Shown here: piece after piece, positions 1 through 64,000 of the stretch
Position numbering within the stretch: position 1 is the stretch's first letter
How the letters are laid out: each line of letters starts with the position of its first letter
DNA from: Xylophilus sp. ASV27
GTDB taxonomy: Bacteria > Pseudomonadota > Gammaproteobacteria > Burkholderiales > Burkholderiaceae_C
Assembly: GCF_016428875.1 (NCBI RefSeq)
Contig: NZ_JAELTO010000005.1
Span: 1 to 64,000 of the forward strand
Direction: 5' to 3'
Length of the DNA: 64,000 bases
The notes under the pieces: model-generated
Database searches by the model: none
What the model saw: only the letters and a program-made list of their open reading frames with translations
What the model was told of the DNA's origin: nothing
Position numbers and translations under genes: made by a program

Positions 1-449
1 CCGGCGAACTGCAGGGCAACAAGGAACTGGCCAGCGCCGCCTTCAACGCCCGCGTGATCCCCAGCGTGGCCTACACCGACCCGGAAGTGGCCTGGGTCGG
101 CCTCACCGAGGACCAGGCCAAGGCGCAGGGCATCAAGGTCCGCAAGGGCCTGTTCCCCTGGAGCGCGTCCGGCCGCGCCATTGCCAACGGGCGCGACGAA
201 GGCTTCACCAAGCTGCTGTTCGACGACGGCCCCGACGCGCACGGCCACGGCCGCATCCTGGGCGGCGGCATCGTCGGCACCCATGCGGGCGACATGATCG
301 GCGAGATCGCCCTGGCCATCGAAATGGGCGCCGACGCGGTGGACATCGGCAAGACCATCCATCCGCACCCCACGCTGGGCGAAAGCATTGGCATGGCGGC
401 GGAGGTGGCGCTTGGCAGCTGCACGGATGTGCCGCCGGCGAGAAGGTAG
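1..449 (+). CDS. lpdA: Dihydrolipoyl dehydrogenase (E3), C-terminal part, cut by window start
   Basis: This is the C-terminal 148 residues of the FAD/NAD flavoprotein that reoxidises the dihydrolipoyl arm of a 2-oxo-acid dehydrogenase complex in the cytoplasm. The frame enters at base 3 and stops at TAG 447-449. Visible are the interface-domain stretch AYTDPEVAWVG and, further on, HPHPTLGES, the region holding the catalytic His-Glu pair of the family. The FAD and NAD domains lie outside the window, so the complex it serves (pyruvate or 2-oxoglutarate) cannot be told. The next gene remnant converges on it about 30 bases downstream. Confidence 0.93.
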   Translation, partial: GELQGNKELASAAFNARVIPSVAYTDPEVAWVGLTEDQAKAQGIKVRKGLFPWSASGRAIANGRDEGFTKLLFDDGPDAHGHGRILGGGIVGTHAGDMIGEIALAIEMGADAVDIGKTIHPHPTLGESIGMAAEVALGSCTDVPPARR

Positions 450-481
450 TTCGAGCGCCAGCCGCTGAGCGGCGGCAGGTT

Positions 482-1137
482 TCAGCGCCGGGAACCCGGC
501 AGCGCGACCGGCGCCAGGGTGGTGCGCAGCCGGCTGGGTGCGTCGGGTTCGGCGGCGGTGTCCGCTTCGAGCGCGCGCTCCACGTTGCCGATGTGGTCGA
601 GCATCAATTGGCGCGCCTTGTCCATATCGCCGGCTTCGAGCGCGGCGACGATGGCGCCATGCTCGGCGCACGACTGCCCGGCCTCGTGCTTCGACTGGTA
701 GAGCGTGGCCGCCAGCGTGGTGCGCGCCGTGAGGTCGCGCAGCACGTCGACCAGCAGGCGGTGCCCCATCTGCGCGGCCAGGCAGACGTGAAAGTCGGCC
801 AGCAGGAAGGCGCGCGTGGCGGCATCGGCGCCTTCGATGGCGCGCTGCTCGTCGGCAATGTGGTCGCGCAGCTTGCGGATCACCTTGGCCAGCGGCCGGC
901 CCTCGCTGGCGGCCAGGATGCCGGCCTCGACGATGCGGCGCGCCGAGAAGGCATCGCGCGCTTCCTCGGCCGAAGGCTGGACCACGTACCAGCCGCGGCG
1001 CGACTGCACTTCGACGAAGCCGCGCGCCTGCAACTGCATGAGCGCCTCGCGCACCATGGTGCGGCTCACCGAGAAATTCTCGGCCAGGGCCTGCTCGCCG
1101 AGCCGCTCGCCCGGTTCGAGCTTCTGCGCGAGGCGCG
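482..1137 (-). pseudogene. GntR/FadR-type regulator lacking its N-terminus, fused to a dctA remnant
   Basis: The frame encodes most of an FCD-domain GntR repressor. The recognition-helix part of the winged HTH is present (ALAENFSVSRTMVREALMQL), followed by the wing (VEVQSRRGWYVV) and an all-helical FCD ligand domain with a conserved FH-x-x-LA stretch. Family members normally have about 20-25 residues before the GERLGEQALAE motif; here that part is replaced by out-of-frame dctA sequence. Translation could still begin at an ATG near 1224 inside the dctA remnant, which would add an unrelated leader, so weak expression is not excluded. I call it a truncated gene created by a deletion joining two formerly separate genes. 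Confidence 0.75.
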
Positions 1138-1612
1138 TTCGCGGTCGATGTCGCCTTCCCACGCGGCGATGGCCACCGTGGCCACGCAGTTGTCGATCAG
1201 GTTGCCCAGCGCGCGCGATGCCCATGAACCAGTCCACCGACAGCACCAGGCCGATGGCCGGGATCGCCGGAATGGCATGCAGCGTGGCCGCCAGCACCAC
1301 GATGGCCGAGCCCGGCACGCCGTGCGCGCCTTTGGAGGTGACCAGCGCGATCGCCAGGATGGTGAGCAGGTCCGCCATCGAGATGGGGGTGTTGGTGGCC
1401 TGCGCGATGAACACCGCGGCCAGCGTGATGTAGATCGAGAACGCGTCGAGGTTGAACGAGTAGCCCGTCGGAATCACCAGCCCCACCGTCGAATCGCAAA
1501 TGCCCATGCGGCGCAGCTTGGCCATGATCTGCGGCAGCACGCTGTCCGACGATGTGGTGGCGAACACGGTGGCCAGCTCTTCGCGCAGGTAGCGCAGCAG
1601 CTTTCCGCGCAT
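1138..1612 (-). pseudogene. dctA: C4-dicarboxylate transporter DctA fragment, truncated at both ends and frameshifted
   Basis: Reading leftwards from ATG 1612, the product matches the C-terminal third of the DctA/GltP family: TTSSDSVLPQ, then LVIPTGYSFNLD, FIAQATNT, and LSVDWFMGIARA. At about 1210 the frame breaks. The expected continuation (ALGNLIDNCVATVAIAAWEGD) lies in another frame, consistent with loss of two bases from a GC dinucleotide run. About 70 bases later the sequence passes directly into the gntR remnant. The first two-thirds of the transporter, including most membrane helices, are absent, so it cannot transport. Pairing of dctA with a FadR-type regulator suggests an ancestral organic-acid uptake locus lost by deletion. 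Confidence 0.8.
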
Positions 1613-1637
1613 GCAGGCGACCGCATCGTGCCCCGCA

Positions 1638-1655
1638 GCGCAAGTACACTTGCGC
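1638..1655. promoter_or_regulatory. Perfect 8-bp inverted repeat upstream of the dctA remnant
   Basis: GCGCAAGT-AC-ACTTGCGC is a perfect 8-bp inverted repeat with a 2-base centre, 26 bases upstream of the ATG of the dctA remnant. Its size and symmetry fit an operator for a dimeric regulator such as the adjacent GntR protein, but nothing here proves binding. It may be a leftover of the ancestral control region. Confidence 0.3.
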
Positions 1656-1667
1656 CGAAGTCCATCT

Positions 1668-1734
1668 GCTACTGAATTGATAGCTGTAACCCTAGATAAT
1701 GTCTGGGCTGCACCGCTTTTTTCCTTGAATTTCT
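1668..1734 (-). repeat. AT-rich palindromic element, copy A (intergenic)
   Basis: Read on the minus strand this copy shows the family pattern: an A-rich lead, TGCAGCCCAG, a degenerate second palindrome arm, then AGCTATCAATTCAGTAGC. It is clearly AT-richer than its surroundings. The frame equivalent to the in-gene copies is open here too and would read SGAAQTLSRVTAINSVA. It separates the dctA remnant from the methyltransferase gene and ends about 25 bases before that gene's start codon. Confidence 0.7.
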
Positions 1735-1759
1735 GACCCACGCCTCGCGTGCCACGCCA

Positions 1760-2701
1760 ATGCAAGCCTTGCTCAACGCCATCGCCCGGATGGACATCCC
1801 GACCGACGCCCGGCGCATCTTCCATGGCCGAGGCGGCCTGTTCCCAGGGTGCGAGCACTGGGCGCTGGACGTTTTTCCTCCGGTGTTCGTGCTGACCAGC
1901 TTCCAGCCGGCCGACGACGATGCGCTCGCGGCCGTCGGCGCGGCGCTGGCCGCGCGCTGGCAACAGCTCGCGCCGGGACAGCCGCTGAACTGGGTCTTCC
2001 AGTGCCGGCACGAGCGCCACCCCGACACCCGGCTGATCGCCGGCAGCGTGCCCGACCCGCATGTGGTGACCGAGCAGGGCGCGCGCTTTCGCATCCACGT
2101 GCTGAAGGGCCAGAACCACGGCCTGTTCCTCGACATGGCCCAGGGCCGGCGCTGGGTGCGCGAGCATGTGGCGGCCCGCAAGGCGCGGGAGCCGCGCGGC
2201 GCCAAGGTGCTCAACCTGTTCGCCTACACCTGCGCCTTCTCGGTGGTGGCGCTGCAGGCCGGCGCCCGGCAGGTGCTCAACATGGACATGAGCCAGGGCG
2301 CCATCACCATCGGCCAGCAGAACCACCGGCTCAACGGCCTTGCCGGCGGCGCCAGCTTTCTGGCCCACGACATCTTCAAGTCCTGGGGCAGGATCACCCG
2401 CGGCGGCCCGTACGATCTGGTGATCGCCGACCCGCCCAGCTACCAGAAGGGCAGCTTCGTCGCCACCAAGGACTACGCGCGGCTGATGCGCCGTCTGCCA
2501 GACCTGCTGGCACCCGGCGGGCATGCCCTGCTGTGCCTGAACGCGCCGGAACTGGGCCTGGATTTCCTGCAGGACCAGATGCGGGAGCTGGCGCCGGGGC
2601 TGTCGTTCGTGGAGCGTGTCGCCAATCCGGCGGCCTTCGCGGACGTGTCGGATGCGCGGGCGCTGAAGGTGCTGGTGTACCGGATGGCCGACGCCATCTG
2701 A
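1760..2701 (+). CDS. Class I SAM-dependent methyltransferase (RlmI/RlmK-like)
   Basis: The 313-residue protein resembles the methyltransferase half of 23S rRNA m5C/m7G enzymes of the RlmI/RlmL(K) group. The C-terminal Rossmann fold carries motif I VLNLFAYTCAFSVVAL (about residues 151-166), the acidic ribose-binding stretch NMDMS, and motif IV IADPPSY (about 224-230), typical of this group. It lacks the N-terminal PUA domain of RlmI, and the first 120 residues are a family-specific extension. It probably acts on RNA in the cytoplasm; the exact target base is not inferable. The start at 1760 is the first ATG after palindromic copy A. Confidence 0.8.
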   Translation: MQALLNAIARMDIPTDARRIFHGRGGLFPGCEHWALDVFPPVFVLTSFQPADDDALAAVGAALAARWQQLAPGQPLNWVFQCRHERHPDTRLIAGSVPDPHVVTEQGARFRIHVLKGQNHGLFLDMAQGRRWVREHVAARKAREPRGAKVLNLFAYTCAFSVVALQAGARQVLNMDMSQGAITIGQQNHRLNGLAGGASFLAHDIFKSWGRITRGGPYDLVIADPPSYQKGSFVATKDYARLMRRLPDLLAPGGHALLCLNAPELGLDFLQDQMRELAPGLSFVERVANPAAFADVSDARALKVLVYRMADAI

Positions 2702-2704
2702 GCG

Positions 2705-3406
2705 CTACCGCGCGCCCTGGTCGTCCCGGAGATCGCCGGGCAAGACCTGCATTCCGCCGCCCGCGCCGCCACCGCCCGTGGCGCCGCCTGCCCTGACGCC
2801 TGAGCCTTCAGTGCCCGTGGCTGGCCCGCTGCGCCTGTCCGTGGCGCCCCCGCCGCCGGCAGGCCGCAGCGGCCCCTGCCCGGGCACCAGCACGCTGGCC
2901 GGTAGCGGGGCCAGGTCCAGCGCGGCGCGAATGAACTGCCGCAGCGACACCACGAGTTCGGCGGTCTCGATGCTGCGGCCGGCGACCATGTCGCGCGCGA
3001 TCTGCGCGGCGAGCTGCACCTGCTCCTCGGTGCCGAGCAGGATCACGTCCGAGAGCGCGGCCTCGACGGCATCGCGCGTGCGGCGCTGGCGCTCGCTGCT
3101 CGCAAGCGTGGCCGCGGAGGGCACGGACGCGGCGTCCGGCCGCGCCTCCAGGTCCGGGTTCGGCAGCTCGCGCCTGTGGGTCGGGCTTACCTGCAACCGC
3201 CCGGTGAAAGAGCCGCCCAGGGTCTTGTAGGCGCTGATCAGCGTCTTCAGCCGCTCGTTGATCTGGCGGTTCTCCCGCTCGCGGCGCCGCTGGATGGTCT
3301 GCATGAAAACCAGCCGCAGGCCCACCAAGAGCAGCGAAGCCAGCAGCACCCCCACCGCGGTCGTGAACAGGGCGTGCCAGGAGCTGAAGTCGAGCATGTT
3401 GCGCAT
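2705..3406 (-). CDS. Single-span membrane protein with helical cytoplasmic domain, function unknown
   Basis: The 233-residue product has one hydrophobic helix (about residues 12-34), a charged helical stretch rich in Arg/Glu (RRRERENRQINERLKTLISAYKTL region), a folded-looking central part with EAALSDVILLGTEEQV, and a Gly-rich low-complexity tail (last ~45 residues). Similar proteins of unknown function are, to my recollection, widespread in proteobacteria. It converges on the methyltransferase with 3 bases between the stops. No catalytic motif is visible. The Gly-rich tail is probably disordered. Confidence 0.65.
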   Translation of the reverse strand: MRNMLDFSSWHALFTTAVGVLLASLLLVGLRLVFMQTIQRRRERENRQINERLKTLISAYKTLGGSFTGRLQVSPTHRRELPNPDLEARPDAASVPSAATLASSERQRRTRDAVEAALSDVILLGTEEQVQLAAQIARDMVAGRSIETAELVVSLRQFIRAALDLAPLPASVLVPGQGPLRPAGGGGATDRRSGPATGTEGSGVRAGGATGGGGAGGGMQVLPGDLRDDQGAR

Positions 3407-3530
3407 GGAGGATCGAACGGCGGGGCCGCGCGGGAAAGTGCCGACGCCGCATGATAGGCCGGCGGCCGCCGGGGCCCCAGACGGTGGCGCACGACGGCTG
3501 TCCGACGAGCTTCTACGGAGACAGCATCCT

Positions 3531-3881
3531 TCAGATGTGCGCGAGGATGTTCACGAGCTTGCCGAAGGGATCGCGCACGTAGAAGCGGCGTACGCCCCAG
3601 GGTTCGTCCGCGGGTCCGTATTCGATGGCAAAGCCCGCAGCCCTCATGCGCTCGAGGGCTGCGTCGACGTCGTCCACCTCGATCGACAGGTCGGGCAACG
3701 GCGCGTCAGAGCCGCCTTCGGATGCGAAGCTCAACTGCACCGTCATTTGCGCTTGCGAGCCGTAGGTCTGGATCCATCCGTGGTCCATGAGCAGGTCGAG
3801 GCCGAGCACCTGCTGGTAGAAGGTGGCAGCGCGAGCGGGATCGGGTGTCGCGACGTTGGCGAGGATGCGTTGGACTTTCAC
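3531..3881 (-). CDS. VOC (glyoxalase/bleomycin-resistance fold) protein
   Basis: The 116-residue product is one vicinal-oxygen-chelate module pair: N-terminal ILANVATPDPARAATFYQQV, then LSIEVDDVDAALERM, and the C-terminal VRDPFGKLVNIL signature. Members include glyoxalase I, dioxygenases and antibiotic-binding proteins; the substrate cannot be assigned. I chose GTG 3881 because the homologous region begins there; an in-frame extension upstream would run through the terminator hairpin at 3914-3937. With that hairpin directly upstream, expression may depend on readthrough from the NlpC gene or on a promoter in a very short space. Confidence 0.8.
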   Translation of the reverse strand: MKVQRILANVATPDPARAATFYQQVLGLDLLMDHGWIQTYGSQAQMTVQLSFASEGGSDAPLPDLSIEVDDVDAALERMRAAGFAIEYGPADEPWGVRRFYVRDPFGKLVNILAHI

Positions 3882-3913
3882 GGCGACGGCTTTCGATGGC
3901 AAAGAGGCAGAAA

Positions 3914-3937
3914 GCAAAAACCCCGCAGATGCGGGGT
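3914..3937 (-). terminator. Rho-independent terminator of the NlpC/P60 gene
   Basis: On the minus strand the sequence forms an ACCCCGC/GCGGGGT stem with a 4-base loop, followed at once by five T residues and a T-rich tail. It lies about 35 bases after the stop codon of the NlpC/P60 gene and only about 33 bases before the VOC start codon. Confidence 0.75.
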
Positions 3938-3970
3938 CATGTTTAGCGTTTAGCGGCCGGTGCGGGGGTG

Positions 3971-4525
3971 TCAGTGCGGCTGCGGCACTCCTTCGGCATC
4001 CTGCAGGACCCGGCGAGCGCCGTCGAAGCGGCGCTTCCAGTAGGCGACGCCAATGTCTTCCACACGCACCTGGGCGCCAGGCTTGGGCGAGTGGATGAAC
4101 TTGCCGTCGCCCACATAGATGCCGACATGGCTGAAGGCGCGGCGCATGGTGTTGAAGAACACCAGGTCGCCCGGCTGGAGGTCGGATTTGTCGATCTTCT
4201 CCGTGGCCGCGGCCTGTTCGTTGGCGCGGCGGGGCAGCAATTGCCCGACGGTTTGCTCGTAGATGGCGCGAACGAAGCCGCTGCAATCGAAGCCGGTTTC
4301 GGCACTGTCGCCACCGCGGCGGTAGGGAACGCCCAGGAAGCCCATGGCATGCACCACCAACTCGGAGGCTCGATCAGTGACCTGGTGCTGGACGGACTGC
4401 AGATGGGAGAGCAGGCCACGGTCATTGAGGAATTTGTCTAGCTCATCCCGGGGAGCAGAGCCCGCGGGACCAGCGTTCGCGGCGGTAACAAAAGCAAGCA
4501 GAAGAACGCAGAGCACTTTAGGCAT
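3971..4525 (-). CDS. Secreted NlpC/P60-family peptidoglycan endopeptidase
   Basis: The 184-residue protein begins with a Sec signal peptide (about residues 1-18, cleavage near ANA). The C-terminal C40 peptidase domain has Cys81 in FDCSGFV, His133 in SHVGIYVG and a further polar residue at His145, matching the Cys-His-His arrangement of NlpC/P60 enzymes, which cut within or next to the peptide stem of peptidoglycan. YRRGG and LQPGDLVFF are family hallmarks. It should act in the periplasm on cell-wall turnover. It is monocistronic, ending at the terminator 3914-3937. Confidence 0.88.
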   Translation of the reverse strand: MPKVLCVLLLAFVTAANAGPAGSAPRDELDKFLNDRGLLSHLQSVQHQVTDRASELVVHAMGFLGVPYRRGGDSAETGFDCSGFVRAIYEQTVGQLLPRRANEQAAATEKIDKSDLQPGDLVFFNTMRRAFSHVGIYVGDGKFIHSPKPGAQVRVEDIGVAYWKRRFDGARRVLQDAEGVPQPH

Positions 4526-4640
4526 GGAGGCGGAGACTACCGGGCGATTCGCCCTGCGTCAAGCGGGGTCACAGACCCAAGTCTTTGATTTTGCTGTGAA
4601 AGTCCAATTGGCCTGACTGGACCCTTACTGGCTCGACACC

Positions 4641-5777
4641 ATGCCCATCTTTACTTTCGGTTTTTCATTGCGCCGCTCGGGGTTCGCTGCAGCGGTGTTG
4701 ACGGTAGCTTTCCTGGGGATCCCATGGACCTGCGCGGCCCAGGCCGTGCGAGCGGTGACGGTCGCCGAGGGCCTCTCCTGGCCCTGGGCCGTGGCCTTTC
4801 TGCCCGATGGCAATTTCCTCGTGACGGAGCGGCCGGGGCGCCTGCGGGTGGTGAGTGCCGCGGGCGGGGTGGGGCCGCCGGTCGAAGGCGTGCCTTCCGT
4901 GGATGCGCGCGGGCAGGGTGGTCTGCTCGACGTGGCGCTCGACGGCGGCTTTGCCGCCAATCGAACGCTGTTCTTCTGTTTCTCAGAAGCCGGCCCGACA
5001 GGCAACCGCACGGCGTTGGCGCGGGCCCGGCTGTCTGCCGACGGGGCGCGGCTGGAGGGCGTGAAGGTGATCTTCCGGCAGCAGCCGCTGGTGGCGAGCC
5101 AGTTGCATTTCGGCTGCCGCATCGTCGAGGGCCGCGACGGCGCGCTGTGGCTGACGCTGGGCGAGCGCTACTCGCGCAAGGAGGACGCGCAGAAGCTCGA
5201 CAACCACCTGGGCAAGGTGGTGCGCATCACCAAGGACGGCGCGGCGCCGGCCGACAACCCCTTCGTCGGCCGTGTCGGCGCGCTGCCGGAGATCTGGAGC
5301 TACGGCCACCGCAACATGCAGGGCGCCACCTTGGGGCCGGACGGGCGGCTCTGGACGCACGAGCACGGCCCGCAGGGCGGCGACGAGGTCAACCTGCCGC
5401 AGCCCGGGCGCAACTATGGCTGGCCGGTCATCACCTACGGCGAGAACTACGGTGGCGGCCCGATCGGCGAGGGCATCACCGCCCAGGCCGGCATGGAGCA
5501 GCCGCTGCACTACTGGGTGCCGTCGATCGCGCCCTCGGGCATGGCCTTTCTCACCAGCGACCGCTATGGGGCGGACTGGCGCGGCAATCTCTTCGTGGGC
5601 TCGCTCAAGTTCCGCTACCTCGACCGCATCGTGCTGGGTGAGGGCAAGGTGGTGTCCGAGCACAAGCTGCTGGAGGGCCTGGAGGAACGCATCCGTGACG
5701 TTCGGCAGGGGCCCGACGGCTGGCTCTACCTGCTCACCGACAGCCCGCGCGGCCGGCTGCTGCGGCTGGAGCGGTGA
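4641..5777 (+). CDS. PQQ-dependent aldose sugar dehydrogenase-like protein (YliI/Asd type)
   Basis: The 378-residue protein has a signal peptide (hydrophobic stretch about residues 14-32, likely cleavage after CAAQA) and a six-bladed beta-propeller of the soluble glucose/sorbosone dehydrogenase family. Family features seen are GLSWPWAVAFLPDG at the first blade, the conserved HFGCRIV, GHRNMQGA, HEHGPQGGDE and NYGWPVITYGENY. These motifs line the PQQ and calcium site in characterised homologues. It should oxidise aldoses in the periplasm; the physiological sugar is unknown. The gene is divergent from the NlpC gene and upstream of an isochorismatase-like gene 57 bases away. Confidence 0.88.
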   Translation: MPIFTFGFSLRRSGFAAAVLTVAFLGIPWTCAAQAVRAVTVAEGLSWPWAVAFLPDGNFLVTERPGRLRVVSAAGGVGPPVEGVPSVDARGQGGLLDVALDGGFAANRTLFFCFSEAGPTGNRTALARARLSADGARLEGVKVIFRQQPLVASQLHFGCRIVEGRDGALWLTLGERYSRKEDAQKLDNHLGKVVRITKDGAAPADNPFVGRVGALPEIWSYGHRNMQGATLGPDGRLWTHEHGPQGGDEVNLPQPGRNYGWPVITYGENYGGGPIGEGITAQAGMEQPLHYWVPSIAPSGMAFLTSDRYGADWRGNLFVGSLKFRYLDRIVLGEGKVVSEHKLLEGLEERIRDVRQGPDGWLYLLTDSPRGRLLRLER

Positions 5778-5834
5778 TACGCCTTGCCACGGGTGCGGTG
5801 TAATCTCACCCTCCAACGAAAGACCTGAATCCCG

Positions 5835-6440
5835 ATGCTGCTCGACGCCTCCGAATCCCAACTGGTACTGGTGGACTACCAGGAACGCCTGATGCCCGCC
5901 ATCCACGATGCCGCCGCGGTGCTGGCGAATGCGCGCCGGCTGGCCGACGCGGCCCAGATGCTGGATGTGCCGCTCTGGGGAACCGAGCAGAACCCGTCGC
6001 GCCTGGGCCCCAACCCGGCCGAATGGCGCGGGCGCTGCCGGCGCATTCTGGCCAAGATGCATTTCAGCGCCTGCGAAGAAGGCCTGGGGGAGTGGCTGCG
6101 CCCGCCGGCCCGCGCGCAGCAGGGCGGCAATGCCCGCAGCCTGCCGCGCCACCTGCAAAAGCCCGCAGAACCGGCACCGGGCCGCAACGCCATCGTGCTG
6201 GCCGGCTGCGAGGCCCACGTCTGCCTGCTGCAGACCGCGCTCGACCTGCTGGAGGACGAGTTCGAGGTCTGGGTCGTGACCGACGCCTGCGGCTCGCGCA
6301 CCGAGCGCAACCGGGACGCCGCCTTCGACCGCCTGGCCGGCGCCGGCGTTGAACTCATGACCACCGAGATGGTGCTGTTCGAATGGCTGCGCACCGCCGA
6401 GCACCCGGACTTCAAGGCGGTGCATGCCTTGATCAGATGA
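5835..6440 (+). CDS. Isochorismatase-family cysteine hydrolase
   Basis: The 201-residue protein has the catalytic triad of the family: Asp14 in LVDYQERL, Lys74 in ILAKMHFSAC and Cys130 in GCEAHVCLLQ, with an alpha/beta Rossmann-like frame. Characterised relatives include nicotinamidases, isochorismatases and YcaC-like amidases. An inserted loop rich in Arg/Pro (about residues 88-115) between Lys and Cys is longer than in YcaC and may form a lid. The substrate cannot be assigned from sequence. The protein has no signal peptide and should be cytoplasmic. Confidence 0.85.
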   Translation: MLLDASESQLVLVDYQERLMPAIHDAAAVLANARRLADAAQMLDVPLWGTEQNPSRLGPNPAEWRGRCRRILAKMHFSACEEGLGEWLRPPARAQQGGNARSLPRHLQKPAEPAPGRNAIVLAGCEAHVCLLQTALDLLEDEFEVWVVTDACGSRTERNRDAAFDRLAGAGVELMTTEMVLFEWLRTAEHPDFKAVHALIR

Positions 6441-6485
6441 AGCCGCGCCGGAACCGGCCGCCTGGCGGGTGATTCCCCGGGAAAC

Positions 6486-7421
6486 TCAGCCGGCACTGGC
6501 GCGCAGCGCGTTCCGATAGCGTCGGCTGCACGGGACGGTGCTGCCGTCGTGCATGTGCAGCCGGGCGTCGCCGCCGTCCAGCGGCTCGATTTCCTTGATG
6601 CATTCCAGGTTCACCGCGTGGCTGCGATGCACGCGCACGAAGCGGGTAGGGTCGAGCTGGGTCAGGAAGTCGGTCAGCGTGGCGCGCAGCAGATAGTCGT
6701 GGCCGTTGACGTGCAGCCCGACATAATTGCCCTCGGCCTGCAGCCAGTCGATGTCGGTAGCGGCGATGAGGAATTCGCGGCGCAGCTTGCGCACGAGGAA
6801 GCGCTCGGGGCGGGTGGCGGCCGGCGGCGGCAGCGTCTCCTTCCTCGAAGCGTCGCACACCGCCGTTTCCGCCAAAGCCGGAGCCGGTCCTGCCGCGCCC
6901 TCCTCGGGCGCGTCGAGCACCCGTGCCTCCCCCTGCAGCCGCAGCATGAACCGCCGGTAGACCCAGATTCCGAAGATCATCGAGACGTAGGAGCGCACGT
7001 CCTTCAGGTACTCATAGCCCCATTGGGCGACCCAGCCGCCGAAGTCGTAGTGCGCGCCGGCCATGGCGTAGGCCAGCGCGCGCAAACCGAACATCGCCGC
7101 CACATGGACCACGCTGAAAACCACGCTGGCCGCCACATGCCAGGCCAGCCAGCGCGCTACATGCTTGCGCGCCAGCGGCGCCAGCCATCGTTCGACGAGC
7201 ACCAGCGCAGGCACGAGTAGCAGCAGCACCAGGTGGCTCGATATCTCCCAGGTGGCGATCTCCCAGAGGGCATGCGGCGCGGCGCGGTGGCTGGCGTCGA
7301 TGAACCCGACCACCGTGCCGAACGCGGCCTGCAGCGTCATCAGCATGATCCAGAAGCCCGCCTCCACGTAGGAGCGGATAGGTTCGTAGCGTTCGTAGAG
7401 GTTCTTGCGCGTTGTTCCCAT
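6486..7421 (-). CDS. Membrane-anchored LytTR-domain transcriptional regulator
   Basis: The 311-residue protein has about four hydrophobic helices in the first 160 residues (for example FWIMLMTLQAAFGTVVGF and HLVLLLLVPALVLVE), a low-complexity linker, and a C-terminal LytTR DNA-binding domain (about residues 215-308) with FLIAATDIDWLQAEGNYV, TLTDFLTQLDPTRFVRVHRS and SRRYRNAL. It lacks a receiver domain, so the membrane part probably senses the signal. ATG 7421 is chosen because upstream residues are Arg-rich and match the divergent leader. It is transcribed away from an acyltransferase gene, its likely target. Confidence 0.87.
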   Translation of the reverse strand: MGTTRKNLYERYEPIRSYVEAGFWIMLMTLQAAFGTVVGFIDASHRAAPHALWEIATWEISSHLVLLLLVPALVLVERWLAPLARKHVARWLAWHVAASVVFSVVHVAAMFGLRALAYAMAGAHYDFGGWVAQWGYEYLKDVRSYVSMIFGIWVYRRFMLRLQGEARVLDAPEEGAAGPAPALAETAVCDASRKETLPPPAATRPERFLVRKLRREFLIAATDIDWLQAEGNYVGLHVNGHDYLLRATLTDFLTQLDPTRFVRVHRSHAVNLECIKEIEPLDGGDARLHMHDGSTVPCSRRYRNALRASAG

Positions 7422-7494
7422 GGCTGGAATTCTCGCGACAACCGCCCAGGCGCTGGACCATTTCGTCCCGCCGGGCCGCCGCTCGTCACAAAGC

Positions 7495-7534
7495 GGGGGC
7501 GGATCGGCCCCCAGGCGGATCGCACATGATCCGC
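7495..7534. promoter_or_regulatory. Two adjacent palindromes and a 9-bp direct repeat in the LytTR/acyltransferase divergent region
   Basis: GGGGGC-N6-GCCCCC (7495-7512) and GCGGATC-N6-GATCCGC (7515-7534) are perfect inverted repeats two bases apart. They also contain the 9-mer GGCGGATCG twice in direct order (7498-7506 and 7514-7522). LytTR proteins are known to bind pairs of 9-bp direct repeats, so this is a plausible operator for the flanking regulator. This is inference from position and symmetry. Confidence 0.4.
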
Positions 7535-7575
7535 GCGCCCGAGCATCGTGGCTTCTCTGCTTCCGCGAGTCTGCC

Positions 7576-8850
7576 ATGCGCACCGCCGCTGCCCCTGCCA
7601 GCCATCCCGTCCATCGCCGCCACGACATCGACGCCCTGCGTGCGCTGGCCTTCCTGCTCCTGATCCTCTACCACGTGGGCATGGTGTACGTGGCGGGCTG
7701 GCACTACCACCTGAAGAGCCCGCATGCGGCCCAATGGCTGCAGTGGCCGATGCAGATCGTCAACCTCTGGCGCATGGACCTGGTGTTCCTGATCTCGGGC
7801 GTTTCGCTCGGCTTCCTGAGCCGCGGCCAGGGCGCCTGGAGCCTGTTGCGCAACCGTAGCGTGCGGCTGCTGCTGCCGCTGGCGTTCGGCATGGCGGTGG
7901 TCGTGCCGTACCAGGCCTATGCGCAGGGCGTGGCCAACGGGCTTGTGGCGCCGGGCTTCGGCACCTTCCTGCTGCGCTATCTGTCCATGGCCGAACCGTG
8001 GCCGCGCAAGGCGTTCGACGGAGCCGGGTTCGGCATTACCTGGAACCATCTCTGGTACTTGCCCTACCTGTTTGCCTACACGGCGATGATCGCGCTGACG
8101 CTGCCGTTGTGGCGTTCGCGCGCCGGCCGGTGGCTACGCCAGCGCTTCAACGGGCTGCGGGGCTGGAAGCTGTTGCTGCTGCCCGTCCTGCCATTGCTCG
8201 CCTGGACGCTGCTGCTGGCCTCGCGTTTTCCGCCCACCCACAACCTGGTGCGCGACTACTACCTGCACGGGCTCTACTGCACGATGTTCCTCTACGGCTA
8301 CTGGATGGGCGTGGATGCCGGGGTCTGGCAAGAACTGGAACGGCTGCGCCGGGTGTCGCTGGCGCTGGTGGCCGCGCTGATCGGCTCCTGTATCGCGCTG
8401 CGCTTCGGCGCCAAGGGCATGGTCTGCGGCCTGCTGGCAGACGCAATGCGCACGCTCTACATGTGGCTGGCAGTCGCGGCCATCCTGGGCCACGGCCATC
8501 GCCACCTGAACCGCCCGTGGCCATGGCTGCGCTGGGCCAACGAGTCGGTCTATCCTTGGTACGTGCTGCACCAGACGCTGATCATCTTCGGCGTGACGCT
8601 GCTTGCGCCGCTGGCACTGGGCCCGGTGCTGGAGCCCGCGCTGCTGGTGACACTGACGCTCCTCGGCTGCTGGGTGTTGAACGACGGATTGATCCGCCGC
8701 AGCAACTGGCTGCGCCCGCTGTTCGGCCTGAAACTGCGGCGCGGGGCGTCCGCAAAGCGTTCCGCATCCGTCGCCATGGCAGAGCCGGCGCACAGAAAAA
8801 ATGAAGGACCGGACGCCCTCGTCAGCGCGGCGCAAGACCACTTCCCATAA
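7576..8850 (+). CDS. Multi-span acyltransferase (acyltransferase 3 / OpgC-like)
   Basis: The 424-residue integral membrane protein has about ten hydrophobic helices and begins with the family signature HDIDALRALAFLLLILYHVGM, including the DxxRxxA motif and a conserved His (YH). WRMDLVFLISGVSLGFL and the later RxxRLLLPLAFG loop are typical of acyltransferase family 3, which O-acylates sugars or glucans at the membrane. The C-terminal 40 residues are soluble and Lys/Ala-rich. ATG 7576 places the signature about 15 residues from the N-terminus. It is divergent from a LytTR regulator, an arrangement suggesting direct control. Confidence 0.85.
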   Translation: MRTAAAPASHPVHRRHDIDALRALAFLLLILYHVGMVYVAGWHYHLKSPHAAQWLQWPMQIVNLWRMDLVFLISGVSLGFLSRGQGAWSLLRNRSVRLLLPLAFGMAVVVPYQAYAQGVANGLVAPGFGTFLLRYLSMAEPWPRKAFDGAGFGITWNHLWYLPYLFAYTAMIALTLPLWRSRAGRWLRQRFNGLRGWKLLLLPVLPLLAWTLLLASRFPPTHNLVRDYYLHGLYCTMFLYGYWMGVDAGVWQELERLRRVSLALVAALIGSCIALRFGAKGMVCGLLADAMRTLYMWLAVAAILGHGHRHLNRPWPWLRWANESVYPWYVLHQTLIIFGVTLLAPLALGPVLEPALLVTLTLLGCWVLNDGLIRRSNWLRPLFGLKLRRGASAKRSASVAMAEPAHRKNEGPDALVSAAQDHFP

Positions 8851-8875
8851 TGCGCCTGGAAATCCCACAGAAAGA

Positions 8876-8892
8876 CTCCGGCCGGGCCGGAG
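8876..8892. other. GC-rich hairpin in the prpE leader
   Basis: CTCCGGCC-G-GGCCGGAG is a perfect 8-bp inverted repeat with a single central base, between the acyltransferase stop and the prpE ribosome-binding site (AGGAGA at about 8898). No T-run follows, so it is a leader hairpin or Rho-dependent boundary, not a standard terminator. Confidence 0.4.
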
Positions 8893-8907
8893 CGCCCAGG
8901 AGACGAC

Positions 8908-10818
8908 ATGACCGATGACTACCGCCAGTTCCACCGCCGCTCGCTGGAACAGCGCGAGGCCTTCTGGGCCGAGCAGGCCCGCCTGATCGACTGGCAGACG
9001 CCGCCGGGCGAGATCTGCGACTACCGCAGCCCGCCCTTCGCGCGCTGGTTTGCCGGCGGCACCACCAGCCTGTGCCACAACGCGCTGGACCGCCACCTGC
9101 CGCAGCGGGCCGCGCAGCCCGCGCTGATCGCGGTATCGACCGAGACCGGCACCGAGAAAACCTACAGCTTCGCCGAACTGCACGCCGAGGTGCAGCGCAT
9201 GGCCGCGGTGCTGCAGACGCTGGGCGTGCGGCAGGGCGACCGGGTGCTGGTCTACATGCCGATGATGGCCGAGGCGGTGTTCGCCATGCTGGCCTGCGCG
9301 CGCATAGGCGCGCTGCACTCGGTGGTGTTCGGCGGCTTCGCGGCGGGCTCGCTGGCCACCCGCATCGACGACGCCGAGCCCAGGGTCGTGGTCAGCGCCG
9401 ACGCCGGCTCGCGCGGCGGCCGGGTGATCCCCTACAAGCCCCTGCTGGACGAGGCACTGCGCCTGGCGCGCCACCAGCCGGCGCACGTGCTGCTGGCCGA
9501 CCGCGGGCTTGCGCCGATGGACATCGTGGCCGGCCGCGACCACCTCTGGCGCGACATGCGCGAACTGTTCTTCGACGCCCAGGTGCCCTGCGCCTGGGTC
9601 GATGCCACCCACCCGAGCTACACGCTCTACACCAGCGGCACCACCGGCAAACCCAAGGGGGTGCAGCGCGACACCGGCGGCTACGCGGTGGCGCTGGCCG
9701 CCAGCATGCGCCACATCTTCGGCGCGCAGCCGGGCCAGACCTTCTTCTGCACCAGCGACATCGGCTGGGTGGTGGGCCACAGCTACATCGTCTATGCGCC
9801 GCTGATCCACGGCATGGCCACCATCCTCTACGAAGGCCTGCCGATACGGCCGGACCCGGGCGCATGGTGGCGGCTGGTCGAGCAGTACCGGGTCACGCAC
9901 ATGTTCTCGGCGCCGACCGCCATCCGCGTGCTGCGCAAGCAGGACCCGGCCTGGCTGTCGCGCTACGACCTGTCCAGCCTGCAGGGCCTGTGGCTGGCCG
10001 GCGAGCCGCTGGACGAGCCCACCGCGCGCTGGGTGGCCGATGCGCTGAAGGTGCCCGTGGTCGACAACTACTGGCAGACCGAATCCGGCTGGCCGATCCT
10101 GACCATCGCCAATGGCGTGCAGAAGACCCCCTCGCGCCTGGGCAGCCCGGGCTTCGCCATGTATGGCTATGACGTCAAGCTGATCGACGAGAGCACCGGC
10201 GAGGAGCTGACCGGTGCGCAGCGAAAGGGCGTGCTGGCCATCGAAGGGCCGCTGCCGCCAGGCTGCATGCAGACCGTCTGGCGCGACGACGCGCGCTTCG
10301 TCAAGACCTACTGGCAGAGCCTGCCCGGCCCGCTGCGCTACAGCACCTTCGACTGGGGCGTGCGGGACGAGGACGGCTACTTCTACATCCTCGGCCGCAC
10401 GGATGACGTGATCAACGTGGCCGGGCACCGGCTGGGCACGCGCGAGATCGAGGAGGCCGTCTCCGGCCACGCCGGCGTGGCCGAGGTGGCCGTGGTGGGC
10501 GTGGCCGATGCCGTGAAAGGCCAGGTGGCCGTGGCCATCGTCGTGCCGCGCGACGCCGCGGCGTGTACCGACGCCGCCACCGCGCAGCGGCTGGAAGCCG
10601 AGGTCATGGCCCGCGTCGATGCGCAACTGGGCGCGCTCGCCCGGCCCGCGCGCGTGGTCTTCGTCGGCCTGCTGCCCAAGACCCGCAGCGGCAAGCTGCT
10701 GCGCCGCGCCATCCAGGCCGTGTGCGAAGGCCGCGACACCGGCGACCTGACTACGCTGGAGGACCCGGCGGCGCTGCAGCAGGTGCGCGACGCGGTCGCC
10801 GCGCGGGTGCAGGGCTGA
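8908..10818 (+). CDS. prpE: Propionate--CoA ligase
   Basis: The 636-residue acyl-adenylate-forming enzyme activates propionate (and less well acetate) to its CoA thioester in the cytoplasm. The N-terminal ACAS-like segment YRQFHRRSLEQREAFW is followed by the AMP-binding motif YTSGTTGKPKGVQRD at about residue 240; the continuation QRDTGG is characteristic of PrpE as opposed to Acs. WWQTE-like YWQTESGWP, the GRTDDVINVAGHR hinge and the C-terminal KTRSGKLLRR, with the catalytic Lys at about residue 596, are present. No prpB/C genes are adjacent, so it may serve general short-chain acid use. An AGGAGA ribosome-binding site precedes the start. Confidence 0.93.
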   Translation: MTDDYRQFHRRSLEQREAFWAEQARLIDWQTPPGEICDYRSPPFARWFAGGTTSLCHNALDRHLPQRAAQPALIAVSTETGTEKTYSFAELHAEVQRMAAVLQTLGVRQGDRVLVYMPMMAEAVFAMLACARIGALHSVVFGGFAAGSLATRIDDAEPRVVVSADAGSRGGRVIPYKPLLDEALRLARHQPAHVLLADRGLAPMDIVAGRDHLWRDMRELFFDAQVPCAWVDATHPSYTLYTSGTTGKPKGVQRDTGGYAVALAASMRHIFGAQPGQTFFCTSDIGWVVGHSYIVYAPLIHGMATILYEGLPIRPDPGAWWRLVEQYRVTHMFSAPTAIRVLRKQDPAWLSRYDLSSLQGLWLAGEPLDEPTARWVADALKVPVVDNYWQTESGWPILTIANGVQKTPSRLGSPGFAMYGYDVKLIDESTGEELTGAQRKGVLAIEGPLPPGCMQTVWRDDARFVKTYWQSLPGPLRYSTFDWGVRDEDGYFYILGRTDDVINVAGHRLGTREIEEAVSGHAGVAEVAVVGVADAVKGQVAVAIVVPRDAAACTDAATAQRLEAEVMARVDAQLGALARPARVVFVGLLPKTRSGKLLRRAIQAVCEGRDTGDLTTLEDPAALQQVRDAVAARVQG

Positions 10819-10869
10819 AGGCGAGGGGGCTCCGGTACCATCCAGGGCTCAACCACGGAGCCGCCGCGC

Positions 10870-11175
10870 ATGATCACCTGCCACCTTCGCTACGTCCTCG
10901 ATCCGGCCAGGATCAAGGAGTTCGAGCACTACGGCCGGCTCTGGATCCCGCTCGTGAGGAAGTTCGGCGGCATCCACCACGGCTACCTGCTGCCCTCGGA
11001 AGGCGCGAGCAACATCGCGCTGGCCTCCTTCTCCTTCCCGTCGCTCGCGGCCTATGAGGAGTACCGGACCAGATCCTTCGACGATCCCGAATGCCAGGCG
11101 GCGTTCCGGTATGCGCAGGAGACGCGCTGCTTCCTCAGCTACGAGCGCACGTTCTTCCGGCCGGTGTTCGAGTAG
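10870..11175 (+). CDS. NIPSNAP-family protein
   Basis: The 101-residue protein fits the NIPSNAP ferredoxin-like barrel: RYVLDPARIKEFEHYGRLWIPLV at the start and a central G-x-x-HGYLLPSEG with a trailing FSYERTF-like strand (CFLSYERTFFRPV). Bacterial members are uncharacterised; some sit in catabolic operons. It follows prpE by about 50 bases and precedes a DUF1345 gene by 9 bases, so the three may be cotranscribed. No signal peptide is seen. Confidence 0.8.
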   Translation: MITCHLRYVLDPARIKEFEHYGRLWIPLVRKFGGIHHGYLLPSEGASNIALASFSFPSLAAYEEYRTRSFDDPECQAAFRYAQETRCFLSYERTFFRPVFE

Positions 11176-11184
11176 GGGCGCGCC

Positions 11185-11874
11185 GTGGGCCTGCGCCACC
11201 ACTTCGCCGAAACCACCGGCCCCCAGCGCCTGGCCTACGCCGCCCTGGCCGGCGTATTGGTGGCCCTGGTGCCGCTGCCCCTGAAGCCGGCCGCGCACAG
11301 CCTGCTGGCCTGGGTCTGCGCCGGCGTGGTGGACCTGGTGCTGGCCTGGCAACTTGCCAGCAGCTTTGACGTGGAGCGCATCCGCGCACGCGCCACCGCG
11401 CAGGACCAGTCGGCGGTGGTGCTGTTCCTGGCGATGGTGGTGGCGCTGTGCGCGAGCGTGGCGGCCATCAGCTCGCTGCTGCTGCAAAGCCACGGCCTGC
11501 CGCCGCAGCAGCGCTCGGCCCATCTGCTGCTGGCGCTGCTCGCGCTGGTAGTGTCGTGGTTCTGGATCCACGTGCTGTTCGCGTTCCGCTATGCCCACCT
11601 CTACTACCAGCACGAAGCGCGCGCGGGGGAGGATGCCAGCGAGGCGGACAAGACCGAAATGGCCGGCCTGGATTTCCCCGGCGCGCAGGACCCGGACTAT
11701 TTCGACTTTCTCTACTACTCGGTGGTCATCGGCATGACCTCGCAGGTGTCCGACGTGCAGATCACCTCGCGCGCGATGCGCAGGCTCAGCACCACGCACG
11801 GCCTGCTGTCCTTCGCGTTCAACATGGTGCTGCTGGCGCTGGGCGTGAACATCGCGGCGTCCTCGTTCCAGTAG
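11185..11874 (+). CDS. DUF1345 inner-membrane protein
   Basis: The 229-residue protein has about five hydrophobic helices and the signature DPDYFDFLYYSVVIGMTSQVSDVQI (about residues 170-195) of DUF1345, a family of unknown function that looks distantly channel-like. It starts at GTG 11185, 9 bases after the NIPSNAP stop, with a weak GGGGCG ribosome-binding site. Nothing in the sequence indicates a substrate. Confidence 0.85.
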   Translation: MGLRHHFAETTGPQRLAYAALAGVLVALVPLPLKPAAHSLLAWVCAGVVDLVLAWQLASSFDVERIRARATAQDQSAVVLFLAMVVALCASVAAISSLLLQSHGLPPQQRSAHLLLALLALVVSWFWIHVLFAFRYAHLYYQHEARAGEDASEADKTEMAGLDFPGAQDPDYFDFLYYSVVIGMTSQVSDVQITSRAMRRLSTTHGLLSFAFNMVLLALGVNIAASSFQ

Positions 11875-12054
11875 GCGTCTGGTCGGGCGCTTGTCCTACA
11901 TGGGGGGCGCATCCGGGTTCCTGAAGCCCGCGTAAAGCCACGTGAAGATGCGTTGCTGTCCGTGCCCATTCGATGCACGGGCTCCTCGCGCCTTTACGTG
12001 GCATCTCCGCCGGAGTTGCCGCGGCCCCCACTGCCATATACCAAGGAGCACCCC

Positions 12055-13023
12055 ATGATCCAGGAGCCCACCATCACCGCCGTTCTGCAGCGCCGCGCCG
12101 ACCGGCTCAGCGAGCGCCGCCAGTTCTTCCGAAAGACCGGCGGTTTCGCTGCCGGCATGGCCGGCGGGGCGATCTTGACGGCCTGCGGAGGAGGCTCGGG
12201 CAACGCCATCGGGCAGAGCGCGCCGACGGACGTCGAGATCCTGAACTTCGCGCTGAACCTGGAGTACCTGGAGGCCCAGTTCTACCAGTACGCAGTGTCG
12301 GGCACCGGCCTGCCAGCGGCCCAGCTCACGGGCACCGGCACCCAGGGCGGCGTGATTCCCGGCCATGCGGTCAGCTTCAAGGACCCGGTGGTATCGGCCT
12401 ATGCCAACGAGATCGCCAAGGACGAGGCCGACCACGTGCGCTTCCTGCGCTCGGCGCTGGGCAGCTCTGCCGTGGCACAGCCGGCGATCGACGTCGGCTA
12501 CCAGGACCCCAACGGCGCCTTCTCCACCGCCGCGCGCGCAGCGGGGCTGATCGGCCCGGGCCAGATCTTCGACCCGTATGCGAGCGACGAGAACTTCCTG
12601 CTCGGCGCCTTCATCTTCGAGGACGTGGGCGTCACCGCCTACAAGGGCGCCTCGCCGCTGATCCAGAACAAGACCTACCTCGAGGCGGCCGCCGGCATCC
12701 TGGCCGCCGAGGCCTACCATGCAGGGCTGGTGCGCACGGTGCTGTACGCGAAGGGGCTCAATACGCCGGCCCTGCGCACCTCGGCCGATGCGATTTCCGC
12801 GGCGCGCGACAGGCTGGACAACTCCGGCAGCGACGACCAGGGCATCTCCGGCACCAGCACCACGGCCAACATCGTGCCGCTGGACGCCAACGGCATCGCC
12901 TACAGCCGCACGCCGGGCGATGTGCTCAACATCGTCTACCTGAATCCGGGCGCGGTGAGCAGGGGCGGCTTCTTCCCTTCAGGGCTGAACGGCAACCTGG
13001 TGCTCAGCAGCGCCTACGTCTAA
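12055..13023 (+). CDS. Tat-exported ferritin-like lipoprotein
   Basis: The 322-residue protein carries a twin-arginine motif (ERRQFFRKTGG, about residues 20-30), a hydrophobic stretch and a lipobox ending LTAC (about 38-42), so it should be exported folded by Tat and lipidated. The mature part is a four-helix ferritin-like domain: NFALNLEYLEAQFYQYAV, AKDEADHVRFLRSAL and ILAAEAYHAGLVRTVL supply Glu and His residues in the expected Ex6Y/ExxH pattern. Homologues include plant desiccation-associated proteins. ATG 12055 follows an AAGGAG site at 12042-12047. The 180 bases upstream hold two inverted repeats (CGTAAAG/CTTTACG and CCGTGC/GCACGG). Its TAA stop forms part of a MITE target duplication. 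Confidence 0.85.
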   Translation: MIQEPTITAVLQRRADRLSERRQFFRKTGGFAAGMAGGAILTACGGGSGNAIGQSAPTDVEILNFALNLEYLEAQFYQYAVSGTGLPAAQLTGTGTQGGVIPGHAVSFKDPVVSAYANEIAKDEADHVRFLRSALGSSAVAQPAIDVGYQDPNGAFSTAARAAGLIGPGQIFDPYASDENFLLGAFIFEDVGVTAYKGASPLIQNKTYLEAAAGILAAEAYHAGLVRTVLYAKGLNTPALRTSADAISAARDRLDNSGSDDQGISGTSTTANIVPLDANGIAYSRTPGDVLNIVYLNPGAVSRGGFFPSGLNGNLVLSSAYV

Positions 13024-13184
13024 GGCAACGCTGAATAAGTCCGCGTGGTGGCGCGCGCCCTGGTGTGGGATGGGATGCAAGGCGCAAACCGCAGCCATAG
13101 CCGCAGCTATGGCGAGGATTTGCAACGCCGCAGACCGCCCACAGCAGGGATGCGCGACACGCGAGGGACTTGTTCAGCGTTGCC
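13024..13184 (+). mobile_element. 161-bp MITE, IS5-like ends, copy 1
   Basis: The element starts GGCAACGCTGAATAAGTC and ends with the imperfect inverse (GACTTGTTCAGCGTTGCC). It is flanked by the 4-bp duplication CTAA (13020-13023 and 13185-13188). The centre carries a hairpin GCCATAGC-cgca-GCTATGGC (13094-13113). The terminal GAACAAGTC-like motif and YTAR target fit the IS5 group as I recall it. It encodes no transposase and sits exactly between two convergent genes, both of whose stop codons lie in the duplicated target. Confidence 0.85.
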
Positions 13185-14093
13185 CTAACGCCGCAGCCGC
13201 ACCAGTCCGGTGGACAGCAGGGTGCCGGCCATGATGACCGCGCCGCTGCCAAGCATCCAGGCCGTGACTGGCTCGCCGAGCAGCGCCGCGCCGTAGCCGA
13301 GCGCGAAGACCGGCGCCAGGAAGGTCACGGCCAGCGCGCGGCTCGGGCCGGCGCGTTCGATCAGGCGGAAGTACAGCAGGTACGCCAGCGCCGTGCACAG
13401 CACCGCAATCGCCAGCACCGCGGCCCAGGCGCGCGGGCCGGGCATGCGCGCGGGCCAGCACCAGATGGCCGGCACGGCAAGGCCGAGCGCCGCGCCGATC
13501 TGGCTGCCGGTGGCGGTCACCACCGGCGGTATGCCGGCCAGGTGCCGCTTGGCGAAGCTCGCGGCCAGGCCGTAGCAGCACGAGGCGCCCAGGCAGGCCA
13601 GCACCGCCCACAGGCCGCTGCTGCCGGTGTGCAGGCTGGTGCTGCCGCTGGCCAGCAGCACCACGCCGGCAAAGCCGGTGGCCAGCCCGCACCAGCGCAG
13701 CCAGCCGAGCCGGTCGCCCAGCCAGGCCCAGGCCACCACCGCACCGAACAGCGGCACCGTGGCGTTCAGGATCGAGGCCAGGCCGGTGGTGATCGACAGC
13801 ACCGCGTAAGAGAACAACGCGAACGGGATGGCCGAGTTGATCAATCCTGCCGCCAGCAACACCCGCCAGTGCCGCCGCAGCATCCCGCCCATGCCGCGCG
13901 CGAGCAGCAGCGGCAGCAGCACCAGCGCGGCCACCGACACGCGCAGGCCGGCGGTGGTGACCGGCCCGAACTCGGCCGCGCCCCAGCGCATGAACAGGAA
14001 GGAGCTGCCCCAGATCGCCGCGAGCAGCAGGAAGTCGAGCAGCCAGGGCTGCGGTTGGACTTTGGTGGCGATGGCGCTGGTGGCGCTGCTCAT
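13185..14093 (-). CDS. EamA/DMT-family metabolite exporter
   Basis: The 302-residue protein has ten hydrophobic helices in two repeated EamA halves: LLDFLLLAAIWGSSFLFMRW opens the first, and LACLGASCCYGLAASFAKR the second. Such proteins export or exchange amino acids and other small metabolites across the inner membrane; the substrate is unknown. ATG 14093 overlaps the TGA of ogt by 4 bases (ATGA), implying translational coupling. Its TAG stop is supplied by the CTAA target duplication of MITE copy 1. Confidence 0.88.
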   Translation of the reverse strand: MSSATSAIATKVQPQPWLLDFLLLAAIWGSSFLFMRWGAAEFGPVTTAGLRVSVAALVLLPLLLARGMGGMLRRHWRVLLAAGLINSAIPFALFSYAVLSITTGLASILNATVPLFGAVVAWAWLGDRLGWLRWCGLATGFAGVVLLASGSTSLHTGSSGLWAVLACLGASCCYGLAASFAKRHLAGIPPVVTATGSQIGAALGLAVPAIWCWPARMPGPRAWAAVLAIAVLCTALAYLLYFRLIERAGPSRALAVTFLAPVFALGYGAALLGEPVTAWMLGSGAVIMAGTLLSTGLVRLRR

Positions 14094-14620
14094 GCGATGG
14101 CCCGCGCGGCCTGCGCGCCCTCCAGCGCCAGCAGCGCCGCCTTGCGCTCCAGCCCGCCGGCATAGCCGGTCAGCCCGCCGCCGCTGCCCAGGACGCGGTG
14201 GCACGGCACGATGATGGACACCGGGTTGCGCCCCACCGCCGCGCCCACGGCCCGCACCGCCGCCGGCCGGCCGATGCGCTCGGCCAGGGCGCCATAGCTG
14301 CTGGTGCGGCCATGCGGCACGGCCCGCAGCGCCTGCCAGACCGCGTGCTGGAAGGGAGTGGCGCGCGGCAGCTCCAGCGGCACGGTGAAGTGATCGCGCC
14401 GGCCGGCGAAATACTCGGCCAGTTGCTGTTCGGCGGCGTCCAGCACCGGATGGGCGCAGGGGTGCTCCGCCAGCGGCGGCGGGCCGTCCAGCAGGGCCGC
14501 CGGCCAGTGGCGCTGGTGCTCGAACCAGAACCCGGCCAGGCCGCGCGGCGTGGCGGCCAGGCGGGCGGCGCCGAGCGGGCTGCTCCAGCGGCGTTGAACG
14601 GTGTCAGGAGCGTAGTGCAT
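14090..14620 (-). CDS. ogt: Methylated-DNA--protein-cysteine methyltransferase
   Basis: The 176-residue suicide enzyme transfers alkyl groups from O6-alkylguanine to its own cysteine. The active-site motif IIVPCHRVLG (Cys at about residue 139) and the helix-turn-helix stretch VWQALRAVPHGRTSSYGALAERIGRP match the Ogt/Ada-C family. It is followed by the EamA gene with an ATGA overlap and preceded on the same strand by an Ada-AlkA fusion gene, so together they form an alkylation-damage repair unit. The spacer to that gene is occupied by palindromic copy B. Confidence 0.92.
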   Translation of the reverse strand: MHYAPDTVQRRWSSPLGAARLAATPRGLAGFWFEHQRHWPAALLDGPPPLAEHPCAHPVLDAAEQQLAEYFAGRRDHFTVPLELPRATPFQHAVWQALRAVPHGRTSSYGALAERIGRPAAVRAVGAAVGRNPVSIIVPCHRVLGSGGGLTGYAGGLERKAALLALEGAQAARAIA

Positions 14621-14624
14621 GATT

Positions 14625-14687
14625 TTCCGAGTATTTTAGGGGTTTTGCCCAGGATTCACCTGGGCTTTTAGCTATTGTTTATGTAGC
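14625..14687 (+). repeat. AT-rich palindromic element, copy B
   Basis: The core GCCCAGG-N6-CCTGGGC is followed by TTTTAGCTATTGTTTATGTAGC, in the order seen in copy C. It fills the gap between the Ada-AlkA gene and ogt and overlaps the 3' end of the Ada-AlkA gene: the last two sense codons and the TAA stop of that gene lie inside the repeat. Confidence 0.8.
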
Positions 14688-16193
14688 ATTCCGAGGGGCC
14701 GGCGGCGCGTGCCAGGCCCGCAGCACCGCATAGCTGCGCCAGGGCCGCCAGGCCTGGGAGGCGGCCTGCGCGGCGCGCGCCGGGTGCGGCAGGCCGCGCA
14801 CGCCCAGGGCCTGCTGCAGCGCCACGTCGCCGGCCGGGAAGGCGTCGGGCCAGCGCAGCGCGCGCATGGCGATGTACTGCGCGGTCCAGTCGCCGATGCC
14901 GGGCAGAGTGAGTAGCCGCGCGACGGCCGGCGCGGGCGGGCTGCCGGGCTCCAGCGCCAGATGGCCTTCGGCCACGGCGCGCGCCAGCGCCACGATCGCC
15001 ACCTGGCGCTGGCGCACGATGCCGAGCGCGCCCAGCGCGTCGCCCTCGGCCGTGGCCAGCACCTCGGGCGTGGGAAACAGACGGTCGATGCCCTCGAAGG
15101 GCGTCGCCACGGGCGTGCCGAAACGCCGCACCAGCCGCGAGCCCAGCGTGCGCGCCGCGGCCACCGTGATCTGCTGGCCCAGCACGGCGCGCACCGCCAG
15201 TTCGAAGCCGCTGGCGCCGCCCGGCACGCGCCAGCCCTCCATGCCCGGGAAGTGCGGCTGCAGCACGGCATCGATGGCGGCCGGGTCGGCGTCCAGGTCG
15301 AACCAGGCGCGCACCTGGCGGATCAGCGCCGGCAGGGCAGGGCAGAGGGTGTCGGACACGCGCAGCACCGCATGGCAGCGCTCGGGGTCGAAGTGCAGTT
15401 GCAGCCAGCCGGCGCTGCCGCCCACGGCCAGCGCGCGCACGAAGCGCGGGCCCGCGCCGTCCGCCGCACCCTGCACCGCCTCGACGCCGGCCAGCGCGCG
15501 GCGGCGCAGGAATTCCAGCGTGCCCTCGACCGCGTAGGGCGGCCGGTAGGCCAGCCGCACCACGGCCCCGCCCGTCCCGCCGCCCGTGGCGCCGGCGCGC
15601 CGCAGCGCCGCCGGGCTCAGGCCGTAGCGCGAGCCGAAGGCGGCCTGCAGCCGGCGCAGGCTGCCGAAGCCGCTGGCCTCGGCCACGCCGGCCACCGGCA
15701 GCGCGGTGTCGGTCAGCAGTTGCTTGGCGGCGAGCAGCCGGCGCGTCTGCAGGTACTGCAGCGGCGACACGCCGAACTGAGCCTCGAACACCCGGCGCAG
15801 GTGCCGGTCGCTGATGCCCAGGCGCGCCGCCAGCCGGGCCACCGGCGTGCCTTGCGCCGCGCCGTCGGCGCGCCAGCAGGCCGGGTCGTCGAGCCGGCGC
15901 GCGGCCTCCTGCGCCAGGATGGCGGCCGCGTCCTGGGTCGACCAGGCGACGTCGGCCGGGGCCAGCTCCGGGCGGCAGCGCAGGCAGGGGCGAAAGCCCG
16001 CCTGCTCGGCCTGCGCCGCATGCAGGAAGAAGCGGCAGTTGGCGCGCAGCGGCGTGCGCACCCGGCACACCGGCCGGCAGTAGATGCCGGTGGAGGTCAC
16101 GGCGGTGAAGAAGCGGCCGTCGAAGCGCGCGTCCCGCGCCAGCAGCGCGCGGTAGCAGGCGTCGGCATCGGGCGGTGGGGCAGCGGGGCGCAT
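14679..16193 (-). CDS. Ada-type regulator fused to 3-methyladenine DNA glycosylase (AlkA)
   Basis: The 504-residue protein joins three modules. First is an Ada metal-binding domain with four Cys in the pattern YCRPVC...FRPCLRC, where one Cys accepts methyl groups from phosphotriesters. Second is an AraC-type helix-turn-helix (HLRRVFEAQFGVSPLQYLQTRR, about residues 135-205). Third is a C-terminal AlkA HhH-GPD glycosylase (AVRAVLGQQITVAAARTLG, LPGIGDWTAQYIAMRA, with a catalytic Asp in AGDVALQQ). It senses alkylation and removes alkylated bases. Its stop codon lies within palindromic copy B, so the C-terminal residues may be altered relative to relatives. Confidence 0.9.
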   Translation of the reverse strand: MRPAAPPPDADACYRALLARDARFDGRFFTAVTSTGIYCRPVCRVRTPLRANCRFFLHAAQAEQAGFRPCLRCRPELAPADVAWSTQDAAAILAQEAARRLDDPACWRADGAAQGTPVARLAARLGISDRHLRRVFEAQFGVSPLQYLQTRRLLAAKQLLTDTALPVAGVAEASGFGSLRRLQAAFGSRYGLSPAALRRAGATGGGTGGAVVRLAYRPPYAVEGTLEFLRRRALAGVEAVQGAADGAGPRFVRALAVGGSAGWLQLHFDPERCHAVLRVSDTLCPALPALIRQVRAWFDLDADPAAIDAVLQPHFPGMEGWRVPGGASGFELAVRAVLGQQITVAAARTLGSRLVRRFGTPVATPFEGIDRLFPTPEVLATAEGDALGALGIVRQRQVAIVALARAVAEGHLALEPGSPPAPAVARLLTLPGIGDWTAQYIAMRALRWPDAFPAGDVALQQALGVRGLPHPARAAQAASQAWRPWRSYAVLRAWHAPPAPRNAT

Positions 16194-16349
16194 GGACGCA
16201 TGATAGGCACGGCCGGGGTCCGGCAGGCGACGTTTCCGGACCCATGCCCGGCGCGCCCTGCGTCGCCCACGGCACGGCCGCCGAAACTGCGCTGCCTACA
16301 ATGCCCGCAGTTCCGCCCCATTCACGCCCTTGCCTCACGGAAACGCTCC

Positions 16350-17732
16350 ATGCCCTTCGCCCCGTCCATCTTCAAGGCCTATGACATCCGCGGCATCGTG
16401 CCGGCCACCCTCGACCAAGCCGTGGCCCGCGCCCTGGGCCGGGCCTTCGGCGCGGCCGCGCTGGCGCTGGGCGAGCGCGCCGTCGCCGTGGGCCGGGACG
16501 GCCGGCTGAGCGGCCCGGCGCTGAGCCAGGCGCTGATCGAAGGCCTGGTGGCCGCGGGCGTCGAGGTGATCGACGTCGGCGCGGTCACCACGCCCATGCT
16601 GTACTTCGCGGCCAGCACGCTGTGCCACAGCGGCATCCAGGTCACCGGCAGCCACAACCCGAAGGACTACAACGGCTTCAAGATGGTGCTGGCCGGCAAG
16701 GCCATCTACGGCGAAGAAATCCAGGGCCTGCGCCGCACCATGGACGCCGGCAGCGCGCCCGCGCGGCCCGGCGGCAGCGTGCGCCAGGTGGACGTGTTCG
16801 ACGCCTACCTCCGGCGCATCGCCGGCGACATCCAGCTGGGCCGCCCGGTCAAGGTGGTGGTGGATTCGGGCAACGGCATTGCCGGCGCCTCCGCACCTGC
16901 GGTGTTCCGCGCCATCGGCTGCGAGGTGATCGAGCTGCACAGCGAGGTCGACGGCCACTTCCCCAACCACCACCCCGACCCGAGCAAGCCCGAGAACCTG
17001 AAGGACGTGATCGCCGCGCTGCAGTCCACCGACGCCGAGCTGGGCCTGGCCTTCGACGGCGACGGCGACCGGCTGGGCATCGTCACCAAGGACGGGCAGA
17101 ACATCTTCCCCGACCGCCAGATGATGCTGTTCGCGCAGGACGTGCTCGGCCGCGTGCCGGGCGGCGAGATCATCTTCGACGTCAAGTGCACCCAGCGCCT
17201 GGCGCCCGCCATCGAGGCGGCCGGCGGCAAGGCCACCATGTTCAAGACCGGCCATTCGCTGATCAAGGCCAAGATGCGCGAGACCGGCTCGCCGCTGGGC
17301 GGCGAGATGAGCGGCCACATCTTCTTCAAGGAGCGCTGGTACGGCTTCGACGACGGCACCTACGCCGGCTGCCGCCTGCTGGAAATCCTGAGCCAGCATC
17401 CCAACGCCAGCGCCGTGCTCAACGCGCTGCCCACCAGCTTCTCCACGCCCGAACTCAACGTGAGCTGCGCCGAGGGCGAGCCGCACCTGCTGGTGCAGAA
17501 GCTGATCGAGACGGCCAAATTCGACGCGCCGGCCAAGGTATCGACCATCGACGGCGTGCGCGTGGACTGGCCGGACGGCTTCGGCCTGATCCGCGCCTCC
17601 AACACCACGCCGGTGCTGGTGCTGCGCTTCGAGGGCCACACGCAGGAGTCCCTGCACCGCATCGAAGCCGCCATGCTGGCCCTGCTCAAGAGCGTGAAGC
17701 CCGACGCGCAGGTGGGTGCCGCGGCGCACTGA
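16350..17732 (+). CDS. Phosphomannomutase/phosphoglucomutase
   Basis: The 460-residue alpha-D-phosphohexomutase interconverts hexose 6- and 1-phosphates for GDP-mannose, UDP-glucose or LPS core sugars. Key sites are the active-site phosphoserine in VTGSHNPKDYNG (about residue 100), the magnesium loop FDGDGDRLGI (about 235), the sugar-specificity GGEMSGHIFF and the C-terminal phosphate-binding RASNTTPVLVLRFEG. Relatives are AlgC and ManB; which sugar dominates is not clear. It is 20 bases upstream of waaA, so envelope polysaccharide supply is a likely role. The start ATG 16350 directly precedes the conserved FKAYDIRG. Confidence 0.92.
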   Translation: MPFAPSIFKAYDIRGIVPATLDQAVARALGRAFGAAALALGERAVAVGRDGRLSGPALSQALIEGLVAAGVEVIDVGAVTTPMLYFAASTLCHSGIQVTGSHNPKDYNGFKMVLAGKAIYGEEIQGLRRTMDAGSAPARPGGSVRQVDVFDAYLRRIAGDIQLGRPVKVVVDSGNGIAGASAPAVFRAIGCEVIELHSEVDGHFPNHHPDPSKPENLKDVIAALQSTDAELGLAFDGDGDRLGIVTKDGQNIFPDRQMMLFAQDVLGRVPGGEIIFDVKCTQRLAPAIEAAGGKATMFKTGHSLIKAKMRETGSPLGGEMSGHIFFKERWYGFDDGTYAGCRLLEILSQHPNASAVLNALPTSFSTPELNVSCAEGEPHLLVQKLIETAKFDAPAKVSTIDGVRVDWPDGFGLIRASNTTPVLVLRFEGHTQESLHRIEAAMLALLKSVKPDAQVGAAAH

Positions 17733-17752
17733 ACGCGCCGCCCGCTGCCGCG

Positions 17753-19108
17753 ATGCGCCTGACCGGCCCGCTGGCCCGCGCCGCCTATTCGGCCGGGATG
17801 TGGCTCGCCCAGCCGCTGCTGCGCCGCAAGCTGCGCCGGCGCGCCGCCGCCGAACCCGGCTACGGCGAGGCGGTAGAAGAGCGCTTCGGGCACTACGACG
17901 CCGCCTTGCGCGGCTGGGCGGCGGCCGGGCCGGGCCCCATCATCTGGGTGCATGCCGTCTCGCTCGGCGAGACGCGCGCGGCGGCGGTGCTCGTCGCCGC
18001 ACTGCGCGAGCGCCTGCCCGGCCTGCGCCTGCTGCTGACCCACGGCACCGCCACCGGTCGCGCCGAGGGCCTGCGCCTGCTGCAGCCGGGCGACCGGCAG
18101 GTCTGGCAGCCCTGGGACACGCCGGCCGCGGTGCGGCGCTTTCTGCGCACCTTCCGGCCCGCGCTGGGCCTGCTGATGGAAACCGAGGTCTGGCCCAACC
18201 TGGTGGCCGGCTGCCGTGCCCAGGGCGTGCCGCTGGCGCTGGCCAATGCCCGCCTCAATGCGCGCTCGCTGCGCCGGGCCGAGCGGCTGGCCGTGCTGTC
18301 CCGCGCGGCCTATGGCGGGCTGGCCGCCGTCTGGGCGCAGCATGCCGACGACGCCGAACGCCTGCGCGCGCTCGGCGCGCCGGTGCAGGGCGTGTTCGGC
18401 AACCTCAAGTTCGACGCCCGGCCCGACGCCGCCCAATGGGCGCGCGGCCGGCAACTGCGCGCGCAGGACGGCCGGCCGGTGCTGCTGCTGGCCAGCGCCC
18501 GCGAGGGCGAAGAGGCGCTGTGGCTGGAAGCGGTGCGGGTTTTTGAAGAAAAAGTGGCTGCAGCCCAGGTAGTACCTGGGCTATCAGCTATCAATAACAT
18601 AGCGCAGTGGCTGCTGGTGCCGCGCCACCCGCAGCGCTTCGACGCGGTCGAGCGCCTGCTGCGGGAGCACGGCATCGCCGTCTCGCGCCGCAGCGCTTGG
18701 CAGGACGGCGTGCCGCCGCCGTCCGGCGCCGTCTGGCTGGGCGACTCGCTGGGCGAGATGGCCGCCTACTACGGCATGGCCGACGTGGCGCTGCTCGGCG
18801 GCAGCTTCGCGCCGCTGGGCGGCCAGAACCTGATCGAGGCGGCGGCCTGCGGCTGCCCGGTGGTGATGGGGCCGTCCACCTTCAACTTCGCGGACGCCGC
18901 CACCCAGGCCGAAGCCGCGGGCGCGGCCGTGCGGGTGGCGGACATGGCAGAGGCGGTGCTGCAGGCCACGCGACTGGCGCAGGACCCCGCACGCCGCCAG
19001 GCCGCCGCAGAAGCCGCCACCGCCTTCGCCGCCGCTCACCGCGGCGCAGCGGCGCGCACGGCGGAAGCGGCGCTGGCGCTGCTGGGCGGCCCGCAGCGCG
19101 TCGAATGA
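17753..19108 (+). CDS. waaA: 3-deoxy-D-manno-octulosonic acid (Kdo) transferase carrying an element-encoded peptide
   Basis: The 451-residue GT30 enzyme adds Kdo to lipid IVA at the inner membrane. It has a hydrophobic anchor at the N-terminus, WVHAVSLGETRAA, the catalytic-site LLMETEVWPNL, VPRHPQRF, and the nucleotide-sugar motif GQNLIEAAACGCPVVMGPSTFNF. Compared with E. coli WaaA, the segment between REGE and VPRHPQRF is about 13 residues longer. The extra residues coincide with palindromic copy C (18540-18603), which adds KVAAAQVVPGLSAINNIA in frame at about residues 267-284. Codons there are AT-rich (GAA, AAA, ATC, AAT), unlike the rest of the gene. The enzyme is essential in most Gram-negatives, so the insert is presumably tolerated in a surface loop. 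Confidence 0.92.
   Translation: MRLTGPLARAAYSAGMWLAQPLLRRKLRRRAAAEPGYGEAVEERFGHYDAALRGWAAAGPGPIIWVHAVSLGETRAAAVLVAALRERLPGLRLLLTHGTATGRAEGLRLLQPGDRQVWQPWDTPAAVRRFLRTFRPALGLLMETEVWPNLVAGCRAQGVPLALANARLNARSLRRAERLAVLSRAAYGGLAAVWAQHADDAERLRALGAPVQGVFGNLKFDARPDAAQWARGRQLRAQDGRPVLLLASAREGEEALWLEAVRVFEEKVAAAQVVPGLSAINNIAQWLLVPRHPQRFDAVERLLREHGIAVSRRSAWQDGVPPPSGAVWLGDSLGEMAAYYGMADVALLGGSFAPLGGQNLIEAAACGCPVVMGPSTFNFADAATQAEAAGAAVRVADMAEAVLQATRLAQDPARRQAAAEAATAFAAAHRGAAARTAEAALALLGGPQRVE
18540..18603 (+). repeat. AT-rich palindromic element, copy C, inside waaA in frame
   Basis: TTTTTGAAGAAAAAGTGG, then GCAGCCCAGGTA-G-TACCTGGGCT, then ATCAGCTATCAATAACATAGC: the best-preserved copy in the window, with a near-perfect core palindrome. 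It lies wholly in the waaA reading frame and contains no stop in that frame. Confidence 0.85.
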
Positions 19109-19124
19109 AAGTTGGCAAGTCTTA

Positions 19125-19286
19125 GGGCGACGCTGAACAAGTCCCCGCGCTGGCGCGCGCCCTGGTGTGGGATGGGATGCAAGGCGCAAACCGCAGCCAT
19201 GGCCGCCGCCATGGCGAGGATTTGCAACGCCGCAGACCGCCCACGGCAGGGATGCGCGACACGCGAGGGGCTTGTTCAGCGTTGCC
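19125..19286 (+). mobile_element. 162-bp MITE, IS5-like ends, copy 2
   Basis: The element starts GGCGACGCTGAACAAGTC and ends GGCTTGTTCAGCGTTGCC, with the 4-bp target duplication TTAG at 19121-19124 and 19287-19290. The internal hairpin is GCCATGGC-cgcc-GCCATGGC (19196-19215). It lies between convergent waaA and an aminotransferase gene; the right TTAG contains the aminotransferase TAA stop. No coding capacity of its own. Confidence 0.87.
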
Positions 19287-20471
19287 TTAGAGCCGCGCCA
19301 GCCGCTCCAGCGCGGCGTGCAGCGTCTCGTCCTTCTTGGCGAAGCAGAAACGCACCACGCGCTGGTCGGTGCCGTCGCCGTAGAAGGCCGACAGCGGGAT
19401 CGCGGCCACGCCGTGGGTGCGCGTGAGCCATTGGCAGAAGTCGGCTTCTGAAAGATCGCTCACGGCGGTGATGTCCACGCACTGGAAGTAGCTGCCCTCG
19501 CTGGGCAGCAGCCGCAGGCGCGTGGCGGCCAGGCCCGCGCGGAACAGGTCGCGCTTGGCGCGGTAGAAGGCCGGCAGTTCCCGGTAGGGCGACGGGTCTT
19601 GCAGGTACTCGGCCAGGCCCACCTGCATCGGCGTGTTGACGGTGAACACGTTGAACTGGTGGACCTTGCGGAACTCCTCCATCAGGCGCGCCGGCGCCGC
19701 CACGGTGCCGACCTTCCAGCCCGTGACGTGGAAGGTCTTGCCAAAGCTCGACACCACGAAGGCCCGCGCCGCCAGGCCGGGGAAGCGCGCGGCGCTGTGG
19801 TGCTCGCCCTCGAACACCATGTGCTCGTAGACCTCGTCGCTGATCAGCAGCACGTCGGTCGGGGCCAGCAGCGCCTGCAGTTGCAGCATTTCGTCCCGCG
19901 TCCAGACGGTGGCGCTGGGGTTGTGCGGGGTGTTGGCGATCAGGGCGCGCGTGCGCGGCGTGGTGGCCGCGGCGATCCGGGCGAAGTCCGGGCGGAAGCT
20001 GCCGGGCGTGAGCGGCACGCGCACCACGGTGCCGCCGGCCAGCTCGACGTTGGGCACGTAGCTGTCGTAGCAGGGTTCGAGCACGATCACCTCGTCGCCC
20101 GGCCGCACCACCGCCAGGATGGCGGTGAGGATGGCCTGGGTGGCGCCGGCGGTGACGGTGATTTCGGTGGCCGCGCTGTAGCGGTGGCCGTGCAGCGCCT
20201 CGATCTTGGCCGACACCGCCTCGCGCAGCGCCGGCACCCCGGCCATCGGCGGGTACTGGTTGGCGCCGGCGCGCATGGCGTCCGCCACCGCCTGCACCAG
20301 GCGCGGGTCGCAGTCGAAGTCGGGGAAGCCCTGGCCCAGGTTGACCGCGCCGGTCTCGGCCGCCAGGGCCGACATCACGGAGAAGATGGTCGTGCCCACG
20401 CCGGGCAGCTTGGTGGCGAGGTGCGGGGTCGCGGCCGCATTGGAGGCCGGAGCGGAGGGCAGGGCGGACAT
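19287..20471 (-). CDS. PLP-dependent class I aminotransferase (methionine aminotransferase YbdL-like)
   Basis: The 394-residue fold-type I enzyme begins near KLPGVGTTIFSVMSALA, a stretch typical of the YbdL group of methionine/aromatic aminotransferases, and has GFPDFDC, NTPHNPSATVW, ISDEVYEHMVF and the PLP-lysine motif SSFGKTFHVTGWKVG (Lys about 243). It should transaminate methionine or its keto-acid in the cytoplasm. It lies 11 bases after cysB on the same strand, which fits a sulfur-metabolism context. Other subgroup members act as kynurenine aminotransferases, so specificity is provisional. Confidence 0.85.
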   Translation of the reverse strand: MSALPSAPASNAAATPHLATKLPGVGTTIFSVMSALAAETGAVNLGQGFPDFDCDPRLVQAVADAMRAGANQYPPMAGVPALREAVSAKIEALHGHRYSAATEITVTAGATQAILTAILAVVRPGDEVIVLEPCYDSYVPNVELAGGTVVRVPLTPGSFRPDFARIAAATTPRTRALIANTPHNPSATVWTRDEMLQLQALLAPTDVLLISDEVYEHMVFEGEHHSAARFPGLAARAFVVSSFGKTFHVTGWKVGTVAAPARLMEEFRKVHQFNVFTVNTPMQVGLAEYLQDPSPYRELPAFYRAKRDLFRAGLAATRLRLLPSEGSYFQCVDITAVSDLSEADFCQWLTRTHGVAAIPLSAFYGDGTDQRVVRFCFAKKDETLHAALERLARL

Positions 20472-20482
20472 CGTGTCGGGCG

Positions 20483-21424
20483 TCAGAGGTCGTAGTCGTC
20501 GAAGCGGCCGGCCAGGGCCTTGAGGATCAGCTCCCGGCTCAGGCGGTCGCTCAGCAGCGTGGCGAAGTCGTAGACGAAGTTGCGCAGGTAGGCGCTGCGC
20601 TTGAAGGCCACGCGCGCCACGTTCTGGCCGAACAGGTGGCCCAGCGGGCGCACCGCCAGGTCGGCGTTGGAGTCGTCGCGCACCGCCATTTCGGCCACGA
20701 TGCCCACGCCCAGACCCAGGCGGACGTAGGTCTTGATGACGTCCGAGTCGATCGCCTCCAGCGCGATGCGCGGCGAGAGCTTGCGCGCGGCAAAGGCCTG
20801 GTCGATGCGGGTGCGCCCGGTGAAGGACGGGTGGTAGGTGATGATCGGCTCGCGCGCGAGGTCTTCCAGGCTCAGGCGCTCGACCTGGGCCAGCGGGTGA
20901 TCGGCGGGCAGCACCAGCACATGCTGCCATTCGTAGCAGGGCAGGGTGACCAGGTCGGCGTAGTCGGCCAGCGATTCGGTGGCGATGCCGATCTCGGCCA
21001 CCTCGTCCAGCACCATGCGCGCCACCTGGTCGGGCGCACCCTGGTGCAGGCTGACGTTGACCTTGGGATAGGCCTCGCGCAGCTTGGCCACCGGCACCGG
21101 CAGCACGTAACGCGCCTGGGTGTGGGTGGTGGCGATGGACAGCGTGCCGCTGTCCTGCGCGCTGAACTGCTCGCCGATGCGGCGCAGGTTGTTGACCTCG
21201 CGCATGATCAGCTCGATGCTCTTGAGCACGTGCTGGCCGGGCTCGGTGATGCGTTTCAGGCGCTTGCCGTGGCGCGCGAAGATCTCCACGCCCAACTCTT
21301 CCTCCAGCTCGATGATGGCCTTGGAGACGCCGGGCTGCGAGGTGTGGAGTGCCTTGGCCGCCTCGGTGAGGTTCAGGTTGCGGCGCGCCGCCTCCTGGAC
21401 GAAGCGGAACTGGTGCAGGTTCAT
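20483..21424 (-). CDS. cysB: LysR-type regulator CysB
   Basis: The 313-residue protein opens MNLHQFRFVQEAARRNLNLT with a winged HTH (AAKALHTSQPGVSKAIIELE), and its ligand domain has TTHTQARYVLPVPVAKLREAYP and GLGVGIVAEMA, all hallmarks of CysB/Cbl. CysB activates sulfate uptake and cysteine synthesis genes in response to acetylserine and sulfur limitation. It sits between msbA and the aminotransferase gene on the same strand; the 79-base gap to msbA may hold its own promoter. Confidence 0.92.
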   Translation of the reverse strand: MNLHQFRFVQEAARRNLNLTEAAKALHTSQPGVSKAIIELEEELGVEIFARHGKRLKRITEPGQHVLKSIELIMREVNNLRRIGEQFSAQDSGTLSIATTHTQARYVLPVPVAKLREAYPKVNVSLHQGAPDQVARMVLDEVAEIGIATESLADYADLVTLPCYEWQHVLVLPADHPLAQVERLSLEDLAREPIITYHPSFTGRTRIDQAFAARKLSPRIALEAIDSDVIKTYVRLGLGVGIVAEMAVRDDSNADLAVRPLGHLFGQNVARVAFKRSAYLRNFVYDFATLLSDRLSRELILKALAGRFDDYDL

Positions 21425-21503
21425 GCTGGATGGCGGCTGAAGATTCGCGTCATTATGCTGTCCGCAATCCGATGCGACGCGATGGGTGGGCCGGAGGTCG
21501 AGG

Positions 21504-23294
21504 TCAAAGCTCGGCCGAACCGGGGAATGCCGGTGCATGCAGGCGCGCGTACAGCCCGTTCTGCTGCAGCAGCGCGTGGTGAGTTCCCTGCTCGACGATG
21601 CGCCCATGCTGCATGACGACCACGCGGTCCGCATGCTCGATGGTCGACAGGCGGTGGGCGATGATCAGCGTGGTGCGGCCCTGCATGAGGCGCTTGAGCG
21701 CATCCTGCACCAGCCGCTCCGATTCGGTGTCGAGTGCGGAGGTGGCCTCGTCCAGGATCAGGAGCGGCGCATCCTTGTACAGGGCGCGAGCGATCGCCAG
21801 GCGCTGCCTCTGCCCGCCCGAGAGCTGCGCCGCGTTGTGGCCGACCGGGGTGTCCATGCCCTGCGGCATGGCCGCCACGTGCTCGGCGAGATTGGCGGCT
21901 TCCAGGCAATGCTGGAGGCGCGTCCGGTCGATGGCCTGTCCCATGGCGACGTTGGCGGCCACCGTGTCGTTGAACATGACCACATCCTGGCTCACCATCG
22001 CGAACTGCGAGCGCAGGCAGGGCAGGTCCCAGGCCGCGACATCCCGGCCCTCCAGCAGCACCTGGCCCGACGTGGGCAGCACGAAGCGCGGCAGCAGGTT
22101 GGCCAGCGTGGTCTTGCCCGACCCGGACGGGCCGACGAAGGCCACGACCTCGCCGGGAGCGATGCGCAGGCTCAGCCTGTCCAGGGCAGGGGCGCCGTCG
22201 TCCCGGTAGCGCACGGTCACGTCGTTGAACTCGATGGCGCCGCGGGCGGACGCGGGCGGACGCCACTGGCCGCCGGTCTCGGTCCGCACCTGCTCGATCA
22301 GCATGAGGCCGCGCTCCAGCGCGGCCACGCCGCGCGTGATCGGCGCGGCCACATCCGCCAGGCGCCGTATCGGGGCGATCAGCATCAGCATGGCGGTGAT
22401 GAAGGCCACGAAGTCGCCGACGCTCACGCCCTGGGCCGCCGTGCCGGAGCGGCCCTGCCAGAGCGCGGTGACGATGACGGCCGACAGCGCCGCAGCCGCC
22501 AGCAACTGCGTCAGCGGCGTCATGGCCGCCGATGCGATGGTCGACTTGATCGCCAGCCCCCGCAGCCGCCCGCTGAGCTTGGCGAACCGCGCGGCCTGGG
22601 CAGCCTGCGCGCCGTGCAGCCGCACCATGCGGTGCGCCAGTACGTTCTCTTCGACCACATAGGCCAGATCATCCGTCGCCTCCTGGCTGCTCTTGGTGAC
22701 GCGGTAGAGGCGGCGCGACAGGGTCTTCATGATCCAGGCCACGCCCGGGATCAGCACGCCCACGATCAGCGTCAACTGCCAGTTGAGGTAGAGCAGGTAC
22801 AGCAGCAGCGCGATCAGCGTGAAGCCGTCGCGCGACAGGCCCAGCAGGGCCTGCACCAGCAGGGTGGCGCCGGTCTGCACTTCATAGACGACGGTGTTGG
22901 ACAGGGTGCTCGCGGACTGGCGGCTGAACAAGCCCATCTCCGCGGAAAGCAGGTGCCTGAACATGGCCTGGCGCATGCTCAGCATGCCTTCGTTGGCGAT
23001 GCGCGCCAGCGCATACTGGGACACGAACTGGGCCACGCCCCGGATCGCGAAGAGGCCGACGATGCCGGCAGGCACCATCCACAACTGCAGGCTGCCGGCG
23101 ACGAAACCGCGGTCGAGCAGCGGCTTCATGAACGCCGGGATGAGCGGCTCGGTCACCGCCGCCACGATGGTGGCCAGCACCGCCAGGGTCCACGCAGCGC
23201 GCTGGCCTCCGAAGTAGACGGACAGCCGGCGCAGGCGCTGGGCCAGGGAGTGGGGCACGGCGGCCGTGTCGGCGCGGGCATCGGGGGATTGCAT
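21504..23294 (-). CDS. msbA: Lipid A export ATP-binding/permease protein
   Basis: The 596-residue ABC half-transporter flips lipid A-core across the inner membrane as a homodimer. Six hydrophobic helices fill residues 30-330. The nucleotide-binding domain has Walker A GPSGSGKTT (about 386), signature LSGGQRQRLAIARAL, Walker B LLILDEATSALD (about 500-510) and the switch His in IIAHRLSTIEHAD. AEMGLFSRQSASTLSNTVVYE is typical of MsbA. Its presence near waaA fits an LPS role, though the two genes are not in one operon. It is divergent from tolB. Confidence 0.9.
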   Translation of the reverse strand: MQSPDARADTAAVPHSLAQRLRRLSVYFGGQRAAWTLAVLATIVAAVTEPLIPAFMKPLLDRGFVAGSLQLWMVPAGIVGLFAIRGVAQFVSQYALARIANEGMLSMRQAMFRHLLSAEMGLFSRQSASTLSNTVVYEVQTGATLLVQALLGLSRDGFTLIALLLYLLYLNWQLTLIVGVLIPGVAWIMKTLSRRLYRVTKSSQEATDDLAYVVEENVLAHRMVRLHGAQAAQAARFAKLSGRLRGLAIKSTIASAAMTPLTQLLAAAALSAVIVTALWQGRSGTAAQGVSVGDFVAFITAMLMLIAPIRRLADVAAPITRGVAALERGLMLIEQVRTETGGQWRPPASARGAIEFNDVTVRYRDDGAPALDRLSLRIAPGEVVAFVGPSGSGKTTLANLLPRFVLPTSGQVLLEGRDVAAWDLPCLRSQFAMVSQDVVMFNDTVAANVAMGQAIDRTRLQHCLEAANLAEHVAAMPQGMDTPVGHNAAQLSGGQRQRLAIARALYKDAPLLILDEATSALDTESERLVQDALKRLMQGRTTLIIAHRLSTIEHADRVVVMQHGRIVEQGTHHALLQQNGLYARLHAPAFPGSAEL

Positions 23295-23334
23295 GAGTCG
23301 CGGATTCTACGTTTGCAAAAGTGCTACACCTTTT

Positions 23335-23363
23335 GTGACAGTCCCCCCTTGCCAGTGTGTAAC
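23335..23363 (+). promoter_or_regulatory. Candidate tolB promoter with adjacent inverted repeat
   Basis: GTGACA (23335-23340) and TGTAAC (23358-23363) are spaced 17 bases and match the sigma-70 -35 and -10 boxes at 5/6 and 4/6 positions. A perfect CAAAAG/CTTTTG inverted repeat (23316-23335) overlaps the left edge. The predicted start lies about 58 bases before the tolB ATG. Confidence 0.35.
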
Positions 23364-23427
23364 ATCAGAACTTCAGAAGTGTGGGATGCTCCAATCGGGC
23401 CCATCATCTGACACGTCTCTGCTGCCA

Positions 23428-24747
23428 ATGAATTACCAACGCACCGCTTCTACGCCTGTCCAAGATTCTTTTTCCTTCAGGCGCCGGGGGGTTGTAGCGT
23501 CCCTGCTGAGTGCATCGGCCCTGCCGGCCATCGCGCAGTTCCGCATCGACATCGTGGGCGTCGGCCTCACCCAGTTTCCCATCGCGATCGCTCCGTTCAG
23601 AGGAGAAGGCCAGTCGCCGCAGAAGATCTCGGCCATCGTGCAGGCGGACCTGGAGCGCAGCGGGCGCTTCCGCAGCGTGGATGCGAGCACCGAGTCCCTG
23701 GACGAGACCTCGCGCCCGGACGTCGGCGTGTGGCGCCAGAAGGGCGCGGACTCGCTCGCCAGCGGCAGCGTCACGCGTCTGGCCGACGGTCGCTATGACG
23801 TGCGTTTTCGCCTGTGGGACGTCGTCAAGGGGCAGGACCTCGGAGGACAGAGCTTCGTCGTGCCCCAGGGCGACCTGCGCCTGGCAGCGCATCGCGCGGC
23901 CGACTTCATCTACGAAAAGCTCGCCGGCGAGAAGGGCGTGTTCTCGACCCGCATCGCCTACGTGACCAAGGCCGGCCCGCGCTATACCCTCTGGGTGGCC
24001 GATGCGGACGGCGAGAACGCGCAACCGGCGCTGGCCAGTCCGGAGCCGATCATCTCGCCGGCCTGGTCGCCGTCCGGGGGGCAACTGGCCTACGTGTCCT
24101 TCGAATCGCGCAAGCCGGTGGTGTACGTGCACGATGTCGCCTCGGGCAGGCGCCGGCTCATCGCCAACTTCCGCGGCTCCAACAGCGCCCCGGCCTGGGC
24201 TCCGGATGGCAATTCCCTGGCCGTCACACTCAGCCGCGACGGCGGCTCGCAGCTCTACACCATCAGTGCCGAAGGCGGCGAGCCGCGACGGCTCATGCAG
24301 AGCAGCGGCATCGATACCGAGCCGGTGTTCTCCGCAGACGGCCGCAGCATCTACTTCGTGAGCGACCGCGGCGGGGCGCCGCAGATCTACCGCATGGCGG
24401 TCTCCGGCGGCAATCCCGAGCGCGTGACCTTCAACGGCAGCTACAACATCTCCCCGGCGCTGAGCGCCGACGGGCGCTACCTGGCCTACGTGTCCCGCAT
24501 CGGCGGTGCCTTCAAGCTGCAGGTGATGGAGCTGGCCAGCGGAGCGGTCAACTCGATCACCGACACCTCCGCCGACGAAAGCCCGAGCTTTGCCCCGAAC
24601 GGCCGACTGATCCTGTACGCCACGGTGCAGCAGGGCCGCGAGGCCCTCATGACGACCACGCTCGACGGCAAGATCAAGGCGCGTCTTTCCGGGCAGGGCG
24701 GAGACATCAGGGAACCGGACTGGGGTCCGTTCCAGAAGCAGCCCTGA
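23428..24747 (+). CDS. tolB: Tol-Pal system periplasmic beta-propeller protein TolB
   Basis: The 439-residue protein has an N-terminal export signal (RRRGVVASLLSASALPAIAQ, about residues 15-34; the arginine run is unusual), the alpha/beta amino domain (TQFPIAIAPF, LERSGRF) and a six-bladed propeller with repeated SPAWSPSGGQLAYVS, PAWAPDGNSLAV and PVFSADGRSIYFVSDR blades. It binds Pal and TolA to maintain the outer membrane during constriction. ATG 23428 gives the usual mature length. tolQRA are not upstream here; msbA is instead, so the tol genes may be split or encoded elsewhere. Confidence 0.93.
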   Translation: MNYQRTASTPVQDSFSFRRRGVVASLLSASALPAIAQFRIDIVGVGLTQFPIAIAPFRGEGQSPQKISAIVQADLERSGRFRSVDASTESLDETSRPDVGVWRQKGADSLASGSVTRLADGRYDVRFRLWDVVKGQDLGGQSFVVPQGDLRLAAHRAADFIYEKLAGEKGVFSTRIAYVTKAGPRYTLWVADADGENAQPALASPEPIISPAWSPSGGQLAYVSFESRKPVVYVHDVASGRRRLIANFRGSNSAPAWAPDGNSLAVTLSRDGGSQLYTISAEGGEPRRLMQSSGIDTEPVFSADGRSIYFVSDRGGAPQIYRMAVSGGNPERVTFNGSYNISPALSADGRYLAYVSRIGGAFKLQVMELASGAVNSITDTSADESPSFAPNGRLILYATVQQGREALMTTTLDGKIKARLSGQGGDIREPDWGPFQKQP

Positions 24748-24798
24748 CACCTTTCCCGGCAGATTCAATCCAAGCATTCCTATCGGAGGTTTTCCATC

Positions 24799-25341
24799 AT
24801 GTTCAAGCAGCTCACTCTTGCCCTGGCCATCACGGCGCTTCTCGCCGGTTGCAGTTCTCCGGTCAAACTCGACGAGGCGCCGGTCGAAGACCGCAGCGCG
24901 GGCGCCATTGGCACCGGCCCGGGGGGGGCGGGCTCGAATCCGACCAACCAGGGCGGGGTCGCCAAGGTGGATCTGGACGCGGCCTCGGCAAACGCATCGG
25001 GCCCGGTGGGCGTGGCGCGCATCATCTATTTCGACTACGACAGCTACATCGTCAAGCCGGAGTTCCAGTCGCTGATCGAAGCCCACTCGCGCTTCCTGCG
25101 GGCCAATCCCGCCCGCAAGGTGGTCATCGAGGGCCACACGGATGCACGCGGCGGCAGCGAGTACAACCTGGCGCTGGGCCAGAAGCGCGCCGAAGCCGTG
25201 CGCCGCGCCTTCGCTCTGCTGGGCGTGGGCGACAGCCAGGTCGAGGCCGTGAGCTTCGGCAAGGAGAAGCCCGCCGTTCCGGGCAACACCGAAGACGCCT
25301 ACGCGCAGAACCGCCGCGCTGAAATCTCCTACCGCCAATGA
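24799..25341 (+). CDS. pal: Peptidoglycan-associated lipoprotein Pal
   Basis: The 180-residue lipoprotein has a signal peptide with lipobox LLAGC (Cys18), a flexible Gly/Pro linker and a C-terminal OmpA-like domain (IIYFDYDSYIVKPEFQ, VIEGHTDARGGSEYNLALGQKRAEAV, NRRAEISY) that binds diaminopimelate in peptidoglycan. It tethers the outer membrane to the wall and partners TolB. It follows tolB by about 50 bases, and its TGA overlaps the cpoB ATG by 4 bases. Confidence 0.95.
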   Translation: MFKQLTLALAITALLAGCSSPVKLDEAPVEDRSAGAIGTGPGGAGSNPTNQGGVAKVDLDAASANASGPVGVARIIYFDYDSYIVKPEFQSLIEAHSRFLRANPARKVVIEGHTDARGGSEYNLALGQKRAEAVRRAFALLGVGDSQVEAVSFGKEKPAVPGNTEDAYAQNRRAEISYRQ

Positions 25342-26135
25342 CCTCGCGCAACGCGAAGACCTGCCGCCCGCTGGCGGCTGCGGTGTTCGCCGCCTGCGTC
25401 CTCATGGGCGCGGGCGGCGCGCATGCGGGTCTCTTCGATGACGACGAGGCCCGTCGCGCCATTCTCGAGATCCGCCAGCGCATCGACGCCAACAAGGCCC
25501 AGACCGACAAGCTGAGCCAGGATCTGCAACGCGCCAACAGCGAGAACGCGCAACTGCGCAGCAGCCTGCTCACGCTCCAGGGCCAGATCGAAACCCTGCG
25601 CGCCGACCAGGCCACGATGCGCGGGCAGAACGAGCAATTGGCACGCGATGTGGCGGACCTGCAGCGGGGCCAGAAGGACATTGCCAAGGGCGTGGACGAG
25701 CGCTTGCGTCAGTTCGAGCCGGCCAAGGTCACGGTCGATGGCATGGAGTTCACCGCAAGCCCCTCGGAGCAGCGTGACTTCGATGCCGCGCTGGCCACCT
25801 TCCGCAAGGGCAACTTCACAGAGGCCCAGACCGGCTTCTCCGAGTTCATGAAGCGCTATCCCCAGAGCGGCTACACGCCTTCAGCGCTTTTCTGGCTGGG
25901 CAATGCCCAGTATGCCAACCGCAACTACCGCGACGCCATTACCAACTTCCGCAGCCTGCTGAGCCAGGCGCCGAACCATGCGCGCGCGCCGGAGGCGGCA
26001 TTGTCGATTGCCAACTGCCAGACCGAGCTGAAGGACGCGAAGGCGGCGCGCAAGACGCTGGAAGACCTGCTCAAGGCCTATCCGCAGTCCGAAGCCGCAT
26101 CGGCCGCGAAAGAGCGTCTTGCCCGACTGCGCTGA
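25338..26135 (+). CDS. cpoB: Cell division coordinator CpoB (YbgF)
   Basis: The 265-residue periplasmic protein has a signal peptide (cleavage near AHA-GLF), an N-terminal coiled coil (about residues 40-115) for trimerisation and a C-terminal TPR domain (DAALATFRKGNFTEAQTGFSEFMKRYP, SALFWLGNAQYANRNY, AARKTLEDLLKAYPQS). In E. coli it links peptidoglycan synthesis to Tol-driven constriction. It is translationally coupled to pal (ATGA) and ends the tolB-pal-cpoB set. Confidence 0.92.
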   Translation: MTSRNAKTCRPLAAAVFAACVLMGAGGAHAGLFDDDEARRAILEIRQRIDANKAQTDKLSQDLQRANSENAQLRSSLLTLQGQIETLRADQATMRGQNEQLARDVADLQRGQKDIAKGVDERLRQFEPAKVTVDGMEFTASPSEQRDFDAALATFRKGNFTEAQTGFSEFMKRYPQSGYTPSALFWLGNAQYANRNYRDAITNFRSLLSQAPNHARAPEAALSIANCQTELKDAKAARKTLEDLLKAYPQSEAASAAKERLARLR

Positions 26136-26153
26136 TCCTCGGCCCGTGGCCCC

Positions 26154-27002
26154 GTGACCCGCCTTGGCATGGTGCCGGACGAGGCCGATCTGGCGCGCCG
26201 GTTCAGCGGTCTCGAGCGCCTCTATGGCCTGTCCGGCGCGGCTCGAGTGCGCGCGGCGCGCGTGGCCGTCGTCGGCATCGGCGGCGTCGGGTCCTGGGCG
26301 GCGGAGGCGCTTGCGCGCAGCGGCGTCGGGGGGCTGGTGCTGATCGATCTCGACCACATCGCCGAGTCCAACGTCAACCGCCAGGTGCACGCGCTGACCC
26401 CGACACTCGGCCAGGCAAAGGTGCAGGCGATGCGGGATCGCATTCGTCTGATCCACCCCGGCTGCCAGGTCGATACGGTGGAAGAGTTCGTCGAGCCGGA
26501 AGGCTGGCCCGCCATCCTGCCGGCTCCGGTGGATGCCGTGATCGACGCCTGCGATCAGGTCAAGGCCAAAACCGCCATGGCCCAGTGGGCACGCTCGGTG
26601 AAGCCGCGGCCGAACTTCGTCAGCGTGGGAGCCGCGGGCGGCAAGCGCTGGGCGCACAAAGTGGATCTGGACGATCTTGCGCGTACCACGCACGACCCCC
26701 TGCTGGCGCAGGTGCGCTACCGGCTTCGCAAGCAGCATGCGGCGCCGCGCGAGGGCAAGTCCATGGGCGTGGCCTGTGTCTTCAGCCGGGAAGCGGTCGC
26801 CCCGCCGGATGCGTCATGCGCCATGGAGGGCGACGGCTCCCTCAACTGCCACGGCTACGGATCCGTGGTCAGCGTCACCGCCACGTTCGGCTTCGCGGCG
26901 GCCGGATGGGTGCTGGAGCGGATCGCGAGCGGCCAGGCCCAGTCAGAATCGGCCGCAAGTCACGCTATAATCGCGGGCTTTGCTGCTGGCTCTGGCCGGT
27001 AG
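26154..27002 (+). CDS. tcdA: tRNA threonylcarbamoyladenosine dehydratase (cyclic t6A synthase)
   Basis: The 282-residue E1-like/ThiF-fold enzyme uses ATP to cyclise t6A37 to ct6A37 in tRNAs that decode ANN codons. Motifs are the nucleotide-binding VAVVGIGGVGSWAAEALAR, DLDHIAESNVNRQ, and DACDQVKAKTAM. GTG 26154 is taken as start; ATG 26169 is an alternative. The last 40 bases of the gene contain a TATAAT box that appears to drive the tRNA-Lys gene lying 3 bases after the stop. tRNA-Lys is itself a known TcdA substrate class. Confidence 0.9.
   Translation: MTRLGMVPDEADLARRFSGLERLYGLSGAARVRAARVAVVGIGGVGSWAAEALARSGVGGLVLIDLDHIAESNVNRQVHALTPTLGQAKVQAMRDRIRLIHPGCQVDTVEEFVEPEGWPAILPAPVDAVIDACDQVKAKTAMAQWARSVKPRPNFVSVGAAGGKRWAHKVDLDDLARTTHDPLLAQVRYRLRKQHAAPREGKSMGVACVFSREAVAPPDASCAMEGDGSLNCHGYGSVVSVTATFGFAAAGWVLERIASGQAQSESAASHAIIAGFAAGSGR
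26966..26971 (+). promoter_or_regulatory. -10 box of the tRNA-Lys promoter within tcdA
   Basis: A perfect TATAAT followed by CGCGGG, the GC-rich discriminator typical of stringently controlled stable-RNA promoters, lies about 34 bases before the tRNA. The -35 region is not a clear match. The box is embedded in the tcdA codons for His-Ala-Ile-Ile-Ala. Confidence 0.6.
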
Positions 27003-27005
27003 CGT

Positions 27006-27081
27006 GGGACGTTAGCTCAGTTGGTAGAGCAGCGGACTTTTAATCCGTTGGTCACAAGTTCGAATCTTGTACGTCCTACCA
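27006..27081 (+). tRNA. tRNA-Lys (anticodon TTT)
   Basis: The 76-base gene folds into a standard cloverleaf: D-arm TAGCTCAGTTGGTAGAGCA, anticodon loop ACTTTTAATC with anticodon TTT between CGGA/TCCG pairs, T-arm ACAAG-TTCGAAT-CTTGT and an encoded CCA end. The acceptor stem GGGACGT/ACGTCCT pairs fully apart from a G-U at position 1-72, where lysine tRNAs often have G-C. It reads AAA and AAG codons. It lies directly after tcdA and is followed by a terminator. Confidence 0.96.
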
Positions 27082-27098
27082 AGAACATGAAATGAATC

Positions 27099-27134
27099 AA
27101 GCACTTGCTGCGGTCGCGCGGTAGGTGCTTTTTT
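27099..27134 (+). terminator. Rho-independent terminator after tRNA-Lys
   Basis: AAGCAC (27099-27104) pairs with GTGCTT (27125-27130), with further pairing within the GC-rich interior, followed by a run of T residues (to 27134). It starts 18 bases after the tRNA CCA end. Confidence 0.8.
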
Positions 27135-27331
27135 CTTGCGCTCCGGTGGGCCTTGGCAGCGTGGCCCCTGCCTGGTCCTGGCCCGCCGTGACCCCGCCTT
27201 CTGGACGCGCGCGCTCGGGGCCGCGTCCTACGCCGGGCCCTGGGCGTGCGGCCTTAGCTTGGCCAAAGAGGGCCTTGCCGTCGCTTCGCGTGCAACTTGG
27301 CGCGGCGGCATGTCCCCTCCAAGGAGCCACC

Positions 27332-27529
27332 ATGAGTACCGCCAGCGACATCAAGAAAATGACCGACGTCCTGCATCTGCCCGATGCACTGGATGCCTTG
27401 TCGAACTCCGACCGCGACCGCGAGGCCGCCGCGGCCCGCCAGCACCCGACGCCCGAGGACGAGCCGGACGATGAATCGGCTGAGGGCCAGGACGCGGTCC
27501 CGGATTCGACCAAGCCTGCCCGCCCCTGA
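27332..27529 (+). CDS. Small acidic hypothetical protein
   Basis: A 65-residue reading frame with a good AAGGAG ribosome-binding site 7 bases before ATG 27332. The N-terminal third looks helical (SDIKKMTDVLHLPDALDALS) and the rest is a disordered acidic/polar tail rich in Asp, Glu, Pro and Ala. I do not recognise a family. It lies in a 487-base stretch between tRNA-Lys and the ABC-F gene, with which it converges. The ribosome-binding site supports it being real; comparative evidence is lacking. Confidence 0.5.
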   Translation: MSTASDIKKMTDVLHLPDALDALSNSDRDREAAAARQHPTPEDEPDDESAEGQDAVPDSTKPARP

Positions 27530-27568
27530 GAAGGCGTGCACGCCGATGCGGGCGCGTAGACGGCGCGC

Positions 27569-29584
27569 CTACCCCAAGGCCTCGAGGTCTGCCGTTAGTT
27601 GCAGCCAGCGCTCTTCCAGCGCCTCGGTCTCGGTGCCGATCTGCTTGAGCCGCTTGCCGGCGTCGGCGAGTTCTGCCGGCGCGGTGGCGGTCTGCAGGCG
27701 GTGTTCGAGGATGGCCTTTTCCTGCTGCAGCGCGGCCAGGCGCTGGTCGATCTGCCCGAGTTCGCGCTTGAGCGGCCGCGCCGTGTCGGCAAGCTGCTGG
27801 CGCGCCTGGGCGTCCTGCTTGCGCTGGTCGCGGCCGCCGGCCGGTTTGTCGGCGGTGGAGGAGGGCGCGGCCGCGGCGGGCCCGGGGGCCGCGACGCGCC
27901 GTTCGGCTACCGCTGGCGCGGGCGTGGCGGCGGCGCGTTCGGCCACCTTGGCGGCTTCGCGCAGGCGCTTGGCCTCGTCCAGCAGGTAGCGCTGGTAGTC
28001 GTCCAGGTCGCCGTCGAACGGGCCGACCTCGCCGCGGCCGACCAGCCAGAATTCGTCGCAGACCGAGCGCAGCAGCGCGCGGTCGTGGCTGACCAGCATC
28101 AGCGTGCCTTCGAACTCGTTGAGCGCCACGGCCAGCGCCTCGCGCGTGGCCAGGTCCAGGTGGTTGGTGGGCTCGTCCAGCAGCAGGAGGTTGGGGCGCT
28201 GCCAGACCATCATGGCCAGCACCAGCCGTGCCTTCTCGCCGCCGCTCATGGTGCCCACCGGCTGCTTGACCATGTCGCCGCTGAAGTTGAAGCTGCCCAG
28301 GTAGCTGCGCAGGTCTTGCTCCCGGCTGGGCTGCTTGGCGTCGGCGCCCATCTCGCGGGCGAGGCGGACCATGTGCTCCAGCGGCGTGTCCTGCGGGCGC
28401 AGCACATCCAGTTCCTGCTGGGCGAAGTAGCCGATGCGCAGGCCCTTGCCTTCGATGATGCTGCCGGCTAGCGGCGCCATGTCGTGCGCCACGGTCTTGA
28501 CGAAGGTGGACTTGCCCTGGCCGTTGGCGCCCAGGATGCCGATGCGCTGGCCGGCCAGCACCGACTTGCTGACGCCCTGCAGGATGACCTTGGGCGGCGC
28601 GCCTTCTTCCTCGGCCGCGTAGCCGAAGGAGGCGTCGGTGATCGACATCATCGGGTTCGGAATGTGGCCCGGCTCCTTGAATTCGAAGGTGAACTCGGCC
28701 TCGGCCAGCAGCGGCGCGACCTTCTCCATGCGCTCCAGCGCCTTGACCCGGCTCTGCGCCTGCTTGGCCTTGCTGGCCTTGGCCTTGAAGCGGTCGATGA
28801 ACTTCTGCAGATGCGCGATCTTCTCCTGCTGCTTGGAGAACGCGGCCTGCTGCTGCTCCATCTGCAGCGCGCGCATTTCCTCGAACTTGCTGTAGTTGCC
28901 GCCGTAGCGGGTGAGCTTGGCGTTCTCGATGTGCAGCGTGACGTCGGTGATGGCGTCCAGGAACTCGCGGTCGTGGCTGATCACGATCAGGGTGCCGGCG
29001 TACTTCTTGAGCCAGGCTTCGAGCCAGACCAGTGCGTCCAGGTCCAGGTGGTTGGTCGGCTCGTCGAGCAGCATCAGGTCCGACGGGCACATCAGCGCGC
29101 GCGCCAGTTGCAGGCGCATGCGCCAGCCGCCGGAAAAGCTGTCGACCGGGTTGTCCAGCTCGCTGCTCTTGAAGCCCAGGCCCAGGATCAGCGCCTGCGC
29201 GCGCGGCACGGCGTCATGGTCGCCGGCGTCGGCCAGGTCGGTATAGGCGTGGGCGATCGCCATGCCGTCGTCGGCCGCCTCGGCCGCGGCCAGTTGCGCG
29301 CGCAGCTCGGCCAGGCGGGTGTCGCCGGCCAGCACGAAGTCGGTGGCCGACTCCGACGTTTCCGGCATCTCCTGCGCGACCTGGGCCATGCGCCATTGCG
29401 CGGGTATGTGGAAGTCGCCGCCGTCCTCGTGCAGCGAGCCGTTGAGCAGCGCGAACAGGGTGGACTTGCCGGCGCCGTTGCGCCCGACCAGGCCGACCTT
29501 CTCGCCGGGGTTGAGGGTGACGCTGGCGCCATCGAGCAGCACTTTGGCGCTGCGGCGCAGGACGACGTTCTTGAGGGTGATCAT
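27569..29584 (-). CDS. ABC-F family ribosome-associated ATPase (YheS-like)
   Basis: The 671-residue cytoplasmic protein has two ABC cassettes without membrane helices. Walker A sites are GRNGAGKST (about residue 36) and GANGQGKST (about 350). The signatures are FSGGWRMRLQLARAL and MSGGEKARLVLAMM, and the two LLDEPTNHLDL Walker B repeats and the charged inter-domain linker (about 240-310) are diagnostic of ABC-F. The C-terminal 120 residues form an Ala-rich linker and a predicted coiled coil, as in YheS/Uup. Such proteins enter the ribosomal E site to relieve stalled translation. It is downstream of prmB on the same strand. Confidence 0.9.
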   Translation of the reverse strand: MITLKNVVLRRSAKVLLDGASVTLNPGEKVGLVGRNGAGKSTLFALLNGSLHEDGGDFHIPAQWRMAQVAQEMPETSESATDFVLAGDTRLAELRAQLAAAEAADDGMAIAHAYTDLADAGDHDAVPRAQALILGLGFKSSELDNPVDSFSGGWRMRLQLARALMCPSDLMLLDEPTNHLDLDALVWLEAWLKKYAGTLIVISHDREFLDAITDVTLHIENAKLTRYGGNYSKFEEMRALQMEQQQAAFSKQQEKIAHLQKFIDRFKAKASKAKQAQSRVKALERMEKVAPLLAEAEFTFEFKEPGHIPNPMMSITDASFGYAAEEEGAPPKVILQGVSKSVLAGQRIGILGANGQGKSTFVKTVAHDMAPLAGSIIEGKGLRIGYFAQQELDVLRPQDTPLEHMVRLAREMGADAKQPSREQDLRSYLGSFNFSGDMVKQPVGTMSGGEKARLVLAMMVWQRPNLLLLDEPTNHLDLATREALAVALNEFEGTLMLVSHDRALLRSVCDEFWLVGRGEVGPFDGDLDDYQRYLLDEAKRLREAAKVAERAAATPAPAVAERRVAAPGPAAAAPSSTADKPAGGRDQRKQDAQARQQLADTARPLKRELGQIDQRLAALQQEKAILEHRLQTATAPAELADAGKRLKQIGTETEALEERWLQLTADLEALG

Positions 29585-29694
29585 GGCGTGCAAGGAACTG
29601 AGGCTGCGGGCGCCTGGCGCAGGCAGCGGAATGGGACAGGGCGCCAGCGGGCAAGAGCCCGCCGGCGCATCGAGCGGAAGATGCGCGGTGTGCG

Positions 29695-30585
29695 CTACAC
29701 CGGGGGGCGATCCCGGGCCAGGGCCTGCGTGAGCGTCGCACGCTCCACCAGCAGCACCTGGTCTTCGCCCGCGCTGGTGTCGAGCCAGAACACCGGCAGC
29801 GCGGGGAAGGCGGCCTCGAAGTTCGCACGCTCGTTGCCGATCTCCAGCACCAGCACCGCGTCTTCGCTCATGCAGGGCGGGGCGTCGCGCAGCAACTGGC
29901 GGATGAAGTCCATGCCGTCCGCACCGCCGGCCAGGGCCATTGCGGGCTCGGCGCGGTACTCGGCCGGCAGCGTGGCCATGCTCTGCGCGTTGACGTAGGG
30001 CGGGTTGCACAGGATCAGGTCGTAGGGCCCGCGCACGGCGCACAGGCCGTCGGAGGCGAGCAGCGTGATGCGCTCCTGCAGCCCGTGCCGGGCGACGTTG
30101 ATGCGGGCGACCTCCAGGGCGTCTGGCGAGAGATCGGCGGCGTCCACGCGCACGTCGGGGTAGGCGAGGGCGGCGAGCACCGCCAGGCTGCCGTTGCCGG
30201 TGCACAGGTCCAGCACGCGCCGTGTGTGATCGCCCAGCCAGGCGTCGATGCCGCCTTCGGCCAGCAGTTCGGCGATGAAGCTGCGCGGGACGATGGCGCG
30301 CTCGTCCACGTAGAAGGGCACGCCCTGCAGCCAGGCTTCCCGGGTGAGGTAGGCCGCGGGCTTGCGGGTGGCGATGCGTGCTTCAAAAAGTGTAGCTACA
30401 AGCCCAGAATCTGCCTGGGCTACAGGCTTGTTTGACACTGAATCCAGGTCGTCCAGCGGCAGGCCCAGACGCCACAGCACCAGCCAGGCGGCTTCGTCGA
30501 AGGCGTTGGTGGTGCCGTGGCCATAGGCGACGCCCGCGGCCTCGAGTTGGCGCGCGCCGGCTTCGATCAGTTCCAGGACGGTCAT
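29695..30585 (-). CDS. prmB: Ribosomal protein uL3 glutamine N5-methyltransferase, with element-encoded segment
   Basis: The 296-residue enzyme methylates a glutamine of uL3. It has the N-terminal helical substrate domain ([18 protein letters not shown]), motif [17 protein letters not shown] and the catalytic NPPYVNAQ (about residue 192). Residues about 49-69 ([20 protein letters not shown] region) are encoded by palindromic copy D, with AT-rich codons unlike the rest of the gene. The total length of this region is close to that in relatives, so the element seems to have replaced native sequence or been trimmed after insertion. ATG overlaps the dapE TGA by 4 bases. Confidence 0.9.
30382..30440 (-). 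repeat. AT-rich palindromic element, copy D, inside prmB in frame
   Basis: Read on the minus (coding) strand: AACAAGCCTGTAGCCCAGG, a 3-codon centre with TCTGGGCTTGTAGCTACAC completing the palindrome, then CTTTTTGAAGC. It has the same orientation relative to the gene, and the same frame, as copies C and E. Confidence 0.75.
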
Positions 30586-31763
30586 GCGGCTGCGCGCGCC
30601 AGGTTTTCCAGCGTGCGCCGGTAGATGTTCTTCAGCGGCTCGATGTCCTGCAGCCGCAGGTGCTCGTCGATCTTGTGGATCATGGCGTTGGGCGGCCCGC
30701 ACTCGACCACCTGCGCGCCCAGCGGGGCGATGAAGCGGCCGTCGCTGGTGCCGCCGGTGGTGGAAAGCTCGGTATCCAGGCCGGTCTCGTCCTTGATCGC
30801 GGCGCTGACGGCTTGCAGCAGCGTGCCCGGCGGCGTGAGGAAGGGCAGGCCGCCGACGGTCCAGCGCAACTCGTAGTCCAGGCCGTGCCGGTCGAGCACC
30901 GCCTGCACCCGCTGCTGCAGGCCCTCGGCGGTGGACTCGGTGGAGAAGCGGAAGTTGAAGTCGACCACCACCGTGCCCGGAATCACGTTGCTCGCGCCCG
31001 TGCCGCCGTGGATGTTGCTGACCTGCCAAGTGGTGGGCGGGAAGAAGGCATTGCCCGCGTCCCACTGCGTGGCGGCCAGTTCGGCCAGCGCCGGCAGGGC
31101 CTCGTGGATCGGGTTGCGGGCCAGTTGCGGGTAGGCGATGTGGCCCTGTATGCCCTTGACCGTGAGCTTGCCGCTCATGGTGCCGCGGCGGCCGTTCTTG
31201 ACCATGTCGCCGGTGCGCTCGATCGAGGTCGGCTCGCCCACGATGCACCAGTCGATGCGCTCGCCGCGCGCCTGCAACTGGCGGCAGACGGCCACGGTGC
31301 CGTCGACGGCCGGGCCTTCCTCGTCGCTGGTGAGCAGCAGGCCGAGCGTGAGCGGCGTGTCGGGCGAGGCGGCCAGGTATTCCTCCAGCGCGACGACGAA
31401 GGCGGCGATGGAGGTCTTCATGTCGGCCGCGCCGCGTCCGAACAGCTTGCCGTCGCGGTGCGTGGGCACGAAGGGCGGGCTGCTCCATTGCTCCAGCGGG
31501 CCGGTGGGCACCACGTCGGTGTGGCCGGCAAAGACCAGCGTTGCTACTTTATTGATAGCATAAAGCCCATATTTTTCCTGGGCTACAGGCCTTTTTGCCC
31601 ATAAATTGTGGACGCGCAAGCCCTCCGGCCCGCTGTCCATGCGCTCGCAGACGAAGCCCAGGGGTTCGAGCCGCCGCGCGAGGATCTCCAGGCACTGGGC
31701 GTCGTCGGGCGTGACGGACGGGCGGGAGATCAGCTCCTCGGCAAGGTGCAGGGTACGGGACAT
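30582..31763 (-). CDS. dapE: Succinyl-diaminopimelate desuccinylase with element-encoded insertion
   Basis: The 393-residue M20 di-zinc amidohydrolase releases LL-diaminopimelate for lysine and peptidoglycan. Metal ligands are in FAGHTDVVP (about residues 78-86), GRGAADMK (about 110-117), TSDEEGP and the C-terminal IHKIDEH. Between HNLW and the FAGH motif, E. coli DapE has about 8 residues where this protein has about 20. The extra residues, [17 protein letters not shown], are encoded by palindromic copy E (31543-31607). The insert lies just before the first zinc-binding strand, in a loop. The gene is coupled to prmB (ATGA). Confidence 0.93.
31543..31607 (-). repeat. AT-rich palindromic element, copy E, inside dapE in frame
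   Basis: On the coding strand: GGGCAAAAAGGCCTGTAGCC, CAGG, a short A-rich centre, TGGGCTTTATGCTATCAATAAAGTAGC. The right end GCTATCAATAA-ATAGC type matches copy C almost exactly. There is no stop in the dapE frame. Confidence 0.85.
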
Positions 31764-31786
31764 CGGAAAGTGAAAAATGAAAAAGG

Positions 31787-32947
31787 TCAGTGCCGGACGT
31801 CGAGCACGATGTCGGTGAAGGACGGCCCGTCGTCCTGCAGCGGCGATGGGTCGCCGGCCCTGGCGGCGGCCGCCTTGGAGGCCATGGCGAAGTCGTTCTG
31901 CAGCCGCCACATCAGGTTGGTGGGCGAATCGGCGTGGGCGATGCCTTCCTTGCGGTCGACGATGCCCCCGGTGATCAGGCGGGCGATGTCCTGCTCGAAG
32001 GTCTGCGAGCCTTCGGCCATGGACTTCTCCATGGCCTCCTGCACGCCGGAGAAATTGCCCTTCTCGATCATGTCGGCCACCAGCTTGGTGTTGAGCATGA
32101 TCTCCACCGCCGGCACGCGGCCGCCCTGGACGGTGCGCAGCAGGCGCTGCGACACGACCGCCTTGAGCGCCGAGCACAGGTCGCCCAGCAGCGTCGGGCG
32201 CACCTCGACCGGGTAGAAGCTCAGCACCCGGTTCATCGCCTGGTAACTGTTGTTGGCGTGCATTGTGGCCAGGCACAACTGGCCCGACTGGGCATAGGCG
32301 ATGGCTGCGGACATGGTCTCGCGGTCGCGGATCTCGCCGATCAGGATCACGTCGGGCGCCTGGCGCAGCGCGTTCTTCAGCGCCACCTGCAGCGATTGCG
32401 TGTCGACGCCGATCTCGCGCTGGTTGACGATGGCCTTCTTGTTGCGGAACAGGAATTCGATCGGGTCCTCGATGGTCAGGATGTGGCCCGAGGCGGCCTC
32501 GTTGCGGCTGTCGATCATCGAGGCCAGCGTGGTGCTCTTGCCCGAGCCGGTGGCGCCCACCATCAGCACCAGGCCGCGCTTCTCCATGACCAGATCGCGC
32601 AGCAGCGGCGGCAGATTCAGCGCCTCGAGCCGCGGAATCTCGCTGTGGATGTGGCGCACCACCACCGCGAACGAGCCACGCTGGCGCATGGCGCTGACGC
32701 GAAAGCGCCCCACGTCCTTCATGGCGAAGCCGGCATTCAGCTCGCCGTTCTCCTGCAGCTCCTCCATGTGCTTGGGCGGCATCACCTCGGCCAGCAGCGT
32801 CCGCGGCGCGTCGTAGGGCAGCACCTGGGCGCTGACCGGCACGCACTCGCCGCTGATGCGCAGCGTGGCCGGCGCGTTGGCCGACAGGTACAGGTCCGAC
32901 GCATGCCGCTCGGCCATCAGCCGCAGAAGACGTTCCATCGTGCCCAT
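31787..32947 (-). CDS. pilU: Type IV pilus retraction ATPase PilU-like
   Basis: The 386-residue hexameric secretion ATPase has an N-terminal PAS-like half ([17 protein letters not shown]), Walker [11 protein letters not shown] (about residue 130), the Asp box EDPIEF, Walker [14 protein letters not shown] and the His box LATMHANN. The C-terminal [11 protein letters not shown] is characteristic of PilU as opposed to PilT. It helps PilT power pilus retraction. No pilT is adjacent; the gene is embedded in a lysine-biosynthesis block between dapE and dapD. Confidence 0.87.
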
Positions 32948-32996
32948 GCGCGATTCCTTGGAGGGTGGTGGAGAGGGCCGGGGCGCTGCTGGACTA

Positions 32997-33830
32997 TCAG
33001 TCCCGGAGCAGATCGTTCAGGCTGGTGCTGGAGCGGGTTTTTGCATCCACCGTCTTGACGATGATGGCCGCATACGTGCTGTAGGCCGTGCCGTCGGCCG
33101 TCTTCTTGGGCATGTTGCCGCTGATCACCACACTGCCGGAGGGCACGCGGCCGTAGAGCATCTCGCCGGTTTCGCGGTTGAAGATCGGGGTGCTCTTGCC
33201 GATGTACACGCCCATGCCGAGCACCGAGTTCTCTTCGACGATCACGCCTTCGACCACCTCCGAGCGCGCGCCGATGAAGCAGTTGTCCTCGATGATGGTC
33301 GGGTTGGCCTGCAGCGGCTCGAGCACGCCGCCCAGGCCCACGCCGCCGGAGAGGTGCACGTTCTTGCCCACCTGCGCGCAGGAGCCCACGGTGGCCCAGG
33401 TGTCGACCATGGTGCCCTCATCGACGTAGGCGCCGATGTTGACGAAGGACGGCATCAGGATCGCGCCCTTGGCGACGAAGCTGCCGCGGCGCGCCACGGC
33501 CGGCGGCACCACGCGCACGCCGGTGGCGGCAATGTCGGCCTCGCTCATGCCCTGGTACTTGGTCGGCACCTTGTCGAAGAAATTCAGGTCGCCCGAGCGC
33601 ATCAGCACGTTGTCCTTCAGGCGGAAGGACAGCAGCACCGCCTTCTTGATCCACTGGTGCACGGTCCACTGGCCGACGCCTTCGCGCGTGGCCACGCGCA
33701 GCCTGCCGGCGTCGAGTTCGGCGAGCACGTGCTCGACCGCATCGGCCACCTCCTTGGGCGCGGCGGCGGGCGAGAGGCTGGCGCGGTTGTCCCACGCGTT
33801 GTCGATCAGGGTCTGGAGTTGCTGCGTCAT
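32997..33830 (-). CDS. dapD: 2,3,4,5-tetrahydropyridine-2,6-dicarboxylate N-succinyltransferase
   Basis: The 277-residue enzyme succinylates tetrahydrodipicolinate in the lysine/meso-DAP pathway. The left-handed beta-helix hexapeptide repeats are clear ([57 protein letters not shown]), as is the N-terminal [28 protein letters not shown] 33830 is chosen over an upstream in-frame start because it begins the conserved [13 protein letters not shown] and lies 4 bases from the dapC stop at 33835. Confidence 0.95.
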
Positions 33831-33834
33831 TGGA

Positions 33835-35055
33835 TTAGAGCTTCTGAGGGGACTGGACAAACTGGACGATGCGGCGCGCGGCTTCGGCGCACTCGGCGGT
33901 TTCCGCGACGAGGGCCATGCGCACGCGCCCGGCGCCCGGGTTGGCGCCGCCGGCCTCGCGCGCGAGGTAGCTGCCGGGCAGAACCGTCACATTGTATTGA
34001 GCCAGCAGCGCACGCGCGAAGGCGGCATCGTCGCCGCCGAACGCGGGCGGGATGCCGGCCCACAGGTAGAAGCCGGCGTCGGGCAGGGCCACGTCCAGCG
34101 CCTGAGCGAGGATCGGCGTGACCTCGGCGAACTTGGCGCGGTACTGGGCGCGGTTGGCCGCCACATGCGCCTCGTCGCCCCAGGCGGCGATGCTGGCGGC
34201 CTGCACCACCGGGCTCATGGCGCTGCCGTGGTAGGTGCGGTAGAGCAGGAAGGCTTTCATCAGCGCCGCATCGCCGGCCACGAAGCCGCTGCGCAGGCCG
34301 GGCACGTTGCTGCGCTTGGACAGGCTGGTGAAGGCGACCAGGTTGCGGAAGTCGCCGCGGCCCAGCCGCGCCGCGGCCTCCAGGCCGCCCAGCGGCGCTT
34401 CGTCGCGGAAGTAGATCTCGCTGTAGCACTCGTCCGAGGCGATGACGAAGCCGTGGCGCTCGCTCAGCGCGAACAGCTTCCGCCACTCGTCCAGCGGCAT
34501 CACCGCGCCGGTCGGATTGCCGGGCGAACAGACGAACAGCAACTGCGTGCGGGCCCAGACATCGTCCGGCACCGCGTCCCAGTCCACCGCGAAGTTGCGC
34601 GCCGGATCGCTTGGCGCATAGAAGGGCGTGGCACCGGCGAGCAGGGCCGCGCCCTCGTAGATCTGGTAGAACGGATTGGGGCAGACCACCACCGGGTCGG
34701 GCCGCGTGGCATCGACCACGGTCTGGGTGAAGGCGAACAGCGCTTCGCGCGAGCCGTTGACCGGCAGCACCTGCGTGGCCGGGTCCAGCGCCAGCGCGTA
34801 GCGCCTGTGCAGCCAGCCGGTGAAGGCCTGGCGCAGCGCCAGGTCGCCGGCCGTGGGCGGGTAGCCCGCCAGCCCGCCTTCGGTGCGCAAGGCCGCATCG
34901 GCCAGGGCCTGCTGGATGAAGGGCGGCGTCGGGTGCTTGGGCTCGCCGATGCCGAGGCTGATCGGCCGCAGGCCGGGCGCGGGCGCGACGCCCGCGAAGA
35001 GTTGCCGCAGCCGCTCGAAAGGGTAGGGCTGCAGGCGGGAGAGCAGGGGGTTCAT
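33835..35055 (-). CDS. dapC: Succinyldiaminopimelate transaminase
   Basis: The 406-residue class I/II aminotransferase makes N-succinyl-LL-DAP. Motifs are [12 protein letters not shown] near residue 35, [25 protein letters not shown] and the PLP-lysine [14 protein letters not shown] (Lys about 245). [11 protein letters not shown] near the N-terminus is typical of the DapC group in betaproteobacteria. It is the first gene of the leftward dapC-dapD block. Upstream lies the 59-bp MITE remnant. Confidence 0.9.
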
Positions 35056-35083
35056 GGGCGGGGATTATCCCTTGGCGCCTTGG

Positions 35084-35142
35084 GGCGGCGCTGAACAAGT
35101 CCCCGCGAAGCGCGGCATGCGATGGGCTCGTTCGGCGTGGGC
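35084..35142 (+). mobile_element. 59-bp internally deleted MITE derivative, copy 4
   Basis: The left end GGCGGCGCTGAACAAGTCCC matches the 161-bp MITEs, and the right end (GGGCTCGTTCGGCGTGGGC) is a diverged inverse copy; the middle ~100 bases are missing. Flanks are TTGG (35080-35083) and TTAG (35143-35146), a target duplication with one mismatch. The right TTAG contains the stop codon of the repressor gene. Confidence 0.65.
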
Positions 35143-35850
35143 TTAGATGGTCTCGCTGTCGAGATGCACCGCGCGGCCGATCAGCATTGCCCCGGGCGCG
35201 GACAACTGCTTGCGTGGAAAGCGCAGCGGGTTGTCGGCCACCAGCCACCAGGCGCCGCGATCGCGCACCAGCCGGCGCACCAGGCAGGCACCTTCGTAGT
35301 TGACGGCGAACACCTTCCCGTCCATGGGCTCGGTCTGGCGGGTGTCCACCGTCACCACGTCGGCTTCGTGCAGCGAAGGCCGCATGCTGTCGTCGTTCAC
35401 CCTGAGTGCCAGCAGGCGGGCGCTCAGGTAGCCACGCCGGCGCAGCCAGGCCTGGGTGAACAGCGCCTGGGGGGTGTCGGCGCCGTCGGCCGCGCCGTCC
35501 GTGTGGCGCGTGGCCTGGCCGCTCTTGCCGGCGTGCAACGACAACGCCGCGATGGGCACCGCCACGATGCCGTCCTCGTCTTCGGGCCCCGGGTCGGGCG
35601 CCGCGGGCCTGGACGCATAGCCGGCTGCCGCCGGGTACTGGGCGAACCAGCCGCCCATGCCCCGCAAAGCCTCGATGGCGCGCACCGTCTTGTCCGACAC
35701 CGCCCGCGTGCCCGACAGCATCTGCCGCATGAAGGCCCCATCGCGGTAGCCAAGCAGGCGCCCGAACGCCGTGACGTTGCCCTGCGTGACTTGTGCAACC
35801 GCGAGCTCCAGCCGTTGGCGCCGATAAAGCTGTAACGCCGTTTCATCCAT
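35143..35850 (-). CDS. Phage-type repressor with S24 (LexA/CI-like) C-terminal domain
   Basis: The 235-residue protein has an N-terminal helix-turn-helix (VTAFGRLLGYRDGAFMRQML, about residues 26-45) and a C-terminal S24 domain with the nucleophile region RVNDDSMRPSLHEADVV (Ser155). Where LexA and CI have the catalytic Lys in a VKRL motif, this protein has VRRL (Arg192), which would be expected to prevent RecA-stimulated self-cleavage. An Ala-Gly bond (76-77) exists in the linker. It is divergent from a small Cro/YdaS-like gene over a region with three matching palindromes. ATG 35850 is preferred to the upstream in-frame ATGs because those overlap the operators. Confidence 0.8.
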   Translation of the reverse strand: MDETALQLYRRQRLELAVAQVTQGNVTAFGRLLGYRDGAFMRQMLSGTRAVSDKTVRAIEALRGMGGWFAQYPAAAGYASRPAAPDPGPEDEDGIVAVPIAALSLHAGKSGQATRHTDGAADGADTPQALFTQAWLRRRGYLSARLLALRVNDDSMRPSLHEADVVTVDTRQTEPMDGKVFAVNYEGACLVRRLVRDRGAWWLVADNPLRFPRKQLSAPGAMLIGRAVHLDSETI

Positions 35851-35859
35851 GCTGCGACA

Positions 35860-35920
35860 GTAGCACGCGCTACAGTTGCAAAAGCTACGCATCAAAATTA
35901 CAATCAGTAGCTATTGCTAC
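35860..35920. promoter_or_regulatory. Three GTAGC-N4-GCTAC operators between repressor and Cro-like genes
   Basis: Perfect copies are at 35860-35873 and 35907-35920, and one with a single mismatch (GTTGC-AAAA-GCTAC) at 35875-35888. All lie between the divergent start codons. Number, symmetry and position resemble the tripartite operator of lambdoid immunity regions. Spacing is 15 bp between the first two centres and 32 bp to the third. Confidence 0.65.
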
Positions 35921-35932
35921 CAAAAATGCAAC

Positions 35933-36229
35933 ATGGATCTGAACGAATACCTCCAGCTGGAAGGCGCGCCGAGCGTCTGCGAGTTGCGCCGGCGCATGGC
36001 CCTGTACGGCTCGCCGGTCAAGAGTGACGCGCAGATACGCCAGTGGCAGCATCGCTACGCGCGGCGCGTCCCATCGCCGGTCAACTGCGTGGCCATCGAG
36101 TACGCCACGGGAGGGCGCGTCACCCGCAAGGACCTGCGCCCGCACGACTGGGCCTGCATCTGGCCCGAACTGGCCTGCCAGCCCACTCCTCTGCCGCCCG
36201 CGACCCTGCATCCCGCCGACACCGAATGA
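35933..36229 (+). CDS. Cro/YdaS-like small DNA-binding protein
   Basis: The 98-residue protein resembles YdaS/Cro-type regulators: MDLNEYLQLEGAPSVCELRR, KSDAQIRQWQHRYARRVPSP, NCVAIEYATGGRVTRKDLRP and a Trp-containing end DWACIWPELA. The helix-turn-helix is about residues 28-70. It is divergent from the S24 repressor and 108 bases upstream of the polysaccharide synthase gene on the same strand, so it may be the first cistron of that operon. No other phage genes surround it. Confidence 0.75.
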   Translation: MDLNEYLQLEGAPSVCELRRRMALYGSPVKSDAQIRQWQHRYARRVPSPVNCVAIEYATGGRVTRKDLRPHDWACIWPELACQPTPLPPATLHPADTE

Positions 36230-36308
36230 CCCATCCTCCCCACCGTCGCCTCCGCCCCCTCGCCCCAGCACTTCCCCAACGCCCGCAAGTCCTTTCCCGC
36301 AAATTTCC

Positions 36309-36337
36309 GGCGGCCTGCCAGGCCTTGTGGGGCCGCC
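36309..36337 (+). promoter_or_regulatory. Hairpin directly upstream of the GT2 start codon
   Basis: GGCGGCC (36309-36315) pairs perfectly with GGCCGCC (36331-36337), whose last base touches the ATG at 36338; CCA/TGG inside the loop can extend the stem. No purine-rich ribosome-binding site is seen outside it, so the structure may restrict initiation. Confidence 0.4.
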
Positions 36338-37612
36338 ATGCTTGATGGCATCTACCACTTCTGGTTCTACTTCCCCGTGGTCATGGTCCTGCTGCAGTTC
36401 GCGGGCGGGCTGCTGGCGCGCCTGAGCACGCGGGCGGGCGACCCGGTGCGCGACTACGGCTACCAGCCCATGGTCAGCGTGCTGCTGCCCGTTTACAACG
36501 AAGGCGAGCACGTTCTGGCCACCATCGGCAGCATCCTGGCCTGCGACTGGCCGGCCGCGCGGCTGGAGATCGTGGCGGTGGACGACTGCAGCGCCGACGA
36601 TTCCTGGCACTGGCTCCAGGTGGCCGCCACGCGTTGGCCGCAGCAGGTGCGCATCCAGCGCAACGCCGTCAACAGCGGCAAGCACGTGTCGCTTTCGCGC
36701 GCTCTGGGCCGCTCGCGCGGCGAGGTGCTGATCTGCATCGACAGCGACTGCATCTTCGACCGCCAGGTGGTGCGCGAACTGGTGGCCTGCTTTGCCGACC
36801 CGCAGGTGGGCGCGGTGGGCGGCAACATCGGCATCCGCAACGTCAACGACAACGTGCTCACGATCGGCCAGACCATGGTCTATTACATGAGCTTCCAGTT
36901 CGGCAAGATGCTGCAGAACCTCTCGGGCCATGTGTTCTGCATCAGCGGTTGCCTGTTTGCGGTGCGGCGTCCGCTGTTCGAGCAGGTCGAGGCCGAGGTC
37001 AAGGGTCGCAACTGGTTCGGCCTGGGCGTGCGCGATGGCGAAGACCGCTACATGACCCACGCGATCATGATGCGCGGCTGGAAGACCATCGTGAACCCGC
37101 GCGCCACCTGCTGGACCGCCGCCCCGACGCAGCTCGCGCAGTTCTTCTCGCAGCAGGTGCGCTGGCGCCGCTCGGGCCTGCGCGACCTGTTCTGGACCTG
37201 GCGGCGCATGCCCGAGCACCTGCGCCTGATCGGCATGCTGCCGCTCATGGCCGCGCTGGTGCCCGAGACGTTCACGGCGGTCTGGTCGTTCCTGCTGATC
37301 GCCTCGGTGCTGTCGGCCGGCATCGCCCAGGCTGCATCGACGCTGATCGCGGCCATCCTGACCTTCGCCGGGGTGTTCGTCGCAGCGGCGCTGCTCTACA
37401 ACATCACCTGCCACCGGCTCGCCCCGGGCTCCACGCGCATCCGCACGCCGGTGCTGGCGGCCGTTGCCGGTGCCTGGTTCTTCGTCGACGCGCTGCTGAT
37501 CACCCTGGTGGCCCTGTTCACCTTCGACGTCGGCACCTGGGGCACGCGCGAAAAGCCAGGCGCCCGGCCCGCCCCCGCCACACCGCCCAAGACCCCGGAG
37601 CAGCAGGCATGA
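36338..37612 (+). CDS. Processive GT2 polysaccharide synthase (HasA/NodC/Alg8-type)
   Basis: The 424-residue inner-membrane enzyme has one N-terminal helix (about residues 5-25), a cytoplasmic GT-A domain and about four C-terminal helices (about 300-400). Catalytic features of processive synthases are present: VSVLLPVYNEGEHV, VAVDDCS (about 80), DSDC (about 134), GEDRYMT (about 233) and the acceptor-site QQVRW (about 271). A Pro/Ala-rich tail ends the protein. It should polymerise and extrude a beta-linked sugar from a UDP donor. The downstream genes (adaptor, exported partner, UDP-sugar dehydrogenase) support a uronate-containing product. Its TGA overlaps the next ATG by 4 bases. Confidence 0.88.
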   Translation: MLDGIYHFWFYFPVVMVLLQFAGGLLARLSTRAGDPVRDYGYQPMVSVLLPVYNEGEHVLATIGSILACDWPAARLEIVAVDDCSADDSWHWLQVAATRWPQQVRIQRNAVNSGKHVSLSRALGRSRGEVLICIDSDCIFDRQVVRELVACFADPQVGAVGGNIGIRNVNDNVLTIGQTMVYYMSFQFGKMLQNLSGHVFCISGCLFAVRRPLFEQVEAEVKGRNWFGLGVRDGEDRYMTHAIMMRGWKTIVNPRATCWTAAPTQLAQFFSQQVRWRRSGLRDLFWTWRRMPEHLRLIGMLPLMAALVPETFTAVWSFLLIASVLSAGIAQAASTLIAAILTFAGVFVAAALLYNITCHRLAPGSTRIRTPVLAAVAGAWFFVDALLITLVALFTFDVGTWGTREKPGARPAPATPPKTPEQQA

Positions 37613-38667
37613 CCCGCATGCAGAAGATCATCGTCACGGCCTACCGCTACCTCGCCATCGGGGTGCTGGGCGCCGTGCTGTCCACCGCCCTGGCCTACGC
37701 GGCGGTGACGCTGTTCTACATTGCCAACGAGAGCTGGGCCGCGCCGGTCGTCATCTCTCGCACCAACGAGAACATCCTGCGCCTCAGCGCCGAAGTGTTC
37801 CGCACCCGGCAGGCGGCCGACGGGCTCGACAGCGCATGGCAGGCGCTGGCGCGCGAATCCGAGACGCTGCGCGAGCAGGCGCGCGTGCTGGAGCGGCTGG
37901 TGGCCAGCGGCGACAGCGCCGTCGCGCAGCAAAGGCGTGCCGACCTGAAGCTGTCGCACCAGGTCGAGCTGCTGGGCGGCGCCAAGCGGGTGGACATCGC
38001 CAGGACGCGCAGGGTACTGGCGGAGATCGCCACGCTGGAGGACGGCATCGAGCGCGACCTCCAGGCCGGCCTCATGACGCGCGACGACGCGGTGCGCGCG
38101 CGCGCCACGCTCAACGGCTACAAGACCTCGGCCACCGACTCGGCCGCCACCGGCGTGGCGCTGGAGCGCCAGTTGTCCGAGCTGCGCCGCTCGGCCACCA
38201 CGCTGGCCGGCGGCCCGGCGCAACTGCCGCAGGCGCTGGAGGTGCTGGGCCGCACCGCCGGCTACCGCATGCAGCTCGAGAACCTGCGCCTGAAGCTGCA
38301 GCAGAACACGCAGGAGGCCGACAACAAGCGGCGCGAGGCGGCGCAGCTGCGGCAGATCATCGCCACGCTGAGCGACAGCCCCTACTTCCGCGTGACGCAG
38401 TCCGACACTCCGCTGTCCTTTGCCTTCGTGCCCTACGACAACGAGGCCGTCGCGCGGCCGGGCCAGCCGGTCTTCGACTGTGTGCTGCACGTGATCGTGT
38501 GCCGCCGCGTCGGCAGCGTCACGCGCGTGCACCGCGACGAGGAGCGCGCGCAGCACCCGCTGTTCAAGCTCGAGACGCGCGGGTTCCTGGTCGAGCTCGA
38601 TCTCACCGAGTCCCAGGCCGCCAAGTCTCGCGTGCTGTTCATTGGCCGCGCCCCGTTGTGGCTCTGA
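37609..38667 (+). CDS. Inner-membrane adaptor protein with coiled coil (MFP-like), polysaccharide cluster
   Basis: The 352-residue protein has one N-terminal transmembrane helix (about residues 15-40), a long helical hairpin/coiled-coil region (about 50-265) with Arg/Glu/Gln heptads, and a compact beta-rich C-terminus (YFRVTQSDTPLSFAFVPYD, PVFDCVLHVIVCRRVGSV). This is the layout of HlyD/Alg44-type periplasmic adaptors. No PilZ domain is visible, so regulation by cyclic-di-GMP is not indicated in this protein. It is coupled to the synthase (ATGA) and likely bridges it to the next gene product. I cannot name a specific family. Confidence 0.65.
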   Translation: MTRMQKIIVTAYRYLAIGVLGAVLSTALAYAAVTLFYIANESWAAPVVISRTNENILRLSAEVFRTRQAADGLDSAWQALARESETLREQARVLERLVASGDSAVAQQRRADLKLSHQVELLGGAKRVDIARTRRVLAEIATLEDGIERDLQAGLMTRDDAVRARATLNGYKTSATDSAATGVALERQLSELRRSATTLAGGPAQLPQALEVLGRTAGYRMQLENLRLKLQQNTQEADNKRREAAQLRQIIATLSDSPYFRVTQSDTPLSFAFVPYDNEAVARPGQPVFDCVLHVIVCRRVGSVTRVHRDEERAQHPLFKLETRGFLVELDLTESQAAKSRVLFIGRAPLWL

Positions 38668-38675
38668 GGGTTGCC

Positions 38676-39725
38676 ATGCGTTCATCCATTCTTCTGTGCA
38701 GCCTGGCCTTGCTGCCCCTGGCCGCCTCCGCCGACGAGGCCGACAGCTACTGCGCGCTGGCCGCAGCGCAGGGGCGCGTGCAGTCCGCCACCCTGTCGGC
38801 CCCCGAGGCTTTCGCCAGCGTGGGCGACCCCGCCAGCGAGCGGCGCAACGTCGTGCTGGGCGTGCGCAAGAGCTTCGCGCGCGAGCGCCAGGGCCGGCTG
38901 GCGACCGAACTGGCCGAGGCCCAGTGCGCGGCCTATCGCTCGCAGCAGCGCCTGGGCCTGCGGCTGGCCAGCATCGAACTGGTCACCGAGCAGCGTGGCC
39001 TCATGGCGCTGGCTGCGGCCCTGCAAGCTGCGCTGGCCGCCGCCGAATCGAACCTGCGCCAGGAGCGCCAGTCGCTCGCGCGCCGCCAGGCCACTTTGCT
39101 CGATGTGCAAAGCGCCTTCGACGCACGCGACCGGCTGCAGGAAAAGCGGGCCCGCGCCGAGCAGCGCCTGAGCTACCTGGCCGCGCATGCCCCGGTCGAA
39201 GAGGCCGCGCTGCTGCCCGACGCCGAGCGCGCCATCGCCGACCAGGCCCGGGTGACCGAGCTCGGCGCGCTGCTGCAGGCCGAAGGCGGCTGGGATGTGA
39301 GCGTGGCGCTGGGCATGCGGCGCGGGCTCTCCGACGGCGCGCAGTCGGCCTTCGCCAGCGTGGCGCTGTCGCGCAGCTTCGGCGCCGGCGCATCGCGCCG
39401 CGCGGCCGAGGACACCGGCGCGCTGGCGGCACGCTGGCTCTCCGAGCAGCAGGAAGGCCCGCTGCAGAAGCTCCAGCGCAGCCGCGATGCGGTGGCCGGC
39501 GCGTACGCCGCCGGGCGCATGGTGCAGACCGGGCTGCAGCAGCGCCGCGCCGCGCTGCGCGAAACGCTCGCCAGCGTGGAGGGCAGCGACACTGCCGCCG
39601 CCGCGCGCCTGGCGCGCAAACTGCGCATCGACATCCTCGCCACCGACGCCGAACTGGCCGACGCTGCCGCGCGCCAGGGCTACCTGCAATCGTGGCTGGC
39701 GCTGAACGGGGGCGAGCAGCCATGA
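38676..39725 (+). CDS. Exported helical protein, TolC-like partner of the polysaccharide cluster
   Basis: The 349-residue protein starts with a Sec signal peptide (SILLCSLALLPLAASA, cleavage near ASA-DEA). The mature part is dominated by long amphipathic helices (AALQAALAAAESNLRQERQS and RRAALRETLASVEG regions) with one beta-like segment, GGWDVSVALGMRRGLSDG, followed by SAFASVALSRSFGAGA, reminiscent of the outer-membrane strands in half of a TolC/OEP protein. It contains only one such set, so it may be a reduced or duplicated-by-oligomer version. It ends with ATGA coupling to the dehydrogenase gene. Confidence 0.55.
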   Translation: MRSSILLCSLALLPLAASADEADSYCALAAAQGRVQSATLSAPEAFASVGDPASERRNVVLGVRKSFARERQGRLATELAEAQCAAYRSQQRLGLRLASIELVTEQRGLMALAAALQAALAAAESNLRQERQSLARRQATLLDVQSAFDARDRLQEKRARAEQRLSYLAAHAPVEEAALLPDAERAIADQARVTELGALLQAEGGWDVSVALGMRRGLSDGAQSAFASVALSRSFGAGASRRAAEDTGALAARWLSEQQEGPLQKLQRSRDAVAGAYAAGRMVQTGLQQRRAALRETLASVEGSDTAAAARLARKLRIDILATDAELADAAARQGYLQSWLALNGGEQP

Positions 39726-41029
39726 GCGCCGCGCGGACGCCGGAAGATACCCCCGTAAACTGCATCCTCGTCGTCGGCCTGGGCTACGTCGGCGCGCCGC
39801 TTGCGGTCGCGTTGTCGGCGCATTTCAGGGTCATCGGCTACGACGTGGATGCGCAGCGCGTGGCCCAGTTGCAGGCCGGCCACGACCGTACCCACGAGAT
39901 CGACCCGCAGGCCCTGGCCGGCTGCAGCGCGCAATGGACCACCCTGCCCGAGAGCATCGGCCAGGCCGACGTGGTCATCGTCACCGTGCCCACGCCCATC
40001 GACGAATTCCGCGTGCCCGACCTGGGTGCCGTGCGGCGGGCCACGCAGACCATCGGGCGCTGGATGCGCAAGGGCGCCACGGTGGTATACGAAAGCACGG
40101 TCTACCCGGGCGTGACCGAGGACATCTGCGCGCCGATGCTGGCGCGCAGCTCGGGGCTGACCTACCCGGGCGACTTCCACGTCGGCTACTCGCCCGAGCG
40201 CATCAACCCCGGCGACCGGGTGCATACGCTCACCAGCACCACCAAGATCGTGGCCGGCGACACGCCCCGGGTGCGCGACGCGCTGGCCGCCCTCTACGGC
40301 TGCATCACCCAGGTCTACCCGGCGCAGAGCATCCGCGTGGCCGAAGCCGCCAAGGTGCTGGAGAACACGCAGCGCGACGTCAACATCGCGCTGATGAACG
40401 AACTCAGCCAGATCTTCAGCCGCGTGGGGCTCGACACCACCGACGTGATCGACGCCGCGCGCAGCAAGTGGAACTTCATGGACTTCCGCCCCGGCCTGGT
40501 GGGCGGGCACTGCATCTCGGTCGATCCGTACTACCTGAGCCACAAGGCGGCGTCGCATGGCATCGTGGCCGACGTCATCCTGTCGGCGCGGCAGATCAAC
40601 GAAAGCATGCCCGCCTTCGTCGCCGAGCAGTTGCTGCACCGCATGGTGCAACACCAACTGCTGCACCACGACACCGTGGTCACCATCATGGGCGTCACCT
40701 TCAAGGAGGACGTGTGCGACGTGCGCAACTCGGGCGTGGTGGACATCTATCGGCGGCTCAGCGCGCTGGGCATCGAGGTGCAACTGATCGACCCGCTGGC
40801 CGACGCCGACGCGCTGCTGCGCAAGGAGGGCCTACGCATCACCGAGCCATCCCAGGCCCGACCGGCCGACGCCATCGTGCTGGCCGTGCCGCATGCGCCG
40901 TTCCGCCTGCAAGGCTGGCAACTGGTGCGGCGGCTGGCGCGTGCCGGCCAGCCGGTGGTGGTGGCCGACGTGAAGGCCATGCTGCCGCGCGATGAGCGGC
41001 CGGCGCACGTCAGCCATTGGCGGCCCTGA
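39722..41029 (+). CDS. Nucleotide-sugar 6-dehydrogenase (WbpA/TviB-like UDP-HexNAc dehydrogenase)
   Basis: The 435-residue enzyme oxidises C6 of a UDP-sugar to a uronate in two NAD-dependent steps. It has the NAD-binding VVGLGYVGAPLAVAL (about residues 17-31), TVPTPIDEF, YESTVYPGVTEDIC, GYSPERINPGD, EAAKVLENTQRDVNIA with the catalytic Lys, and GLVGGHCISVDPYYL with catalytic Cys about 263. The GHCI-SVDPYYL form and ESTVYPG point to the WbpA/TviB/CapL branch (UDP-GlcNAc or UDP-GalNAc) and away from UDP-glucose or GDP-mannose dehydrogenases. It probably supplies the uronic acid donor for the adjacent synthase. Confidence 0.85.
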   Translation: MSAARTPEDTPVNCILVVGLGYVGAPLAVALSAHFRVIGYDVDAQRVAQLQAGHDRTHEIDPQALAGCSAQWTTLPESIGQADVVIVTVPTPIDEFRVPDLGAVRRATQTIGRWMRKGATVVYESTVYPGVTEDICAPMLARSSGLTYPGDFHVGYSPERINPGDRVHTLTSTTKIVAGDTPRVRDALAALYGCITQVYPAQSIRVAEAAKVLENTQRDVNIALMNELSQIFSRVGLDTTDVIDAARSKWNFMDFRPGLVGGHCISVDPYYLSHKAASHGIVADVILSARQINESMPAFVAEQLLHRMVQHQLLHHDTVVTIMGVTFKEDVCDVRNSGVVDIYRRLSALGIEVQLIDPLADADALLRKEGLRITEPSQARPADAIVLAVPHAPFRLQGWQLVRRLARAGQPVVVADVKAMLPRDERPAHVSHWRP

Positions 41030-41086
41030 CGTGGCGCGGCGCGCCGGGTAGGGCTGAATCCCGAGGAATGCCCTTGCCGCAGTTAG

Positions 41087-41247
41087 GGCAACGCTGAACA
41101 AGTCCCTCGCGCGTCGCGCATCCCTGCCGTGGGCGGTCTGCGGCGTTGCAAATCCTCGCCATGGCGGCGGCCATGGCTGCGGTTTGCGCCTTGCATCCCA
41201 TCCCACGCCAGGGCGCGCGCCAGCGCGGGGACTTGTTCAGCGTCGCC
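41087..41247 (-). mobile_element. 161-bp MITE, IS5-like ends, copy 3 (inverted)
   Basis: It is the reverse orientation of copies 1 and 2: it starts GGCAACGCTGAACAAGTC and ends GACTTGTTCAGCGTCGCC, flanked by TTAG at 41083-41086 and 41248-41251. The internal hairpin GCCATGGC/GCCATGGC is conserved. It lies between the convergent dehydrogenase and GNAT genes. Confidence 0.87.
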
Positions 41248-41262
41248 TTAGGGTCAGTGCTA

Positions 41263-41739
41263 TCAGGATTGAAGCGAGGAGGGCGCGGGTGGTTTGGCGA
41301 CAAAACCCCGTTCAACGTCGCCGCGGAAGCCGACCGCCGCATAGAGCCGGTGCGCCTCCTCGCGCTGGGCGCCGGACAGCAGCAGCACCTTGCAGCAGCC
41401 GTCCGTCCAGGCCAGCTCCAGCGCATGGGCCAGCACCTGTCGCGCGAGCCCCCGGCGGCGGCAGTCAGCGGCGGTGATCACGTGCTCGATGACGCCGATG
41501 CGGGCACCGCCGCTGCCCAGGTTGGCCACGGTGGCGAGCATGCAGGTGGCGCCGATCCGGCCGTCGTCCACCTCGGCGACGACGAGGCGCGAATGCCGGT
41601 CCTGGGCCACCTCCTGCCACAGCGCGCGGGCCCGCTCGGGCGCGAGCGGCGGGTCGTGGGGCCGCAGCTCGCGGTAGAGGGCCAGCACGCCGTCCAGGTC
41701 GGACGCGCTGGCGCAGCGCACGAGCGGAGTCGGGGCCAT
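41263..41739 (-). CDS. GNAT-family N-acetyltransferase
   Basis: The 158-residue protein has the GNAT fold: VRCASASDLDGVLALYREL at the start, the beta-4 region IGVIEHVITAADCRRRGLARQVLAHALELA with the Q/RxxGxG/A acetyl-CoA loop (RRRGLA), and HRLYAAVGFR near the end. The substrate is unknown. It begins 7 bases after the mmsB stop on the same strand, so it is probably the last gene of the valine-degradation operon. Confidence 0.85.
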   Translation of the reverse strand: MAPTPLVRCASASDLDGVLALYRELRPHDPPLAPERARALWQEVAQDRHSRLVVAEVDDGRIGATCMLATVANLGSGGARIGVIEHVITAADCRRRGLARQVLAHALELAWTDGCCKVLLLSGAQREEAHRLYAAVGFRGDVERGFVAKPPAPSSLQS

Positions 41740-41746
41740 GGGCGGT

Positions 41747-42631
41747 TCAGGCTTTCTGTACCAGCCGGATCACGCTGGAGAAATCCAGCGCGCCATGTCC
41801 GGCCAGGCTGTGTGCCGCATACAGGCTGCGCGCCAGTCCGCCGAGCGGCGTGGCGGCGCGCACGGCGGTGGCGTTTTCCTGCGCCAGGCCCAGGTCCTTG
41901 AGCATCAGGTCGGTGCCAAAGCCGCCGGCGTAGCCCTTGGAGGCGGGGGCGTTCTCCATCACGCCGGGCAGCGGGTTGTATTTTTCCAGCGCCCAGTTGC
42001 CGCCGGAACTGCGCCGCATGATCTCGGACAGCACCTTCGGGTCCAGCCCGTTGGCCACGCCCAGGGCGATCGCCTCGCTGGTGCCGATCATCAGGATGCC
42101 CAGCAGCATGTTGTTGCAGATCTTGGCGGTCTGGCCGGCGCCGGCGTCGCCGGCGTGGAAGATGTTGGCGCCCATCTTCTCCAGCAGCGGGCGGGCGCGC
42201 TCCAGCGCCTGCGCGCTGCCGCCGACCATGAAGGTCAGCGTGCCGGCGATGGCGCCGCCGGTGCCGCCGGAGACCGGCGCGTCCAGACAGTCCAGGCCGC
42301 GCGCGGCGGCGGCTTCGGCCAGCTTGCGCGCGGTGGCAGCCGAGATGGTGCTGCAGTCGATCACCAGCGCGCCGGCCGGCAGTTGCGCCAGCAGGCCCTG
42401 CCCGCCCAGGTACAGGGCTTCGACGTGCTGGCTCGCGGGCAGCATGCTGATGACGACTTCGGCCTTCTGCACGGCCTCTGCCGCCGATGCCGCGATGCCC
42501 ACGCCGTCGGCGCGCAATCTGTCGCAGGCGGCGGCCGACAGGTCGAAGGCCTGCACGGCGTGGCCGGCCTTGTGCAGATTCAGGGCCATGGGGCCGCCCA
42601 TGTTGCCCAGGCCCAGGAATGCGATGCGCAT
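41747..42631 (-). CDS. mmsB: 3-hydroxyisobutyrate dehydrogenase
   Basis: The 294-residue beta-hydroxyacid dehydrogenase oxidises 3-hydroxyisobutyrate to methylmalonate semialdehyde in valine breakdown. It has the NAD motif IAFLGLGNMGGPMALNL at the N-terminus, the substrate-binding DAPVSGGTGGA (about residues 118-128) and the catalytic Lys171 in GAGQTAKICNN. Context with mmsA and an acyl-CoA dehydrogenase supports the assignment over tartronate semialdehyde reductase. Palindromic copy F separates it from the upstream dehydrogenase gene. Confidence 0.92.
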   Translation of the reverse strand: MRIAFLGLGNMGGPMALNLHKAGHAVQAFDLSAAACDRLRADGVGIAASAAEAVQKAEVVISMLPASQHVEALYLGGQGLLAQLPAGALVIDCSTISAATARKLAEAAAARGLDCLDAPVSGGTGGAIAGTLTFMVGGSAQALERARPLLEKMGANIFHAGDAGAGQTAKICNNMLLGILMIGTSEAIALGVANGLDPKVLSEIMRRSSGGNWALEKYNPLPGVMENAPASKGYAGGFGTDLMLKDLGLAQENATAVRAATPLGGLARSLYAAHSLAGHGALDFSSVIRLVQKA

Positions 42632-42653
42632 GGTGTTCGTCTCCGGTTCTATA

Positions 42654-42711
42654 TAAAAAATACGGTTGCAGCCACGGTGATGTCTTGGCTTGTAGCTATG
42701 AAAATAATAGC
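42654..42711 (+). repeat. AT-rich palindromic element, copy F (intergenic)
   Basis: AAAAAATACGGTTGCAGCC, a degenerate centre, TCTTGGCTTGTAGCTATGAA and a final ATAATAGC follow the family order on the plus strand. It occupies nearly all of the 82-base gap between the acyl-CoA dehydrogenase and mmsB genes. Confidence 0.65.
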
Positions 42712-42713
42712 AA

Positions 42714-43874
42714 TCAGCGGATGTCGTCGTGCGCGCCAGCCTCCAGCATGCGGCGCGCCACGATCACCCGCATGATCTCGTTCGTGCCTTCGAGGATCTG
42801 GTGCACCCGCGTGTCGCGCACCAGCCGCTCCAGCGGGTATTCGCGGATGTAGCCGTAGCCGCCGTGGATCTGCAGCGCCTCGTTGCAGACGGCAAAGCCG
42901 GCATCGGTGGCGAAGCGCTTGGCCATGGCGCAGTAGGTGCTGGCGTCGGGGTGGCCGGCGTCTAGCTTGCTGGCGGCCAGGCGCACCATCTGGCGCGCGG
43001 CGACCAGCTCGGTCGCCATGTCGGCCAGCTTGAACTGCAGCGCCTGGAATTGCGCCAGCGGCCTGCCGAACTGCTGGCGCTCGTGCAGGTGCCGCTGCGC
43101 CGCCGCCAGCGCGCCCTGCGCCGCGCCGACCGAGCAGGTGGCGATGTTGATGCGCCCGCCGTCCAGGCCCTTCATGGCGATCTTGAAGCCCTCGCCCTCG
43201 GCGCCCAGCAGGCTGGCTGCCGGCACGCGCACGCGGTCGAAGCTGATGGTGCGGGTGGGCTGGCTGTTCCAGCCCATCTTGGCTTCCTTCTTGCCGTACT
43301 GGATGCCGGGCGCGTCGGCCGGCACCGCAAAGGCCGAGATGCCCTTGGCGCCCGGGCCGCCGGTGCGCGCCATCAGCACCAGCACATCGGTGCTGCCCGC
43401 GCCGGAGATGAAGGCCTTGCTGCCGCTGATGAGGTAGTCGCCGCCATCGCGCTCGGCGCGGGTGCGCAGCGAGGCGGCGTCGGAGCCGGCGCCGGGCTCG
43501 GTCAGGCAGTAGGAGGCCAGCTTGGCGCCGCTGGTCAGTGCCGTGCCCCATTCGGCACGCACGGCATCGCTGCCCCAGGTGCCGAGCATCCAGGTCGCCA
43601 TGTTGTGGATGGTGATGAAGGCGGTGGTGGACGGGTCGACCGCCGCCATTTCCTCGAACACCAGCGCGGCGTCGAGCCGGGGCAGGGCCAGGCCGTCGAT
43701 GGTGGCCGGCGCGTAGAGGCCGCAGAAGCCCAGCTCGCCGGCCAGCGCGATGGCCTCGCGCGGAAAGATGCCTTCGGCATCCCAGCGCGCGGCGTGCGGC
43801 GCCAGTTCGGCCTGGGCGAAATCGCGCGCCGTCTGGGCGAACGCACGCTGCTCCTCGGTGAGCTCGAAGTTCAT
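42714..43874 (-). CDS. Acyl-CoA dehydrogenase (probable isobutyryl-CoA dehydrogenase)
   Basis: The 386-residue flavoenzyme has the family signatures YCLTEPGAGSDAASL (about residues 127-141), FSGRPLAQFQ-like FGRPLAQFQALQFKLADM, QIHGGYGYIREYPLERLVRD and the catalytic Glu in ILEGTNEIMR (about 367). Within a valine operon it most likely oxidises isobutyryl-CoA to methacrylyl-CoA, passing electrons to ETF. ATG 43874 overlaps the TGA of the LprI-like gene by 4 bases. Confidence 0.9.
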   Translation of the reverse strand: MNFELTEEQRAFAQTARDFAQAELAPHAARWDAEGIFPREAIALAGELGFCGLYAPATIDGLALPRLDAALVFEEMAAVDPSTTAFITIHNMATWMLGTWGSDAVRAEWGTALTSGAKLASYCLTEPGAGSDAASLRTRAERDGGDYLISGSKAFISGAGSTDVLVLMARTGGPGAKGISAFAVPADAPGIQYGKKEAKMGWNSQPTRTISFDRVRVPAASLLGAEGEGFKIAMKGLDGGRINIATCSVGAAQGALAAAQRHLHERQQFGRPLAQFQALQFKLADMATELVAARQMVRLAASKLDAGHPDASTYCAMAKRFATDAGFAVCNEALQIHGGYGYIREYPLERLVRDTRVHQILEGTNEIMRVIVARRMLEAGAHDDIR

Positions 43875-44260
43875 GGCGTCTCTCCGCGCGCCCAGCGCTC
43901 GAGCTCCGCGCTGCGCGCCTTGGTGGCCTTTTCCAGGCAGGCGTGGAAGAACAGCGGCCAGGCCGAGCCGCCTTCGCTGCTGCGGACCTCGGTCTTGCAG
44001 CGCGCATCCCGGCTCTTGAGCCAGCCGCGCTGCTGCTGGCGCAGGGCGGTGCGCCTGCCGGTCGGCAAGCCGTCCATCACCTCGGCGTAGCGGATGTTGA
44101 GCCCGATGTCGGCGGCCTGGAAGTCGCGCACGGCGCAGGCGTTGAGCTGCTGCTGGTTGCCGTCGGGCTTGCAGTCGGCGCCGGCCTGCGCCGGGGCCGG
44201 CACGGGCGCCAGCGCCAGCAGTGCCGGCAGCGCCAGCAGGACGGTGGCGGGCGCCCTCAC
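43871..44260 (-). CDS. LprI/DUF1311-type secreted small protein
   Basis: The 129-residue product starts at GTG 44260, overlapping the mmsA TGA (GTGA). It has a signal peptide ([21 protein letters not shown]) and a mature domain with four Cys in the DUF1311 pattern: [20 protein letters not shown], then [15 protein letters not shown] and [17 protein letters not shown]. Relatives include the lysozyme inhibitor LprI of Mycobacterium. It should be periplasmic. Its position, coupled at both ends inside a cytoplasmic valine-catabolic operon, is odd. Confidence 0.82.
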
Positions 44261-45777
44261 CGCAGACTGATGGTGGTGTTGACGCCGTGCGAGACGGTCT
44301 CGTCGTCGAACCAGCGCGCCGTCACGGTCTTGGTCTGGGTGTAGAACAGCACGACCTGCTTGCCGTAGGGCCCCAGGTCGCCGAGCTTGGAAGCGCGCGA
44401 GCCGGTGAAGGAGAACATCGGCACCGGCACCGGGATCGGCACGTTGATGCCGATCTGGCCCACGTCGATGTCTTCCTGGAAGCGCCGCGCCGCAGCGCCG
44501 CTCTGCGTGAAGATGGCCGTGCCGTTGCCGTTCGGGTTGGCGTTGATCAGGGCGATGGCCTCGTCGATGTGCGCCGCCGCGGCCAGGCACAGCACCGGGC
44601 CGAAGATCTCCTGCTCGTAGATCGCCATGCCCGGCTTCACGCCCGAGAAGATCGTCGGGCCGACGAAGTTGCCTTGCTCGTAGCCAGGCACCTGCGGCTG
44701 GCGGCCGTCGAGTTCCAGCGTGGCGCCGTCGGCCACGCCGCGCTCGATCAGGCCGGTGACGCGCTCGTAGGCGGCGCAGGACACCAGCGGGCCCACGTCC
44801 ACGCCCTTTTCGTGGCCGGCGCCGACCTTGAGCGTGCGCGCCTTGGCGACCAGATCGGGCACCCACTGCTGCGCCTCGCCCACCAGCACCGCCACCGACA
44901 GCGCCATGCAGCGCTGGCCCGCGGCGCCGAAGGCCGCCCCGGCCAGGGCGTTGAGAGTCTGCTCCTTGTTGGCGTCGGGCATGACGATGGCGTGGTTCTT
45001 CGCCCCCATCATGCATTGCGCGCGCTTGCCGGCGGCGGTGGCGCGGTTGTACACGTGGGTGCCGACCCGGGTCGAGCCGACGAAGCTCACCGCCTTGATG
45101 TCCGGGTGGTCGCACAGGGCGTTGACCGCCGCCTCGCCGCCGTGCACCACGTTGAGCACACCGGGCGGAATGCCGGCCTGCAGCGCCAGCTCGCACAGGC
45201 GCATGGTCACCATCGGGTCCTGCTCGGAAGGCTTGAGCACGAAGGTGTTGCCGCAGGCGATGGCCATGGGGAACATCCACAGCGGGATCATGGCCGGGAA
45301 GTTGAAGGGCGTGATGCCCGCGCACACGCCCAGCGGCTGCAGCAGGGTATAGGTGTCGACGCCGCCGGCCACGTTGTTGGCAAGCTCGCCCAACTGCAGG
45401 TTGCCGATGCCGGCGGCGTGCTCCACCACCTCCAGGCCGCGGAACACGTCACCCTCGGCGTCGGCCAGGGTCTTGCCCTGCTCGGCGGTGAGCAGCGCCG
45501 CCAGCTCCTGCATGTTCTCGCGGATCAATTGCTGGTACTTGAGGAAGATGCGCGCACGGGCGCCGATGGCGGTCTTGCGCCAGGTCTTGAAGGCCTCCTG
45601 GGCGGCGGCGACGGCGGCATCGATCTCCGCCGGCGTGGCGAAGGGCACGCGCGCCAGCACTTCCTGCGTGGCCGGGTTGACCACGTTGCGCCACTCGGTG
45701 GTGCTGGATTCGACGAACCTGCCGCCGATCAGCAGCTTGACGGTGGGCGCGAGGACTTCGGGGGTGCGGGCGTTCAT
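44257..45777 (-). CDS. mmsA: Methylmalonate-semialdehyde dehydrogenase (CoA-acylating)
   Basis: The 506-residue aldehyde dehydrogenase converts methylmalonate semialdehyde to propionyl-CoA with NAD and CoA. It has [17 protein letters not shown], the Rossmann motif [13 protein letters not shown], and the MmsA-specific catalytic region [14 protein letters not shown] (Cys about 288). [13 protein letters not shown] is typical of the MmsA branch. It is the first gene of the leftward operon mmsA-lprI-acd-mmsB-GNAT and is divergent from a LysR regulator. Confidence 0.93.
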
Positions 45778-45854
45778 GGGGCATGTCTCCGTTGTGGAAG
45801 GCCGATGCTAGCTGTGCAGTTTTGTGATGACAATAGACAAATACGCAGCAAGCA

Positions 45855-45870
45855 TTTGCAAATATGCAAA
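45855..45870. promoter_or_regulatory. Inverted repeat in mmsA/LysR divergent region
   Basis: TTTGCA-AATA-TGCAAA is a perfect 6-bp inverted repeat whose right end is 9 bases before the LysR start codon and about 78 bases from the mmsA start. It contains the T-N11-A type symmetry of LysR boxes, so autoregulation and control of mmsA are plausible. Confidence 0.45.
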
Positions 45871-45879
45871 GGATGGCCG

Positions 45880-46815
45880 ATGGACTGGAACAACCTTCGC
45901 TTCTTCCTGGAACTGGCGCGCGCCGGCACGCTGGTGGGCGCGGCGCGCCGGCTGGCGGTGGACCACACCACGGTGGCGCGCAGGGTGCAGGCGCTGGAAC
46001 AGGAACTGGGCGCCGCGCTGTTCGTGCGCGAGGCCGCCGGCCACCGCGTGACCGATGCCGGGCGGCACCTGCTGCCGCAGGTAGAGGCGATGGAGGCGGC
46101 CTTCCTGGCGGTGGAGAGCGCCGCGCCCGCGCCGCGCGAGGGGCTGTCGGGCCTGGTGCGCATCGGCACCACCGAGGGCTTTGGCACGGTGGTGCTGGCG
46201 CCGCAACTGGCGCTGTTCGCGCAGCGCCATCCCTCCCTGCTGATCGACCTGCTGGCGCTGCCGCGGCTGGTGCACCTGTCGCGGCGCGAGGCCGACATCG
46301 TGATCTCGCTCGAGCGCCCGGCGCGCGGCCCGGTGGTGGTCGCCAAGCTCACCGACTACGCACTGCAACTGTATGCGGCCGAGCGCTACCTGGAGGCGCA
46401 TCCGCCCATCGCCACGCGCGAGGACCTGCGCGGCCACAGCTTCATCAGCTACGTGGACGACCTGCTGTTCAGCAAGGAGCTGCAGTACCTGGGCGAGTTG
46501 CACCGGCCGACCCGCTTCGCGCTGCGCAGCACCAGCGTGGTGGCGCAGTGCCAGGCGGCAGCGGCCGGCGCCGGGCTGGCGGTGCTGCCGGCCTTCCTGG
46601 CCGAGCGCGAGCCCGCGCTGCGGCGCGTGCTGCCGGGCGATGCGCGCTTCATCCGCAGCTTCTGGATCTCCATGCCCGAGGAAACCAAGCACCTGGCGCG
46701 CATGCAGGCGGTCTGGGATTTCCTGCGCGAAACGGCGCAGGCGCAGCAGCGCGTGCTGCTGCCCGAAGGCGGTGGTGAAGCGCCGCGGCGCGGTGGCCGG
46801 CAGGCGCGCCCGTAG
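45880..46815 (+). CDS. LysR-family regulator of the valine-degradation operon
   Basis: The 311-residue protein begins MDWNNLRFFLELARAGTLVG with a winged HTH (AARRLAVDHTTVARRVQALE) and a periplasmic-binding-like effector domain (LVRIGTTEGFGTVVLAPQLA, SVVAQCQAAAAGAGLAVLPAFL). HTTVARR in the recognition helix is the subtype often found next to mmsA. ATG 45880 is preceded by AAAGGATGG. It is divergent from mmsA and likely controls it; activator versus repressor cannot be judged. Confidence 0.88.
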   Translation: MDWNNLRFFLELARAGTLVGAARRLAVDHTTVARRVQALEQELGAALFVREAAGHRVTDAGRHLLPQVEAMEAAFLAVESAAPAPREGLSGLVRIGTTEGFGTVVLAPQLALFAQRHPSLLIDLLALPRLVHLSRREADIVISLERPARGPVVVAKLTDYALQLYAAERYLEAHPPIATREDLRGHSFISYVDDLLFSKELQYLGELHRPTRFALRSTSVVAQCQAAAAGAGLAVLPAFLAEREPALRRVLPGDARFIRSFWISMPEETKHLARMQAVWDFLRETAQAQQRVLLPEGGGEAPRRGGRQARP

Positions 46816-46908
46816 GCGCTGACTGGCACGCGGCTTGCTTCATTGCATGAGCTGCCAAGGGCGAAAATGCCGACAATGTGGACGCCCCCACCCGGAGACA
46901 AACCCGCC

Positions 46909-48177
46909 ATGTCCTCTACGCTCCAGACCCACCAGCTCGTGCGCCGCTCCATGGCGCTGGTACTCGCCGGCGGCCGCGGTTCGCGGCTCAAGCAACTGAC
47001 GGACAAGCGCGCCAAGCCGGCGGTGTACTTCGGCGGCAAGTTCCGCATCATCGATTTCGCCTTGTCCAACTGCCTCAATTCGGGCATACGGCGCATGGCG
47101 GTGCTCACGCAGTACAAGTCGCACTCGCTGCTGCGCCATCTGCAGCGCGGCTGGAGCTTCCTGCGCCCGGAGCTCAACGAGATGGTGGATCTGCTGCCCG
47201 CGCAGCAGCGCATCGACGAGGAGCACTGGTACCGCGGCACGGCCGACGCGATCTACCAGAACCTGGACATCCTGCGCTCCAAGCGGCCCGAGTACGTGCT
47301 GGTGCTGGCCGGCGACCACGTCTACAAGCAGGACTACTCGCTGCTGATCAAGGACCACGTCGAGGGCGGCCTGGGCTGCACGGTGGCCTGCATCGAGGTG
47401 CCGCGCAGCGAGGCCACCGCCTTCGGCGTCATGGCGGTGGACGAGAGCCGCCGCATCCAGGACTTCGTCGAGAAGCCGGTGGACCCGCCGGCCATGCCCG
47501 GCAAACCCGAGGTGGCGCTGGCGAGCATGGGCATCTACGTCTTCAATGCCGAATACCTCTACCGCCTGCTGGAGCAGGACGTGGCCAACCCCGACAGCAG
47601 CCACGACTTCGGCCGCGACGTGATTCCGCTGGCGGTGGCGCAAGGCCAGGCGCTGGCGCATCCGTTCGGCATGTCCTGCGTGCCGCAGGTGGAGGGCGTG
47701 GCGCCTTACTGGCGCGACGTCGGCACCATCGATGCGTTCTGGGCCGCCAACCTGGACCTGGCCAGCATCACGCCCGAACTCGACATCTACGACACCGACT
47801 GGCCGATCTGGACCTACCAGTTGCAGATGCCGCCGGCCAAGTTCGTCCCCGACCGCGACGGCCAGCACGGCATGACGACCAACACCATCCTGGCCGGCGG
47901 CTGCATCGTGTCGGGCTCCAGGGTCACCAATTCCGTGCTGTTCTCCAAAGTCCGGGTGCATTCGTACTGCAGCATCGACCAGGCCGTGATCCTGCCGGAG
48001 GTGAGCATCGAGCGCGGCTGCCGGCTGCAGCGGGTGGTGGTGGACCGGCACTGCGTGCTGCCCGAAGGCCTGGTGGTCGGAGAGGACCCGGCCCAGGACG
48101 CCGCCCGCTTCGAGCGCACCGCCGGGGGCGTGGTGCTGATCACGCCGCCCATGCTGGAGCGGCTGAAGGCGGGCTGA
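46909..48177 (+). CDS. glgC: Glucose-1-phosphate adenylyltransferase
   Basis: The 422-residue enzyme makes ADP-glucose for glycogen. It has the nucleotidyltransferase motif [22 protein letters not shown] (about residues 17-38), [38 protein letters not shown] and FVEKPVDPP, and a C-terminal left-handed beta-helix with [20 protein letters not shown] chose ATG 46909, preceded by CGGAGA, over an upstream in-frame start with no similarity to the family. It is 109 bases upstream of glgP. Confidence 0.93.
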
Positions 48178-48286
48178 CGGGCTGAGCACGGGCGGGGAGG
48201 GCGTCCGCGCGGCTGCCGCGGCGGTTTTCCGCGCGTGGCAGGCATAGTTGATGCATTCTTGCACCATCCCCGCTTTGCGAGCCGCC

Positions 48287-50770
<2,484 letters not shown>

Positions 50771-50813
50771 CGGTCGCCGGGCCTGCGCGCGTCTGGCTTA
50801 TGCTCGCCGATAA

Positions 50814-50841
50814 CCTGGGCTTCCTGTAGTCCAGGCTTTTT
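50814..50841 (+). terminator. Probable Rho-independent terminator of glgP
   Basis: CCTGGG (50814-50819) and TCCAGG (50830-50835) form a 6-bp stem with one G-T pair and a 10-base loop, followed by CTTTTT. It lies 44 bases after the glgP stop. The stem resembles half of the dispersed palindromic element, so it may be a degenerate copy acting as a terminator. Confidence 0.5.
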
Positions 50842-50881
50842 GGGGAGCGAGGAGCCCCGGGCCTGCGCCTGGGGTTCAGTG

Positions 50882-52651
50882 ATGTTCATGACCGAGAAGT
50901 TGATATACGCGACTGCACACTACGCAGCGCTGGCCGTGTTCCTGCTCTGCTGCTGGGGCATGGGGCGCTGGATCATGGGGCGGCAGGCGGACGCGCGGAT
51001 CCAGGATTTCTGGCTGGGCCACGCCCTGTGCGCAACGTTCGGCACCGGGGTCTTCATCTGCGCGCTGCAGTTGCTCGCGGTCGCCGGTCTGCTGCTGCCG
51101 CCGTTCATCCTTGCGCTGACGGCGCTGGGGTTGCTGCTGGCCTTGCTGCAACTGCGGCACCGGCCCTGGCGCAGTGCCGGACGGCTGCACTGGACCTTCT
51201 GGCTGATCCTCGCCATTGCCGCGTGCACCGTGCTGTTCCCGCTGCGCCCGCCCCTGACCTGGGACGAACTGGCCTACCACCTTCCGCACGCCAGGCAATG
51301 GGCGCTGAGCGGGCGGCTGCAGGTCAATGAATGGCTGCGCTACCCCTGGTTCCCTTTCAACTACAACCTGCTGTACGCGGGCGCGCTGGCCGTCTACGAC
51401 GACGTCTTCGCCCACATGCTGCATGCCTACGCGGGCTGGTTGACGGCCTTGCTGGTCTACCGCTTCGGGCTGCATATGGCCAACCGGGCCACGGCGTTCC
51501 TGGCGTGTGCCCTGTGGCTGGTGCTGGCGCGCCCCGAGTTCGCGAATGCCTACATCGACATGGGCGTCGCGCTGTTCGTCTTTGCTGCCTTCATCTGCCT
51601 GCAACTGTGGCTGGAGGACCGTCGTTCGCGCGCCTGTATGCTGCTGGGCGCCTTCCTGCTGGGCGTGGCGATCGGCAGCAAGTACCAGGGGCTGCTGTTC
51701 CTGCCGCTGTTCGCGGCCGCCGTGGTCTGGAAGGATCGCCGGCCGTCTTCCTGGCTCCTGTGCGCGGCGGCTGTGGCGTTGCCCTGCATCTACTGGTACG
51801 GGCGCAATTTCGTCATGACGGGTGACCCGGTGGCGCCGCTCGGCGGCAGGATCTTCGGCTTCACGGACTGGAACATGGGCGACTATGCCCATCAGTTCGA
51901 GGACATACGCCTGAACTACGGCTGGCCGCATCCGGCCCTGTGGCCCGCGCTGCTGACCCCGCTGCTGATTCCCCGCGCGCGGCATCGCATGGCCTATGCC
52001 TGCGCCGTGGTGTTCGGGGGCTATTCCGTCGCCGTGTGGATGGCGACCTCGCACTATCCGCGCTATCTGCTGGCGGCCTATCCGGTGCTGTGCATCCTGT
52101 CGGTTTCGGTGTGCTGCTCCATTGCGCAATGGCTGCTGGAGCCGCTGGCGCGGCATGCGGCCCTGGTGTGGGCCGATGTAAGGGCGCGGGCCGTGCTGAA
52201 AACCGGCAGCTATGCGATCGCGCTGTCGCTGCTCGTGCATTTCGCTCAGCCGGGCATTGCGCGCGAATGGTCCCTGGTGGCCGTGACACCCGAAGCTCGG
52301 GCCGAGGTAGTGAAGGTCGCGCTTCCCGAATACGCAGGAACTCTCGACTACCTGCAGAAGCATCGCGGCCTGCGGGTCTACCAGAGCGGGATGGAGGGCG
52401 CGCTCTACTATGCGCCGCCGCCCATATGGGGCGACCATTTCGGCCCCTGGCGCTACCGCGACTTCGTCACGCTCCCGCCGCGCGAACTGGCGCAGCGCCT
52501 GAGGCAGCAGAAGTTCGACACGCTGGTCCTGAGCGTTGCCGGCCGCGAGCGGCTTCTTGACGATCCCGACATGGCGCGGTATTTCACCGAAGTCCGCTCC
52601 GACCCGTTCTTCCGCATCTTCCGGGTCAAACCTTCTCCTGATTCAGAATGA
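50882..52651 (+). CDS. GT-C fold (GT39/PMT-like) membrane glycosyltransferase
   Basis: The 589-residue integral membrane protein has about ten to twelve hydrophobic helices and the GT-C catalytic loop with an acidic pair, PPLTWDELAYHLPHARQWALSG (about residues 122-143), then GIGSKYQG-like VAIGSKYQGLLFLPL. The C-terminal ~90 residues are soluble and periplasmic. Such enzymes move a sugar from a polyprenyl-phosphate donor to a lipid or glycan on the periplasmic side. ATG 50882 is used; 50888 is an alternative. Its TGA overlaps the next ATG (ATGA), and that gene encodes the matching donor-making GT2. Confidence 0.82.
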   Translation: MFMTEKLIYATAHYAALAVFLLCCWGMGRWIMGRQADARIQDFWLGHALCATFGTGVFICALQLLAVAGLLLPPFILALTALGLLLALLQLRHRPWRSAGRLHWTFWLILAIAACTVLFPLRPPLTWDELAYHLPHARQWALSGRLQVNEWLRYPWFPFNYNLLYAGALAVYDDVFAHMLHAYAGWLTALLVYRFGLHMANRATAFLACALWLVLARPEFANAYIDMGVALFVFAAFICLQLWLEDRRSRACMLLGAFLLGVAIGSKYQGLLFLPLFAAAVVWKDRRPSSWLLCAAAVALPCIYWYGRNFVMTGDPVAPLGGRIFGFTDWNMGDYAHQFEDIRLNYGWPHPALWPALLTPLLIPRARHRMAYACAVVFGGYSVAVWMATSHYPRYLLAAYPVLCILSVSVCCSIAQWLLEPLARHAALVWADVRARAVLKTGSYAIALSLLVHFAQPGIAREWSLVAVTPEARAEVVKVALPEYAGTLDYLQKHRGLRVYQSGMEGALYYAPPPIWGDHFGPWRYRDFVTLPPRELAQRLRQQKFDTLVLSVAGRERLLDDPDMARYFTEVRSDPFFRIFRVKPSPDSE

Positions 52652-53628
52652 CGCCCCTCATGTCGACCCTCCCGCAACCCGCGAGCACCATGCAGTCCTC
52701 AGAGCCCACCATCGCCGTCGTGCTGCCTTGCTACAACGAAGCCGCCTGCATCGGCCAGGTCATCCGGGAATTCAAGGCGGTATTGCCCGAGGCCGTGGTG
52801 CACGTCTTCGACAACGCGTCCACCGACGGCACGGCCGCGGTCGCCAAGGCACATGGCGCGCAAGTGCACCACGTGGCCCTGCGCGGCAAGGGCAACGTCA
52901 TACGCCGCATGTTCGCCGACGTGGAGGCCGACATCTACGTCATGACCGATGGCGACGCCACCTACGACGCATCCAACATCCGCGAGATGATCGAGGGCGT
53001 GCACGTGCACGGCTGCGACATGGTGGTGGGCGTGCGCGTGGACGACGGCTCCGAGGCCAACTACCGGGCAGGCCACCGCCTGGGCAACCGGCTGCTGACA
53101 GGGGCCGCCGCGCTGATCTTCGGCGGCGGCTTCACCGACATGCTCTCGGGGCACCGGGTGTTTTCCCGGCGCTATGCCAAGTCCTTCCCCGCCATGTCGC
53201 ATGGCTTCGAGACCGAGACCGAGCTCACCGTGCACGCCCTGGGCCTGCGCATGCCTTACATGGAACTGCCGGTCGCCTACCGTTCCCGGCCCGAAGGCTC
53301 GGTGAGCAAGCTCTCGACCTACCGGGACGGCTGGCGTATCCTGCGCACCATCCTCGGGCTTTTCACGAGCGAGCGGCCGCTGGTGTTCTATTCGCTGCTG
53401 GCGGCGGTGCTGGCGCTGACCTCCGTGGCGCTGGCCCAGCCGCTGGTCGCCACCTACCTGCAGACCGGCCAGGTACCCCGCTTTCCCACCGCCATCCTGT
53501 CCACTGGCATGATGATCAGTGCCTTCCTGTCGCTGGTCTGCGGCGTGCTGCTGCGCAACGTCACGCTGGCCCGGCAGGAAGCCAAGCGACTCGTATATCT
53601 GGCCATTCCGTCGGCACGCAGGGGGTAG
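52648..53628 (+). CDS. Polyprenyl-phosphate glycosyltransferase (GT2, DPM/GtrB-like)
   Basis: The 326-residue enzyme has a cytoplasmic GT-A domain (IAVVLPCYNEAACIGQVIREF, VHVFDNASTDGTAAVA, VMTDGDATYD with the DxD-type site) and two C-terminal membrane helices (about 245-265 and 283-303). SRPEGSVSKLSTYRDG is typical of dolichyl/undecaprenyl-phosphate sugar synthases. It probably loads a sugar onto undecaprenyl phosphate for the upstream GT-C protein, as in ArnC/ArnT or GtrB systems. The sugar and acceptor are unknown. Confidence 0.87.
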   Translation: MTPLMSTLPQPASTMQSSEPTIAVVLPCYNEAACIGQVIREFKAVLPEAVVHVFDNASTDGTAAVAKAHGAQVHHVALRGKGNVIRRMFADVEADIYVMTDGDATYDASNIREMIEGVHVHGCDMVVGVRVDDGSEANYRAGHRLGNRLLTGAAALIFGGGFTDMLSGHRVFSRRYAKSFPAMSHGFETETELTVHALGLRMPYMELPVAYRSRPEGSVSKLSTYRDGWRILRTILGLFTSERPLVFYSLLAAVLALTSVALAQPLVATYLQTGQVPRFPTAILSTGMMISAFLSLVCGVLLRNVTLARQEAKRLVYLAIPSARRG

Positions 53629-53700
53629 CCCCCGTCCGTCCCCTGGCGGTCCGCTGAATCCAGATGCAGGGATCGCGCGTAACCAGCAAAGTACCGGGAG

Positions 53701-54756
53701 ATGCGCATGGGGACAGTGGCAGATTGGGGAATCCGTTGGGTGGAGCAGGGCCGGCTCCCCGACGCCGTGGTGCGGGCCGGCATCCGGCAACTGCTGCGCG
53801 AGCGGCTGCAGGAGATCGCGGCCGACGACCCGGCCCGCTCGGCCGAGCTGACGGCCGCCTTCGTCGAACAGATGCGCAGAGCGCCGGTGGCGCTGGTGCC
53901 GGAAAAGGCCAATGAGCAGCACTACGAACTGCCACCCGCCTTCTTCCATGCCGTGCTGGGGCCGCACCGCAAGTACAGCGGCTGCTGGTGGCCGCAAGGG
54001 GTGCAGACCCTGGAGGAGGCCGAGCGCGAGGCCCTGGCGGCGACCTGCGAGCGGGCCGGCCTGCAGGACGGCCAGGACGTGCTGGAGCTGGGCTGTGGCT
54101 GGGGATCGCTCACGCTCTGGATGGCCGGGCACTACCCGGCAAGCCGCATCACCGCGGTATCCAATTCGGCGCCGCAGCGGGCCTTCATCGAGGCCGAGGC
54201 ACAGCGGCGCGGGCTGGCCAATGTGACGGTCCTGACCCGCGACATGAACAGCTTCGACGCCGGGCAGCCGTTCGACCGGGTGGTGTCGGTCGAGATGTTC
54301 GAGCACATGCGCAACTGGCCGCTGCTGTTCTCGCGCGTGGCCGGCTGGCTGCGGCCCGGGGGGCGCTTCTTCATGCACGTGTTCGTGCACCGCAGCGTGC
54401 CCTACGCCTTCGAGGAGCGGGACGCCAGCGACTGGATGAGCCGCTTCTTCTTCTCGGGCGGGATGATGCCGAGCGACGACCTGGCGGCGCTGTTCCAGGA
54501 CGAGCTGCGCCTGCTGCGGCGCTGGCGCTGGGACGGTCGCCACTATGAGCGCACCGCCAATGCCTGGCTGTCCAACATGGACCGCGAGCACCATGTGGTG
54601 CTGCCGATCCTGGAGCAGACCTACGGCCGGGCCGACGCCGAACTGTGGCGGCAGCGCTGGCGCATCTTCTTTCTCTCCGTGGCCGAGCTGTTCGGCTACG
54701 AGCAGGGGCGCGAATGGTGGGTCGGCCACTACCTGTTCGAGAGGCGCACGCCATGA
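53701..54756 (+). CDS. Cyclopropane-fatty-acyl-phospholipid synthase-like methyltransferase
   Basis: The 351-residue SAM enzyme has motif I DVLELGCGWGSLTLWMAGHYP (about residues 124-144), AVSNSAPQRAFIEAEA, and SVEMFEHMRNW, matching the CFA/mycolic-acid methylase family. The N-terminal lipid-binding extension of classical Cfa is missing or reduced; the methylase domain starts at about residue 75. Known relatives methylate unsaturated fatty acyl chains, including UfaM of furan fatty acid synthesis. It starts a run of four tightly coupled genes. ATG 53701 or 53707 are both possible starts. Confidence 0.85.
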   Translation: MRMGTVADWGIRWVEQGRLPDAVVRAGIRQLLRERLQEIAADDPARSAELTAAFVEQMRRAPVALVPEKANEQHYELPPAFFHAVLGPHRKYSGCWWPQGVQTLEEAEREALAATCERAGLQDGQDVLELGCGWGSLTLWMAGHYPASRITAVSNSAPQRAFIEAEAQRRGLANVTVLTRDMNSFDAGQPFDRVVSVEMFEHMRNWPLLFSRVAGWLRPGGRFFMHVFVHRSVPYAFEERDASDWMSRFFFSGGMMPSDDLAALFQDELRLLRRWRWDGRHYERTANAWLSNMDREHHVVLPILEQTYGRADAELWRQRWRIFFLSVAELFGYEQGREWWVGHYLFERRTP

Positions 54757-55331
54757 GCCGCGCGCGCTGGCTGGTGACCAACGTCGTCCTGTCGCAGGTG
54801 GGCTGGTTCGCAGCCGTGCTCGGCGCGGCGCACGGCTGGCCGGCCACCGGGGCGTGGCTGGCGCTGGCCCTGATCGGCGTCCACCTGGCACTGGCGCCCG
54901 ACACCCGCGGTGAACTGCGGCTGGTTGCGCTCGCCATGGCCGTTGGCGCGATGTGGGACAGCGCGCTCGCGGCTGCGGGGCTGATCCACTACACCGCAGG
55001 CCAGTGGGCGGCCTGGATGGCGCCGTACTGGATCATCGTGCTCTGGGGCCTGTTCGCCACCACGCTCAACGTCTCGCTGCGCTGGCTGCAGGGGCGTTGG
55101 TGGCTCGCGGCCGTGCTGGGGGCGCTGGCCGGGCCGCTCTCCTTCGCCGCCGGGTCGCGCCTGGGCGCAGCGCAGTTCACCCACCCGGTCCTCGCGCCGG
55201 CGGTGCTGGCGCTGGGCTGGGCCTGCCTGATGCCGCTGCTGGTCCGGTGTGCGCAGCAGATGGCCCGGCGCGCCGCCAAGCCATGGCCGGGCGCAAGCGT
55301 GATGCAGGAGGAAGCCCACCATGTCGTCTGA
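54753..55331 (+). CDS. DUF2878 membrane protein
   Basis: The 192-residue protein has about five hydrophobic helices filling residues 5-165 (for example WAAWMAPYWIIVLWGLFATTL) and a short cytoplasmic tail. It fits DUF2878, found next to CFA-like methylases in many proteobacteria. Function is unknown. Its ATG overlaps the methylase TGA by 4 bases, and its 3' end overlaps the next gene by 11 bases, so the three are translationally coupled. Confidence 0.8.
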   Translation: MSRARWLVTNVVLSQVGWFAAVLGAAHGWPATGAWLALALIGVHLALAPDTRGELRLVALAMAVGAMWDSALAAAGLIHYTAGQWAAWMAPYWIIVLWGLFATTLNVSLRWLQGRWWLAAVLGALAGPLSFAAGSRLGAAQFTHPVLAPAVLALGWACLMPLLVRCAQQMARRAAKPWPGASVMQEEAHHVV

Positions 55332-56133
55332 ACTGTCGCCCCTGGCGGTGGCCTTTTGCGGGCTCGGCGCCGCACTGCTGCCGGCACTGCTGACCTGGCT
55401 CGCCAGCCTGAAGCAGCAGGACGTGAGCCTGGTCGACCGCACCTGGCCGCTGATGATCGCCGCGCCGGCGTTCACCTATGCCTTGCTGCTGCCGGCCACC
55501 GGCGGACGCCGCTGGGTGGCGCTGGCGCTGCTGTCGGTCTGGGCCGTTCGGCTGGCCTGGCACATCACCCGCCGCAACTGGGGGCATGGCGAGGACCGGC
55601 GCTACCAGGCGATCCGCGCGCGCAACCAGCCCAACTTCGCGTTCAAGAGCCTGTACCTGGTCTTTGCGCTGCAGGCGGTGCTGGCCTGGGTCGTGTCCGG
55701 GCCGCTGTTCGCGACCGCGGCGGGTAGCCGCGACCTGAACCTGCTGGACCTGGCGGGGGTGGCGCTGGCGGCCTTCGGCATCGTGTTCGAGGCGGTGGCC
55801 GATGCCCAGCTCAGCCGCTTCAGAGCCGACCCGCGGCGCCGCGGGCAGGTGCTGGACACCGGGCTGTGGCGCTATTCGCGGCACCCCAACTACTTTGGCG
55901 AATGCTGCACCTGGTGGGGGCTGTTCCTGCTGGCGCTGGCCGGCGCCGGCTGGCCGGGGCTCTGGAGCGTGGCGTCGCCGCTGCTCATGACCTTCCTGCT
56001 GCTGAAGGTGTCGGGCGTGAGCCTGCTCGAGCAGGACATCGTGGAGCGCCGCCCCCAGTACCGGGACTACGTGGCGCGCACGCCGGCCTTCTTCCCCGGC
56101 CGGCCCAGGCGGGCAGGGGGGGCGCAGTCATGA
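55321..56133 (+). CDS. DUF1295 / steroid 5-alpha-reductase-like membrane protein
   Basis: The 270-residue protein has about six hydrophobic helices and the C-terminal reductase/isoprenylcysteine-methyltransferase-like signature DTGLWRYSRHPNYFGECCTWWGLFLLA (about residues 180-207), with conserved LLEQDIVERRPQYRDYVARTPAFFPG. VDRTWPLM near the N-terminus is typical of DUF1295. Members use NADPH or SAM to modify lipids or isoprenoids. In this cluster it may act on the same acyl lipids as the methylase. Confidence 0.87.
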   Translation: MSSELSPLAVAFCGLGAALLPALLTWLASLKQQDVSLVDRTWPLMIAAPAFTYALLLPATGGRRWVALALLSVWAVRLAWHITRRNWGHGEDRRYQAIRARNQPNFAFKSLYLVFALQAVLAWVVSGPLFATAAGSRDLNLLDLAGVALAAFGIVFEAVADAQLSRFRADPRRRGQVLDTGLWRYSRHPNYFGECCTWWGLFLLALAGAGWPGLWSVASPLLMTFLLLKVSGVSLLEQDIVERRPQYRDYVARTPAFFPGRPRRAGGAQS

Positions 56134-56783
56134 GCCGGGCGCTGCGAAGGGCACTCTTGGGCTGGTGCGGGCTGGGCCTTCTGCCGCTGGAGGCCGGCGC
56201 GGCGCTGCCCACGGGCACCTGGGACTTCCAGGTGCTGCTGGATGGAAAGCCGATCGGCGAGCACCGTTTCCAGGTGGAAGGCGGCAACGGCGAACTCACC
56301 GTGCGCAGCAACGCGCGCTTCGACGTGAAGCTGCTGTTCATCCCCGCCTACCGCTACCGTCACAGCGCCACCGAACGCTGGCGCGGCGACTGCCTGGTGC
56401 AGATGGACGCGCGCACCGACGACAACGGCACGCTGCACCAGGTCCAGATGAGCGATGGCCCGCAAGGCCCCACGGTGACGGCGGACGGCAAGACCGAAAA
56501 GCTCGGCGCCTGCCCGATGAGCTTCGCCTACTGGACTCCGAAGATCCTCCAGCAGCAGCGGCTGCTCAATGCCCAGACCGGCGAGTACCAGGCCGTCCAG
56601 ATCCGCTCCCTGGGGGAGTCGACCATCACCGTGCGCGGCGTCCCGGTGCGCGCGGCCCACTGGCGCATCGAGGGGCCCGAGCAGCCGCTGGACCTCTGGT
56701 ATTCGCCCAGCGGGGAATGGCTGCAGCTCGAATCGAGCGTCTCCGACGGCAAGCGGCTGCGCTACCAATTGAAACCAAGGTAA
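56130..56783 (+). CDS. Exported DUF6134/DUF3108-like protein
   Basis: The 217-residue protein has a signal peptide (LLGWCGLGLLPLEAGAA) and a beta-rich mature part: TWDFQVLLDGKPIGEHRFQV, LLFIPAYRYRHSATERWRGDCLVQMDARTDDNG and a conserved C-terminal LDLWYSPSGEWLQLESSVSDGK. This matches periplasmic proteins that I recall as DUF6134, frequently encoded beside CFA-like and DUF1295 genes. It may bind lipid; no enzyme motif is seen. ATGA coupling joins it to the upstream gene. Confidence 0.75.
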   Translation: MSRALRRALLGWCGLGLLPLEAGAALPTGTWDFQVLLDGKPIGEHRFQVEGGNGELTVRSNARFDVKLLFIPAYRYRHSATERWRGDCLVQMDARTDDNGTLHQVQMSDGPQGPTVTADGKTEKLGACPMSFAYWTPKILQQQRLLNAQTGEYQAVQIRSLGESTITVRGVPVRAAHWRIEGPEQPLDLWYSPSGEWLQLESSVSDGKRLRYQLKPR

Positions 56784-56877
56784 GTCCCGAAGACAGTGCC
56801 CTGCCGTAGCGCTGCAATGGCGGCAGCCGGGGCGCATTCTCCCCGGCACATGGCACATCCGCCAGGAGACACACAAC

Positions 56878-57849
56878 ATGAAGATCGATCGCCGCACTTT
56901 TTCTTCCACGCTTGCCCTGAGCAGCCTGGCGCCGCTGGCGGCGCTGGCCCAGGCGGCTTATCCCAGCAAGCCGATCCGCATCATCTGCCCGTTCGCGCCC
57001 GGTGGCGGCTCCGACTTCATCGCCCGTGTCGCCGCGGCCAAGCTGGGCGAGCGCCTCGGCCAGCCGGTGCTGGTGGACAACCGGCCTGGCGCCGGCGGCA
57101 CCCTGGGCACGGACCTGGCCGTGAAGGCCGCGCCCGACGGCTACACCCTGCTGCTGGTGGCCGGCAGCTACACCGTGAATCCCGCGCTCTACAAGCTCAA
57201 TTTCGACCCGGTGGCCGACATCGCCCCGGTGATCCAGCTCTCGCGCGGCGCCTACGTGCTGTGCGTGCACCCGAGCGTGAAGGCCAGGAACCTGCAGGAA
57301 CTGCTGGCCCTGGCGCGCAAGGACCCGGGCAAGCTCACCTTCGCCTCCAGCGGCGCCGGCGGCCATCTGCACGTGGTCACCGAATACATGTTCTCCATGG
57401 CCGGGGTCAAGGCCACGCACGTGCCCTACAAGGGCACCGGGCCGGCGGTGAACGACCTGCTCGCCGGCAACGTGGACATGATGTTCGCCGGCACCGAGGC
57501 GCTGATGCAGCACGTCAAGGCCGGCAGGCTGCGCGCGCTGGCGGTCGGCACCGCGCAGCGCCTGCCCGCCTACCCGGACATTCCCTCCGTGGCCGAGAGC
57601 GGCCTGCCCGACTACGACGTGGTCGCCTGGCATGGCCTGGTCGCCCCGCGCGGCGTGCCGCCGGCCATACTGGCGCGGCTCAACACCGAGCTCAACGCCG
57701 CGCTGCGCTCCAAGGAGATGGAAGACCGGCTCGAACCCACCGGCGTCGGCGCCGCCGGCGGCACGCCCGAGCAGTTTGGCGCGCTGATCAAGGCGGAACT
57801 GGTGCGCTACGGCAAGGTCATCCGCGACGCGGGCATCCGCGCGGAATAG
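56878..57849 (+). CDS. Bug/TctC-family solute-binding protein
   Basis: The 323-residue periplasmic protein has a signal peptide (FSSTLALSSLAPLAALAQA), then YPSKPIRIICPFAPGGGSDFIAR, VLVDNRPGAGGTLG, HVPYKGTGPAVNDLLAGNVDMMF and GLPDYDVVAWHGLVAPRG, all hallmarks of the family that is greatly expanded in Bordetella and Comamonadaceae. It binds carboxylates or amides for a tripartite tricarboxylate transporter; no tctA/tctB is adjacent, as is common for orphan members. The ligand is unknown. Confidence 0.93.
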   Translation: MKIDRRTFSSTLALSSLAPLAALAQAAYPSKPIRIICPFAPGGGSDFIARVAAAKLGERLGQPVLVDNRPGAGGTLGTDLAVKAAPDGYTLLLVAGSYTVNPALYKLNFDPVADIAPVIQLSRGAYVLCVHPSVKARNLQELLALARKDPGKLTFASSGAGGHLHVVTEYMFSMAGVKATHVPYKGTGPAVNDLLAGNVDMMFAGTEALMQHVKAGRLRALAVGTAQRLPAYPDIPSVAESGLPDYDVVAWHGLVAPRGVPPAILARLNTELNAALRSKEMEDRLEPTGVGAAGGTPEQFGALIKAELVRYGKVIRDAGIRAE

Positions 57850-57870
57850 GCGCCGGCTGCGCCCGGCTTT

Positions 57871-57935
57871 GCTGCAAAATTAATAGCTGAAAGCCAAGGA
57901 TCCACATGGGCTTCATGCTGTTTTGTTCTGGTTTT
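57871..57935 (-). repeat. AT-rich palindromic element, copy G (intergenic)
   Basis: On the minus strand: AAAACAGCATGAAGCCCATG, a degenerate centre, TTGGCTTTCAGCTATTAAT and TTTGCAGC, in family order. It fills the spacer between the solute-binding protein gene and the PLP enzyme gene. Confidence 0.65.
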
Positions 57936-57992
57936 TCGGCCACTTCCCACGGCCGAGGTAAATTAGCCCCCTTTTCCCATCCTCCCCAGCCC

Positions 57993-59225
57993 ATGACCTC
58001 CCGCGGATTCACCACCGACATCGTCCATGCCGACCGCGCCTTCGGTACCGAGCATGGCGGCGTGCACCAGGCGGTGCATAGCTCCACCCAGTATGGCTTC
58101 GACAAGGTGGAAGACCTGATCGGTGTGTTCCAGGGCACGCTCAAAGGAGCCTACAACTATGCGCGGCAGGGCACGCCGACCACGGCGGCGCTCGAGGCCA
58201 AGCTGGCCCGGATGGAAGGCGGGCTGGGCGCGGTAAGCTTCGCCACCGGCATGGCGGCCATCACGGCGCTGTTCCTCACGCTGCTGCGCGCCGGCGATCA
58301 TCTGGTGGCCAGCCGCTACGTGTTCGGCAACACCAACAGCCTGCTCGACACCATGGCCGGCCTGGGCGTGGCGGTGAGCAAGGTGGACGCGACCGCGGTC
58401 GCGCACGTGGCGGCGGCGCTGCGCCCGGAAACCCGCATGGTGTTCGTGGAGACCGTCGCCAACCCCGGCACCCAGATCCCGGACCTGGAGGCCATCGGCG
58501 CGCTGTGCGCCGAGCGCGGCATTCTGTTCGTGGTGGACAACACCGTGCTGTCGCCGGCACTGTTCCGCCCGGCGGCGGTACGCGCCGGGCTGGTGCTGCA
58601 TTCGCTCACCAAGACCATTGCCGGCCACGGCAACGCGCTGGGCGGTGCCATCGTGGACACCGGGCTGTTCGACTGGTCGGCCTATCCCAACATCGCCCAG
58701 GCCTACCGCAAGGGCGACCCGCGCCAGTGGGGCCTGACCCAACTGCGCAAGAAGGGGCTGCGCGACATGGGCGCCAGCCTCTCGTCGCAGCATGCGCATG
58801 CGATCGCGGTGGGCGCCGAAACCCTGGTGCTGCGCGCGCGCCAGGCCAGCGAGACCGCGCTGGCGCTGGCCCAGTTCCTGGAGTCGCACCCGGCGGTCGC
58901 GCGGGTCCACTACCCGATGCTGGCCTCGCACCCACAGAACGCGCAGGCGATACGGCTGTTCAAGGGCGGCTCCTGGTTGATGTCCTTCGAGCTGCGCCAG
59001 GCCGATGACTGCCAGGCCTTCATCAACCGGCTGCGCCTGCCGGTCAAGTCCACCGGCCTGGGCGACACGCGCAGCCTGGTGATCCCAGTGGCGCACACCA
59101 TCTTCTGGGAGGCCGGCGCCGCCGTGCGGGCCGACATGGGCATCAGCGACGGCCTGGTGCGCCTCTCCGTGGGCCTGGAGGACGCGGCCGATCTGCTGGA
59201 CGACCTCGGCCAGGCGCTCAGGTAG
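57993..59225 (+). CDS. Cys/Met-metabolism PLP-dependent enzyme (cystathionine gamma-synthase family)
   Basis: The 410-residue enzyme has HQAVHSSTQYGF, YNYARQGTPTTAALEAKLARMEGG, the PLP-lysine motif LHSLTKTIAGHGNALGG (Lys about 207) and SLVIPVAHTIFW near the C-terminus. It belongs to the gamma-elimination/replacement group that includes cystathionine gamma-synthase, beta- and gamma-lyases and O-acylhomoserine sulfhydrylases; the subgroup is unclear, and annotators usually leave it as cystathionine gamma-synthase family. ATG 57993 follows a CCCAGCCC spacer with a poor ribosome-binding site. Its 3' end overlaps the convergent deaminase gene by 8 bases. Confidence 0.85.
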   Translation: MTSRGFTTDIVHADRAFGTEHGGVHQAVHSSTQYGFDKVEDLIGVFQGTLKGAYNYARQGTPTTAALEAKLARMEGGLGAVSFATGMAAITALFLTLLRAGDHLVASRYVFGNTNSLLDTMAGLGVAVSKVDATAVAHVAAALRPETRMVFVETVANPGTQIPDLEAIGALCAERGILFVVDNTVLSPALFRPAAVRAGLVLHSLTKTIAGHGNALGGAIVDTGLFDWSAYPNIAQAYRKGDPRQWGLTQLRKKGLRDMGASLSSQHAHAIAVGAETLVLRARQASETALALAQFLESHPAVARVHYPMLASHPQNAQAIRLFKGGSWLMSFELRQADDCQAFINRLRLPVKSTGLGDTRSLVIPVAHTIFWEAGAAVRADMGISDGLVRLSVGLEDAADLLDDLGQALR

Positions 59226-60525
59226 CGCCGCGCGCCGGCGCACTGGCCCGGTGCAGCCGGTCGGTCTGCGCCGGGCGGCCCGGCAGGTGCAGGGCGGTGG
59301 TGGCGGCCGGGTTCTCGGCCAGCAGGCGGCCGCGGCGGTAGACCTTCAGGCGCGTGGCGCGCAGGCGCAGCGCCTCGGCCGGGTCCTGCGCCTGCAGCAG
59401 CACGAAGTCGGCGTGGCAGCCCGGCGCGAGGCCATAGCCTTCCAGGCCCAGGATGGCGGCGGGCGTGGTGGTCACCGCGTCGAAGCACTGGCGCATGGCC
59501 GCCTGGCTGGTCATCTGCGCCACGTGCAGGCCCATGTGGGCCACGTCCAGCATGTCGGCCGAGCCCAGGCCGTACCACGGGTCCATGCAGCAGTCCTGGC
59601 CAAAGGCCACGCGCACGCCGTGCGCGAGCAGCTCGGGCACCCGGGTCATGCCGCGGCGCTTGGGGTAGCTGTCGTGCCGGCCCTGCAGGGTGATGTTGAT
59701 CAGCGGGTTGGAGATGATGCCGACCCGCGCCTCGGCGATCAGCGGCAGCAGCTTGGACACGTAGTAGTTGTCCATCGAGTGCATCGAGGTGCAGTGCGAG
59801 CCGGCCACGCGGCCCTGCAGGCCCAGCCGCTGGGTCTCGAAGGCCAGGGTCTCGATGTGGCGCGACAGCGGGTCGTCGGTTTCGTCGCAATGCATGTCCA
59901 CCGGCAGGCCGCGCTCGGCCGCCAGCTCGCACAGCAGCCGCACGCTCTCGGCGCCTTGGGCCATGGTGCGCTCGAAGTGCGGGATGCCGCCGACCACCTG
60001 CACGCCCATGTCGAGCGCGCGCTTGAGGTTGTCCAGGCCACCCGGGCTGCGCAAGATGCCGTCCTGCGGGAAGGCCACCAGTTGCAATTCCAAATAGGGC
60101 GCCACGCGCTTTTGCACGTCCAGCAGGGCCTGCACTGTGAGCAGTTGCGGGTCGCTGGTGTCCACATGGCTGCGGATGGCCAGCAGCCCACCGCCCACGG
60201 CCCAGTCGCAGTAGGCGAGGGCGCGTTCAACCAGTGCCTCGTGCGTGAGCTGGGGCTTCAGCTCGCCCCACAGCGCAATGCCTTCCAGCAACGTGCCGCT
60301 GGCATTGACGCGCGGCAGGCCGTAGCTGAGCGTGGCGTCGAGGTGGAAGTGCGCATCGACAAAAGGCGGGCTAAGCAGTTGGCCGGCGCAATCCACCTCT
60401 TCATGGGCGGTGGCGGCGATAGCCGGCTCGACCGCCAGGATGCGGCCATCGGCTACGGCGATGTCTTGGTGGGTACGGCCATCCGGCAGGGTGGCGTTGC
60501 GCAGAATCAGGTCTGGAGAGGGCAT
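59218..60525 (-). CDS. codA: Cytosine deaminase-like amidohydrolase
   Basis: The 435-residue amidohydrolase has the metal-binding DAHFHLD (HxH, about residues 56-62), the Glu/His sites in HCDETDDPLSRH (about 212-223) and GSHCTSMHSMD, and the final metal Asp in FGQDCCMDPWYGLGSADML (about 310-328). These match CodA and related isoguanine/creatinine deaminases. CodA would convert cytosine to uracil, which the upp product could salvage, but upp lies 3 kb away in a separate unit. ATG 60525 precedes the typical PDLILRNATLPDG start. Confidence 0.85.
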   Translation of the reverse strand: MPSPDLILRNATLPDGRTHQDIAVADGRILAVEPAIAATAHEEVDCAGQLLSPPFVDAHFHLDATLSYGLPRVNASGTLLEGIALWGELKPQLTHEALVERALAYCDWAVGGGLLAIRSHVDTSDPQLLTVQALLDVQKRVAPYLELQLVAFPQDGILRSPGGLDNLKRALDMGVQVVGGIPHFERTMAQGAESVRLLCELAAERGLPVDMHCDETDDPLSRHIETLAFETQRLGLQGRVAGSHCTSMHSMDNYYVSKLLPLIAEARVGIISNPLINITLQGRHDSYPKRRGMTRVPELLAHGVRVAFGQDCCMDPWYGLGSADMLDVAHMGLHVAQMTSQAAMRQCFDAVTTTPAAILGLEGYGLAPGCHADFVLLQAQDPAEALRLRATRLKVYRRGRLLAENPAATTALHLPGRPAQTDRLHRASAPARGAT

Positions 60526-60610
60526 GGGCGTGGGGTGGCTGGAATAGGGCAGCCGCACGCAAGTTTCATGCGCGGGGCGGCTGGGGTGCGCCCATTACAC
60601 AGGACAAAAA

Positions 60611-62059
60611 TCATTTGCTGGCCTGCACCCCACGGACTGCCGGATCGTCAAAGGCGTTGCAGTTGGCGCTACCCGTGATCCAGTCGACTTCGCAGCTGCT
60701 GGGCTTGCCCGTAGCGTCCTTGTTTCCCAGCACCTGGCACAGGCCTTCTGTTTCCTTGGCGCCTTTCTCCGTGTAGTCCCCGTTGCGCTCAAGCAGGGCG
60801 GTTTGGGCCATCTCCTTGGTGAAACCGAAGGCAGTGGGGGCGCCCTTCGCCACGCGCGCGGCCAGATTGCAGGCCAGCAAGGTAATCGAGTGCAGCGCCG
60901 AGCCGCCGCCGACCTGGCCGGTGCTTCCCGTGTCCTTGATCACCGCCCGGCTCGCGGGGAAATCAAAGGACACGTCAGTGCGCCCCGTGCGCCGCACCGT
61001 CGAATTCGCTGCATTGGAGAAGGTGCGCAGCATCCCCAGGATCTCGGCGTCCTGCCAGATTCGGATGATCTTTGGGTCCTGCACCGGCATCAGCCCAGGA
61101 TCGGTGGCGTGCAGGCCGCGCAGCCAGGTCCACCCGGTCACGGGCGAGGTGTTATAGGCGTAGGCGGCCTGCACATCCTCGTTGAGATAGGCGGCCAATT
61201 GCGCAAGGCTGCCTCCCAACGAGTGTCCTGCGGTGTAGATGCGCAGCTCGGGCGCGCCCTCACGCTTCAACTCATCGATGAGGCCGCGCAAGTCAAGCCT
61301 GACCTGCTCGAACTGGCTGGGTGTGATGTCAAACGCCATCGCCGCATTCGTCGCCCAGTCATCCCTGGCCTGGCCTCGGTAGTTTTCGGTGCCCCGAAAA
61401 ACCATGACGGCCTGCGTGATCCCGCCATCCAGCGCAACGCCACCAGAGAAGGGCTGGTAGACGTAGGTCTCGTAGAACAGGCCGCCGATGGCCTGGCAGC
61501 CGATGCCTTTGGGCTTCCAGGTGTCCCAGCGATAGCCTGACGTGGCGCTGGCGGCCTGGTTCCAGCGCTTGAGCGGGTGCATCTCCAACAGGTAGGTGCA
61601 GGCGTCCTTGTCCTTACTGCGCTTGTCCGTGGCGACGAAGCGCCGGTAGACCATCTTGCTCAGCATCGCCGGCCACGCCACCTGGCCGACCACGGCGGAC
61701 GCGGATGTTGCCTGGGCCAGCTCCACGGACGACAGGACAGCGACCGCCTGCTTGCTGCCCTCAGGAGGCGGGGCCGGCAGGGGCTGCGGGGGTTCGACGA
61801 GCATGCGGCTCGACCCGGTGACCACGGCCAGATAGCAGTCGGGCCCGGCACCGGGCGCCGTGCGATGGTCCATTTTGTGGGCAGCAGCCACGGTGCCTTT
61901 GCGGCAGGCCTCTAGCTCATCTTTAACCTGCGTCGCTTGCTCCTCCCGATAGCGCTTGGCCTCCCGGTTGACCGAGAAAACGCCGCAACCCGCCAACGTG
62001 GCGCAGCACAGCAGCACCGCCATGTGCCGCAAGGCACGTCCTCTTGATCTGCTTGCCAT
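60611..62059 (-). CDS. Class 3 lipase-like lipoprotein
   Basis: The 482-residue protein has a lipoprotein signal (VLLCCATLAGC, Cys25), a charged linker, and an alpha/beta-hydrolase domain of the fungal class 3 lipase type with the nucleophile elbow IYTAGHSLGGSLAQLAAYL (Ser about 282) and VMVFRGTENYRGQARDDW upstream, which is the lid/oxyanion region of that family. The catalytic His is likely the one in GSALHSITLL (about 397). It should act at the inner face of the outer membrane or the surface on lipids. GC content and codon use are slightly lower than in neighbours, hinting at later acquisition. Confidence 0.82.
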   Translation of the reverse strand: MASRSRGRALRHMAVLLCCATLAGCGVFSVNREAKRYREEQATQVKDELEACRKGTVAAAHKMDHRTAPGAGPDCYLAVVTGSSRMLVEPPQPLPAPPPEGSKQAVAVLSSVELAQATSASAVVGQVAWPAMLSKMVYRRFVATDKRSKDKDACTYLLEMHPLKRWNQAASATSGYRWDTWKPKGIGCQAIGGLFYETYVYQPFSGGVALDGGITQAVMVFRGTENYRGQARDDWATNAAMAFDITPSQFEQVRLDLRGLIDELKREGAPELRIYTAGHSLGGSLAQLAAYLNEDVQAAYAYNTSPVTGWTWLRGLHATDPGLMPVQDPKIIRIWQDAEILGMLRTFSNAANSTVRRTGRTDVSFDFPASRAVIKDTGSTGQVGGGSALHSITLLACNLAARVAKGAPTAFGFTKEMAQTALLERNGDYTEKGAKETEGLCQVLGNKDATGKPSSCEVDWITGSANCNAFDDPAVRGVQASK

Positions 62060-62410
62060 GTCTCCTCCTAGTTGTCTTCAGCTTAGCGAGGCGTGAAGAC
62101 GCGCGCAAGCGGGCTGCCGGGCCCGCGCGCGAGCGTCCCGGCACCCGCCAGCGCCACCCCCATTGCGCGCTGGAAACCCCCAGAATCAGCGCCTGGCAGA
62201 GAAGGCATCGCCTTCAAAATATATAGCTAAAGGTCTAGGTAGAATATTGATTTCAGGTATTTTTCATTCTGAAATCAAGTAAATACCTGGACATTTAGCT
62301 ATCTATTTAATAGTCCTGCAAGTTCTCCATCAGCGCACCTGTCGGCATTCTTCAAGACGGCCGCAAGCGCCCCGCCTATGCTGCGCGGCACTATTCACAG
62401 GAGAGACTCC
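62060..62410. other. 351-base intergenic region with nested palindrome, no gene seen
   Basis: This is the longest stretch without a gene. The first 150 bases are GC-rich with no clear signal beyond an expected promoter for the lipase gene. Bases 62215-62315 are strongly AT-rich and hold the nested palindrome described separately. The last 95 bases lead to the VOC start and end in a GGAGAG ribosome-binding site. Confidence 0.6.
62215..62315. repeat. Nested AT-rich palindrome, divergent member of the dispersed family (copy H)
   Basis: Outer arms TAGCTAAAGGTCTAGGTA (62224-62241) and TACCTGGACATTTAGCTA (62284-62301) are complementary at 16 of 18 positions. Inner arms GATTTCAG (62249-62256) and CTGAAATC (62269-62276) are perfect. 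The TAGCTA and AGGTA/TACCTGG blocks are shared with the other copies, but the layout is longer, so it is a sub-type or a composite. Confidence 0.65.
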
Positions 62411-62800
62411 ATGCAATTCGGCTACACCATCCTCTACGTCGAAGACGTGCCCGCCACCATCGCCTTCTACGAGGCCGCCTTTGGCCTGAAGCGCCGCTTT
62501 GTGCATGAGGTCGGCGACTTCGGGGAGCTGGAGACGGGCGCCACCGCGCTGGCGTTTTCGTCCTTGCGGCTGATCACGCAGTTGGGCAAGAACCCGCAGC
62601 GTGCCAGCGCAGACGCGCCGAGCTTCGAGATCGCATTCACCACCGACGATGTACCCGCCGCCGTAGCGCAGGCCGTGGCCGCCGGGGCAGAACTGCGCCA
62701 CGCGCCAGAGCAAATGCCCTGGGGCCAGACCATCGCCTATGTGGCCGACCTGAACGGCTTTCTGGTGGAGCTGTGCACGCCCGTGGCGGCTCAGCCGTAA
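62411..62800 (+). CDS. VOC-family protein
   Basis: The 129-residue protein is a glyoxalase-fold module: GYTILYVEDVPATIAFYEAAFG at the start, FEIAFTTDDVPAAVAQAVAAGAE in the middle and WGQTIAYVADLNGFLVELCTP at the end. The substrate is unknown. GGAGAG lies 6-11 bases before ATG 62411. It converges with the AraC gene, the two 3' ends overlapping by 10 bases. Confidence 0.87.
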   Translation: MQFGYTILYVEDVPATIAFYEAAFGLKRRFVHEVGDFGELETGATALAFSSLRLITQLGKNPQRASADAPSFEIAFTTDDVPAAVAQAVAAGAELRHAPEQMPWGQTIAYVADLNGFLVELCTPVAAQP

Positions 62801-63436
62801 CCGGCCTGCGCCACGGTGGCCAGCAGCGCGGGTGCTTTGCGCAGGCCTGAGGGCGTCTGCCCCAGCCAGCGCCGGCATTCGCGGCTGAAGTGGGCCTGAT
62901 CGGCAAAGCCGTGGTCGGCCGCAATGGCGGCCAGCGGCTCGGCACCGCCCAAGGCCTGGGCCGCACGCCGCACCCGGGCCAGCGCGCGCCAGTAGCGCGG
63001 CGGCTGGCCGGTGGTGGCCAGGCTGAGCCGCTCCAGCGAGCGCTCGGAAACCCCCAGCGCAGCGGCCGCATGGCGTACCGACGCCGTGCCAGCCAGCGCC
63101 GCCAGCGCTTCCTGTACTCGTCCATCCAAACGCACGCAGGCATCGATGGCTTCCAGTACCTGAGCCTCTCGTTCTTGCTCCAGTAGCCGCACGGCTGCCA
63201 GCAGCGCCGCGCCATCCACCACGGCGCCCGGCTGCAAGCGATAGCCCAGCCATTGCTCGTGGGCCTTGACGGGAACCTCGTATGCGCTTTGCGCCAGCGG
63301 CGAAAGCATCCAGCGCGCCTGGCCCTGGGCGTCGCGGTGCAGGATCAGGTCGCTGCAGCCATCAGGCAGCACCATGCTGCTGGCGGCCTGCTCTGGCGCG
63401 GACTGCCAGCGCGCCAGCACGCAGGCGGGCAAGGGC

Positions 63437-64000
<564 letters not shown>

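Follow-up and report, generated by a model that had tools for sequence, protein, structure and literature searches.

The alginate system (Alg8, Alg44, AlgK, AlgE) combines its synthase with an adaptor in the periplasm and with a dehydrogenase for a sugar nucleotide, and in the has operon hyaluronan synthase is paired with UDP-glucose dehydrogenase. BgsB of the BgsA/BgsB mixed-linkage glucan system of Sinorhizobium is a membrane fusion protein, and BgsA is described as a GT2 synthase. For cyanobacteria, a review (PMC12430437) presents the XcsA-XcsB-TolC model, in which a GT2 synthase, a HlyD-like adaptor and a TolC-like channel act as one tripartite exporter; the three are not encoded in one operon, the model is described as lacking experimental validation, and it leaves open whether GT2 synthases use TolC-type channels. 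On the regulatory side, the account of the PaaR2/YdaS switch of the E. coli O157:H7 prophage CP-933P (PMC8630535) describes a bistable, divergent CI-like/YdaS pair with shared operators between the two genes.

The DNA analyzed here (the window) comprises 64,000 nt of Xylophilus sp. ASV27 (contig NZ_JAELTO010000005.1, positions 1 to 64,000). It contains a four-gene unit of synthase, periplasmic adaptor, TolC-like channel and UDP-sugar dehydrogenase that appears to make and export an acidic sugar polymer. Judged from genes and predicted folds, the trio of GT2, HlyD-like and TolC-like proteins is that of the XcsA-XcsB-TolC model, but here it is encoded in one operon, its hyaluronan-synthase-like synthase has no PilZ domain, and a nucleotide-sugar dehydrogenase is included. 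As in the alginate system, synthase, periplasmic adaptor and sugar-nucleotide dehydrogenase occur together, whereas PilZ is absent, none of the four genes encodes a lyase, epimerase or acetylase, and a TolC-like channel replaces AlgE. A related synthase adjacent to a dehydrogenase is shared with the has operon, but the dehydrogenase is nearer to the TviB model and the unit has its own trans-envelope exporter. With BgsA/BgsB it shares the GT2 synthase and the membrane fusion protein, but TolC-like channel and dehydrogenase are part of the operon and Pfam finds no c-di-GMP domain in the synthase. The pair of genes upstream has the divergent arrangement of CI-like repressor and YdaS (Cro-like) regulator with shared operators known from PaaR2/YdaS, but features three 14-bp predicted operators and an S24-type repressor, and downstream of it lies the polysaccharide operon where the prophage has ydaT and phage replication genes.

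We estimate at roughly 0.6 the probability that the locus is an operon for a polysaccharide synthase and a tripartite exporter of its own, located behind a domesticated phage CI/Cro-type switch. This form of synthase-dependent polysaccharide export appears to be new, and it has probably come under the switch. Among the matches listed from the open-licence PMC literature (titles and abstract starts), none describes an operon with these four parts or a polysaccharide operon governed by a switch of this kind. Since all parts lie in one short operon, deletion and reconstitution would be direct.

Layout of the locus

All six adjacent open reading frames of the initial annotation were recovered at their positions (Table 1), including the ATGA overlaps at two junctions (37609-37612 and 39722-39725) and the 8-base gap at the third (38668-38675). 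For the S24 gene, the ATG at 35850 is a likelier start than the TTG at 35895; the Cro/YdaS gene starts with the ATG at 35933. Conserved relatives exist for all six genes, and the combination of orthologues in other species with third codon positions that vary most between relatives, which was found for each gene, shows that their coding character is not due to chance.

Table 1. Coordinates of genes and sequence features at the locus, numbered by window position.
Feature	Position	Strand	Basis
6,665-bp insertion relative to genus-mate G006, with the six genes and the GNAT gene	35075..41739		BLAST against L100
S24-type CI-like repressor gene	35143..35850 (ORF to 35895)	-	Pfam, PHROG, alignment
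Predicted operator 1, GTAGCACGCGCTAC	35860..35873		pattern search
Predicted operator 2, GTTGCAAAAGCTAC	35875..35888		one mismatch to GTAGCN4GCTAC; overlaps -35 hexamer
Sigma-70-like promoter TTGCAA-17-TACAAT, into Cro-like gene	35876..35904	+	promoter scan
Predicted operator 3, GTAGCTATTGCTAC	35907..35920		over expected transcription start
YdaS/Cro-like regulator gene	35933..36229	+	Pfam, PHROG
GT2 polysaccharide synthase, hyaluronan-synthase-like, without PilZ	36338..37612	+	family models, profile match, motifs
Predicted membrane-fusion-type periplasmic adaptor, EmrA/HlyD-like	37609..38667	+	predicted model, Foldseek
Predicted short TolC/OprM-type outer-membrane factor, signal-peptide-like start	38676..39725	+	predicted model, Foldseek, Z
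Nucleotide-sugar 6-dehydrogenase, closest to TviB (UDP-GlcNAc) type	39722..41029	+	NCBIfam TIGR03026
MITE-like repeat, 167 bp	41084..41250		14-base end repeated in the genome
GNAT acetyltransferase gene	41263-41739	-	inside same inserted stretch as the six genes

Relative to a genus-mate, pair and operon reside in a single insertion of approximately 6.7 kb. A 20-25 bp end of the MITE-like element listed in Table 1 is also found at 35084-35107, and the 14-base end of this repeat occurs 47 times in the genome, compared to 2 occurrences of a control pattern. The reported absence of PilZ, epimerase and lyase was borne out for the four operon proteins, in which no such domain was found (for PilZ, as a mark of c-di-GMP binding of the alginate type, by Pfam). 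An acetylase is likewise missing from the four operon genes, but the GNAT acetyltransferase gene lies in the same insertion.

The repressor pair and its linkage to the operon

The Cro-like gene is indeed divergent from the S24 repressor gene and directly upstream of the operon, and conserved operators accompany the pair. The repressor matches Pfam Peptidase_S24 with 51.7 bits (cut-off 23.3) and the regulator PF15943 with 33.8 bits (cut-off 30); the PHROG matches of both, PHROG 35 in the case of the regulator, are transcriptional repressors. By its sequence features, namely two divergent genes that share operator-like repeats across a promoter, this is a CI/Cro-type switch of the YdaS kind. The 4.73 Mb genome has only two copies of the perfect operator pattern, both between repressor and Cro-like gene. 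The looser pattern GTWGCN4GCWAC with one mismatch allowed is not in excess in the whole window (6 sites, chance mean 7.6), and the operator case rests on three zero-mismatch sites of this pattern that all fall into one gap. None of 2000 base shuffles contained as many as three sites when up to one mismatch was allowed. A three-operator array, with spacings of 15 and 31-32, is present in all four chromosomal S24/YdaS pairs compared. Within the array of the window sits the only promoter-like site of the region 35000-41300 (shuffles: mean 0.2).

The Ser-Lys dyad of S24 repressors serves SOS-inducible self-cleavage. In the alignment, the serine is kept and the lysine position is occupied by arginine in the repressors of the window and of loci L038, L039 and L088, so that the window repressor lacks the dyad of SOS-inducible members, and the lysine is kept in a prophage repressor copy (L094). 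The arginine suggests that the repressor no longer cleaves itself upon DNA damage. The S24 repressor would bind the three operators and shut the single promoter, from which transcription would continue past the Cro-like gene to the operon genes, and the Cro-like protein would compete for the same operators, resulting in an on state and an off state. If the switch drives the operon, a phage decision circuit would have been reused and the surface polymer would be all-or-none.

The four-gene unit was found at 14 loci including the window, 13 in Burkholderiales and one in an Acidobacteriaceae MAG. Adaptor, channel and synthase occur together at 12 loci, in varying gene order, and channel and synthase at two further loci on cut-off contigs. 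In the DNA examined, some of it on short contigs, the remaining synthase relatives (22 of 34 loci) had neither adaptor nor channel at E <=1e-3 and were not assigned to the unit; three weak partial adaptor matches were also excluded from the counts. The six-gene order that the initial annotation proposed to look for elsewhere recurs in part: of the 12 loci that can be judged, three (the window, Acidovorax Leaf160 and one MAG) have the S24/YdaS pair next to the operon, and the pair is absent within the flanks examined at the other nine.

The operon could be as described and the CI/Cro-like pair a mere neighbor, a self-regulating leftover of phage immunity, with the operon having its own promoter, for which the 108 bp that separate the synthase from the Cro-like gene offer room if the promoter is of a type outside the scan. 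This explanation, which we consider a serious contender albeit a somewhat improbable one, draws on the occurrence of each partner alone. At the same flanks, G308 (L088), a congener of Leaf160, carries the pair and this operator array but not the operon, and the operon occurs without the pair in the closest relative found (Acidovorax sic0104, L037; 10 kb compared) and at eight judgeable Burkholderia-like, Ralstonia and Acidobacteriaceae loci. Against it stand the shared strand, the lack of any terminator-like or second promoter-like site found between pair and operon, and the joint insertion in the window, whose only common DNA with the MAG in the stretches compared is the six genes (>100 bases, E <=1e-10). 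A terminator-like site was found inside the synthase gene (37450); such sites are equally common in shuffles (mean 2.1). From the promoter to the synthase, none was found on the + strand. Control of the operon by the switch, as originally proposed, is supported by the sequence context rather than proven. The further-reaching idea of a transferable six-gene cassette, whose cleavage-disarmed CI/Cro switch would set heritable on and off states for the making of a new amino-sugar uronate polymer by the synthase and its export through adaptor and TolC-type channel, all encoded in the operon, appears doubtful.

In genus-mate G001, a homologous pair with such operators is located in a prophage, with a P-like helicase loader downstream and not accompanied by the operon. 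The S24 relatives L089-L093, several of which are presumably adjoined by leuS- or chemoreceptor-like genes, were set aside, as the stretches compared contained neither a YdaS homologue (E <=0.01) nor an operator of this kind.

Synthase, dehydrogenase and the predicted product

The catalytic GT2 motifs DD, DSD, GEDR and QQ.RW and the end motif WG.R were invariant in all 13 synthases compared. By profile, the window synthase is closest to hyaluronan synthases (E 6.7e-30); its alignment to HAS1 continues through WGT, and it possesses the catalytic motifs and WGTR-type end of a hyaluronan-synthase-like GT2. The Leptothrix sheath gene lthB was rejected as a counterpart, as a paper title calls it GT8. 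With 365.9 bits to NCBIfam TIGR03026 (cut-off 189.8), the dehydrogenase belongs to the nucleotide-sugar dehydrogenase subfamily. Its similarity to the TviB model exceeds that to models of UDP-glucose dehydrogenase, but its 380.8 bits remain below the TviB equivalog cut-off of 592, which makes the earlier designation as UDP-HexNAc-type a tentative one. The enzyme would oxidize a UDP-N-acetylhexosamine, of which UDP-GlcNAc is the likeliest, and the resulting uronate would be polymerized by the synthase, alone or alternating with UDP-GlcNAc.

That the product is instead a plain chitin- or PNAG-like homopolymer, with the dehydrogenase serving a different surface sugar, is unlikely. The synthase does match the PgaC and NodC models, both below their cut-offs, and at the Acidobacteriaceae locus the DNA examined contains a GH16 gene and no such dehydrogenase; however, the dehydrogenase start overlaps the channel stop, and the dehydrogenase is part of the unit at 13 of the 14 loci. 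The last gene at the Ralstonia ASV6 locus (L045), for which a GH16-like identity was considered, has no Pfam match and a weak pairwise match to the GH16 protein of L047.

Predicted export proteins

Foldseek searches had been proposed for both export proteins. For the third operon protein, previously annotated as an exported helical partner, they returned TolC/OprM-type matches (E 3.8e-10; TM-scores of 0.35-0.53 at 8-11 A for rows up to E 0.001). Its model (pLDDT 87.5, pTM 0.75) shows the order H-E-E-H-H twice, as in the two-repeat fold of TolC/OprM, and 26 TolC/OprM-family rows reached Z 13.7-16.5 over 319-331 residues, compared to 12.2 for two CusC rows and 8.7 or lower for unrelated rows. 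Sequence family models did not recognize it as TolC/OprM: there was no Pfam family at E <=1, no PHROG at E <=0.1 and only two chance-level NCBIfam rows, and a 12-sequence profile retrieved chance-like rows and no TolC chain from the PDB. No relative was found in viral contigs. The prediction for this protein is a short outer-membrane channel of the TolC/OprM type with a signal-peptide-like start. The supposed absence of an outer-membrane channel does not stand, since with a TolC-like third protein the unit is not short of this part.

The adaptor model (pLDDT 84, pTM 0.54) has the HlyD/EmrA order of a transmembrane helix, a long coiled-coil hairpin and a C-terminal beta domain. EmrA (E 6.3e-6 at a TM-score of only 0.23-0.25) and MacA lead the Foldseek matches with nine of the 10 rows at E <=0.001 (TM-scores 0.17-0.25), which also include an Smc coiled coil; a second aligner (VIA) returned unrelated coiled coils. 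Pfam gave no HlyD match, and the adaptor profile retrieved only chance-like rows from PDB sequences. The protein thus looks EmrA/HlyD-like, on weaker evidence than that for the channel. As the family models used miss two of the four proteins, both of them export parts, such systems have probably been overlooked in annotation.

These assignments support the originally postulated make-and-export unit with a nucleotide-sugar dehydrogenase. The chain would pass through the synthase's own membrane pore, and the EmrA-like adaptor would carry it across the periplasm to the TolC-like outer-membrane channel. Efflux pumps and type I secretion are the usual settings of TolC and EmrA/HlyD-type proteins, but a small-molecule or protein secretion apparatus that neighbors the glycosyltransferase by chance is very improbable, as family models detect no ABC, MFS or RND transporter among the four genes, relatives of the synthase with solved structures secrete the polymer that they make, and the export genes accompany the synthase at the loci counted above. 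Among the plasmids searched, one record, of Paraburkholderia PGU19, carries a relative of the adaptor.

Composition of the synthesis and export unit

All six genes proposed in the initial annotation were borne out in position and junctions (Table). A codon comparison (operon against L037, Acidovorax sic0104, and L039, a MAG; S24 repressor and Cro/YdaS-like gene, hereafter the pair, against L039 and L088, a locus in G308) found third codon positions to be most changed in six of six genes, which indicates at the sequence level that the genes are real and under selection.

Among the operon proteins, the synthase and the dehydrogenase alone received a name from Pfam and NCBIfam. The top NCBIfam scores of the synthase were PgaC and NodC, both far under cut-off; its catalytic motifs are the same in each of 13 sequences, and hyaluronan synthases were the first PDB matches of a 13-orthologue profile (E = 6.7e-30). 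The dehydrogenase exceeded the cut-off of the general nucleotide-sugar dehydrogenase model and had TviB as nearest model, with a score under the TviB cut-off. The third protein, initially described as exported and helical, was modelled from 12 sequences (pLDDT 87.5) with two helix-hairpin-helix repeats, and in the fold comparisons TolC-family channels matched it well above all else; since the 26 best TolC-family rows deviated by 7.3–8.7 Å over the chain, the likeness is one of fold, not of detail. The model of the proposed adaptor (11 sequences; pLDDT 84, pTM 0.54) comprises a transmembrane helix, a helix of 99 residues that is split in two on the way back, and a beta domain at the C-terminus. 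Of its ten Foldseek rows (E up to 0.001), all with low TM-scores (0.17–0.25), nine were EmrA and MacA and one was an Smc coiled coil; a second aligner returned unrelated coiled coils only. We read the unit as a synthase with its own putative EmrA-like adaptor and TolC-like channel.

The closest published proposal, the XcsAB-TolC model of cyanobacteria, is described in its own review as lacking experimental validation, and its three genes, unlike the synthase, adaptor and channel genes of the window, are not in one operon (PMC12430437). No report of the four-gene unit was found among the papers listed in searches of the open-licence PMC literature. Elsewhere in the window, three consecutive genes encode a large protein with no family match over cut-off, a GT2 enzyme and a cyclopropane-synthase-like methyltransferase.

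Features of the window and of related loci
Feature	Sequence	Coordinates	Strand
S24 repressor	window	35143-35850	-
Cro/YdaS-like gene	window	35933-36229	+
Synthase	window	36338-37612	+
Adaptor	window	37609-38667	+
TolC-like channel	window	38676-39725	+
Dehydrogenase	window	39722-41029	+
Aminotransferase (left flank)	window	33835-35055	
Right-hand flanking gene	window	41747-42631	
GNAT acetyltransferase	window	41263-41739	-
MITE-like element, 167 bp	window	13021-13187; 19123-19289; 41084-41250	
MITE-like element, one end	window	35084-35107	
Large protein, GT2 enzyme, methyltransferase	window	50840-54756	
EAL-domain gene	L036	8449-9768	
EAL-domain gene	L041	4270-5556	
EAL-domain gene	L042	3972-5297	
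GH16 glycoside hydrolase	L047	3325-4230	
Cro/C1-type HTH regulator	L037	2537-3373	
Cro/C1-type HTH regulator	L038	7966-8697	
Cro/C1-type HTH regulator	L039	8007-8738	
Cro/C1-type HTH regulator	L088	6714-7445	

Distribution and genomic neighbours

One pattern-based scan with the synthase across 84,980 species yielded 34 loci, 12 of them with the channel gene. The adaptor gene is present at ten of these 12; at the remaining two, L040 and L043, the contig breaks off within the channel gene or just where that gene begins. Together with Paraburkholderia PGU19 and the window, 14 loci were obtained: four belong to the Acidovorax family (window, L037, L038 of Acidovorax Leaf160, and L039), five are Burkholderia-like, including one MAG, four are in Ralstonia and one is in an Acidobacteriaceae MAG (L047). 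The dehydrogenase gene occurs at 13 of the 14, and none was found within the DNA examined at the Acidobacteriaceae locus. Full-length adaptor matches in 4/299 sampled genomes of the family and 2/399 of an order sample, which left out two of those four, mark the unit as rare.

Gene order varies: three Ralstonia loci (L045, L046, L068) have the dehydrogenase first and the channel before the adaptor, and the synthase comes last in Burkholderia-like loci. Three Burkholderia-like loci (L036, L041, L042) extend far enough upstream to be compared, and each has an EAL-domain gene just 5' of the operon. In Ralstonia L044 the genes nearby include a GGDEF gene and those of a histidine kinase and a response regulator, and a GH16 gene directly precedes the synthase in the Acidobacteriaceae MAG; the same machine thus appears with differing neighbours. 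A conserved Cro/C1-type HTH regulator gene, with no match within the window, adjoins the pair in three of the four loci L037, L038, L039 and L088.

Insertion of the six genes

Window 35075-41739 is replaced by 17 bases in the genus-mate G006 and is likewise missing from G001, where the same flanking genes stand about 1.5 kb apart with other DNA between them, and from G002, in which one flanking gene is shortened. In G003–G005, no close relative of the right-hand flanking gene lies beside the left-hand one, an aminotransferase gene which we take to be dapC. The stretch between the flanking genes (35056-41746, compared with L100, L101 and L102) is nearly empty in G006 and altered in G002, and could be an insertion hot spot. 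The insertion also contains a GNAT acetyltransferase gene.

One copy and one separate end of a MITE-like element with inverted ends place MITE-like sequence on both sides of the six genes. The repeat is abundant in this genome, with several copies close to where a contig starts; its 14-base end occurs 47 times, against two for a control pattern. A search of L037, L038 and L039 for the exact 13-base end gave no match.

The putative switch and its relation to the operon

The gap between the repressor and the Cro-like gene holds two perfect GTAGC-N4-GCTAC palindromes and a third with a single mismatch. Across 4.73 Mb the perfect pattern has two occurrences, both in this gap (control pattern, 40); a looser pattern that tolerates one mismatch shows no enrichment over the whole window (6 against 7.6 expected). 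Three sites of one mismatch or none never arose in 2000 base shuffles of the gap. The array, with spacings of 15 and 31–32, is common to the window, L038, L039 and L088; its third site deviates by a single mismatch in L039 and by two in L088. A homologous pair in G001, accompanied by a perfect site and another with a single mismatch, probably sits in a prophage, since a P-like helicase loader lies downstream.

The initial annotation had suggested that this switch controls the operon, and we consider control by read-through somewhat better than an even bet. The Cro-like gene and the operon share one strand, pair and operon lie in one insertion, the single promoter-like site in 35000-41300 lies inside the operator array, directed toward the operon, and no plus-strand terminator-like site was found from there to the synthase. 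One such site occurs inside the synthase gene at 37450, and shuffles give such sites about as often. Among matches longer than 100 bases at E up to 1e-10, the window and the L039 stretch compared have only 35141-35824 and 35859-41029 in common.

Against switch control counts that, in a flank search (E up to 1e-3), the pair adjoins the operon at only three of the 12 judgeable loci (14 minus L040 and L043), namely the window, L038 and L039, and was not found at the other nine. Leaf160 and G308, of the same genus, have flanks and pair in common, G308 without the operon there; sic0104 carries the operon and the same downstream flank, with other genes where the pair would be. These arrangements suggest that the operon was either brought in behind a switch already in place or lost from there in separate lines.

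The nearest known switch is PaaR2/YdaS, reported as bistable (PMC8630535).

In alignments, the repressors of the window, L038, L039 and L088 keep the S24 serine and have arginine at the lysine position; the G001 copy has lysine there. The role of the Ser-Lys dyad is familiar from LexA and CI.
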